DNA of 40,266 bases, from the IMG/VR virus record IMGVR_UViG_3300021962_005923, positions 1-40,266 of that record; one strand, written 5' to 3'. Both the position numbers and the translations under genes were made by a program. Origin of the DNA: a virus. Positions 1 to 40,266 of this stretch are shown in pieces. Each line of letters opens with the position of its first letter. Position 1 is the stretch's first letter. The notes below the pieces were generated by a model. It searched no databases. It was not told the DNA's origin and saw only the letters and a list, made by a program, of their open reading frames with translations.

Positions 1-3000
1 CCGCCGCCACCTCCATCTCTACTTCCACCAGCATCATTTCTATTTTGACCAGTTCTACCAGATTGAAGAACACTTCCATTACCATTATAAGGGGTGAAAG
101 ATAATGTAGATTGATTTGTATAATATGATGACGAATTAATGCTTGAAGATGCCCAACTAGTTCCTGCATCTGCTCCAGGATAAATGGTTGATTGTGATCC
201 TCCGTGGTGACCTCCACCACCACCGCCACCGCCGCCGCCTAGAATAACTAAAATATCGCCTTTAGCTAAACCAGCAGGATTGGCGCCAGATCCTAAAGTA
301 TCAATGTATATGAAGGTTGTTCCACCTCCACCTCCACCAGATCCAGAACACCCATTACTACCAGAACTTCCGCCATTTCCACCACCGAATCCAGTTCCGC
401 CAGAGTTACCTCCAGTTCCTCCTGTAGCATTTGATGAACATCCACTTCCACCGCCACCGCCATTACCAACTTTAATTCCTATAGTTGTCCCTGGAGGTAT
501 ATTAATGATAGTACCAGAAGCTGAACCTCCAGATCCACCTGGAGCTCCCTGATTACTATCTCTTCCGCCACCACCACCAGCACCTGAAGATATGTTATAA
601 GTAAATCCTGTGACGTTAGATGGCAGAGTAAATGTTCCTCCAGGATTAGTAAAATTAGCATCTCCTGTTGTAGGACCACCAGATCCACCACCACCAGCAG
701 GAGGTGTATAAACTACATTATTCGCTTCAAATGCTATTCCATGTTGATGCTGTCTTCCGCGTGGACTAACAAAGGCTGGACCATCATAAACATTACCACC
801 TTCATCATAATTTATTCTTGCTTGACTACTGCCACCTATACTTCCTTTAGGATTATCAATAGCCGCTATAGAATTTACAAGATGTGAATGAACTGGTACA
901 CCAAATGATCTAGGACTCATGCCAGTGCCAGTTGCAACACTCCATGTAAAATTACCTCTAAAAGTATTGGATACTGTATTTTGACAATTTTCCCATCCTT
1001 CAGTTCTATTTACACCAATAGTAAAAGTATCAGAAGAAATTCCATCACCAGTTCCTTCTCCAGGAGATCCTGGTGGTAATTGTGGCAACTTTTCAAAATT
1101 ATAAACACCACCCATAGATCCAACTTCAGTAATAGATCCACCTGATGTAGAATTCGGTGCATATTCTGGTATCACTGATGGAGAAGAACGATTATTATCA
1201 ACATTACCAAGACCCATTAATTTCATTGCATATGGACATGGTAACCTGAATGTATCATTCGCATTATACGATGGATAAATTCCAGTGATTGTTCCACCAT
1301 AGGTTGTTCCGATAATTCTAGCCAATTCAGGAAAATCTCTTGCTTTTAAAATTTGACCACGCATTTCAATAAAACCAGGAAATCTATCATTAGATCCATA
1401 TGGTGCAGTGACTGCCGATACACCAGCAGCTGGAGAACCAGACAAAGTTTGACCAGTTACAGCTACTTTCCAACTTGTAATATCATCTGTATTTGCAGAA
1501 GCATCATATACATATCCTGCTGGTTTTGGAACACAAATAACAGTGCCAATAGCAGCACCAACTTTTTGACGTTGCTTAGAATAAAATGGAATATTTGGGA
1601 CTGCATTAGATACAACCAATGTTATTTCTTGTGTTGGTGTTGGTGTTCCAGCTGGAGTGATTGGTTGAATAAAATTTGTAAGATTTCGATTGTATTGATA
1701 AGTAGTAACTTGATTCAAGGTTACCATACAACGAAATCTTGCATTATTAAGTGCAGATGTAACATTATTACCCAAAATAGTATATGAAGGATTAGTTTCT
1801 CCAGAAATATTTACCCATGTTCCAGAAGAAAACCTCTGCCACTGGTATGAGGGATCATCATCACCAGTATAACTTGGATTTATATCAAATGTTACTTCCT
1901 GCCCACTTGGTATGGTTTTAGTAGCAGCGTCTGCAAAATAATAAAATCTTCTATCAACATTAATAGTGCATTCATTGCTATAAACTATTCCTGGAACATC
2001 AGGAGTTGAAATAGCACATCTTATCACAGATCCACTATTTACAGTTCTAGAAAAAGGATTTAAATTGTAAACTTGGAAAGTAGATGATGTTTGATTGTAT
2101 CCAGGAGGAGCAGTGCTAAAAGTAGAATCATTCGGTCCTTTTATCTGCCATTGATAAGTAGGTATTGTACCTGTACTTGCAGTAGCAGCTATCCTAAAAA
2201 CAGTAGTTGTATTATTTTCTAAAATTGTAGTACTGGTAGGTATATTAGTAGTTATGGTAATATTTACAGCTACTACTCTCAATCTAGATGCATTACTTTG
2301 AGACACAACTTCTCCAGCACTAATTACTTTACATCTATAAAAACCAGCCGCGGATGGTTGTATGTTGGTGAGAGATAAAGTAGAACTATTAGCTCCAGAT
2401 ATATCTGTCCAAGAGGTAGAAGTTACAGAACTTGTTGTTGGATTATATTGCCATTGATAATATGGCGAACGCAAACTTAAAGAATTCGCAGTAATTGTCC
2501 ATTCAGCAGTATTGTATTGAAAAACAGTAAGATCATTTAATGAATTAATTTGGAAGAAAGAATCATTCAAAAATCCCAATAAAGATGATAACGTAGTAAC
2601 AGACGACAAAGAATCTGGAACATTAATAACACATCTAAAATATCTTCTTACTATAGATCCGACTACTGGATTGATATTGAGTGCTGCAGTTGTTGCACCA
2701 GAATACTTAGGTGCTTTACTTGCAGTAATAGTTCCTGGAGCTGGCGATACAGATGGAATGCTATACATTCTATACTGAAAAGAAGTCGTTGTTAATCCAG
2801 TAGATAATACTACAAAACTTCCATTATATTCAGAAGATGTTGATCCTTCTATATAGATTCTATCTCCAGACACAAATCCATGAGCAGAAGCACATGTAAC
2901 TGTTGCAATATAATTTGTCCTAGTGATACTAGATACAGATAAAGGAACTGTATTACTAATATTAAACCAGTTAGTATTGTTTGAACTTTCTTGCCATTGG

Positions 3001-4682
3001 TATGATATGTTAGTACCGCTAGATGGCGATGCAAGAACAGCAAATGTAGCTGGAGCATTTACATAAACATCTGTAGAAACTGGTGTAGCATCTACATATG
3101 CTGTCCTATAAACATTTAAAGTAGCAACTGCGCTATAAGAAGTGGTAAAAACACCGTTTCCTGTTGGATATGTACAAGCTAATCTATATTGCGCTTGATG
3201 ATCTAAATCTCTTCTTACTGGTGGTGTAGTGTAATCATAGACTCCAGGATTATTTGGGTTTAAACTACCGCCAGAAGTTGCCGTAGTTCCAGATGTTACT
3301 TTTGCAACTCCAACATCATTAAATGTAGTGTTTCCTGGATTTTTTCTTTGCCATTGTAATGTAATTGGAGATCCTTGAAGTCCATTTGGAGCATTCAAAT
3401 CAACAGATGCACTAAATGTTGCTGTTTGTATTGCTTCGGGATAGTTAGTTCTATCCGCAATATTACCATATTTATCTTCAATGACAAATTGATCTACAGG
3501 ATTTTCAAATAATCCAGTTGCAGATTGAGTTATATTTACAAAAGCAGTGTCAGATATTAATTCAGTTTCTCCCGAAGATCCACTAATTACTACTCTGAAC
3601 CCATATCTACTAGTTGCTGTATTGCGAATAACTAATCTATCTAATTCTAATATTGGAGTAATTGGATTTGTTCCACTCAACATTTGAAACAAAACTTGTT
3701 CACCCCCACTAAATATGGGATTGTTCAATGGTAAAGGTAAATATGAAATACCTTCATCTAAAGTATAATACCATCTATAAGTAAGTGCCGAAGAAGCAGT
3801 AGAGAACGCAATTACACTAAAAGTAGCTCTACCACTTCCAGTTATTGAAGAATTATAAGATACAACAGCAGATGTAGTATCTGGAGATATTCCTGGTTGT
3901 TTGGTTATTAAAATTTGAGGATTGACTGTTATAGTAGAAGAATCGCTCGGTAAAGGACTATTCTGAGCTGTTACTCCATCTTTTGTATAAGATATTAAAC
4001 ATCTATATCGATAATTGTTGATTGAAAATCCGATATTAGTAAATTGTAGTTGAGATTGTTTATAATAAGTTTCTGGACTTGTTCCATATGCATTGAGAGT
4101 AGTAGTAACTAACGCATTTGACGTTGATGTATGAGTCAACCATGTATTTCCATTATCAGTACTATACTGCCAAGTCATAACCAATTCAGTATCGATATTT
4201 GCTGAATTAGTATTAGAAAATTGAGAAAGATTACTGGAGATCGTAGCATCAACACGTAAAGTTAAAGAAGCACCAGTAGAAACAATATAAGATGGATCAT
4301 TATAATCAATTATTGTAATTGTTGGTTGTTGCAATACTGTTACTGTTTTAGAAAATCCCAATTCATTACTTAGAATAGTTTCTAAAGATCCTCCAGGACC
4401 AGAATTAGCACTTAATTGAACTCTAACTAAAGATCCATTTTGTGTAATTGACCAGTTAGTTACCGTAATAGAACTAAGTCCATTATTAGGCAAATCAAAC
4501 CACGTAACTCCACCATTTGAACTTACTTGCCATAAGTAAGAAATAGCTGCTGTACTTCCTCCTGGTTGAGTAGCATTAGCGACAACAGTAAATGTTAATG
4601 ATCCACCAGTAAAAACCTGAGGTGTAGAAGTAGTTGGATCTGTCTGACCACTGGTGTTGAGAGACGTAATGTTAATTGCCAT
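1..4682 (-). CDS. Giant Ig-repeat tail adhesin with collar domain and glycine-rich tip (3' end cut by window)
   Basis: The frame is open from the ATG at 4680-4682 to the window edge: 1560 residues with no stop seen. The start has a good AGAGAA ribosome site. Eight Ig-like units can be counted by a W-Q pattern (YQWQ, LQWQ, MTWQ, YRWY) near residues 49, 169, 302, 443, 562, 742, 845 and 945. Many are followed by a Y/F-R-C strand. A tail-collar domain lies at about 1100-1170 (MRGQILKARDFPELARIIG, then TYGG). HSH and HQH motifs follow, of the metal-binding kind seen in T4 gp12-type fibres. From about residue 1385 the chain is dominated by glycine, including ten glycines in a row, as in receptor-contacting tips of T-even gp38-type adhesins. 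The inferred role is receptor binding at the distal fibre or baseplate. It is first transcribed of nothing here: it lies last in the minus-strand fibre block, 12 bases after the next gene's stop. The missing C-terminus lies upstream of base 1. Confidence 0.8.
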   Translation of the reverse strand, partial: MAINITSLNTSGQTDPTTSTPQVFTGGSLTFTVVANATQPGGSTAAISYLWQVSSNGGVTWFDLPNNGLSSITVTNWSITQNGSLVRVQLSANSGPGGSLETILSNELGFSKTVTVLQQPTITIIDYNDPSYIVSTGASLTLRVDATISSNLSQFSNTNSANIDTELVMTWQYSTDNGNTWLTHTSTSNALVTTTLNAYGTSPETYYKQSQLQFTNIGFSINNYRYRCLISYTKDGVTAQNSPLPSDSSTITVNPQILITKQPGISPDTTSAVVSYNSSITGSGRATFSVIAFSTASSALTYRWYYTLDEGISYLPLPLNNPIFSGGEQVLFQMLSGTNPITPILELDRLVIRNTATSRYGFRVVISGSSGETELISDTAFVNITQSATGLFENPVDQFVIEDKYGNIADRTNYPEAIQTATFSASVDLNAPNGLQGSPITLQWQRKNPGNTTFNDVGVAKVTSGTTATSGGSLNPNNPGVYDYTTPPVRRDLDHQAQYRLACTYPTGNGVFTTSYSAVATLNVYRTAYVDATPVSTDVYVNAPATFAVLASPSSGTNISYQWQESSNNTNWFNISNTVPLSVSSITRTNYIATVTCASAHGFVSGDRIYIEGSTSSEYNGSFVVLSTGLTTTSFQYRMYSIPSVSPAPGTITASKAPKYSGATTAALNINPVVGSIVRRYFRCVINVPDSLSSVTTLSSLLGFLNDSFFQINSLNDLTVFQYNTAEWTITANSLSLRSPYYQWQYNPTTSSVTSTSWTDISGANSSTLSLTNIQPSAAGFYRCKVISAGEVVSQSNASRLRVVAVNITITTNIPTSTTILENNTTTVFRIAATASTGTIPTYQWQIKGPNDSTFSTAPPGYNQTSSTFQVYNLNPFSRTVNSGSVIRCAISTPDVPGIVYSNECTINVDRRFYYFADAATKTIPSGQEVTFDINPSYTGDDDPSYQWQRFSSGTWVNISGETNPSYTILGNNVTSALNNARFRCMVTLNQVTTYQYNRNLTNFIQPITPAGTPTPTQEITLVVSNAVPNIPFYSKQRQKVGAAIGTVICVPKPAGYVYDASANTDDITSWKVAVTGQTLSGSPAAGVSAVTAPYGSNDRFPGFIEMRGQILKARDFPELARIIGTTYGGTITGIYPSYNANDTFRLPCPYAMKLMGLGNVDNNRSSPSVIPEYAPNSTSGGSITEVGSMGGVYNFEKLPQLPPGSPGEGTGDGISSDTFTIGVNRTEGWENCQNTVSNTFRGNFTWSVATGTGMSPRSFGVPVHSHLVNSIAAIDNPKGSIGGSSQARINYDEGGNVYDGPAFVSPRGRQHQHGIAFEANNVVYTPPAGGGGSGGPTTGDANFTNPGGTFTLPSNVTGFTYNISSGAGGGGGRDSNQGAPGGSGGSASGTIINIPPGTTIGIKVGNGGGGGSGCSSNATGGTGGNSGGTGFGGGNGGSSGSNGCSGSGGGGGGTTFIYIDTLGSGANPAGLAKGDILVILGGGGGGGGGGHHGGSQSTIYPGADAGTSWASSSINSSSYYTNQSTLSFTPYNGNGSVLQSGRTGQNRNDAGGSRDGGGG

Positions 4683-4694
4683 TATTTTTTCTCT

Positions 4695-5633
4695 TTAAAA
4701 TTTAATTAAATATTCACATAATATAAATTTTGGAGTAATATAATCTAATTTAAATGTTGTATCAGTATTTAATCTCACTGTAGTAATTAATCCATCTGCA
4801 GGTATCAATGTTCTTTGCATAGAAGCAGTTCCATATTGAGTTCCATTTCCTCTAGTTACTGCTGGGTATAAACCACTATGACTATGTTCTGTACCAGCTT
4901 CGGTTCCAACTTCACTTAATGAGTTACTAACCCAAGCAAGTCCACTCGGAAGAGTTTCTCCACCACCAGGAGGATCAGTATTAGCACCATTGCAAAATAG
5001 ACGACGAGTTGGGACATCTCGAACATACATACTTGCACTACCTATCGATTGACCCGTTGGTATACTGGTCATATGACCATGAGCTAACATTTGATTTTCA
5101 TATACTGCAGAAGTATTTGTAGAAGATCTTGCTCTGACAGAAATACTTCCAGATATGGGAATATTAGTTTCTGGTTGAGCAAAACTTCCAGTATATGTAA
5201 AAGACACTAAATTATTTTGAGCAATACTAGATAATGAAACTTCTACTCCTGCCCTGTAAATTGTAGCATTTGTTGCTGGATTTACTGTAGTATTGTTTAT
5301 ATAACCACCAGGAGTACCAGAAGCAGTTATATATTTACTTCCTAAATCTGGTAATTGAATCTGACCACCTGCTTGTGTTGTTTGATTTCTTTCCGACAAA
5401 GTTGTTCCTTCTTTTCTGTAAATACTACTCTGACCAACACCCAAAATCGTTGCTAGATTTGGATATTGATCTGCACTCAAAATTTGACCTTTACATTTCA
5501 AATAACCAGCAGGAATATAATCAAAAAATTCTTGATCTAAAGGACTATCTGTAGAAATTGTTCTGAAGAATGGAAAGATACATCCAACATATCCTCCATA
5601 TTTTCCTTTTTGGAATGCGTAAGTAGTTGCCAT
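4695..5633 (-). CDS. Tail-collar domain virion protein
   Basis: A 312-residue protein. Its N-terminal third has the phage tail-collar pattern: AGYLKCKGQILSADQYPNLA at about residues 42-61, then ILGVG, and later a LPDLGSKY strand. The rest is Ser/Thr/Gly/Asn-rich beta-type sequence with HGH (about 185) and HSH (about 250) motifs, typical of trimeric short-fibre proteins of the T4 gp12 kind. No enzyme motif is seen. It sits between the giant adhesin and another collar protein, with 1-12 base gaps, so the three are surely co-transcribed late. The likely role is a short tail fibre or fibre tip attached to the baseplate. The exact T4 equivalent cannot be assigned by reading alone. Confidence 0.75.
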   Translation of the reverse strand: MATTYAFQKGKYGGYVGCIFPFFRTISTDSPLDQEFFDYIPAGYLKCKGQILSADQYPNLATILGVGQSSIYRKEGTTLSERNQTTQAGGQIQLPDLGSKYITASGTPGGYINNTTVNPATNATIYRAGVEVSLSSIAQNNLVSFTYTGSFAQPETNIPISGSISVRARSSTNTSAVYENQMLAHGHMTSIPTGQSIGSASMYVRDVPTRRLFCNGANTDPPGGGETLPSGLAWVSNSLSEVGTEAGTEHSHSGLYPAVTRGNGTQYGTASMQRTLIPADGLITTVRLNTDTTFKLDYITPKFILCEYLIKF

Positions 5634-5634
5634 T

Positions 5635-6738
5635 TTAAAACGCTCTGATAATGAACAACATAGCTACGGATGGTGTAGTGCTAGTCATATTTATTGTAGC
5701 TGCATTACGACCAGCAGTATTATCAATTGCAACATCGTTTACCGATATTGTATCCAAAGTGAAATTAGCTTGTGCAACTAATCTACTATCAAAAGCAACC
5801 TGTTGTGTACCATGATTATGACCTATAACAGAACTAAAAGTTAATATTGGTCCATTCAAACTAGTTTGAAATTTTCTAGATCCACCTGATGCAGACAACA
5901 TATCACCACCAGAACATCCGTTTCCATCAGCTTCCTGTGTAGTTCCAACATTTCCACCACCACATTTATAGTGTTGGTTAGTTTCTGCCCATTTTACATA
6001 ACCATTTGCATATTGTCCATTTGTACATTGCAACGAACCTTGACAAGATCCACCCCATCTACGTTCACAATTCCCCTGACCACCAGCTTGCCTATGTCCA
6101 ATAGAAGTCGCTGATTCAACTGGATGTCCATGTTCAGGCCAATGCCCATCTCCTAATTTTCTATCTAAAACATTATAGGAAGTAGCGTATGTTCCCGTAG
6201 AAAGAGATATTCCAGAAACGGTAGATGTTAATCCAGATCCCAATGTTGCTCTAACTCCAACCAAATCCATAGTAGAAGCGGGGGGAGAAGTGTTATTTAC
6301 ACTACCAGTATCGCCCCCAACACCAGGAGTAGAACTACCATCACCTATTTGATTCCAATATAAATCTGTAGTTTGCGTAGATGATAAATTTGGACACCAT
6401 GGAGAAACACTCAATCCTTGCATAGGATGATTATTAGATCCACTTGGATATGTTGATGCAGTACTTTTTAAATATTGATAATGACCTTGAAATATATCAA
6501 CAATTCCTCTATTATTTAATGATGGTATTGCAAAAGTAGATCCAGCAGTTCCTCCATATGTATTTCCTATACATTGATATAATAAAGGATATTGTGCTAC
6601 GTTCAAATTACTACCAGTACAAGGTATCCATCCTTTAGGAACAATATCAGGAGTTCCTGAAAATGGAATAATTGTTCCAATAGGAAATCCTCGCATGGAT
6701 TTCTTTTTATTATAGCTACAAGCGTCTGCGTATGCCAT
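5635..6738 (-). CDS. Tail-collar domain virion protein with cysteine-rich insert
   Basis: A 367-residue protein. It opens with a clear collar domain: FPIGTIIPFSGTPDIVPKGW near residues 18-37, then YPLLYQCIGNTYGG near 50-63 and a FAIPSLNNRG strand. A Gly/Cys-rich stretch follows at about 215-275 with around six cysteines (GNCERRWGGSCQGSLQCTNG and YKCGGGN), which is unusual for a phage fibre and may bind metal or form disulfides outside the cell. HGH and HNH motifs flank it. The start has a strong GGAG ribosome site. It lies 4 bases after the giant 3733-residue gene and 1 base before the next collar gene. The likely role is a short tail fibre or adhesin subunit. Confidence 0.75.
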   Translation of the reverse strand: MAYADACSYNKKKSMRGFPIGTIIPFSGTPDIVPKGWIPCTGSNLNVAQYPLLYQCIGNTYGGTAGSTFAIPSLNNRGIVDIFQGHYQYLKSTASTYPSGSNNHPMQGLSVSPWCPNLSSTQTTDLYWNQIGDGSSTPGVGGDTGSVNNTSPPASTMDLVGVRATLGSGLTSTVSGISLSTGTYATSYNVLDRKLGDGHWPEHGHPVESATSIGHRQAGGQGNCERRWGGSCQGSLQCTNGQYANGYVKWAETNQHYKCGGGNVGTTQEADGNGCSGGDMLSASGGSRKFQTSLNGPILTFSSVIGHNHGTQQVAFDSRLVAQANFTLDTISVNDVAIDNTAGRNAATINMTSTTPSVAMLFIIRAF

Positions 6739-6742
6739 TTTT

Positions 6743-9700
6743 TTAAATCTCCATCAACCACCAACCTCTATTGGTATCGGGAATTCCATTTCCATCAGAA
6801 TCAGTGATACCAACGAAAATTAAGGCAAAACCAGCATTAGGAGTATTGACAATTAATTCACCTCCAGCATAACCACCAGATCCAGATGTAGATCCCTGTA
6901 GTGCTACTCCAACTGGAGCTCTCACCTTCAGCGAAACATTATAATTTAAACTACCTTGTACATCAACGAAACGAATAACATCACCAGTTTGAGGAGTAGT
7001 ATCTCCTGTACCACCACCACCAGGAAGAGTTAAAATTAAATCTGCAGTTGGTCTCACCAAATACTGAGAATTTGGTTCCAATGGACCAGCAGTTCCACTA
7101 GTATTATTAATCATAATTGTTCTTCTTCCTCCATTCACCCCATAGAAATTATTTCTACCAAAAGCATCTATGGAAGCGTCTTGCTTAATCTTAAATGGTT
7201 TGTTACCACTTACACCTAAATTAGTTACCTGTAAACTTACTACACCAGCGGAAGGAGAAGAAGATGATAATCCATTTATTGTAAGATGTCTACCGATATA
7301 AGTTGTGCCTGTTTGAGCATCAACTGTGAATGTATCTGCTCCAGCAAGTCCATTCTTGATTGTTACATCATCTCCAATTGTTAAAGTTCCAGCTACTTTA
7401 CTATTTCCCGTCGAACCAAGAACTTCAAATGCTATATCTACAGCACCATCAATTTTGGTCTTATCAAATGTTCCAGATGTAAAGAATGCATCTTTAAAGA
7501 TCTGTAAATTAGCCCCATTGTATAACCTAGTATTTCCAGAAGCACTTTCAACATAAAGTCTAGGCGAAGATCCATTTGTAATAACAAAATACTGTTTATC
7601 TGGAACTGAAGTAGAACTATTTCCACTCAATTCAATAGAATTATGAACTTTTAAGTTACCACCACCAGTGCTTGTCAATGATGTAGAAGTTCCAGTAGCG
7701 ACGCTGGAATCAGTACCAATCGTAACATCACCAAGAGCAAACGTGTCACCTGATGTAGTAGTTACCTTGAAGGTAAGAACTTTTTGTACTCCAGTTCCTC
7801 CATTATTGATTTCAAATGTTTGAGCATCATCTGGATTAATCGCCGCAACTTTAACAAATTCATCGGAACTAGTTCCTTTATCTAATCTTAATAAATCATC
7901 TACAGCAAATGTGCCACTAAATTCAGATATTTGAATAGTTGTATCTGAAGTTCCCGCAGCAGCGTCAATAAATGAGGCATTCTCATTTTTAATTAATTTT
8001 ACAATTCTTGCACCATCGCCATGAGCAACTGCTGCAGTACCATCTTGAGCTCTAGCAATTTCTACAGTGTATGGATAATTTAAACTTGGAAGATTGGTAG
8101 TTTTAACAATTTCTGTTCCAATTAAGAAAAGTTCGTTAATACCAATACCATTTGGATTATTGACAGGAAGAATTGTTGCAGTAGATGTTAAATATCCACC
8201 CCCAGAAATATCAACTTCGGTTTGTTCCAATCTGATAGAAGCAGATCCTGGTCCAGATGTGCCAGAATTTAAATTAATTACAATTGGATTGCCACCAGAA
8301 GTTGTAGAAATTGTAAATCCAGCAGTATCAGATTCTACAACATAATAAGTAGTATTAAGATTTACACTACTTGAGGAAAGATTGCCAAGAGTTACAAATT
8401 TAACTTTATTTCCTGGTACAAAGTAATTATTGGAAACTAATAATTTAGTAGAATTTACTGGTTGAGTCACTCCAACAACTGCAGTAATACTTAATGCAGA
8501 AGCAATATTTAATACGCGGGCATAATAATCAATATTTAAATTATTGAGTCCTCCAGTAGCATGTATAGCACCAATATTTGGTCTAATTACAGTACCAGTA
8601 GCAGGTGTTCCCGATGCAACATTTCCAGATGTTACTGTTGTATATGTAAAAGATGTTGTAGTAGGAATAGTTAATACTGATGTTGAACCAATAGTATTAA
8701 ATGTTTCATTACTACATGCAATTTCTACTTGTTCTGATTGAGTGAGTCCATGTGGAGAAGTAGTGGTAATTGTAGCAGTAGTACCAGTTCTAGAAATAGA
8801 AGCAATGCGTATTGTTCCTAATACGTTTCTAGAGATGCCAATATTGCCATTTCTAAAACCACCATTTTGCTCAATATCACTTTCAAATATAGCTTTATTA
8901 TTTACTCTGAGACCATTTCTCAGTGTAGTTGTTCCAGCAACACCACCAATTTCAACTGTTCCTGCAGTAGGGGCAATTCTAATGGTGTTGAGATTGGTTG
9001 GGAACATGGTGAACACACCTGTTGGTGTTGTTGCAAACATCTGAGTTCCCTTAATTTCCAAAGTACCATCAAGAACTGTTTGATAGTTTTTAACTCTAAA
9101 AATACTCTGAGATTGATTTACAAATGCTCCACCAATTGTAATTAATGAAGAAGGTGGAGAATTAGGAGTGGTAGGATCAACTACATCATCTGCTATTCCT
9201 AAATTTACTACAGAATTATAAACATTTGTATGAGCATTTAAAGTTCCCGAAGCAGTTACTGCAGTACCAATATTAATAGTTTGTGATGCAGTAGCACTGT
9301 TAAACAGATTTGCAGTAGTTGCAAATGCACCAGCAGAAAATGTCAATGCATTTGATTGATTTGCAATATTGAACGCGGCATTTGTGGTAGTGATATCGCC
9401 ACCATTTACTTCAATATCAGATTCAAATTTAAAGTCGCCAGTAATTCTACCATTTCCACTAACAACAAATGTTCTATCGAGATTTGCATCATTAACATTA
9501 ATACCAATTCTGCCATTATTTGTAGTGGCAACTCGTAATGTTGCAGCGGTAGTAAGTGGATTTGCACTATCACCACCCACCAAGAAAGCAGCAGCTTGAT
9601 TAGTTTCTGTCTTAGTAGTTCCAGTCTCTGTGAGATAAGAAAGAATCTTCTTACCACTGATAAATCCAGTACCAACAACATCTAAGTTTGCTCTTGGAGT

Positions 9701-12700
9701 TGTCTCTGCAGAAACAAATGCAGTTTGATATGCAGAATGTGCAGATCTAGCAACTGTATTGATACCTAACTTATAATCACCAATTGTTTCAGTTTCAGTT
9801 CTGAGAGATTCTGATCCAAGAACTCCAAATTCTTTAAATGATGCTTTAGATTTTTCAATTACAATATTTGGTTGGGATACTGCATCTACTGGATATCCAT
9901 TATTGGGCAGTGGAATACCAGTATATTGAGGTAGATTAGCATTTACGAGAATAGTTACGAAATTACCATTTGGAACAAATGGACTTTGTGTTGAACTATA
10001 AACAGGCCAAACACCATTGATAGGTGCAAGAGCACCAGTAGCACCAGTAATGCGAATTTGTGACGATGAAGTAATTTGTAAATTGGTATTGGTAATACCA
10101 ATATTCCAGGTTAGACGCACAAGTGTGCCACTTGCGGCACCTTGAATGCCAATAATTTGTGCATTGAATCCACCACCAGAACGATTCTCGATACGAATAT
10201 AATCGTTAGCATAGATCCATCCAAGTGAACCAGTAAAGAGAGTCTGATTACCTTTCAGTTGAATTAATCCAGATGCAAGCGGGAACTTAGTACCAAAATC
10301 GGTGTTTTGTAATTGCGATGGTCCGTTAGTTGTTAATCCGAATGTATTAGCAAGATCTGGCGTTCTGTTTGATAACGCCGTCATAATTTGATAATCTTGC
10401 AATCCTCTTGGATTAAAGTCAACTACAGTTGTTTGAATTCTACCCTGATGAAGAATAATATCGCCCGTTTTTTGCTGAGAAATGTTAACTTCTAGATATG
10501 GGTCATAACCAACTACTGTTCCCTCACCAGTAACAATCTTTAATGAAGGGAAGTTTTCTACAGATCCAAATGCTGTAGTATTATTAATTACAATAGGAGC
10601 ATTAAAGAAGCTCTCTGCTCTACCTTCAGATCCGTTTACCGTAATAATTTCATTGAATGTTACAGCGGTGTCAAATGTAGTTACAAGACCACCAATAACA
10701 TCCGCTTCATCAGTAGATTCTGTAAGTTTTGCAGATTCTAAGAATGTTTCTTCACCTGTAATAGCATTGATCTTTCTATTTCCGATGTAAAGATCACCAT
10801 TAGAGTTTAGACCAGTGTAGAATACAATACCAGCATCTTGCTTCTTAGCTTGTGCATAGAAATCTTGAACGTCTGTGAGAACAATTTCTTGACGTGCGGG
10901 GAAACCTGTGGAGTAGTTGCCAGGACCGAAACCAAGATATTCAAACGTGTGATTACCAGAGCGTGCAATAGAAGGTCTACGAAGTTCTACATAAAACTTA
11001 CCTTCAGTTGGATAAGTTGAAGTTCCATTGATAGGAATTCTTCTGCCTTCAGAACCAGCAGAAGCAGATCCATTTTGTGCTGTAATAGCAGCACTACCAT
11101 TAAATGAATATCCACCAGTTCCAGGATCTTGAACAAAGTCAAGAACCATTTCTTTGGTTAAACTATTCTTGGCATCATTAACTGTAACAAGACCATGTAC
11201 ATAGTTGTCTGCAGTAGAAACTGTTGGAGGTGGATCTGAAAGAGTCGTGGTTGAAATATCAACACCCTTATACCATTCTGGATCGTTCTTGTAGAACTCA
11301 GGATAGAGTTTTGAAATTGGTTGAGAGAACTTAAAGTTTCTAAAGTTTTCACCAACACCAGAACCAGTTGGATATGGGCGAATATCACCACGAACACAAG
11401 TCAGATAGTATACGCCATCTTGCTGACCAGGAATTCTTCTACGAATAGTATTGATGTCAAAGATATAGAAAGTGCTTTCCATATCTGAAACGTCTTCTAC
11501 GCTTGCAATGGTGTAAGATACTCCATTGTCATCATTGACTCTATCACCAGGAGTAATTGTATATACGTTTGCTCCCTCTACAATGTATGGATACTTAGTA
11601 GTGTCAGATCTACCGCTATTTGGTTCCTCAAGAAGTGTTGCAGTAACTGAACCTTGAGTAAAAGTAGTGGCGGTAACTGAATCATAATCAATAGTAGAAT
11701 TACCAGCAAAATCCTTCAAGATCATGTAGTAATTATTTTCATATGCAAAATATCCATGAACATATGCAGTACCAGAGCAATTACCAGACCAAGTAACTTT
11801 ATTGGTATTGTTTGAATTTGGTACACTTGCTACAAATGTTCCGTTTCCGCCTTCTGGTGCAGAAATTTTAACTGTAGTAAATAATTTTGTCTTATATGCT
11901 TCCGCATCAATTCCAATATCAAATACATTCAACTGCAGATAATTCTTATTATTGATAAGAACTTTTCTTGCTGATTGAATAGTAAATGCTACTTTAGAAT
12001 TTGTTTCTAATCTCTTTGGATTACCGAACGACGAAGGATCATATGTTGATGAGAAGTTTGGATTTAGAACAAGTTGTTCTTGTAAAGTTAAACCAAGACG
12101 CTCACCCGATACTGGAGCAAGTAAGGTTGCTGTATCTGCACCAGTTGAAGTTGGCTTGAGAATAATTCTTTGTGGTACTAATCTTCTCTTCTCATCTGTA
12201 CGAACTTTGAGCACAAATCCTCTGATAGGATCACGAACTGTTTTAAGATTCTTAGGTACAACATAACGTAAACGATAGATTCTGTCTTCTTTGCTTCTGC
12301 TATCTTCAATTCTTTCAAAGTAAGAATCGGTTGTTCTCAATCTACCAGCATAGTCTGATTGCTTGATTCTTGGAATAATTGTATTTCCAGCAGATAAAGT
12401 TTCAAGATACCAGCAACCATCAGTAGCAGCAGTACCAATCTTAGGATCATATCTCAGTGGAGATCTACGCTTATCAGCAAAGGTGTAGAATACTGCGGTG
12501 CTGCCTGGTTGGAATGAAATTGGATTGATGTTATCACGAGCATTTGCGAATGTTTCGTGAATAGTAAATCTTGTGCTAGTTACATAACGAACATAGTATA
12601 GGTTTTTACCAGAAATTGTAGCACCACCAAAAGTTGATGATAGTGTAGGTAGAGATGATCCAACAATATCAGATCCTGGACGGAAGAATACTAACTGAGG

Positions 12701-15700
12701 AGTTACATTAGTTGATGGTTTATCAAACGCATGTGGTCTATCTGTTTCGAGAATAGTAGCAGATCCTGCTGCAATTTTTGTTTGATATTGATGCAGATCA
12801 TAATTAATATCAAGAACGTATTGATAAACATCAATCTCTACATTTGGATCAATACCATCTGTTTCTGATGAATAAATGTAAATACCTGCTGCAGCATTTT
12901 CTGAGCTAGTAGCAAGTAATAGGTTTTGTTGATTAGATCCATTGAATGATCCAATATTTGAATAATCATATGGATCAGTTTTTCTGCCAGGAGCAATTAC
13001 ATAATAAACTGTATTAGTATCAAATCCTTTTGGTAGACGAATAACTCTTTTATCTACATTAACTCCTGCTCTACCTCTCGGAACAAGACGAACAGGTGTT
13101 CCTGTCTCTAACTGGTGTGGGTTTGATGTAGGAAGACCATTGCTATCATACTCAGTTAAAGCAAATAATGTTGCTCTCTGAGCTAAACCACCAGTGTTAA
13201 GAGTTGAAGCAACTCTTGGAACTGTGTTAATTCCACTATTGATAATAGTAGAAAGAATCTGGTAGAAATTGACCAAAGCACTAGCCACTGCAGCACATTC
13301 ACCACCAGGAGCACCTGTAGCGGGATTTGCTGCTGCAGAATAGTTGTAGTCTTGAATTACACTAGAATCTGTTGTAGGTGCAAGAGCAGTGCTCCAAACA
13401 CCAGCAGTTAATTCTACATAAAGATTAACCCCAGTTGAAGTTGAAGTAGCACTAACATTAGTGCCGAAATCTAATTTACTTCCTTGAGTCCCCAATTGAA
13501 TTTGATTTGAAGCAAGACCATTTACACCATCACCAATTTTTTTAATATAAGCAGTTGATGGAATTGTTGTAGTATAAGAAATAGTGCTTTGTGCATTTGT
13601 AGGAATCGCAGAAACACTACGTACCTTCATACCTACAACCAAACCAACTGTGCTTGGAACTGTGATAATAGAAGATCCATTAGTTGTAGATACATCAGAA
13701 ATATAAGTATTGTGATTTCTCATTGCAGAAATCGCCAAATCTCTTACATAACGATATGCATCAAGAGTTTCTAATTTTTCATTCTCAATGTAATCTAATT
13801 GAGTACCTGTGTAATATGCTTCAGCAGCATTAATTGTATTAATATTACCACCTAATCTCAAGTCGGATGTGATTGCTTCTACAATATATCCGATGTCGCG
13901 TTTACACTTACTTGCCTCGCTAACTTGAGACCAAGGACCAGTATTTCTATTTGGTAAGTTATTTAAATTACCAGCAACTAAAGCACTATTGATAATATTT
14001 GTTAATGTGTCAATAGACTGTCGTACATTTGCACAATCAGCATCTCCATTATCTACCGCTGGTAGACCAGATAGACTATTAGCATTTAATACACTAGTGA
14101 TAATAGCAAATAGATTATCAATACCTGATTGTACATCAGTACAAGTAGCACCATTACCAGATTGAGTGTAAGTAATATTACCACCAGATCCACCAGCTGT
14201 TGCTGGTCCTACAGAAAGTGATAAATTCTTGGAATAAAGTTGATTTGTAACAGCTTTCTTGCACCATTCTTTTGCTTTATTAAAAGCGATGACGGATTGT
14301 GAAATTTCTCCAGCAAGACCATTCTGAGTTAGAGTACCTGCTTGAGTAAAATACTCTCTAACTGCACCTACAGTAAACTCGTTACCACCCCAGAAAATAT
14401 CTTGAGCGATAGAGTCAACAATATAACCAATATCTCTCTTGCACTTAGTTTCTCCAGCAGGAGAAGAACCAGTAGATACTGCTGGAAGATTAGATAAATT
14501 ACCTGCACTTAAAGTTGAAGTTACGATAAATGTGAGGTTAACAATTGCTAGTTGAACATCCGCACAAGCACCAGTATTCGTATTTGCAATATTACCACCA
14601 GTACCATTATAGTTTGCTGGTCCTTCAGTAACGCTAGTATCTTTAATTGTCAACTGGTTTGTTATCGCTGATCTCATGAGATCACGAGCTTTAATAAAAG
14701 CAACGTTTGATTGATCTATTTCTCCCTGTAGTCCATTAGGAAGTAATGTAGTAGCGTTGGTGAAATATTGTTCAACAAACTTACGCGAATATACGTTACC
14801 ACCACCTTGAGCAATATCAAGAGATACTGCATCGATGAAGAACCCAATATCTCTCTTACACTTAACAGGATCTGGATTTGTAAATGATGGATATTGAACT
14901 GCAATTTCAGCATATGCACCATCAACAATTTCTTGCTTGTTTTGCTGAATCAAGCGGTATGCATCTTTATATCTTGAAGTTGATGTGGTTTGTGGATCAC
15001 CAGGATAGTAAAAATCTGGTTCTTGAATAGCAATTTCAGCAGCTGCCCTATCAATAATTTCTTGTCTATTAGCAGTAATTAACTTACTTGCATCCTTGAA
15101 TCTTCCTACATTTACATCATCATTGATTGGATCAATAGTAATTGTAGACACATAAACAGCACCAGTTGCATTTGTTACACTAGGAGCAACAGGAACTATA
15201 TATCTAAATTGAGTTGAAGTTAATCCAGAAGCAAGAACTTGATACTTACCATTAAATTCAATCTGAGTAGCACCACCAACAGTAACATACTTGTTTGCCT
15301 GTAAATTATGTGGTGTAGCAGTAGTTACAGTAATTGTAGTACCAGAAGCAGAAAGCGATGGAGTATCTAGCAGCGAAGTGCTTGCTAGTAAGTTTGAAAC
15401 TGCTTTTTTGCACCAATCTTTTGCTCTATTAAATGCAAATACCGATTGAGTCTCTTCACCAGCAAGTCCATTGCTGATGGGTTGCCCCGATGAGTCGAAA
15501 TACGCTTTGGTGGCGTCAATCATATTAGAGTTACCACCGCTATACAAGTCATTAGCGATAGCATCTACAATATACCCAATATCACGCTTACACTTCTCGT
15601 TCTGTGCTCCAGGAACAGTAAACGCAGGGAAAGCAGTTTGCATTTGTAAGAATGCATAATCAATGATTTCCTGTCTATTTGCTTTAATTAGAGTTGAAGC

Positions 15701-17944
15701 GTCTCTATAACGTCCAGTTTCGGAAGTAATATTTGGGTTTACATAAGGAATATTCTGAAGATTTGGATACTTATCTAGAATATAACCAAATGCTTCTGCT
15801 TGAATAAATGTCTTGTTAGCATCAATCAAGTTAGCAGCATCTTGCTTGAGATTGAACTCAGTAGTAAATCCTACACCAGTTGGATTCAAAGTGGATAGTG
15901 ATGCAGTCCACTTTTTGAAACCAGAGTGAATAAGATCTGCTGACTTAGCACCAGATGCATCTAGTTTTACATAGATTTTTTCATTTCTCTTTGCACCTAA
16001 TCTGTATCCATCGATAGACGCTGCTGGACGATCCTCTGGATTGCGAGCATCTTCTGTTCCTAGATATAATCTAGTGGAATTAGGATTTTGTGATGTACCT
16101 CTTACAAGTGGAACATCAAATGTATAATATTGCTTCTTAATTGTCTTTAGAGTAGACAAAGATTTTGGTGGAATAATATCAGTAATGTATCCACCCTTAT
16201 CTTGGTTGAAAGCAAATCCTTTGTAACCAATCGCATGTAGCGAGGTGTTACCGAAGTTGGAGTTAGAGTTGGTGATCGACATGTCACCGCCACTTTCCAT
16301 CAGGAAGTGATCAGCGAAACCAACAGCAAAGATCGAAACGCACTGAATGAAGGAATCATCAGATGCCTTAACGTGGAAGTTTCTCCAATCATCTTTCCAA
16401 TATGCGTCACCCTTAATGTGATAAGGAGTTGTAGCAAACGCATCAGTTAGAGGAGCTTGGTTCCAAGTGTTGCTAAACTCATCATAGCGAATGAACGCAC
16501 GGTCGTCTTTCTGTAGAGAAACACCAGTGTACTGAGCGATAACCATCGATTTGAAACCAGTGGCTTTCTTACCATCTGCCCAGATACCACAAATACCCCA
16601 AGTTGAACGAATCGAAACGTTGAAGACGTATGGAGATGCTGATTCTACACTATCTACCTCCGCCTGTACGGTGGCATTGGTGTCGAGGGCAGGAGAAGAT
16701 GCTGCAGTGTAGGTTGTGCCGCTTACAAGTCCTAGACCAGTCGCTGTAGCAGGTACGCGATAAGTAAATACTTTTGGATCTGTTGCACTGATGCTTGCTA
16801 CTTGGAATACACCATTCAGTGTATCGTTAAGACCATTATTAGTGATAGCAACATATTGACCTGGAAAAAATCCATGATTAATCTTAGTGCGTACACTAAG
16901 AGTTGCAATACCAGCAGGGGAAGAATCATCAACCCTTACTTCATCAAGACGGATAGCATCTTGTAGAGGTCCAACAATTCTGTTTTCTTGTACTCTATAA
17001 TCAAATTCACGACTACGAATAACCATTAGAGTCCATTTTGTAGGACTCGTGGATGGTCTATTATTTGTAGATGAAGCAGAAGCTAGATATGCCTGACCAT
17101 TATATAGAACTTTATCACCAGCAGAATATGTTGTTGTAGAATTCCAATATTCTGTTACAGGAAGAGTTTCTCCCTCAACAAATACATTATCAATAGGTGG
17201 TTGATAATCACTGAAGACATGCGAGATCTTTCTGTAAAGAAGACCAAGATCTTGTCTATCAGCAAAAACAAAGTTAGTAATCTTGTGGTGAGAGAATTCT
17301 GGTACTACCTTAGTAACAGTATCATTTGGTTGTGTATATACTTTACCAATACCAGCAGTTGCATCATATAGAGGTGAATTAGAAGAGAGATCACCATCTT
17401 GAATAGTAAACTGCCAGAAATAGCAACCACCAGTTACATTGAATAGAGCACAACGAGGAACATCTTTGTCTGCTGGATCAGGTACATAAAGTGGGCGAAC
17501 TTGCGTTCTACGCAGGTCCATACCTACAAGAGATGTACCTCTGGGAATGGTAGCACCGCCATCACGACCATTAAATTTATAAAGAATATTGTTGGGATCG
17601 CTGAAGTTAAAACTTACGTTGCTATTTGTTTCCCATTCGCCAAGTGCCTGATTATATTGAAAAACAGGAAGATCATCTACGTTTTCTACGCCTGGTCTGT
17701 TATCAATATAGTGTACACCAGGAGATAGCATGATCGTAAATTGATCAAAACGATCATTATCAATTCCTGGTAAATACGAGAATCTTGCTACTTCAAGAAA
17801 CGCACGCTGAATCGATACAAATGGTCTCGTTGGCGAATTGCCTCTGTTATCTAATGAATCTGTTGCGTTAAAGTCGTCAGGAGATACATAAAGATATTTA
17901 CCAGTCTTGCTTGAAAGTAGATTATCTAATCTCGTTAATGGCAT
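6743..17944 (-). CDS. Giant 3733-residue virion structural / tail-fibre-like protein
   Basis: One uninterrupted frame of 11.2 kb, the largest gene here. The N-terminus (LYVSPDDFNATDSLDNRGN, SIQRAFLEVARF, LSPGVHYIDNRPG) matches what I recall of large virion proteins of marine T4-like phages and suggests a beta-helix start. Residues about 740-1415 hold a repeated module (see the repeat entry). The C-terminal half is low-complexity Thr/Ser/Asn/Gly beta sequence with fibre-like phrases such as NNGRIGIN, SGNGRITGDF and ESDIEVNGG. It ends in a Gly-rich domain finishing GWWLMEI. No enzyme signature was found. A TATAAATA late promoter lies 38 bases upstream of its start, just past a terminator, so it opens the late fibre transcript. 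The likely role is a baseplate-attached fibre or a peripheral baseplate protein. The T4 counterpart (gp10-like or long-fibre) is not resolved. Confidence 0.75.
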   Translation of the reverse strand: MPLTRLDNLLSSKTGKYLYVSPDDFNATDSLDNRGNSPTRPFVSIQRAFLEVARFSYLPGIDNDRFDQFTIMLSPGVHYIDNRPGVENVDDLPVFQYNQALGEWETNSNVSFNFSDPNNILYKFNGRDGGATIPRGTSLVGMDLRRTQVRPLYVPDPADKDVPRCALFNVTGGCYFWQFTIQDGDLSSNSPLYDATAGIGKVYTQPNDTVTKVVPEFSHHKITNFVFADRQDLGLLYRKISHVFSDYQPPIDNVFVEGETLPVTEYWNSTTTYSAGDKVLYNGQAYLASASSTNNRPSTSPTKWTLMVIRSREFDYRVQENRIVGPLQDAIRLDEVRVDDSSPAGIATLSVRTKINHGFFPGQYVAITNNGLNDTLNGVFQVASISATDPKVFTYRVPATATGLGLVSGTTYTAASSPALDTNATVQAEVDSVESASPYVFNVSIRSTWGICGIWADGKKATGFKSMVIAQYTGVSLQKDDRAFIRYDEFSNTWNQAPLTDAFATTPYHIKGDAYWKDDWRNFHVKASDDSFIQCVSIFAVGFADHFLMESGGDMSITNSNSNFGNTSLHAIGYKGFAFNQDKGGYITDIIPPKSLSTLKTIKKQYYTFDVPLVRGTSQNPNSTRLYLGTEDARNPEDRPAASIDGYRLGAKRNEKIYVKLDASGAKSADLIHSGFKKWTASLSTLNPTGVGFTTEFNLKQDAANLIDANKTFIQAEAFGYILDKYPNLQNIPYVNPNITSETGRYRDASTLIKANRQEIIDYAFLQMQTAFPAFTVPGAQNEKCKRDIGYIVDAIANDLYSGGNSNMIDATKAYFDSSGQPISNGLAGEETQSVFAFNRAKDWCKKAVSNLLASTSLLDTPSLSASGTTITVTTATPHNLQANKYVTVGGATQIEFNGKYQVLASGLTSTQFRYIVPVAPSVTNATGAVYVSTITIDPINDDVNVGRFKDASKLITANRQEIIDRAAAEIAIQEPDFYYPGDPQTTSTSRYKDAYRLIQQNKQEIVDGAYAEIAVQYPSFTNPDPVKCKRDIGFFIDAVSLDIAQGGGNVYSRKFVEQYFTNATTLLPNGLQGEIDQSNVAFIKARDLMRSAITNQLTIKDTSVTEGPANYNGTGGNIANTNTGACADVQLAIVNLTFIVTSTLSAGNLSNLPAVSTGSSPAGETKCKRDIGYIVDSIAQDIFWGGNEFTVGAVREYFTQAGTLTQNGLAGEISQSVIAFNKAKEWCKKAVTNQLYSKNLSLSVGPATAGGSGGNITYTQSGNGATCTDVQSGIDNLFAIITSVLNANSLSGLPAVDNGDADCANVRQSIDTLTNIINSALVAGNLNNLPNRNTGPWSQVSEASKCKRDIGYIVEAITSDLRLGGNINTINAAEAYYTGTQLDYIENEKLETLDAYRYVRDLAISAMRNHNTYISDVSTTNGSSIITVPSTVGLVVGMKVRSVSAIPTNAQSTISYTTTIPSTAYIKKIGDGVNGLASNQIQLGTQGSKLDFGTNVSATSTSTGVNLYVELTAGVWSTALAPTTDSSVIQDYNYSAAANPATGAPGGECAAVASALVNFYQILSTIINSGINTVPRVASTLNTGGLAQRATLFALTEYDSNGLPTSNPHQLETGTPVRLVPRGRAGVNVDKRVIRLPKGFDTNTVYYVIAPGRKTDPYDYSNIGSFNGSNQQNLLLATSSENAAAGIYIYSSETDGIDPNVEIDVYQYVLDINYDLHQYQTKIAAGSATILETDRPHAFDKPSTNVTPQLVFFRPGSDIVGSSLPTLSSTFGGATISGKNLYYVRYVTSTRFTIHETFANARDNINPISFQPGSTAVFYTFADKRRSPLRYDPKIGTAATDGCWYLETLSAGNTIIPRIKQSDYAGRLRTTDSYFERIEDSRSKEDRIYRLRYVVPKNLKTVRDPIRGFVLKVRTDEKRRLVPQRIILKPTSTGADTATLLAPVSGERLGLTLQEQLVLNPNFSSTYDPSSFGNPKRLETNSKVAFTIQSARKVLINNKNYLQLNVFDIGIDAEAYKTKLFTTVKISAPEGGNGTFVASVPNSNNTNKVTWSGNCSGTAYVHGYFAYENNYYMILKDFAGNSTIDYDSVTATTFTQGSVTATLLEEPNSGRSDTTKYPYIVEGANVYTITPGDRVNDDNGVSYTIASVEDVSDMESTFYIFDINTIRRRIPGQQDGVYYLTCVRGDIRPYPTGSGVGENFRNFKFSQPISKLYPEFYKNDPEWYKGVDISTTTLSDPPPTVSTADNYVHGLVTVNDAKNSLTKEMVLDFVQDPGTGGYSFNGSAAITAQNGSASAGSEGRRIPINGTSTYPTEGKFYVELRRPSIARSGNHTFEYLGFGPGNYSTGFPARQEIVLTDVQDFYAQAKKQDAGIVFYTGLNSNGDLYIGNRKINAITGEETFLESAKLTESTDEADVIGGLVTTFDTAVTFNEIITVNGSEGRAESFFNAPIVINNTTAFGSVENFPSLKIVTGEGTVVGYDPYLEVNISQQKTGDIILHQGRIQTTVVDFNPRGLQDYQIMTALSNRTPDLANTFGLTTNGPSQLQNTDFGTKFPLASGLIQLKGNQTLFTGSLGWIYANDYIRIENRSGGGFNAQIIGIQGAASGTLVRLTWNIGITNTNLQITSSSQIRITGATGALAPINGVWPVYSSTQSPFVPNGNFVTILVNANLPQYTGIPLPNNGYPVDAVSQPNIVIEKSKASFKEFGVLGSESLRTETETIGDYKLGINTVARSAHSAYQTAFVSAETTPRANLDVVGTGFISGKKILSYLTETGTTKTETNQAAAFLVGGDSANPLTTAATLRVATTNNGRIGINVNDANLDRTFVVSGNGRITGDFKFESDIEVNGGDITTTNAAFNIANQSNALTFSAGAFATTANLFNSATASQTINIGTAVTASGTLNAHTNVYNSVVNLGIADDVVDPTTPNSPPSSLITIGGAFVNQSQSIFRVKNYQTVLDGTLEIKGTQMFATTPTGVFTMFPTNLNTIRIAPTAGTVEIGGVAGTTTLRNGLRVNNKAIFESDIEQNGGFRNGNIGISRNVLGTIRIASISRTGTTATITTTSPHGLTQSEQVEIACSNETFNTIGSTSVLTIPTTTSFTYTTVTSGNVASGTPATGTVIRPNIGAIHATGGLNNLNIDYYARVLNIASALSITAVVGVTQPVNSTKLLVSNNYFVPGNKVKFVTLGNLSSSSVNLNTTYYVVESDTAGFTISTTSGGNPIVINLNSGTSGPGSASIRLEQTEVDISGGGYLTSTATILPVNNPNGIGINELFLIGTEIVKTTNLPSLNYPYTVEIARAQDGTAAVAHGDGARIVKLIKNENASFIDAAAGTSDTTIQISEFSGTFAVDDLLRLDKGTSSDEFVKVAAINPDDAQTFEINNGGTGVQKVLTFKVTTTSGDTFALGDVTIGTDSSVATGTSTSLTSTGGGNLKVHNSIELSGNSSTSVPDKQYFVITNGSSPRLYVESASGNTRLYNGANLQIFKDAFFTSGTFDKTKIDGAVDIAFEVLGSTGNSKVAGTLTIGDDVTIKNGLAGADTFTVDAQTGTTYIGRHLTINGLSSSSPSAGVVSLQVTNLGVSGNKPFKIKQDASIDAFGRNNFYGVNGGRRTIMINNTSGTAGPLEPNSQYLVRPTADLILTLPGGGGTGDTTPQTGDVIRFVDVQGSLNYNVSLKVRAPVGVALQGSTSGSGGYAGGELIVNTPNAGFALIFVGITDSDGNGIPDTNRGWWLMEI
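13700..15725 (-). repeat. Internal repeat array (CKRDIG modules) in the giant virion protein
   Basis: Four copies of a module of roughly 75 residues start with KCKRDIG (near residues 785, 1033, 1168 and 1350). Each continues with a hydrophobic helix (YIVDAI, FFIDAV, YIVDSI, YIVEAI), then a D-[LI]-x(3)-GGN-like turn in most copies. The first three end NGLxGE(E/I)xQS with a following helix, which in copies 1 and 3 contains WCKKAV. Three copies of a second motif, R-[YF]-[RK]-DA-x(2)-LI-x(2)-N-[RK]-QEI-[IV]-D, alternate with the first two. The similarity is also visible in the DNA, so these are duplications. Boundaries are approximate. Confidence 0.8.
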
Positions 17945-17982
17945 TACTCAGTTACCCGTAACTATGGTTATTTCTTCTGTGT

Positions 17983-17990
17983 TATTTATA
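17983..17990 (-). promoter_or_regulatory. T4-type late promoter for the giant virion gene
   Basis: Exact TATAAATA on the minus strand, 38 bases before the ATG of the 3733-residue gene and just downstream of the terminator that ends the tRNA/cpeT island. In T4 this element is read by gp55-loaded polymerase with gp33 and the sliding clamp. The position between a terminator and a late gene supports it. Confidence 0.7.
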
Positions 17991-17998
17991 CAAAAAAA

Positions 17999-18017
17999 CC
18001 TGGAGGGGGTCTCCAGG
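17999..18017 (-). terminator. Rho-independent terminator after tRNA-Thr
   Basis: A perfect 7-bp stem (CCTGGAG/CTCCAGG) with a 5-base loop is followed on the minus strand by a run of seven T. It lies 25 bases after the 3' end of tRNA-Thr and before the late promoter of the giant gene, so it closes the island transcript. On the plus strand only TTTT follows. Confidence 0.85.
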
Positions 18018-18042
18018 CTTTTGCGTCTTCCTTCACACGGAG

Positions 18043-18114
18043 AGCCCCAAGTCGGACTTGAACCAACGACCGCTCGCTTACAAGGCGAGTGCTCTACCAC
18101 TGAGCTATTAGGGC
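18043..18114 (-). tRNA. trnT-TGT: tRNA-Thr (anticodon TGT)
   Basis: A full cloverleaf of 72 bases can be drawn: acceptor GCCCTAA/TTGGGGC (one G-T pair), D stem GCTC/GAGC, anticodon stem CTCGC/GCGAG with loop CTTGTAA, T stem GTTGG/CCGAC with loop TTCAAGT, discriminator T. CCA is not encoded. It reads ACA and related Thr codons. Its first seven bases overlap the end of cpeT, and the acceptor TAA is the stop codon of cpeT. Confidence 0.95.
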
Positions 18115-18575
18115 ATTTTGACGAACTCAAAAGGACCATTATAAGATCCCCAGATTTGCTCGTCAGTATTTATGTCATATCCTTGATCGATTACATGGTA
18201 GTAGTCATTTCCAAGAATACTGGTGGTTTGAAGGCGGGTCTGTTTATCTTGCCATTTTACAAAGCATTCATTACAGAGATTTTTGCCGATAAACTCAGAA
18301 CCCTGCTTCTCCATTATTATATCGCATCCAGTCAAGTATGTCAATCCCTCATTCTTGTAATTTTTGAGAATTAGACGAGAATCGTTCTGAACTACTTCGA
18401 TGATCGTGTTCCGATATGGAACTTTGTCAACATAATACTGCTGAATGCAGTGAAAGCGGTTGCCATCAAGTTTTTCATGAATTAGTTCAATCATCGCAAA
18501 CTTAGTAGGATGCGACATTGCTTGCATACAATTATTAAAAGTGCCTTCAAAATAACGAAAAAATTCTTCAATCAT
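18108..18575 (-). CDS. cpeT: CpeT/CpcT-type phycobiliprotein chromophore lyase
   Basis: A 155-residue protein with the CpeT family pattern: a start of the type FFRYFEGTFNNCMQA, then PTKFAMIELIHE, a CIQQYYVDKVPYRNTI strand, KNYKNEGL, TGCDIIME near residue 85, a CFVKWQDKQT segment, and the closing WGSYNGPFEF near 142-151. Cellular CpeT/CpcT proteins help attach phycoerythrobilin or phycocyanobilin to a cysteine of phycobiliprotein beta subunits. Cyanophages often carry a short version. At 155 residues this one is shorter than most host forms (around 200). Its start overlaps the upstream 88-codon gene by 8 bases, so translation is probably coupled. Its last two codons lie inside tRNA-Thr. It is inferred to act on host light harvesting during infection, and it points to a phycobiliprotein-containing host. 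Enzyme activity is not proven by the sequence. Confidence 0.85.
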   Translation of the reverse strand: MIEEFFRYFEGTFNNCMQAMSHPTKFAMIELIHEKLDGNRFHCIQQYYVDKVPYRNTIIEVVQNDSRLILKNYKNEGLTYLTGCDIIMEKQGSEFIGKNLCNECFVKWQDKQTRLQTTSILGNDYYHVIDQGYDINTDEQIWGSYNGPFEFVKMP

Positions 18576-18834
18576 CTTTTGGCAATAATTCTGGATTTTC
18601 GATTTCTACTTCAAACATTAGTGGATGCATTTCTTCCATTATAAGATAATTGGAAATTTTGAACATCTCTTCATCATCGTAATCACGATGACTTAGTGCT
18701 TCTGTCTGAACTGATGGGTGGTCTTGTATAATCTGAGGAAGTTCATCAAATGTATAGGGAAGACCTTGTATGAAATACATACGAACAACCTCACCCATAT
18801 AAAAGACATAGGATTGGGAGAGTGTGTATTTCAT
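18568..18834 (-). CDS. Small acidic protein of unknown function upstream of cpeT
   Basis: An 88-residue protein that I do not recognise. It starts MKYTLSQSYVFYMGEVVRMY and is strongly acidic towards the end (RDYDDEE, EVEIENPELLPKDD), with no signal peptide, membrane segment or cysteine. It overlaps the start of cpeT by 8 bases, a spacing typical of real coupled phage genes. Its ribosome site (GGAA, six bases before ATG) lies in the 3' arm of a hairpin that directly follows tRNA-Leu. It is probably expressed from the sigma-70 promoters of the island. Function unknown; a role tied to CpeT is only suggested by position. Confidence 0.7.
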   Translation of the reverse strand: MKYTLSQSYVFYMGEVVRMYFIQGLPYTFDELPQIIQDHPSVQTEALSHRDYDDEEMFKISNYLIMEEMHPLMFEVEIENPELLPKDD

Positions 18835-18838
18835 AACA

Positions 18839-18865
18839 TTTCCACTACAATGTATTTAGTGGAAA
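18839..18865 (-). promoter_or_regulatory. 8-bp hairpin between tRNA-Leu and the 88-codon gene, covering its ribosome site
   Basis: A perfect stem TTTCCACT/AGTGGAAA with an 11-base loop begins at the base after the tRNA-Leu discriminator and ends 4 bases before the ATG of the next gene. No T run follows, so it is a poor terminator. The 3' arm holds the only likely Shine-Dalgarno bases, so it could limit translation of long transcripts or mark the tRNA 3' processing site. Confidence 0.5.
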
Positions 18866-18949
18866 TAGGAGCAGGGAGACTTGAACTCCCACGAGCTTAA
18901 GCTCAACAGATTTTAAGTCTGGTGTGTCTACCGATTCCACCATGCTCCC
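18866..18949 (-). tRNA. trnL-TAA: tRNA-Leu (anticodon TAA)
   Basis: A class II tRNA of 84 bases: acceptor GGGAGCA/TGCTCCT (the first pair is G-T), anticodon stem CAGA/TCTG with loop CTTAAAA, a long variable arm GAGC-TTAA-GCTC, T stem GGGAG/CTCCC with loop TTCAAGT, discriminator A. No CCA is encoded. It reads TTA, a codon common in these AT-rich late genes. A sigma-70 promoter ends 14 bases upstream. Confidence 0.95.
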
Positions 18950-18963
18950 GTTTGTATGAGACA

Positions 18964-18992
18964 ATCATAGCAGGTGTTGCTTCGATTGTCAA
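18964..18992 (-). promoter_or_regulatory. Sigma-70 promoter for tRNA-Leu and cpeT
   Basis: TTGACA at 18987-18992 and TATGAT at 18964-18969, with a 17-base spacer, on the minus strand. The -35 box abuts the 3' end of tRNA(CAT), and the predicted start falls about 8 bases before tRNA-Leu. This is the third near-consensus promoter of the island. Confidence 0.75.
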
Positions 18993-18993
18993 G

Positions 18994-19066
18994 TGCTGGT
19001 TGTGGGGATCGAACCCACCTCCCACGAATTATGAGTTCGTTGCATTCGCCAGATTGCTAAACCAGC
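18994..19066 (-). tRNA. tRNA with CAT anticodon (elongator Met or lysidine-type Ile)
   Basis: A 73-base cloverleaf: acceptor GCTGGTT/AACCAGC, a short 3-bp D stem GCA/TGC, anticodon stem ACGAA/TTCGT with loop CTCATAA, a 5-base variable loop GGGAG, T stem GTGGG/CCCAC with loop TTCGATC, discriminator A. The G1-C72 pair argues against an initiator. CAT may read ATG, or ATA if TilS changes C34 to lysidine; the sequence alone does not decide. No CCA is encoded. It begins one base after the stop of the 62-codon gene (gap base 19067). Confidence 0.9.
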
Positions 19067-19067
19067 A

Positions 19068-19256
19068 TTATCTGTAAATAAAGTTTTCTGATTTAAGAAG
19101 TTGGGAACATTCTTTCTTTAAATCAACTAACTCATTAATCGTAGCACATCTAAAAGTGATTGCTGTACCATCTTCACCTCTGATCGTTACTTTCTTATTA
19201 TAGAGGTCTATGGAGATTTTGTCAAGAGCCTGTTCAGAAGGATTTTTAAGATTCAT
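19068..19256 (-). CDS. Small protein of unknown function at the head of the island
   Basis: A 62-residue frame, unrecognised: MNLKNPSEQALDKISIDLYN at the start, then KVTIRGEDGTAITFRCATI and an amphipathic helix (NELVDLKKECSQLLKSEN). It looks like a small folded alpha-beta protein and not random translation. It lies about 25 bases downstream of a sigma-70 promoter and stops one base before tRNA(CAT). A second, perfect consensus sigma-70 promoter lies within its own codons 11-20, which is unusual. The start has only a weak ribosome site (TGAGAACTGAGTCTT before ATG, with GAG well upstream). Confidence 0.6.
   Translation of the reverse strand: MNLKNPSEQALDKISIDLYNKKVTIRGEDGTAITFRCATINELVDLKKECSQLLKSENFIYR
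19197..19225 (-). promoter_or_regulatory. Perfect-consensus sigma-70 promoter inside the 62-codon gene
   Basis: TTGACA (19220-19225) and TATAAT (19197-19202) with a 17-base spacer on the minus strand, inside the coding region. It matches the promoter about 90 bases upstream at 23 of 29 positions, including most of the spacer, which suggests duplication. It would transcribe tRNA(CAT) and everything after it. Confidence 0.75.
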
Positions 19257-19286
19257 AAGACTCAGTTCTCAAAGCGCCACATTGCT

Positions 19287-19315
19287 ATTGTACAGGTATA
19301 TAGGGGTTTTGTCAA
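19287..19315 (-). promoter_or_regulatory. Sigma-70 promoter at the head of the tRNA/cpeT island
   Basis: TTGACA (19310-19315) and TACAAT (19287-19292) with a 17-base spacer, minus strand. The predicted start is near 19280, about 25 bases before the ATG of the 62-codon gene. It lies directly after the terminator of the hub cluster, so the island has its own transcription. Confidence 0.8.
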
Positions 19316-19331
19316 GCTCAACTTTTTAAGC

Positions 19332-19372
19332 AAAAAATTACCCGAGATTTTTTTTGGACCTTTTTGGTAATT
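19332..19372 (-). terminator. Possible terminator of the hub gene cluster
   Basis: A 7-bp stem AATTACC/GGTAATT (19366-19372 with 19336-19342) with a 23-base A-rich loop, then a T run on the minus strand. It begins 24 bases past the stop of the 602-residue spike gene. The loop is long and the stem AT-rich, so this is a weak call supported mainly by position. Confidence 0.4.
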
Positions 19373-19395
19373 GAAGGTCAATTTTGAAATCGCTA

Positions 19396-21204
19396 TTAGT
19401 TCAGCAGAATTGCTGGAGCGGTCATCGTTAGGTTACCAGTAGATTTAATTGTCATTGCGCCACCAGCAGTGATATCGATTGGTCCTGTAGATTTCATTGT
19501 AATTCCTGCTGGACTATCGATTGTAATACCAGTCGCTGATTTATTTGCGATCAATCCAGTTACATTTGCAACTGCAGCTCCCACAATAGTTTGTGTGTTT
19601 GCACCTTTAACACTAAATGTGTTGGCACCTGCAATATCAGTAGTAACTGCTCCTTTCAGATTATTAGTCATCGCACCAATAACTGAGTTTGTCATTGCAG
19701 TAGCATTGATATTAACTGTAGCAGGAGTAACAACTACTGAATTGACACTAGGAGTTGGACCTGGAGTAAACTTACCTGCTGTCATGTAAGTTGACGAAGC
19801 ATTGTATAATGCTAAGAATGGAGAGGCATCTGATCCAACATACATGCCAGGAACTTTTGTTCCCTTAACAATTGCAGGTGAAAGAGAAACATCTGTACTT
19901 GGTTTAGTTACATCTGCAATCAATGACTTCTCATTACCCATAATCATGTTACCTAACTTGGTGCTGAATATCATGTCACCTTTCATTAAGCTAACTTTGA
20001 ATCCACCCATACCAGTTTCGCTATTCACAATCTGCATCATTGGTTGAGCATCTGGTGTCTCAGTAGATCCAGTTGAAGGCGCTGGGATAACTGGTTGATC
20101 ATTGACAATAGTGTATTGAGCATTATGATTAACTAAATTGCCAAGAATAGGAATGGTTGGTATTCCTGGTTTAGGAATTCTACCTACGATAGTTGCTTTG
20201 GATCTGCTTTCCTCTAAAATATCTCCGTTTACATCGACCATGAAGTGACCAGCGGAAACGATGTTTAGTTTCGCCATTGGATCTTCCATAGCAATTGTCA
20301 ATTCACCTTTGACTGTGCTATACTTGGCAGATTCTATTGTCTGTTTTGTTGTGGCGCTATTTCTATATGTACCGCATCTCAAATCAATCATACCACCATA
20401 ATCTTCACCAGCCGCTTGCCCTGCAGTTGTGGAATCTGTTTTACCGCCACCAGCAAACATTCTGATGTCTGCTCCTCTAAGTTCAAGTGTTTTGCCAGCG
20501 TCTAATGATATGTTGCCTGATGATTTTACTTTTACATCACCACCAGTTACTTCTAGATCAACATCGCCACCATTAACAAGAATCATTAATGACTTTTTAG
20601 TTTTTGCATCACTGCCACCACAAATATTATTTTTATTGTTGACAGTTATGATACAAGCTTCTTCTATGTTTGCTAAGAAACTATTGCATCGACTGATCTC
20701 AAAGTCACCAGCAATAGGACTATCTGGGGGATCTGCTGCAGCATTGAAACGAATAGAACCATCAGTATCAAATGCCATTCCAGTACCAGAACTCATCTTG
20801 ATCTGATAGAATGACTGACCAGTTTGTTCATTGTGACCAGTAGTAGTAACAATGTTTCCACCTTCTGTTACATTGTCACTTCTCTTTGTGATGTCTGCTA
20901 CTTGCTGTGCTGCTTGCGCTTCTGAAGTAGAAGATCCTTGCCCCTGAAGTTCTGGGGGAATCCATGCTCCAATGTCTTGAAGCACTCCCATAACTTCATT
21001 GCCAAATTGATCTATGACACCTTGAACATCGCCAAGAAATCCGTTGACATCACCAGCAATTCCATCTAAACTAGGAAGACCGAGATTGACATCAGGAGTT
21101 GTTGTTCTTGTTCCAGTTCCACAACTTGAACTTGGAGTTGGATTTGGAAAAGATTTAGCACCTGATCTTAGATTTGCTTGTAACTCTAACCAACTACTTG
21201 CCAT
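19396..21204 (-). CDS. Baseplate spike protein with gp5-C/VgrG-like beta-helix
   Basis: A 602-residue protein. The N-terminal 80 residues are hydrophilic, then an amphipathic helix region (VNGFLGDVQGVIDQF). From about residue 125 on, short beta strands dominate (GDVDLEVTGGDVKVKSSGNI, LDAGKTLELRGADI). The C-terminal 50 residues are a regular repeat of the type ITIDSPAGITMKSTGPIDIT, IKSTGNLTMTAP, as in the triple-stranded beta-helix needle of T4 gp5 and VgrG. It has no lysozyme motif and no OB-fold. It lies 12 bases after the gp5-like OB-fold gene with a strong GAGGT ribosome site. Together the two proteins seem to do the job of T4 gp5: hub base plus membrane-piercing needle. Inferred, but well supported by motif and position. 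Confidence 0.7.
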   Translation of the reverse strand: MASSWLELQANLRSGAKSFPNPTPSSSCGTGTRTTTPDVNLGLPSLDGIAGDVNGFLGDVQGVIDQFGNEVMGVLQDIGAWIPPELQGQGSSTSEAQAAQQVADITKRSDNVTEGGNIVTTTGHNEQTGQSFYQIKMSSGTGMAFDTDGSIRFNAAADPPDSPIAGDFEISRCNSFLANIEEACIITVNNKNNICGGSDAKTKKSLMILVNGGDVDLEVTGGDVKVKSSGNISLDAGKTLELRGADIRMFAGGGKTDSTTAGQAAGEDYGGMIDLRCGTYRNSATTKQTIESAKYSTVKGELTIAMEDPMAKLNIVSAGHFMVDVNGDILEESRSKATIVGRIPKPGIPTIPILGNLVNHNAQYTIVNDQPVIPAPSTGSTETPDAQPMMQIVNSETGMGGFKVSLMKGDMIFSTKLGNMIMGNEKSLIADVTKPSTDVSLSPAIVKGTKVPGMYVGSDASPFLALYNASSTYMTAGKFTPGPTPSVNSVVVTPATVNINATAMTNSVIGAMTNNLKGAVTTDIAGANTFSVKGANTQTIVGAAVANVTGLIANKSATGITIDSPAGITMKSTGPIDITAGGAMTIKSTGNLTMTAPAILLN

Positions 21205-21216
21205 CTCTTTACCTCA

Positions 21217-23850
21217 CTAAATTGTACAATCATCACAATCACCATTAGGGCAATCGATGACTTCATCAGCACCTGTTGGAGCAACACTTGAAATATATTT
21301 TTTGTAAAGTGTTGGTTCAACACAATTAAATGAAGGTATTGCTTTGGCACCCATGCCTCCCCCACCTATGATTTCAATCGTAGGGAACGCATCAAATGTT
21401 TTGATCTTATTTATTATATTGACAGAAACTAAATTACCTCTTTCATTTATCACTGCCTGTGCTATATTAGGATCCCCATTGACATATATTGTTGGGCGAG
21501 ATGAGTAATTATATCCTGGTCGTATGATAATAAATCCTTCGATGTAACAATTATCATTAGTTGTTATGGTTGGTGTGTATCCTACGCCTGGTCTATCTAC
21601 TACAACTTTAGTCAACAATCCAGTATCATCTAACACAGCTGATGCAAATCCTCCAGTACCAGCGCCATAAATTGTAATCAATGGAGGAGAAAGATATCTA
21701 TCGCCAGGATCTATAATAGGAACATCAACAATTCTTCCGTTGTTATCGACAACAGGATTGCCTAATGTAGGTGGCACAAAGATGTTAGGTATCGTTACTA
21801 TGGGTGTAACATTTGTGTACATTGTAAAGTCAGTAGTAATTCTTGGTCCAAGAACACTAAACGTAACTGGTGTATCTCCTGTTATACTAAGAGTATCTGA
21901 TAGAGTTAGTGTAACAACACCAACACCACCAACCATTCTAATTTTACCTATGGTTGTGTTGTTAGTGAAGTCGCTTCTTTGAATATTACCAAACATCAAG
22001 TAGTCATACTCAGTGCCATCAGGTACTGAACCTGATATAACATTAAGAGTAAATGAGATATTATCTTTTGCAGTTACTCTTGTTTTGTCAGATGATAATG
22101 TGAAATCAAGATTGATAGTTGGAGTAACTGGGGATGGAGTAAATGTACTAATCGTTGTTCCGCTAACTGCCATCCCTCCTGATGATGCTGTTATATATCT
22201 ACCGAATGGTGCTACTTGTGCTATAATATTTGTACGACCAAATAAATTTAATGTTGCATAGCTTATGATTGCTACATTAACAGGAGGAAATACTGGTGTT
22301 GTAGCAGGAGTGGTGGTAGTAGGATTTGGTGCGTTAGGTAGTGTAGGTAAAATATTCTGATAAGGATTTGTTGGTGGTGTTAATGGTGGTGTTCCTGGTG
22401 AACTACCTGGACCAGGAGTACCTCCAGATGCACCTGCAGTAGTTGTTGCTGGGCATGGCAATGCGTATGCTTCTTCGCAACTTGTTTGTAGTGGAGTTAC
22501 ACCTTCAGATTCTATACCAGCAATTAGTGCATCTAATTTTGCAAAATCATCTTCGCCTGGTTTCTTTTTGTTCGCTGATCCAGTACAATGTTGTGTCTTA
22601 TCACTACACTTATTGCTTGGTCCAGTACAAGTAAGTCCTATCAATTGGAAGATATATTGTAGAGCTGCTCCCAAAATGTTTAGAGGACTTGCAATGATTC
22701 CAAGAATTGATTGCAATGGACCAAGAACAAGGTCAATAATACCAGTTAAGAATGATTCTATTTCACTAAGCACCTGTGATATGACAGATTCAACCACACA
22801 AGTTGCTGCATTTACTACATCTGTCAATAGATCTGTGATTAAATTGGTAAGAAAATCAAGTAATCTCTCTTCAAGATCAGCAAACTGACAATTTAATTTA
22901 CTGAGAGAATCATTTAGTTGTTGAATTAATTTACCTAAGAATCCTACACTCTTTTGTTTTGTAACTGGACCTGACTTTGGTTTCTCTCCCACTGGTGGAG
23001 TAGGAACACCCATCAACCACTTCACAACTTGTTCAACACCTTGCTTGATCAATGCAATCATTTTGAACTTAGCATTTCTAAGATAAGCATTCGCAATACC
23101 AAATACTCTTGTTACATATCCTCTTCCTGCTGCTGCATAATCAAATAGTTGACCGCTTGCTTCACTAACCATTTTGGTTCCTATTTGACCACCATTTTGA
23201 GATATGCTACCAAGAACTTCGGTGAGTGCCTCCTCCATCTTTGTCTTAGCAGTATCAGTATCTTTGCAACCAGCGTCTGCTATAGGATGGCAGGCATACC
23301 TACCCATTGGATTGCCTGGATCATTGGTTCCATTTGTAGCAGCGTTTGCTGTTGATGGTGCATTAGATCCCGTTGGTTTGGTCGATGCTTCCTGCGATGG
23401 TGCCCCATTAACTGCAGGCATCGCCATCGTGGGATTAGTTGGCGGAACATAATTTGAAAATCCCAGACAAGCATCCGCACTTGCTGTTGTCTCTAATGGA
23501 TCATTCTTAGTTGACTTTGTTACTCTGGGCATCTGCCCCATGATAACTGGATGCTGACCAGTAGCACCATCCAAAAAGAATCCCATCACCCAATCACCTT
23601 TCTGCAATTTGGCGGGAGTGAAATTACTATTACCTAAACTTGCTGGGTGTGTAACTGGCAACATGATAGTTGCCCATGGTAAATCATCATAAGGAATTGC
23701 CTCGCAACTCTTCAAATGCTGACCTACAATTCTAACTTTATATCTGTTAGAATTCTTCGTATCTTTATCAGTTTCTACCTGCCCGATCCACCAATAAAAA
23801 CCATCTTTACCAGCAAATCCTACGGGCGTATTTAATTCAGGTAATAGCAT
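21217..23850 (-). CDS. gp5: gp5-like baseplate hub protein (OB-fold, no lysozyme domain)
   Basis: 877 residues. The first ~110 match the T4 gp5 OB-fold: WWIGQVETDKD, RYKVRIVGQHLKSCEAIPYD, DLPWATIMLPVTHPA, a KGDWVMGFFLDGATGQHPVI strand and MGQMPR. A Thr/Asn/Pro linker follows. Residues ~290-400 form long hydrophobic or amphipathic helices (LTNLITDLLTDVVNAATCVV, ILGIIASPLNILGAAL) that could be membrane-active or coiled. Then come a Pro/Thr linker (~460-520), an Ig-like beta region, and about three beta repeats with a G-x-Y-x-PP/TP-I-I pattern (GDRYLSPPLITI, GVGYTPTITT, GYNYSSRPTIYV). The tail is Cys/Asp-rich (CPNGDCDDC). The T4 gp5 lysozyme (E-D-T triad) is not seen anywhere. Its partner needle is the next gene and the gp27-like ring protein is just upstream. 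Confidence 0.7.
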   Translation of the reverse strand: MLLPELNTPVGFAGKDGFYWWIGQVETDKDTKNSNRYKVRIVGQHLKSCEAIPYDDLPWATIMLPVTHPASLGNSNFTPAKLQKGDWVMGFFLDGATGQHPVIMGQMPRVTKSTKNDPLETTASADACLGFSNYVPPTNPTMAMPAVNGAPSQEASTKPTGSNAPSTANAATNGTNDPGNPMGRYACHPIADAGCKDTDTAKTKMEEALTEVLGSISQNGGQIGTKMVSEASGQLFDYAAAGRGYVTRVFGIANAYLRNAKFKMIALIKQGVEQVVKWLMGVPTPPVGEKPKSGPVTKQKSVGFLGKLIQQLNDSLSKLNCQFADLEERLLDFLTNLITDLLTDVVNAATCVVESVISQVLSEIESFLTGIIDLVLGPLQSILGIIASPLNILGAALQYIFQLIGLTCTGPSNKCSDKTQHCTGSANKKKPGEDDFAKLDALIAGIESEGVTPLQTSCEEAYALPCPATTTAGASGGTPGPGSSPGTPPLTPPTNPYQNILPTLPNAPNPTTTTPATTPVFPPVNVAIISYATLNLFGRTNIIAQVAPFGRYITASSGGMAVSGTTISTFTPSPVTPTINLDFTLSSDKTRVTAKDNISFTLNVISGSVPDGTEYDYLMFGNIQRSDFTNNTTIGKIRMVGGVGVVTLTLSDTLSITGDTPVTFSVLGPRITTDFTMYTNVTPIVTIPNIFVPPTLGNPVVDNNGRIVDVPIIDPGDRYLSPPLITIYGAGTGGFASAVLDDTGLLTKVVVDRPGVGYTPTITTNDNCYIEGFIIIRPGYNYSSRPTIYVNGDPNIAQAVINERGNLVSVNIINKIKTFDAFPTIEIIGGGGMGAKAIPSFNCVEPTLYKKYISSVAPTGADEVIDCPNGDCDDCTI

Positions 23851-23855
23851 GGTGA

Positions 23856-24074
23856 TTATACATCAAAGATTTTACATTCAGATGCTGTTGGATTATCGTC
23901 GCAATAAAGTTCTAAAGGTGTTGGATCATGTAAATCTTCTGGATGTCTATCATGATATCTCTCAAGAGATTCAAGTTCATCCTCCACATGTCTTCGCGCT
24001 TGCGAAGAAGTCAAGGGATCATCCAATCTTCTTTGGTTGTCTTTTATATGTTCATCAATGTTATCGTATGCCAT
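23856..24074 (-). CDS. Small charged protein between the hub genes
   Basis: A 72-residue, highly charged, mostly helical protein (DEHIKDNQRRLDD, RRHVEDELESLERYHDRH) with two cysteines near the end (LYCDDNPTASECKIFD). No known domain is recognised. It lies between the gp27-like and gp5-like genes with gaps of 1 and 5 bases, so it is translated with them. It could be a hub assembly chaperone or a minor hub part. It is not a shadow frame: spacing and codon pattern fit the operon. Confidence 0.65.
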   Translation of the reverse strand: MAYDNIDEHIKDNQRRLDDPLTSSQARRHVEDELESLERYHDRHPEDLHDPTPLELYCDDNPTASECKIFDV

Positions 24075-24075
24075 T

Positions 24076-25491
24076 TTAGCTACCTAAGTTGTCTCTAATT
24101 AGTTCGACATTTGATACCGCTGCCATTCCAGTCTTAGAGTCACGCACAATTTCGTATGAAATTTTATTGATCAAATACACACCACTGTTTATCTCATCAT
24201 AAATTTTTTCAGTTCTTTTAGCAGTAACAGATTGATTTGGCAATCTAACTGTTAATTTATCACCCGCTCTTAGCTGTAAATTAATCGGTATAGTAATATT
24301 TAGTATCTGATTTTTCATTATGACACTTCTACTGATTGATTGTGCCATCCATTGTTTTTTAAAATCAGGAAATGGAGTTCCTCCTTTTGACCCTGCTTGT
24401 GATGGATTTGCTATGTCAGTTCCAGTGTGATATGTTTCATGATCATAGAATTGTAACATAATTCTAGAAGGATATTTAGAAAAATTTTTAATTTGTTCTG
24501 GAATCTTTTCATCTGTTCCCAAGTGAGCCATTTGTTGATATTCTTTATCCAACGAGAAAAAATATTCTTCATACTCTGTAGTAGATGGATTGAAAAAAGC
24601 AATCACTGATGAATAAACACCATATCTCATCTTCTTCAAAATATTTTCTTGTGATCCAAAAGAATAATTTAAAATTTTATAAGTATTTGTTTGTGCATTA
24701 CTTTCTTCAGTTTGTGCAAGTGAATATACATATTCTTCATGTTTCAAATCAGATTTAATTAATTGATCATATGATTTAAATACATAACCATCATAGGTTT
24801 CAAAAAATACATACCCAGCACTACCAGATACAATGGTGGCAGTAGTATTTGTAGGAGCATCGGTAGTGCCAGTAGATGCAGTGGTTCCTCCCTTATTAGT
24901 GGATGATGTTTGAGCAGCTGTTTGAGGATTTGTACTACCAGACACACATTCAGGAAGAATTGATGTGATAAGATCAAATGGTCTCTTCAAAGATGGTATC
25001 TCTTTCATTTTATATTTACATGGTTCAAAATTAGAAGACTTTATTTTTGATCCTGCCTGTAAATAATTTTTTAATACATCTGTTACTATTTGTTCACCAG
25101 TACCTTCCAATTTTTTACCAATACGAAGAACTTCATTTTTCAATGCCTCCATTGTAAACAAATCCAACGTGTACAATTGAGCATTTTTAGAAACAACTCT
25201 ATTTCTGATACCATATACCACAAACTTAAAAGTATATTCTGTGTCTGATATATTAGGTGCTACTAATTTAATGACTACTTCTTCTGTTCCGACAATAGGA
25301 GCAGCGGCAATTAAATTAACAGCGGTATCAATAATATCTATTTCTGCTGCTATGGTAGGAAGTTCCATAGACTCGTAAACACGGATACCAATCAGTTGTG
25401 CCTCAACCTTATCGCCAGTAAGCATATGTTTCTTACCTTTGAGATCTGTGATATAAACTTCCTTAACTATTGCATTAAGATCTAACGCCAT
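24076..25491 (-). CDS. gp27-like baseplate hub protein
   Basis: 471 residues. The start (NAIVKEVYITDLKGKKHML) leads into strands like GIRVYESMELPTIAAEIDI and YTLDLFTMEALKNEVLRIG. A Thr/Gly linker lies at about 195-220. The C-terminal part has INLQLRAGDKLTVRLP and YLINKISYEIVRDSKTG, the pattern of the tube-like domains of hub proteins (T4 gp27, gpD-type late control proteins) that end 'saG.YLV..v.H...'. The neighbour is the gp5-like protein, and gp27 and gp5 form one complex in T4, which agrees. T4 gp27 is 391 residues, so this one is longer. The expected role is a trimeric ring joining the tail tube to the spike. No exact signature was checked. Confidence 0.6.
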   Translation of the reverse strand: MALDLNAIVKEVYITDLKGKKHMLTGDKVEAQLIGIRVYESMELPTIAAEIDIIDTAVNLIAAAPIVGTEEVVIKLVAPNISDTEYTFKFVVYGIRNRVVSKNAQLYTLDLFTMEALKNEVLRIGKKLEGTGEQIVTDVLKNYLQAGSKIKSSNFEPCKYKMKEIPSLKRPFDLITSILPECVSGSTNPQTAAQTSSTNKGGTTASTGTTDAPTNTTATIVSGSAGYVFFETYDGYVFKSYDQLIKSDLKHEEYVYSLAQTEESNAQTNTYKILNYSFGSQENILKKMRYGVYSSVIAFFNPSTTEYEEYFFSLDKEYQQMAHLGTDEKIPEQIKNFSKYPSRIMLQFYDHETYHTGTDIANPSQAGSKGGTPFPDFKKQWMAQSISRSVIMKNQILNITIPINLQLRAGDKLTVRLPNQSVTAKRTEKIYDEINSGVYLINKISYEIVRDSKTGMAAVSNVELIRDNLGS

Positions 25492-25494
25492 TTC

Positions 25495-28047
25495 TTATCC
25501 ACCCCAATGATTTGTTGACAATACACTGAATGCTAACCCACTACCAAATGGAGAATTTACTAGTTCTGCAGTTGATTGTGTTTCTTGTGGAGGTGCCACT
25601 GGTATTGATTGCTGTGATTGATTGCTTACTATATTTACAATAGCACCAATGTCAGTTGATTCTGTCATCGATGTTGCCATAGGGACATAGCTGGCAGCAG
25701 ATACTTTTGGAGCAGATGGTTGCTTAATTGATTGTGTAGTACCACCACTCTCTTGTGGTCTCAACAACTTCATATATTCTGCTTGCTGATCACGTACATT
25801 ACGCATGTTCTTTGCCATGCCTCCAAGATTTCCTTGCCTTGCAGAATCTTGTAATCCACCAACTACTTTATTGGATGCTCCCTGACCCATTGGAGTAGTC
25901 AACCATTTCCACAACCAATCAAGACCCCCCTCTGCCTGTAGCATTGGTTGTGGTTTGATTGATCCGCCCGATTCTTTATTAGGTGGTATATATTTTACTG
26001 CTTGACCTCTGCCTGGAGCGTGTTTTTCATATGCTTCTACAACTATTTTATGTGCTCTTTGTAGTAACGCTTCATTCAATCCACCCTTTTTAGGATTCGA
26101 TAAATCTACTGGTTGATCTGTCCCTGCAAAACCAGCACCGACTTTAAATACTTCATAGTCACCATTTGTATAATTCAAAAGAACTTTATATTTTTGTCCG
26201 TCACCAGTGTGAGTAAACGGAAATGTTCTTTGAGTAACAGTAGTTGATGTTAAATTTCCCTTTGCAGTTTCACTTGATGTTCTACCATGATCTGCTCCAC
26301 CTTTATTTGTTACTTCCTCTGATCCTGGTTCTTGTCCATCCATAGGTCTATCAGCACCAGCAGTTTGTCTCTGTGATACAGATCCTGTAGATGGATTGGA
26401 AGGATTAGATTGTTTTTTCTGTTCTTCTTCTGTTTGTGGAGGGGGAGTTGGTGCTGGCGGTGGTGGCGGTGGTGCGGCAGGAGCAGTTTCTTTTTTCTTT
26501 GCTCCCAAAGATTCTAAAGATCCTGCGATTAAATCTTTTACAAATTTTTCACGATTCTTTTTGGAAGATGTATCTTCTCTAAACTTACCACCACCAATCG
26601 AAAGATTGGGAAGAGTCTGTGACATACCAAATGTCTTGGCAAGATTACTGATGTCAGAACCTAATGCTTGAGACACTGGACCGCCAAGTGCTCCCATAGA
26701 TTTGATGAATTGATCAGTAACTGCAAGCATTGATCCCGCTGATGCTTGCATCGAAGGATCCATTCCAACTTTGGATTTTGCTGGAGAATCTGCAGAGTGT
26801 AAAGGAACAACTGCTTCCTTACCTGCTTCACCAATCATAGCATTTGTACCACCAGCTGCCATCTTGCCTGCCATTTCCTTAGTAGCAGCTTGGTTGCCAT
26901 AAATGTTTCCGAACCCGCCCTTCTCATCAGAAACAATATTCAAGAAGTCAATACGATTCATCCAACCACGAGCATGTTCTCTGATACGAGTGTCATACTT
27001 CGCCAAGTTCATTGCTTGCTCTTCCTTCTGCTTCTCGTTCAAGAAAGGATTAGCAATTAATTCACCAAGCATTCTTACAGGCGCTCCACCTACGTCAGCA
27101 GCAACTCCTAATGTTTTACCAACCTCACCAAGTCCTGTTTGTCCAACTTGTAATGTCTCATCAAAGAAAGTATTTTCTCCTCTTGCTTTCTTCTCTTCAA
27201 TTAGTTTTCTTCTATCTTTTAATGACTGATCGCCCATCTTACCTAGCTGGAACATGCCTTCGCCGCCTGCGCTGAGCAACGCACCGACTCCCAGCACAGC
27301 AGCAGCAGGTGCTACGGCGGTTCCCGCTTGCGCTAGACCCTGCATACCTGCTTGACGAGCACCCTGCAGCGCAGCACCACCACCAAAACTCATTGCTAAA
27401 TCTTTCAATCTTTGAAGGTTTTCAAACATTGCTTGTGTAAATGAACTTCCGTTACCACCAACACCAGCAACACTAGTATTACCAAACATACCAGCAATTC
27501 CACCATCTCCTCCACCTCCACCGAGTCCACCACCAAGACCTATAGCATCAAGGAATGATGTCTGAACTTCTAGTTGATCAGCAAGTATAGCATTGATCCC
27601 CTGAATACCAGATGACATATCACCTTCAATATTCAACTGAGAATTCATAATCTCAGTGAGAGCAGCAAGACCTCCACTAATAGCAGTGGTATCTGCTGCT
27701 AAAGATCCAAATCCAGTAAGCAGAATCTTCTCTAATCCTTTTGCTTTTCCTCCAGATGGTTTTTTTCCTCCACCACCTTTAGGTTGTTTCTGCTTTTTCT
27801 TTTTACCACCTCCCAACATAGCACCAGTAGCAGTAGAATTACCACCACCTGTTGCACTTCTGCCACCAAATAATCCACCAAATAAATTTTTTGTAAATGC
27901 TTTACGAAATAATCCCTTACGATCTTTGTCGTCTACCTTACCACCATCTTTAACTACTTTATCTTGTCTCGCTTTCTCGGCTTTCGCTTCCTTACGAGAT
28001 TTAAATGCTTGTTTTACTAGAAATCCCGTTAAGCTACTTTCTGCCAT
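25495..28047 (-). CDS. Probable tape-measure / hub tail protein
   Basis: 850 residues. The N-terminus is very basic (AFKSRKEAKAEKARQDK, GGGKKKKQKQPKGG), followed by Gly-rich and helical stretches. Near residue 410 lies GGTNAMIGEAGKEAVVPLHS, the GEAG-x-EAV-x-PL phrase common in tape-measure proteins. A Pro-rich linker (AAPPPPPPAPTPPPQ) sits at about 520-535. The C-terminal part has YVPMATSMTESTD. No muralytic domain is visible. Its ATG follows a short gap with a near-consensus late promoter (28070-28077). In T4, gp29 is both hub part and tail ruler; this gene or its two large upstream neighbours probably fill that place. Which one sets tail length is not shown by sequence. Confidence 0.6.
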   Translation of the reverse strand: MAESSLTGFLVKQAFKSRKEAKAEKARQDKVVKDGGKVDDKDRKGLFRKAFTKNLFGGLFGGRSATGGGNSTATGAMLGGGKKKKQKQPKGGGGKKPSGGKAKGLEKILLTGFGSLAADTTAISGGLAALTEIMNSQLNIEGDMSSGIQGINAILADQLEVQTSFLDAIGLGGGLGGGGGDGGIAGMFGNTSVAGVGGNGSSFTQAMFENLQRLKDLAMSFGGGAALQGARQAGMQGLAQAGTAVAPAAAVLGVGALLSAGGEGMFQLGKMGDQSLKDRRKLIEEKKARGENTFFDETLQVGQTGLGEVGKTLGVAADVGGAPVRMLGELIANPFLNEKQKEEQAMNLAKYDTRIREHARGWMNRIDFLNIVSDEKGGFGNIYGNQAATKEMAGKMAAGGTNAMIGEAGKEAVVPLHSADSPAKSKVGMDPSMQASAGSMLAVTDQFIKSMGALGGPVSQALGSDISNLAKTFGMSQTLPNLSIGGGKFREDTSSKKNREKFVKDLIAGSLESLGAKKKETAPAAPPPPPPAPTPPPQTEEEQKKQSNPSNPSTGSVSQRQTAGADRPMDGQEPGSEEVTNKGGADHGRTSSETAKGNLTSTTVTQRTFPFTHTGDGQKYKVLLNYTNGDYEVFKVGAGFAGTDQPVDLSNPKKGGLNEALLQRAHKIVVEAYEKHAPGRGQAVKYIPPNKESGGSIKPQPMLQAEGGLDWLWKWLTTPMGQGASNKVVGGLQDSARQGNLGGMAKNMRNVRDQQAEYMKLLRPQESGGTTQSIKQPSAPKVSAASYVPMATSMTESTDIGAIVNIVSNQSQQSIPVAPPQETQSTAELVNSPFGSGLAFSVLSTNHWGG

Positions 28048-28069
28048 CTATCGATCCTTCCTTATAAAG

Positions 28070-28077
28070 TATTTATT
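28070..28077 (-). promoter_or_regulatory. Candidate late promoter before the tape-measure-like gene
   Basis: AATAAATA on the minus strand, one base off TATAAATA, 22 bases before the ATG at 28047 and overlapping the TAA stop of the gene before. The spacing resembles the exact late promoters in this window. One mismatch in AT-rich DNA keeps confidence modest. Confidence 0.4.
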
Positions 28078-30454
28078 TGGTGCGTCTCATATTTAATTCA
28101 GACCTAACTCGATTGCCATTGAATACAGGTATTGGTATCAATCTTGTTATAGTTTGTTGTGCTTGCTGTATAAATGATGGTGATGATCCACCACCACCTA
28201 CTCGATTAACAATGACTCTTGGAGCAGAATTAGCTCTAGGTTGTACCTTAGTTAAATCAGTAGGACCACTTAACACTAATCTCTTTTCATTCTTTTCTCT
28301 TGCTGGCAATCCACGATCAATGTTTGCTGCCACTGCTCGCATGTCACCTCTGTTCAATGCCGCATACATCTTAGGAGCACCAGTGCCAAGTAAATGTGCT
28401 GGTTGATTATATCCATATGCTAAAAGTCCTGCTTGCTGAGAAGGAGACATTCTATTCCAAAACTTTTGATACCATTTCTGCGAACTTAGTGTCTTAGTAT
28501 AATTAGCAACCAGATTCTTGAGCATCGCATCTGCTTGCTGCTTCTTAATTGTTTGACCTGGCTTTACTGCTTTTGTGCCAGCAGTAATTGAATCATAATA
28601 AGTCATGCCCCATCCTATCGTTGTTCTGTCTCCAGATACACCAGTTTCATATGCATACAATGGAGTGGAAGATGCTACCTTTCCCCAAGGCACAGATGAT
28701 ATTACACTCTGACCACCATGCACAATGTAATCATTCTTTCCTCTTGATAATGATGACAATGCTTCGTCGTGTTGAATCGCTTTCACACCAAGAGAGATGC
28801 CATCTTGTGCTGTTCTAAAAGTAGTTGTGCTATTACCCCCATCAATCTGTTTCCATCTCGCCAAAACTTTTTCTGGATCTTCAAAGAAATCATATTTTCT
28901 GTTTATGAAAGGATAAATTTGAACACCATCTGTAGTTGGTACACCAAATTCAACACCATGCATAGTGATAGGAATGCCACCAAATGTAACTGGGTATCCA
29001 CTCTTAGGTCCAGAAATAACCACTGGTTCTGTTCCAGGTATATTTAATTGACCTCCACTTTCAAATCCTTTTGCTTTGTATTGTGCATAATATTCTCGTT
29101 TTTTAGGCCACCCAAGTTGCACACCACCAACTGCTCTCAAAGAAGATTCTAAATCTTTTGGACTTCCTCTCCTCTGCATATAAGCAACTGCTGCTTTTGC
29201 TGCTACAGAATCATTCAATATTGCATCTGGATTTTGTTCCAAATCCACTCCAATCATCTCACCAATATTTTTATAGTTAGCTCTACCTGTTAACTGAATA
29301 TAACCACCACCTCTATATCTCCATCCATCACCAGATGACTCTGGACCATTACCAATAATATTAGCATATGCATAATTAAATACTGCTTCTCCTGTCGTAT
29401 CGGCATTTACTAATTGTTCTGCTTTTGCTCTAGATATTCTTGGCCAGACACGAACAACTTGATCAACACTACGATAAGGATATTCTCTAACTAATTTAAA
29501 CGAAGATTCTCCTTTAATGATTGCTAATAGTGCTGCCAAATCACCTGTATAACCCATCTCTTTAGCAGCATCAATAACTGATTGTTCACTTCCTTCTCCT
29601 GGTGGATAGTTTGGATTTGCTGCTGCAGCCGCATCAGATGTTCTATCAATATACAATGCAACAAACTCAGAGTCATTTAAAAAAGCACTCCATGTTTTTC
29701 CAAATTCTTTTTGATACTCTTTACTTTTTAATTCTCCAGCATGTACTGGTCCACCAAGTAATGTGTTAACAACATTTTGTCCTACTCCCATAGCAATAGC
29801 AAAAGGAGTAGCAGCAGTTTTAACAAATGGTTTAAAGAAACCAGCAAGAGGACCAAGAGATGATATAAACTCTCCCAACACAGATATTGCAGTAAGTCCA
29901 GCAGCTTTTGGTTGCAACTGCATAACATCAGCAAATTTTATCTGTTTATTTTTTTCACTAGGATCAGTAGATTCTTGTGTTGGTGGTGTCATCTTAGTTG
30001 TACCACCAGCAGCCAATTTTTCTGGTTCTGCGGACTGCTCTTCTGGTTCTGGTTCTGGTTCAACAGGAGCAGGTGGTTCCTCAGAAACAACAGGTTCTGG
30101 TGGTGTTTGATTCTCTAAAATTCTTTGATAAAATTGTTTCTCTAAACTCGTTCTCTCTTCTACGAGATTTAAAATATCTGCAATTAATTTTTGTGCATCC
30201 TCTTGCTTCTCCAGTAGAGTCGTAGCAATTTTAATCTGCTTGAATTGTTCTCTCTTAATCGAAGAAGTTTTTTTACCAAGTATTTGAAATGCTTTATCAA
30301 GTTGCTCTTCAAATGATTGGCCAGATTTACTTTGCTCTTGTACTTTACTGGTAAAAAATCCAGTCAATGTAGAAGAAGAGGAAGCATTAGACTGCTTACC
30401 TGCTGGTCTTTTATTTGTTGCTTGACTAAAAATATATTCATTAAGAGTTGTCAT
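28073..30454 (-). CDS. Tail protein with two wall-cutting domains (GH19 and GH24 types)
   Basis: 793 residues. The first ~165 are helical and acidic with a Pro/Glu run (EEPPAPVEPEPEPEEQ). Residues ~195-265 share a segment with the upstream 832-residue protein (LLGGPVHAGE here, LLGGPAYAGE there). A GH19-like domain lies at about 300-450: AIIKGESSF (likely catalytic Glu near 316) and RGGGYIQLTGRANYKNIGE, the family signature. A second, GH24-like lysozyme region at about 590-730 has DRTTIGWGM, PGQTIKKQQADAML and MSPSQQAGLLAYGYN. The usual catalytic Glu of GH24 is not clearly placed, so that domain may be altered. The role is inferred as a virion-borne muralytic enzyme for injection, replacing the lysozyme missing from the gp5-like protein. 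Its ATG overlaps the previous stop (TAATG). Confidence 0.75.
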   Translation of the reverse strand: MTTLNEYIFSQATNKRPAGKQSNASSSSTLTGFFTSKVQEQSKSGQSFEEQLDKAFQILGKKTSSIKREQFKQIKIATTLLEKQEDAQKLIADILNLVEERTSLEKQFYQRILENQTPPEPVVSEEPPAPVEPEPEPEEQSAEPEKLAAGGTTKMTPPTQESTDPSEKNKQIKFADVMQLQPKAAGLTAISVLGEFISSLGPLAGFFKPFVKTAATPFAIAMGVGQNVVNTLLGGPVHAGELKSKEYQKEFGKTWSAFLNDSEFVALYIDRTSDAAAAANPNYPPGEGSEQSVIDAAKEMGYTGDLAALLAIIKGESSFKLVREYPYRSVDQVVRVWPRISRAKAEQLVNADTTGEAVFNYAYANIIGNGPESSGDGWRYRGGGYIQLTGRANYKNIGEMIGVDLEQNPDAILNDSVAAKAAVAYMQRRGSPKDLESSLRAVGGVQLGWPKKREYYAQYKAKGFESGGQLNIPGTEPVVISGPKSGYPVTFGGIPITMHGVEFGVPTTDGVQIYPFINRKYDFFEDPEKVLARWKQIDGGNSTTTFRTAQDGISLGVKAIQHDEALSSLSRGKNDYIVHGGQSVISSVPWGKVASSTPLYAYETGVSGDRTTIGWGMTYYDSITAGTKAVKPGQTIKKQQADAMLKNLVANYTKTLSSQKWYQKFWNRMSPSQQAGLLAYGYNQPAHLLGTGAPKMYAALNRGDMRAVAANIDRGLPAREKNEKRLVLSGPTDLTKVQPRANSAPRVIVNRVGGGGSSPSFIQQAQQTITRLIPIPVFNGNRVRSELNMRRTK

Positions 30455-32952
30455 TACATCATCCTCCTAATCTCATTAATCTCTAGAATATCATTCGTTG
30501 ATATGTCTACAAATACTGGTACAATCTTAGTAGCAGGAGCAGACATCATTTGAAATGATGGTGCCATAGATGTTGGTGCTTCAATATTATACACTTTTGG
30601 TTTTGATTTATCAGCAGAAACAACAGGAGTTATAGACGCACTCTTCATTTTTGGTACTGGTGTTGGTGCAATCTGTTTTGACTCTTGAACCTTGATTGCA
30701 GAAACACCTGACTCTGCTTTGATTTTAATTTGACCACCTGATTCTAATGAATCAATTGAAACTTCATCTCCAAGTGCTCCTCTACTATTAATTTTATATA
30801 ATTTGTTATTCATTCTGACAATCTTATCTTTATCATATTGAGTATATCGATCAATTTCATACTCAGGATAGTCCATTATATTCTTTCTCGGTGAAGTTGG
30901 AGCACCCAATGATCCAGATACTTTATTTTGATGAGTCCATTCTACTGGATCTACTTGTCCACCACCCGCACTTTGTCTTACTTCCCAATGCAAGTGAGGA
31001 CCAGTGGAGTGACCAGTATTTCCGAGAGTACCTATAACTTGTCCTGCAGATACCTTAGATCCAACTTGTAATCCATCAGCAACTTCTTTCATGTGACCAA
31101 AGTACATCCATACTTTAGGACTGCCATATTTAATACCAACAAAGTTGCCGTATCCACCCCCGTCGGCTGGATTCTGTTCTCTCACAACTCCTTTATTTAA
31201 AACATAAACTTCGCCTGCCATAGGAGATATAATTCTAATTCCTCTATCACCATCCAAATCAATACCACTATGTAATCTCCCACCGCGCATACCAAATCCA
31301 GAAACATATCCAATCTTCTTACTATCTGCTTTGGAGAATGGTATCCATGCTGGCAATTTTCCTACGTTTGTTCCACCAACATATCTTAAGTCACTAGCAG
31401 AACTAATAACAGCAATGTCTTTAGATATTTCTGGATTACCTCCACCCCCACCACCTAATAATGCAGACAATCCCTTGAAGAAGAGATTGTTTTCTTTCAT
31501 GAATGTCTTCCACGAATCATAGAAAGAATTTCTTTCTTCGCTATCTTCTTCACCAGCATATGCTGGTCCACCCAGAAGATCCAGAATAGTATTTGAAGAA
31601 ACTTTTAATAACGAGGATAGTGGTCCGATCAATGCTTGCACGCCAGCACTAAAATAACCAGCAAAAGCTCCAAGAGATTTTATAACACTACCGACATTGG
31701 CAATAGCACCGCCAAGCAAAGCATTCATTGGTTTATACATTGTCTCGCCAAGTGCTTGAATATATTGCTGAGTATCATACTGACCCATCAACTCTTTACC
31801 AGAGTTTCTATTCAATGGAATGACTGCTGAGTTGGGTGGCAGTGTTCCTATTGTTGGGTTGTCATAGATGCCAGGCTTCAGCATCTTCTCAGCGAAGTTT
31901 GGTGCTACATTCACACCACCTTCAGCAAACCTACCTGGATATGGAGTGTTTAAGAATCCACCTTCTGATAATTTTTCTGCTGGTAGTCGTGGCGTAAATC
32001 CTTGCTCGTTACCTACATCCTCTGGACCAGCTGCCGCCCATGGCGTAGGTGACTCCATTGGTTGTGGTCCAATAGGAGCACTATACGCTTCGGTGATTCT
32101 CTGCTGCGTCTCTAAATCATCCAGTGCTTCTCTATAATTTTCTACTTGTTGCCCAAGTAAAAATTTAGTGGACTCTAATCCGTTTATAATTCTTCTATAG
32201 TTTCCTTCCCTGCGTTGTAGTATTCGTGTCTGTTTAGACATTTGCCTACGAATACTATCAAGATTTCCAGCAAAGTTCCTGATCGTAGTTCGTACTTCAG
32301 GGCTAAGAGTTTCTGGTATGATGAAAGATTTTTCTTTCTTTTGTTTCTTCTCCTGCTGAGGTTTCTCTACCTCAGGTTCAGGATCTTTTGCTGGTGGTAA
32401 AAGTAATGTTGGTTCGGTAGTGACAGGAGTAACAATATTTGGTACTGTCTCACTGCCTTCCCAAGGATCAGGAATGTCTAAAGGATCTGCGGGTAATAAC
32501 TTATCCTGTGGTTGTACTTCAGGTTGTGGTTTATTGTTTAGAGTATCAGCAATCTCTTTTTTCTTTTCTTGTATCTCCTTTACTCTTCTTTCGATCTCTG
32601 CTTCTTCAATCTTCTGATCTACTTTCTTACGAAAGGGTTTCTCAAGATACTCTTCTACTAACCATTCCTGATATATTCTTTGCCTCTCCATCCACTCGAC
32701 AGGAGTGCCACTCTCTTGATCTAAAGATGGATAACCTCTTGGATCTTTTTTTATATTTTCAATCAACCTATCAGCATCTGCATCAGAGAGATTTACATAT
32801 GAAGTATAGCTTTCATCTCCCTGTCTTCTGCCAGTTAATTTAGATTTTAAAATCAACCACAATCTAGAGTTAGGATTAATCCTACTCCAAGGCATCGTTG
32901 GATGTAATACTCCTTCTGGTGGTTGTGGTAAATCTAAATCTTCTGGATTCAT
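30454..32952 (-). CDS. Tail protein with M23 peptidase domain
   Basis: 832 residues. The N-terminal half is charged and coiled-coil-prone (KKVDQKIEEAEIERRVKEIQ, RRQMSKQTRILQRREGNYRR). Near 380 lies a tape-measure-like phrase (GTLPPNSAVIPLNRNSGKEL). Residues ~413-490 are similar to part of the next gene. An M23 metallopeptidase domain at about 545-675 shows the zinc ligands: RLHSGIDLDGD (H-x(3)-D) near 562 and GPHLHWEV (H-x-H) near 655, plus GxVIGTLGNTG. M23 enzymes cut peptidoglycan cross-bridges. Its start overlaps the stop of the small upstream frame (ATGA). It is probably a hub or tape-measure protein that enters the periplasm and opens the wall during DNA injection. Confidence 0.75.
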   Translation of the reverse strand: MNPEDLDLPQPPEGVLHPTMPWSRINPNSRLWLILKSKLTGRRQGDESYTSYVNLSDADADRLIENIKKDPRGYPSLDQESGTPVEWMERQRIYQEWLVEEYLEKPFRKKVDQKIEEAEIERRVKEIQEKKKEIADTLNNKPQPEVQPQDKLLPADPLDIPDPWEGSETVPNIVTPVTTEPTLLLPPAKDPEPEVEKPQQEKKQKKEKSFIIPETLSPEVRTTIRNFAGNLDSIRRQMSKQTRILQRREGNYRRIINGLESTKFLLGQQVENYREALDDLETQQRITEAYSAPIGPQPMESPTPWAAAGPEDVGNEQGFTPRLPAEKLSEGGFLNTPYPGRFAEGGVNVAPNFAEKMLKPGIYDNPTIGTLPPNSAVIPLNRNSGKELMGQYDTQQYIQALGETMYKPMNALLGGAIANVGSVIKSLGAFAGYFSAGVQALIGPLSSLLKVSSNTILDLLGGPAYAGEEDSEERNSFYDSWKTFMKENNLFFKGLSALLGGGGGGNPEISKDIAVISSASDLRYVGGTNVGKLPAWIPFSKADSKKIGYVSGFGMRGGRLHSGIDLDGDRGIRIISPMAGEVYVLNKGVVREQNPADGGGYGNFVGIKYGSPKVWMYFGHMKEVADGLQVGSKVSAGQVIGTLGNTGHSTGPHLHWEVRQSAGGGQVDPVEWTHQNKVSGSLGAPTSPRKNIMDYPEYEIDRYTQYDKDKIVRMNNKLYKINSRGALGDEVSIDSLESGGQIKIKAESGVSAIKVQESKQIAPTPVPKMKSASITPVVSADKSKPKVYNIEAPTSMAPSFQMMSAPATKIVPVFVDISTNDILEINEIRRMM

Positions 32953-33116
32953 TTGGCGTTCTTTTGGTTCTGCTCTTCTATGTACTGATTAAGCATCGTA
33001 ACATAAACAATTCTTTCCCAAGGAAGCATGTTCTCAAGTTCAGCTAATGAAAATTTATGATGATAAACCAAATTAAAATTAGATTGATAATGATTAATCA
33101 GATTATCATGGAACAT
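32949..33116 (-). CDS. Small gp51-position frame, likely the frameshift extension of gp26
   Basis: 55 codons from the ATG at 33114-33116 to the TGA at 32949-32951. It reads MFHDNLINHYQSNFNLVYHH, then KFSLAELENMLPWERIVYVT and a short polar tail. The middle resembles second tail-assembly chaperone frames (short helix, LP-x-ER). It lies where T4 has gene 51 (after 26). Its frame is -1 relative to gp26 and open back across the end of gp26, so it may be made as a 295-residue gp26 fusion by slipping at 33125-33131. Otherwise it may start alone by re-initiation, since the ATG comes 2 bases after the gp26 stop. Its stop overlaps the start of the 832-residue gene as ATGA. Confidence 0.65.
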   Translation of the reverse strand: MFHDNLINHYQSNFNLVYHHKFSLAELENMLPWERIVYVTMLNQYIEEQNQKNAK

Positions 33117-33118
33117 GC

Positions 33119-33835
33119 TTATCCGAAAAAATTTACCAGACCCTCGATAGTATATTCAGATTCAACTCCTGTGTTTGGATTCTTCACACTAAATGTATGA
33201 GAAAGTTTCGGCATCGTAGCAAAGAAATCTTTGATTTTTTCAAACTGCTTTGATGTCAGACCACCCAACCATTCCTCTACTTCTTTCTTTGGTGTGTTCT
33301 TTGCCTCATACACGTCTTCACCAGCAAAGATTTGATGCACAGAATCTACAATGATGTCAAACACTTCTTCAGCATTCAAACTCTTCATCATGATTTGTGT
33401 TTGAATGAACTGATCAATGCCAGGATACTTCATGATAACTCCAGAAGTATCATCAAGCATAATCTTATTAGTATGCTTAGGATCTTTCTGAACCTGAACA
33501 TCTTCAAGATTTAAACTATAATCTACTTGTGTTTCGTTATCATCGCGGCATGTAATTTTCATTCTAACATCTTCACCGACTGACTTGCCGCGAATGTTTA
33601 GAAAGATATATTCGATATCAAATGAAGCAAGATCAGATACTTTAATTCCTCTAGTAAGAATGCAACTCTTTACAATGTCTACTACAGCATTCGTAATCTG
33701 CTTTTCATCTTCCGATTCCATCGCCATCAGAAGAACTTTCTCTTCGCTAACTAGAAATGGTCTGTACTTAACTTGTTTTCCTGTTGAAGGTAATTCCAAT
33801 TCATAAGTTGGAACTGGGGGCTTTGGTAAAGGCAT
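33119..33835 (-). CDS. gp26: gp26-type baseplate hub / tail assembly protein
   Basis: 238 residues matching the T4 base-plate protein family that includes gp26: YELELPSTGKQVKYRPFLVS at about 10-29, EEKVLLMAMES, a long helical middle and an IDQF-containing segment (MKYPGIDQFIQTQIM), then KIKDFFATMPKLSHTF near the end. This family plays the part of a tail-assembly chaperone or hub factor. The last codons (AAT TTT TTC GGA TAA) contain a slippery run. The upstream gap has a near-consensus late promoter 27 bases before the ATG. The protein heads the long minus-strand hub transcript. Confidence 0.8.
   Translation of the reverse strand: MPLPKPPVPTYELELPSTGKQVKYRPFLVSEEKVLLMAMESEDEKQITNAVVDIVKSCILTRGIKVSDLASFDIEYIFLNIRGKSVGEDVRMKITCRDDNETQVDYSLNLEDVQVQKDPKHTNKIMLDDTSGVIMKYPGIDQFIQTQIMMKSLNAEEVFDIIVDSVHQIFAGEDVYEAKNTPKKEVEEWLGGLTSKQFEKIKDFFATMPKLSHTFSVKNPNTGVESEYTIEGLVNFFG
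33125..33131 (-). promoter_or_regulatory. Candidate -1 ribosomal frameshift site at the end of gp26
   Basis: The heptamer T TTT TTC is in phase with gp26 codons (…AAT TTT TTC GGA TAA) and of the X-XXY-YYZ type. A -1 slip leads to CGG ATA AGC and then straight into the 55-codon frame. It sits two codons before the gp26 stop. No clear downstream stem-loop was seen. Confidence 0.6.
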
Positions 33836-33861
33836 GATTTATAATTATAAATTCGTAAAAT

Positions 33862-33869
33862 TATTTATT
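33862..33869 (-). promoter_or_regulatory. Candidate late promoter for gp26 and the hub cluster
   Basis: AATAAATA on the minus strand, one base off the late consensus, 27 bases before the gp26 ATG and overlapping the stop of gp54. Same spacing as the exact late promoter of gp4. Confidence 0.45.
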
Positions 33870-34551
33870 ATCTATTTGGCCAAGACAATCCTTTCTCAGC
33901 ATTTGGATCTCTATCCCAAGAAGTATAATAGAAGTTAGCAGTACATTTTACTAACTGAGAAGAACCATATGAAAGAGGAACAGCATCAACTGAATATGGC
34001 CAAGCATTATGTAATGTAAACTTCATTGTTTGAGCTCCAATTTCACTTGTAGCATCTCTTTCTCTTTTCTCCACATATAATTTACATTGATATTCTTTTG
34101 GATATCTCAACTTCCTTGTCTTTTCACCCCCACCAAGACCTATGTTTGAAGTTGTATTGTATATGAAATCATTCCAATCCAAGAGAAATTTGAATGCTTG
34201 CATCTCACCATCACACATAAATGAAAGTTGTAGATCGTTATAGATGGGAGCAGTTGGATAATAAATTGGTCCTTGACCCTGAAATCTTCCCGCAACTGAT
34301 CCAGTATTAATTTGAATTCCTGGCAGAGAAACTTCATCACACATCAACATAATCCTTTCACCAACTTTATGAGGTTGAAGTTTATTGCTCACAGATTCCA
34401 ATCCATCTTGTCTACCTTTATCTCTAAGATTGGCACGCAATTCATCAGTCAGTGTAAAATATACTGCATAAGTATTGCTTTTCGCCATCCCCCTTCCATT
34501 GGTAATAGCAGTTAGATAGCTTCTAATCGCTCCGTTGCCAGTTCTCGCCAT
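33868..34551 (-). CDS. gp54: gp54-like baseplate tail-tube initiator
   Basis: 227 residues. The pattern fits tail-tube-fold proteins that start tube polymerisation: MLMCDEVSLPGIQIN near 90, then IYNDLQLSFMCDGEMQAFKF followed by LLDWNDFIYN (compare the strand plus D-W-x-x-x-x motif of T4 gp54), and the C-terminal KFTLHNAWPYSVDAVPLSYG strand hairpin, LVKCTANFYYTSW. T4 gp54 is about 320 residues, so this is a shorter form, as usual in marine relatives. It is transcribed leftward from an exact late promoter at 34576-34583. gp48, its partner in T4, is encoded close by on the other strand. Confidence 0.65.
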   Translation of the reverse strand: MARTGNGAIRSYLTAITNGRGMAKSNTYAVYFTLTDELRANLRDKGRQDGLESVSNKLQPHKVGERIMLMCDEVSLPGIQINTGSVAGRFQGQGPIYYPTAPIYNDLQLSFMCDGEMQAFKFLLDWNDFIYNTTSNIGLGGGEKTRKLRYPKEYQCKLYVEKRERDATSEIGAQTMKFTLHNAWPYSVDAVPLSYGSSQLVKCTANFYYTSWDRDPNAEKGLSWPNR

Positions 34552-34552
34552 C

Positions 34553-34560
34553 TATAAATA
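34553..34560 (+). promoter_or_regulatory. Late promoter for gp4 and the plus-strand genes
   Basis: Exact TATAAATA, 27 bases before the gp4 ATG, on the plus strand. It is paired with the minus-strand late promoter at 34576-34583; each fires across the other. Confidence 0.8.
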
Positions 34561-34575
34561 CCTATGGTAGTTTTA

Positions 34576-34583
34576 TATTTATA
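34576..34583 (-). promoter_or_regulatory. Late promoter for gp54
   Basis: Exact TATAAATA on the minus strand, 24 bases before the gp54 ATG. The predicted start lies near that of the plus-strand promoter, so both polymerases would compete for the same few bases. Confidence 0.8.
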
Positions 34584-34586
34584 TTT

Positions 34587-35021
34587 ATGGCATACTCGGG
34601 ATTTTACCGCCCTATAAATCCCAAAAAATACAGAGGCAATCCGATGAACATTGTTTATCGTTCTCTCTGGGAAAGAAAGTTCATGACATTTTGTGATCGT
34701 AATGCAAGTGTGATTGAGTGGGGCAGTGAGGAAGTTGTGATACCTTATCGTTCACCTGTGGATGGTAGAGTACACAGATATTATGTGGACTTCTATATTA
34801 AAGTTCGTACCAAAACAAATGAAATCAAAAAGTATCTCATTGAAATCAAACCGAAGAATCAAACAGCTCCTCCACCTCCAGCAAAGAAACAAACCAAACT
34901 ATACAAAGATAAAGTATTAACGTTCCTAAAGAACCAAGCGAAATGGGAAGCCGCAAGTGACTGGTGTGAGGATAGGCAAATGCAATTTCTAATTCTCACC
35001 GAAGATCACTTGGGGGTATAG
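34587..35021 (+). CDS. gp4: gp4 head completion protein (nuclease-like fold)
   Basis: 144 residues, near the T4 gp4 length (150), with the same opening: GFYRPINPKKYRGNPMNIVY, then RSLWERKFM, a WGSEEVVIPYRSPVDGR strand, HRYYVDFYIK and YLIEIKPKNQT. The E/VDF/EIK series is the PD-(D/E)XK-like arrangement of TnsA-type folds, reported for gp4. In T4, gp4 closes filled heads before tail joining. It is the first gene of the plus-strand late unit. The leader lacks a clear Shine-Dalgarno sequence (TTTATATTTATATTT before ATG), unlike its neighbours. Confidence 0.85.
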   Translation: MAYSGFYRPINPKKYRGNPMNIVYRSLWERKFMTFCDRNASVIEWGSEEVVIPYRSPVDGRVHRYYVDFYIKVRTKTNEIKKYLIEIKPKNQTAPPPPAKKQTKLYKDKVLTFLKNQAKWEAASDWCEDRQMQFLILTEDHLGV

Positions 35022-35024
35022 CAC

Positions 35025-35702
35025 ATGGCACAAGGATTTAAAAAAGAATCAAAGAAACAGAAGAAAGGATATAAAACATTATTTGAAAGAGTAAAAGATA
35101 AAACAGGTGGCGAAGAACAAACGTGGCAGTGGTATAGAAAGACCGTTCGTTCAATGGCACTGGAATACAAGCAGAATCCTGACAAAACTATTCGTGATGA
35201 AAGAAGAGATCGAACAGACGACGAAGATAATCAAGACGAAAATAGATTAAGAAGATACGCAAGACAGGGGAGATTGTTTCTCTTTGAGTACAAAGCAAAG
35301 ATGAAGTATCTTCCTTACTATGATACTTTTCCTTTGGTGTATGTCATCAAAGCAAATGCAGATCACTTCTTTGGTGCCAACCTGCACTATATGGAACCAA
35401 GAAAGAGAATGCTTGCCATCGAAAAACTTAAAGACAATCGTATTGACCTACCTCGATCATGTTTTCATAAATACATTACAGACCATGTAGATGGATTCCT
35501 ATTAGATCTTGCTATCGATGAATGGGATAGTGCTATTGTTCTACCAGTAGAACATTTTGTAAGAGAAAGAAGTGGCGTATTAGTTCCATACAAATCATCT
35601 GAAGTATGGAAAGAAACTAATGAAAAGTATGGAGATAGAATTAAGGCGAAGAGAATCATCAAAGGTTATGGCAAACCAGAAGACATCACGGACGTAACTT
35701 AA
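35025..35702 (+). CDS. Conserved T4-type morphogenesis protein (possibly the DNA-end protector gp2)
   Basis: 225 residues. The N-terminus is very basic and charged (KKESKKQKKGYKTLFERVKD, then DERRDRTDDEDNQDENRLRR). The middle has GRLFLFEYKAKMKYLPYYDT, FPLVYVIKANADHFFGANLH and YMEPRKRMLAIEKL, a pattern I recall from T4-like marine phages but cannot name with certainty. No catalytic motif is clear. It follows gp4 by 3 bases and its stop overlaps the gp48 start (TAATG). In T4, gene 2 is the neighbour of gene 4, so a DNA-end or head-completion role is a reasonable guess. A baseplate role is the alternative. Confidence 0.5.
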   Translation: MAQGFKKESKKQKKGYKTLFERVKDKTGGEEQTWQWYRKTVRSMALEYKQNPDKTIRDERRDRTDDEDNQDENRLRRYARQGRLFLFEYKAKMKYLPYYDTFPLVYVIKANADHFFGANLHYMEPRKRMLAIEKLKDNRIDLPRSCFHKYITDHVDGFLLDLAIDEWDSAIVLPVEHFVRERSGVLVPYKSSEVWKETNEKYGDRIKAKRIIKGYGKPEDITDVT

Positions 35703-36610
35703 TGGCAACCTTAAGATATCCATCAACGCTAGACGGAACAACAGATAGAATTACATTTAAATTTTATAAGTATGAACCACCACTATCACAGGGGGCATCT
35801 AGTAGATCTAATGCATATAATTTTTCTTCTAACGCCTCAAATTTAACTTCCGCTGGTGTAGATTCTATCTCTATAGCAATGCCAAATGATATTCAATCTT
35901 CTTTCAGCGGAGATTGGGGTCCAAAAGGAATGGGTGGGTTGCCCCGCGCCGCAATAGGAGCAGTAGGTGGTGCTATTAACGCAGCAATGGGAAAAAAAGA
36001 TACCACAGCTCCCAATTTTTTATCTTCCATAGGTGGTGGATTAAACAGTCTTATTTCTGGAGCTGCTGGTGGATTGGTTGAAGATGGAATAAAAGGATTA
36101 GTCAACACTATGAATACAACTCCTGGATTTTCAACGAGTTTAGGCGCTAGTGATGTAGTTGGATTAGTTAGTGGTTTTATTATAAATCCAAACACAGAAT
36201 TATTGTATGGTGGCACTTCACTAAGGCAGCATGGATATAATTTTAAGATGATGGCTTTAGATGAAAATGATTCAATACAAATGCTTGCCATAGCGGAGTT
36301 ATTTAAAAAATGTTCTGCTCCTAAAGGAGGAGATCAATCTATAGCAGGATTAACTAATAGAAACTTTCTTGGAATTCCAGATGTATGTCAAGTAAGTTTC
36401 CATCTGGGTAATAGCACATCAGAACATCCATACTTACCAAGATTTAAAGTGTCTGCTATTACAAAAGTGAATGTAGATTATGTAACAGAAGGTCAATACA
36501 TGACATATTCAGATGGAAGACCAATTGGTATTAATTTAAGTGTATCATTTACAGAATTGAAAATGGTATTTTCAGAAGAAATTGGTTCAGGCACAGACAA
36601 ATACAGGTAA
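35702..36610 (+). CDS. gp48: gp48-like baseplate tail-tube cap
   Basis: 302 residues. The N-terminal part is Ser/Gly/Asn-rich with long hydrophobic Gly-Ala stretches (MGGLPRAAIGAVGGAINAAM, ISGAAGGLVEDGIKGLV). The C-terminal half matches T4 gp48: YNFKMMALDENDSIQMLAIA, a FKKCSAPKG loop, FLGIPDVCQVSFHLGN, then RFKVSAITKVNVDYVTEGQY, the SDGRP turn and LSVSFTELKMV. gp48 caps the baseplate hub and, with gp54, starts the tail tube. The gene is in the same late unit as gp4 and gp53. Confidence 0.7.
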   Translation: MATLRYPSTLDGTTDRITFKFYKYEPPLSQGASSRSNAYNFSSNASNLTSAGVDSISIAMPNDIQSSFSGDWGPKGMGGLPRAAIGAVGGAINAAMGKKDTTAPNFLSSIGGGLNSLISGAAGGLVEDGIKGLVNTMNTTPGFSTSLGASDVVGLVSGFIINPNTELLYGGTSLRQHGYNFKMMALDENDSIQMLAIAELFKKCSAPKGGDQSIAGLTNRNFLGIPDVCQVSFHLGNSTSEHPYLPRFKVSAITKVNVDYVTEGQYMTYSDGRPIGINLSVSFTELKMVFSEEIGSGTDKYR

Positions 36611-36612
36611 TC

Positions 36613-37317
36613 ATGGCATACTTCAATCGTTTACCAGATGTAGAATACGACAAAAAACCATTAACATTTCCGTACTCGGAAACGGAATATGTTCTTGTCA
36701 AAAATTTCTTCAAGAGATACAAACTATCTGAATCATCGTTTAATTACAATACATTGTTTACTAAGTATGCAATGCTTGACAACGAACGTTTGGATCAAGT
36801 ATCATTCAAGTTTTATCAGTCATCGAATTATGATTGGATCATTGCACTGACTAATAATGTATTGAATGTATACAATGACCTACCAAAATCAGAAACATAT
36901 CTATATGATATGGTGAATGATTCATATCGTGGTGCTCCTGGTAATCAATCAGTTCAACCAGCAGATAGAGTACACCACTATGAAACAAGAGAAGTAAAAG
37001 ATAGTGCAGGTAGAGTTGTATTGAAGGCAGGATTAAAAGTTGAATCAACATTCTCTAATAGTCCACTCAAACCATCAGACGGGAAATTTTACTACTATGA
37101 TAGTGGTACAGGAGCGACAATTAAAGTAGCAGGAACAAGTGTGATTACTCCTGTAACAAACTATCAATATGAACAAAAATTAAATGAAAGTAAAAGAGAA
37201 ATTTATGTATTAAAACCAAGATTCTTACAAGAATTTATTTCTCAATTTGAATCTGGTATGTTGTATGCCAACTCTTCGTCTTATATTGATAAGAAAACAA
37301 AGAAATCTGGCATCTAA
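36613..37317 (+). CDS. gp53: gp53-like baseplate wedge protein
   Basis: 234 residues. The centre has the gp53 wedge pattern: LDNERLDQVSFKFYQSSNYD, WIIALTNNVLNVYNDLPKSE, a TYLYDMVN helix. A later strand region (RVHHYETREVKDSAGRVVL) and the closing EIYVLKPRFLQEFISQFESG are also typical. T4 gp53 is 196 residues. gp53 joins neighbouring baseplate wedges around the hub. It is last in the plus-strand unit and followed by a strong bidirectional terminator. Confidence 0.75.
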   Translation: MAYFNRLPDVEYDKKPLTFPYSETEYVLVKNFFKRYKLSESSFNYNTLFTKYAMLDNERLDQVSFKFYQSSNYDWIIALTNNVLNVYNDLPKSETYLYDMVNDSYRGAPGNQSVQPADRVHHYETREVKDSAGRVVLKAGLKVESTFSNSPLKPSDGKFYYYDSGTGATIKVAGTSVITPVTNYQYEQKLNESKREIYVLKPRFLQEFISQFESGMLYANSSSYIDKKTKKSGI

Positions 37318-37334
37318 ACTTTTTGGCATAAAAA

Positions 37335-37361
37335 AATGGGCGGATTTTTTTTCCGCCCATT
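37335..37361. terminator. Bidirectional terminator between gp53 and gp32
   Basis: A 10-bp perfect stem (AATGGGCGGA/TCCGCCCATT) with a loop of seven T. On the plus strand TATGTTTTT follows; on the minus strand it runs into TTTTTT. It lies 18 bases after the gp53 stop and 26 before the end of gp32, serving both convergent units. Confidence 0.85.
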
Positions 37362-37386
37362 ATGTTTTTAACTATAGATTTTGGTT

Positions 37387-38307
37387 TCAGTCCTCTTCAG
37401 CGAGACGAGCGAAGTAACTGAGAGCATCATCTTCATCCTCATCAACACCAGCAGCAACTGCAACCTTAGGCAGGGCAGGTTCGCGGCGGGGTGCAGGAGC
37501 AGGAGTCACGAACTCTTCATCCTCTTCCTCATCCATCACACGAGTCACCTGTGCTGCACGAGCAGAGGCAGGGGTCTGAGTGATACCAAGCACCAGATTC
37601 AGGCGCTCTTCAAGTTCTTCGTAGGACTTGAAGTTGTCAGGAGACACAAACGCTTGCAGCGAATGTGCTTGACGCCAGATAGATTCCAGCTTGGAATCAT
37701 CAGCAGCAAGTGCCGAAGGAGCAGCGAACTCGGACTTGTCGTAGTTCCAGTAACCAGCAACGTTAGTGATCTTCAGTTTGAAGTTGGCACCTTCCCACAG
37801 ATCGAAAGGATTCACAGGAGTTTCGTCTTCAAACTCAGGTTGCATAGCAGCAGTGATCTTGTCAAAGATCTTCTTGCCAAACTTGTACAGGAATACTTTA
37901 CCTTCATTCTCAGGGTTTGCTTTGTCGCTCACCACATAGATGTTGGCATAGTAAGTCAGCTTACGCTTCTGCTTGCGAGCAGTTTCTTTATCAGCATCAC
38001 GACCACTGTTCCACAGACGACGGTTGACTTCACCGACAGGATCTTTCTGACCGAGAGTGGTCAGAGAGTTCTCGATGTACCAACCACCATCACCTTGAAA
38101 CGCATGGGAATATAGCTTAACAAACGGAATGTCCTCACCATCAGGTGCAGGGAGGAAACGAATAACAGCGAACCCATTACCAGCGGCGTCAACGCTAGGC
38201 TTCCAGAAGCGATCATCGGCACTGGAAGTAGAGTTTGCTTTCTCAAGTTCCTTAGTCAGAGAAGCAAAGGAGTTTTGAGATTTACGCTTAAGATCAGCGA
38301 AAGACAT
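37387..38307 (-). CDS. gp32: Single-stranded DNA-binding protein gp32
   Basis: 306 residues, matching T4 gp32 (301) from start to end: MSFADLKRKSQ (N-terminal LAST-like basic motif), AAGNGFAVIRFLPAPDGEDI, HAFQGDGGWYIEN, TYYANIYVVSDKANPENEGK, VFLYKFGKKIFDKI and NPFDLWEGANFKLKITNVAG, with an acidic C-terminal tail (DEDEDDALSYFARLAEED) for partner binding. T4 gp32 binds zinc through one His and three Cys. The His-bearing strand is kept but all three Cys are absent (LTTLGQKDPVGEV), so zinc binding is probably lost. The gene is noticeably GC-richer, with C/G-ending codons, than the tail genes. It has its own sigma-70 promoter and AGGT ribosome site. Confidence 0.95.
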   Translation of the reverse strand: MSFADLKRKSQNSFASLTKELEKANSTSSADDRFWKPSVDAAGNGFAVIRFLPAPDGEDIPFVKLYSHAFQGDGGWYIENSLTTLGQKDPVGEVNRRLWNSGRDADKETARKQKRKLTYYANIYVVSDKANPENEGKVFLYKFGKKIFDKITAAMQPEFEDETPVNPFDLWEGANFKLKITNVAGYWNYDKSEFAAPSALAADDSKLESIWRQAHSLQAFVSPDNFKSYEELEERLNLVLGITQTPASARAAQVTRVMDEEEDEEFVTPAPAPRREPALPKVAVAAGVDEDEDDALSYFARLAEED

Positions 38308-38362
38308 AGGATTACCTCGGATTGTTTTAGATTTGGTCTGTGTGACGCCTGTTCACTTGGTT

Positions 38363-38391
38363 ATTGTAGCACGGGCAGGGGGCGGCGTCAA
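38363..38391 (-). promoter_or_regulatory. Sigma-70 promoter of gp32
   Basis: TTGACG (38386-38391) and TACAAT (38363-38368) with a 17-base GC-rich spacer on the minus strand. The -35 box includes the stop codon of the gene upstream. The leader to the ATG is about 48 bases and contains a small GTGA/TCAC hairpin, possibly relevant to the translational self-control known for gp32. Confidence 0.75.
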
Positions 38392-38732
38392 CCCTCTGCC
38401 TCGATCTCCTTCTCAAACTGGTCGAGCTTGGAGAGCATCTCTCGCATCAGGGAGAGCACGTCAGCGGTCTCCCACCACCCGTAGAGCATCTTGGCACCCT
38501 GCTCGATCTGCTCGCACATTTCGACTGCTCTAGGGTCATCTGAGAGTTTCAGACGGGTGTAGAAGATCTGCTGCTTCTCCACTAGTGCTCGGACTGTTTG
38601 AATATAGTGAAGTTGATCTTCCCTAGATTTTTGAAATGGAGATGAAAGAGTTAGTTCCATCGCTTCCATCTGAAGACGCTCCATCTCTTTAGCTTCTTCT
38701 CTTACGATATCAGAATCAAAAAAGTCAGTCAT
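38388..38732 (-). CDS. DUF1825-type helical protein
   Basis: 114 residues, nearly all helical and acidic: FFDSDIVREEAKEMERLQME, VEKQQIFYTRLKLSDDPRAV, MLYGWWETADVLSLMREMLS, FEKEIEAEG. The Q-x-IFYTRL-x-LSDDP phrase matches my recollection of DUF1825, a family of cyanobacteria and their phages with no known function. The start overlaps the gp33 stop (ATGA), so translation is coupled. It lies between gp33 and gp32, where T4 carries gene 59 (helicase loader), but it does not resemble gp59. Confidence 0.6.
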   Translation of the reverse strand: MTDFFDSDIVREEAKEMERLQMEAMELTLSSPFQKSREDQLHYIQTVRALVEKQQIFYTRLKLSDDPRAVEMCEQIEQGAKMLYGWWETADVLSLMREMLSKLDQFEKEIEAEG

Positions 38733-38977
38733 ACTAGCATCAGTTTAGCACGGGAAGTTTTTTTAATGAAGTTCAGTTGTTGAGCTTCGTGTTTTAGTTT
38801 TTCTTTCAATGGTTTTGAAATCAACTTGGGAACAGTTTCTAATTCGATATCGTTGACATCACAATAATGAATGATAGCATCAATATAACTCATAGAGTCA
38901 CTGTTCACAAGGGTCTCTACCTCAGTAGAGAATCTTGCGACGGTCATAAATTTATCCTCAAATATATTATCCTCCAT
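38729..38977 (-). CDS. gp33: gp33-type late transcription co-activator
   Basis: 82 residues: FMTVARFSTEVETLVNSDSM, SYIDAIIHYCDVNDIELETV, PKLISKPLKEKLKHEAQQLN, FIKKTSRAKLMLV. The YIDAI-x-YC-x(3)-DIE-x-ET-x(2)-KLI pattern is that of cyanophage gp33, shorter than T4 gp33 (112). In T4, gp33 links RNA polymerase to the sliding clamp so that gp55 can use TATAAATA promoters, several of which are in this window. The gene overlaps the nuclease gene by 11 bases and the DUF1825 gene by 4. Order 33-x-32 matches T4 33-59-32. Confidence 0.75.
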   Translation of the reverse strand: MEDNIFEDKFMTVARFSTEVETLVNSDSMSYIDAIIHYCDVNDIELETVPKLISKPLKEKLKHEAQQLNFIKKTSRAKLMLV

Positions 38978-39641
38978 AGATCTCCTGATAGAGTGAGCGT
39001 AGTTCTATGAAACGGTCGAGATATTCTTTCTCTGGTTTCTTGATAACGACTTGAGTGTTACCATCTTCACATGCAACGATGGTGACAAGTTGTTGAATGC
39101 GTGTCTTATATAGTTCATAAAACATACACCCATATACAGTCTCTTGAATGTAATAGTCTTCCATCCATTCTTCACGCTTCTCTTCCTTTGAGGTTTTGAA
39201 GTCAATGACAGATGGAATACCATCAAACTCACCGATGCAATCGACTCGCCCAGCTACTTCCAAGTGGTCAGAATATAATGCTGCTTCTTGTAAATAGACC
39301 TTAGTGATTCTATTCAGAGTGGGAACAGCATTTTTGAACATCATAAGGGGGAGGGGTTGCCCTTTGAAGTTACTCTCATTATAGCAGTTATTAAGCAAAT
39401 CTTCAACCATCTTGTGAAAATTTGTGCCACGAGTAGCAGCACGAGTTGAGATTGCTTGTGCCTTATCATGACCGACACGCTGCTTCCATTCATTCAGTTT
39501 CTTTTTCTTCTTCGGGCACACCCCAAGAACAGTTGTGATGGATGGATATTTACCACCCGAAGGCACAGGGTAAACCCTGCGACCATCTACCATAACTGGT
39601 TCCAATTCAATGGGGGTGAATGACGAAGAATGAATAAACAT
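38967..39641 (-). CDS. PD-(D/E)XK exonuclease (RecB/MGME1-like)
   Basis: 224 residues. The active-site motifs are visible: GRVDCIGEFDGIPSVIDFKTS at about 131-150 (D, then D-F-K-T, the D-x-K core) and QETVYGCMFYELY at about 167 (Q-x(3)-Y motif of RecB-type nucleases). The N-terminal part has PSITTVLGVCPKKKKKLNEW and TRAATRGTNFHKMVED, the G-x-x-x-H lead-in helix of MGME1-type nucleases. It probably trims DNA ends in recombination or host DNA breakdown. It starts at the base before the PhoH stop triplet and overlaps gp33, so it belongs to one early or middle transcript. Confidence 0.8.
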   Translation of the reverse strand: MFIHSSSFTPIELEPVMVDGRRVYPVPSGGKYPSITTVLGVCPKKKKKLNEWKQRVGHDKAQAISTRAATRGTNFHKMVEDLLNNCYNESNFKGQPLPLMMFKNAVPTLNRITKVYLQEAALYSDHLEVAGRVDCIGEFDGIPSVIDFKTSKEEKREEWMEDYYIQETVYGCMFYELYKTRIQQLVTIVACEDGNTQVVIKKPEKEYLDRFIELRSLYQEIYGG

Positions 39642-40266
39642 TTAGAATCCCAAATTAATTTTGCTAATGATATAGTTACGAACAAGACCTGAGCGAACAA
39701 TATCTCCTACACCAAACTCGATAGATTCAAACTCATCCATTGTAGAGATGATCTTTTGAAAGTCAAGAATGCCGTTGCGTTCGTTGGTTTTAATCAAATC
39801 TGTCTGCTGCACATCGCCACAGAACATGATCTTACAATCTTGACCGACACGAGTGATGATTGAATCAAGTTCGTGGAAGTTTAGATTCTGCATTTCATCT
39901 ACAAGAATAATGCAGTTGTCCATCGTAGTGCCACGAAGGAATGATGTAGACCAGAAGCTTATAGTTCCTTGTGTCTTAAGATGACCATAGAGAAGTTCAA
40001 ACTCTTCTTCAGTAGGAAGTTCAAACATATACTTTACCATATTCTTATATGGAATTTGATAAAGCGATGACTTATCTTCATGATCACCAGGAAGGAAACC
40101 AATCTCACGAGTTGCTACAAGTGATCGAACAATATAAACTTTTTCGTATGGAGTGTTCTCATTCAGAACATCTTTAAGTGCTAAGTAAAGTGCAACGAAT
40201 GTTTTACCTGTACCTGCAGCACCATACGCAAACAAGTGTTTATCATTTTCCCATGCCTCAAACATT
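39642..40266 (-). CDS. phoH: PhoH-like ATPase (N-terminus cut by window)
   Basis: The stop is at 39642-39644 and the frame runs off the right edge; the ATG at 40263-40265 is probably internal. Visible are 207 residues with Walker A GAAGTGKT, the family phrase EIGFLPGDHEDKSSLY, Walker B CIILVDEMQN, and FCGDVQQTD (sensor). PhoH-like ATPases are common in cyanophages; host homologues are phosphate-regulated in some bacteria, but the phage role is unknown (RNA or nucleotide metabolism is proposed). It is followed directly by the exonuclease gene. Confidence 0.9.
   Translation of the reverse strand, partial: MFEAWENDKHLFAYGAAGTGKTFVALYLALKDVLNENTPYEKVYIVRSLVATREIGFLPGDHEDKSSLYQIPYKNMVKYMFELPTEEEFELLYGHLKTQGTISFWSTSFLRGTTMDNCIILVDEMQNLNFHELDSIITRVGQDCKIMFCGDVQQTDLIKTNERNGILDFQKIISTMDEFESIEFGVGDIVRSGLVRNYIISKINLGF

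Follow-up and report, generated by a model that had tools for sequence, protein, structure and literature searches.

The closest described systems are those of phage lambda, the T4-like phages and the Vandenendeviridae. The G/GT frameshift of lambda tail-assembly chaperones (TACs) is well documented (Levin 1993; Xu 2004, 2013; reviewed in PMC5009743), and this review describes systems of the same type as conserved among long-tailed phages 'except T4'. TACs and frameshifting in T4-like phages are the subject of Vladimirov, Gautam and Davidson (Virology 2022;566:9-15, PMID 34826709), a study that later papers cite, one of them for poly-T -1 slippery sites in TAC-N of such phages (PMC12846349) and another for a short gene and a fused long gene that 'some T4-like phages' have instead (PMC10885494). 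A poly-T -1 site (i.e. GTTTTT) also occurs at the end of TAC-N in the Vandenendeviridae and phage Adele, where the -1 frame is open family-wide (PMC12846349). The gp51 of cyanophages has been said to be short of ~200 N-terminal residues (PMC3037559).

The locus examined here is carried by a cyanophage DNA of 40,266 nucleotides (IMG/VR record IMGVR_UViG_3300021962_005923), the whole of which is termed the window. Judged from sequence, gp26 and '51' very probably constitute a single TAC locus in which a lambda G/GT-type -1 programmed frameshift would generate TAC-N and TAC-NC. As in lambda, the predicted -1 slip falls close to where the short chaperone frame ends, with the extension in the next frame, but the slippery heptamer is another one. 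The lambda heptamer is GGGAAAG. The Vandenendeviridae and Adele differ in being another phage family with a shorter T run. The T4-like TACs of the 2022 study are the same gene pair as the gp26/gp51 of the window. Lambda provided the first known system of this kind, T4-like examples have been on record since 2022, and the present locus is another case. Three elements of what follows come from the present analysis and may overlap with the 2022 study: the SD-like element, the statistics on 3' structure and the relatives that lack a start.

Reading frames of the gp26/gp51 locus

The following features define the junction:

33119..33835, minus strand: gene 26, 238 codons, predicted short tail-assembly chaperone (TAC-N / lambda G-like)
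33125..33131, minus strand: slippery heptamer T_TTT_TTC, in phase for a -1 tandem slip
33128..33134, minus strand: second in-phase heptamer A_AAT_TTT, overlapping T_TTT_TTC
33119..33121, minus strand: zero-frame stop TAA of gp26, 3 nt past the heptamer
32949..33125, minus strand: -1 extension RIS plus gp51 (TAC-C / lambda T-like), read after the predicted slip
32949..33116, minus strand: 55-codon gp51 ORF with its own ATG, a possible independent start in the clade of the window

The 3' end of gp26 reads AAT TTT TTC GGA TAA in the window. The ATG of the gp51 frame, at 33116, lies 719 nt past the gp26 ATG and hence in the -1 phase. A -1 slip would join 237 residues of gp26 to RIS and the 55 residues of gp51, producing a 295-aa protein with the junction FF-RIS-MFHDNL; the corresponding predicted junction of S-PM2 is SFFRISMFY. 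An earlier note on this DNA had described this gp26 end, the in-phase T TTT TTC and a 295-residue fusion, all of which are exact in the sequence. Its proposal that gp26 and the 55-codon frame form a -1 frameshift pair was supported by conservation of the in-phase heptamer and of the open -1 frame, both of which were retained on alignment across cyanophages and well beyond.

Conservation of the slippery heptamer

Related loci from outside the T4 group proper (n = 242) were compared, among which 93 representatives (gp26 <90% identical) were distinguished; the 91 heptamer-bearing representatives fell into 31 clusters at 60% identity. An in-phase T_TTT_TTN was present in 240/242 loci and 91/93 representatives, as TTTTTTC (82), TTTTTTT (7) or TTTTTTA (2), and the distance from heptamer to stop was 3 nt in 75/91. 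Carriers ranged from marine cyanophages through KVP40 and Pelagibacter, Rhizobium, Caulobacter, Stenotrophomonas and Delftia phages, and included S-PM2, S-CAM1, P-RSM4, Syn30, HTVC008M, PX29, phiM19, Cr30, PhiW-14, OLIVR5, Ps15, XG4 and RHph_I1_18, together with RL2RES (T_TTT_TTG). Relatives of the kind that the earlier note had named as refuting, with no slippery run or with the second frame in another phase, were encountered only in Vibrio phage K393, which lacks the heptamer, and IME-SM1, whose run of five T is one short of the six in its relative Ps15. IME-SM1 was considered as a natural in-frame fusion and rejected on account of this shorter run and of its annotated gene, which does not stay in the gp51 frame. 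The overlapping A_AAT_TTT was likewise rejected as the conserved slip site: most relatives lack it, and its restriction to the clade of the window and some others indicates that it is probably not the conserved one.

Within the window, TTTTTTC by itself was not enriched (17 seen versus 15.2 expected); a lone heptamer is therefore uninformative and conservation is what counts. Both F236 and F237 are invariant at the protein level, so conservation of an Asn/Ser/Ala/Asp-Phe-Phe peptide, together with codon bias, could have produced the heptamer incidentally, with its phase matching by chance. The probability of this explanation was judged to be close to nil. Codon choice at this site is the opposite of that for Phe-Phe elsewhere in the same genes, where just 3/82 pairs are TTT-TTC, whilst the codon for Phe236, the slip-site Phe, was TTT in 91/91 representatives; other near-invariant Phe positions were mixed (TTT:TTC of 41:37, 43:45, 59:21 and 27:59). 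The codon preceding Phe-Phe ends in T throughout despite changes of residue (relatives carry AGT, GCT, TCT or GAT where the window has AAT), the -1 frame is always open, and the expected relatives with TTC TTT or TTC TTC and gp51 in another phase were not found among the loci compared.

Flanking signals

Two further features were recognized around the heptamer:

33140..33145, minus strand: SD-like GAGGGT within gene 26, with GAGGG ending 9 nt upstream of the heptamer
33050..33124, minus strand: 3' RNA structure region, with structure seen in relatives and weaker in the window

Pairing with the anti-SD reached its maximum at the GAGGGT site across relatives, with an energy below the synonymous null for both the 91 representatives (p 6.6e-12) and the 31 clusters at 60% (p 3.6e-5). 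The GAG:GAA ratio was 60:9 at this site as compared to 588:1333 elsewhere. On the 3' side, marine clades exhibited clear stem-loops 4-7 nt past the heptamer. Structure was stronger than in a protein-preserving codon null (mean z -2.22, 90 representatives), an effect confined to this site, and L001, whose gp26 is identical to that of the window, gave a z of -2.35 with the same type of null. For the window itself, 3' structure did not differ significantly from that of dinucleotide shuffles (z -0.6). An ungapped pair scan with swapped arms, looking for one 3' stem shared by position, gave an excess of <0.05, indicating that the structure is clade-specific with no single conserved stem. Both the SD-like GAGGG and, across relatives, structured RNA on the 3' side are favoured more than synonymous codon choice would predict.

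These signals bear on a transcriptional explanation, namely that RNA polymerase slippage on the T6 run, rather than ribosomal slippage, changes the frame. The six-T run is always there and homopolymer runs can provoke such slippage; the run is, however, held at six T in a constant phase (T_TTT_TTN), longer runs are uncommon (at least seven T in 7/91 representatives), and polymerase slippage needs neither a fixed phase nor an internal SD-like element nor a 3' RNA structure. The Phe-Phe peptide alone could fix the phase. Polymerase slippage was judged very unlikely.

Expression of the gp51 frame

The gp51 frame matched phrog_634 (E 3.8e-21), and the -1 frame was open from the slip site into gp51 in the window and in all 91 heptamer-bearing representatives. 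Another explanation is translational coupling, in which gp51 would be a 55-aa protein in its own right and ribosomes would re-start at the ATG 2 nt past the gp26 TAA. Such an ATG is present in the window and near relatives, preceded by a weak GGA, and many public cyanophage records give gp51 as a separate gene. Nevertheless, coupling was considered unlikely as the sole route. No usable start (ATG, GTG or TTG, between the upstream -1 stop and codon 12 past the heptamer) was present in 28/91 representatives, meaning that gp51 could there hardly be produced except by frameshifting, and ATG was absent within 12 codons past the heptamer in 50/91. Other public records omit gp51, and the frame is unannotated in S-CAM1 and Syn30, neither of which has an ATG at the junction. 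Furthermore, the SD-like element lies 9 nt ahead of the heptamer and not ahead of the ATG, and the frozen TTT TTC codons are left unexplained by coupling. The gp51 ATG of the window makes a free 55-aa product possible in its clade, where coupling could operate in addition to the frameshift.

For the frameshift itself, most ribosomes would terminate at TAA, releasing gp26 (TAC-N). A minority would move back one base while peptidyl- and aminoacyl-tRNA-Phe occupy U_UUU_UUC, and would continue through CGG AUA AGC AUG to make the 295-aa gp26-gp51 fusion (TAC-NC). Probable aids to this slip are the SD-like GAGGG, ~9 nt upstream, and the 3' RNA structure present in relatives. If the roles follow those of lambda G/GT, the tape measure protein would be coated by gp26, and the few long copies would recruit the tail tube protein through their gp51 domain. 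We infer slippage in infected cells, its rate and these chaperone roles from a direct basis of sequence, frame, conservation, frozen synonymous sites, start-less relatives and the in-frame long form of the T4 group. The probable expression route of the short 'gp51' frame is thereby settled for cyanophages and their relatives, and the ~200 'missing' N-terminal residues of cyanophage gp51 are accounted for, as they would be supplied by gp26.

On balance we favour a broader proposal, that outside the T4 group the site is a three-part cassette (i.e. an internal SD-like element, U_UUU_UU[C/U/A] and a clade-specific 3' structure) and that gp51 is in many lineages only the tail of a frameshift product. 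If so, no free protein would correspond to the '55-aa baseplate hub assembly catalyst gp51' named in public cyanophage records.

Relationship to gp26 and gp51 of the T4 group

The gp26 of the window matched Pfam T4_baseplate (PF12322, E 3e-70) and phrog_150 'baseplate hub' (E 1.1e-75), and its profile matched T4-group gp26 with 99.6% probability in hhalign. Residues 6-200 of T4-group gp51 also matched both the gp26 profile (97.5%, E 4.9e-12) and T4-group gp26 (98.7%, E 1.7e-16). The gp51 of the window matched T4 gp51 207-237 (BLASTP E 4e-4 in a single comparison) and positions 189-241 of phrog_23772 (E 0.0014). By these comparisons, T4-group gp51 is a gp26-like domain and a gp51 domain in one frame, an arrangement left unexplained by coupling. 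The long form thus has a dedicated gene there and is colinear with the frameshift fusion, which would correspond to T4 gp51 as free gp26 would to T4 gp26.

Reportedly, the 2022 study found frameshifting to be kept in several T4-like groups and genes 26 and 51 to be separate in the T4 group. The earlier note had likewise counted 26 and 51 as separate genes in T4; there are indeed two genes, but simple separateness does not hold, as T4-group gp51 contains a gp26-like domain. In T4, unlike the window, two divergent genes encode the two forms and frameshifting is unneeded. Given the frameshift, one and the same protein pair would be made by recoding in most of these phages and from two genes in the T4 lineage. 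Under the broader proposal above, gene duplication would have replaced frameshifting in the T4 group.

The gp26 profile gave no meaningful match when searched against PDB sequences. In a PDB fold search with the predicted gp26 model, the HK97 TAC (2ob9) ranked first of 350,542 chains with a probability of 0.90, but with an E of 0.53 and 59 aligned columns only; no TAC was among the matches of a predicted T4-group gp51 model. The predicted models thus lend weak structural support to a TAC fold of gp26.

Neighbouring genes

The locus is flanked by two genes:

33868..34551, minus strand: tail tube protein gene, directly upstream of gp26 (lambda V position)
30454..32952, minus strand: 832-aa gene with an M23 peptidase domain, in ATGA overlap with gp51

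The gene order is therefore tail tube, gp26, gp51 and large gene. The tail tube gene matched phrog_45 (E 1.4e-37) and Pfam Phage_TTP_2 (E 7.9e-36). M23 peptidase was the sole Pfam match of the 832-aa gene, which exhibited no similarity to its S-PM2 or HTVC008M counterparts. The tape-measure-like character ascribed to the next gene by the earlier note agrees with position and size but not with sequence, which matches M23 peptidase and no known T4-like tape measure; the gene is a tape-measure candidate from position and size only. With this candidate, tail tube and tape measure genes would flank the locus as they do lambda G/GT. In HTVC008M, Cr30 and RHph_I1_18, an annotated tape measure gene follows shortly after gp51, with a small ORF between them.

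Probable slip site and reading frames at gene 26

An earlier note had proposed a lambda G/GT-type -1 frameshift joining gp26, a candidate short tail-assembly chaperone (TAC), to the following 55-codon frame (gp51). Examination of the sequence and frames of the window, a 40-kb viral contig, confirmed the note's coordinates, the heptamer phase and the 295-residue length of the fusion.

Features of the gene 26 junction
33835..33119, minus strand: gene 26, 3' end reading GAG GGT CTG GTA AAT TTT TTC GGA TAA GC ATG
33131..33125, minus strand: heptamer T_TTT_TTC, in the right phase for a -1 slip
33116..32949, minus strand: 55-codon frame (gp51), entered stop-free from the slip site

Reading after the slip continues as CGG ATA AGC ATG TTC CAT, with no stop before the 55-codon frame. 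Family searches matched gp26 to T4_baseplate protein and the 55 residues of gp51 to the C-terminal part of the phrog_634 profile ('baseplate hub assembly catalyst'). With 17 copies of TTTTTTC in the window against 15.2 expected, a lone heptamer is no more than chance.

Conservation of the heptamer and of the -1 frame

Three gp26 queries against IMG/VR supplied related loci, named phages were added, and conservation was counted over the 242 loci having a gp26 stop. T_TTT_TTN was found in phase near the gp26 end in 240/242 loci and in 91 of 93 representatives after reduction at 90% identity (TTTTTTC, 82; TTTTTTT, 7; TTTTTTA, 2); at 60% identity these 91 fall into 31 clusters. No stop interrupted the -1 frame between the slip site and the end of gp51 in any heptamer-bearing representative (the two shortest are cut off at contig ends); heptamer and open frame are both kept across relatives, as the proposed frameshift had led us to expect. 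The codon before Phe-Phe always ended in T, though the residue varied (Asn, Ser, Ala, Asp and others). The first Phe of the slip site was TTT in 91/91 representatives and the second TTC in 82/89; other near-invariant Phe positions had mixed TTT:TTC usage (41:37, 43:45, 59:21 and 27:59), and Phe-Phe at other places in the same genes was TTT-TTC in merely 3/82. The site was present in S-PM2, S-CAM1, P-RSM4, Syn30, HTVC008M, KVP40, PX29 and phiM19, also in Cr30, PhiW-14, OLIVR5, XG4, RHph_I1_18 and Ps15, and as TTTTTTG in RL2RES.

The heptamer was absent from the gp26 end of Vibrio phage K393 (OZ196574), where an ATG in the -1 frame overlaps the gp26 stop (TAATG, 2200-2240); this is possibly a lineage with coupled initiation in place of the frameshift. 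IME-SM1 (KR560069, 1492-2334) has five T at the slip site, and its annotated gp26 consequently continues in the wrong frame; related Ps15 has six, and the missing T is probably a homopolymer sequencing error.

In most representatives a stop closes the -1 frame no more than a few dozen bases upstream of the heptamer, so this is not a longer overlapping gene. Between the upstream stop and the 12th codon past the heptamer, 28/91 representatives contained no ATG, GTG or TTG in this frame, so that gp51 there is hardly a protein with its own start. The window's own clade does have an ATG at gp51, and a second, coupled start is possible there. For the heptamer itself, the sequence comparisons indicate that -1 programmed frameshifting very probably operates at gene 26; by analogy with lambda and from gene position, gp26 and the fusion may serve as chaperones. 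In S-CAM1, Syn30 and C48C1 the gp51 frame lacks an ATG near the junction, and for this reason gp51 has either been left out of the annotation or been given an internal start codon; a joined frameshift CDS would be the better annotation for such records.

Possible stimulatory elements flanking the heptamer

Pairing between mRNA and anti-SD was maximal directly 5' of the heptamer among representatives, with 9 nt between the end of GAGGG and the heptamer; the spacing in the E. coli dnaX frameshift element is similar. Pairing exceeded that of synonymous recodings in 75/91 representatives (p 6.6e-12, too optimistic since the stimulator p-values assume independence despite shared descent) and, as the safer figure, in 24/31 of the 60% clusters (p 3.6e-5). 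GAG:GAA was 60:9 at the SD-like site vs 588:1333 elsewhere.

On the downstream side, predicted RNA structure exceeded dinucleotide shuffles solely beside the heptamer (mean z -1.85; ~0 elsewhere). It also exceeded recodings that preserve the protein of the -1 frame, with a mean z of -2.22 over 90 representatives, -1.74 over the 60% clusters and about -0.75 to +0.1 in controls. Marine clades carried 9-12-bp stems starting 4-7 nt past the heptamer. Stems compared between clades had no positional homology, making cross-clade covariation unusable. The nulls disagree for the window (z -2.35 under the codon null for L001, a locus with identical gp26, vs -0.6 for the window under dinucleotide shuffles), and a 3' structural element is therefore not established in this particular phage.

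Relation to T4 and to earlier work

In T4, gene 26 and gene 51 (249 codons) lie on opposite strands. The gp26 family profile aligned with residues 6-200 of T4-group gp51 (hhalign 97.5%, E 4.9e-12), T4-group gp51 with T4-group gp26 (98.7%, E 1.7e-16), and window gp51 with T4 gp51 207-237. AlphaFold models of window gp26 and T4-group gp51 (pLDDT 87.6 and 88.3) had much the same helix/strand order, the latter with three extra C-terminal helices beyond its gp26-like part. From these alignments and models, T4-group gp51 looks like a single-frame counterpart of the frameshift fusion. This resemblance would account for the first ~200 residues that cyanophage gp51 lacks according to Sullivan et al. 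(PMC3037559). The first PDB match of the gp26 model was the HK97 TAC (2ob9; probability 0.90 but E 0.53), which weakly suggests a TAC fold; a fold search with the T4-group gp51 model gave no TAC match.

Vladimirov, Gautam and Davidson (Virology 2022) reportedly identified the TACs of T4-like phages, with frameshifting in several of their groups and, in the T4 group, 26 and 51 as genes of their own. A review describes the lambda G/GT frameshift as widely conserved 'except T4' (PMC5009743). Of two papers that cite Vladimirov, one describes poly-T -1 sites as known from the TAC-N genes of this phage group, the T4-like phages (PMC12846349); the other says that some T4-like phages instead have a short gene and a fused long gene (PMC10885494). 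The gene 26 finding is thus correct and of a kind already known for T4-like phages, as these papers place TAC frameshifts there; the present analysis puts numbers on the SD-like pairing, on the signal of 3' structure and on how many relatives have no start codon for gp51.

Neighbouring genes

The gene 26/51 locus has a tail tube gene upstream and an 832-aa gene downstream.

Other features of the window
30454-32952, minus strand: 832-aa (~800-codon) gene, M23 peptidase domain
28073-30454, minus strand: ~800-codon gene, GH19 and lysozyme domains
25495-28047, minus strand: 850-codon gene between the GH19/lysozyme protein gene and a tail protein gene
18108-18575, minus strand: CpeT-like antenna protein (phrog_488, E 1.5e-39)
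6743-17944, minus strand: 3733-codon open frame in the virion-structure region

The consecutive genes 28073-30454 and 30454-32952 each carry wall-degrading domains and apparently share a hydrophobic LLGGPxxAGE segment; either could be the tape measure. The 850-codon gene had no PHROG match at E 0.001. The 3733-codon frame matched the Phycobilisome family in part (PF00502, E 6e-10, at residues 726-797), with no single stretch of the match passing alone, and CBM_5_12 weakly; such a pairing is odd for a phage structural protein. The CpeT-like gene fits a phycobilisome-bearing cyanobacterial host.
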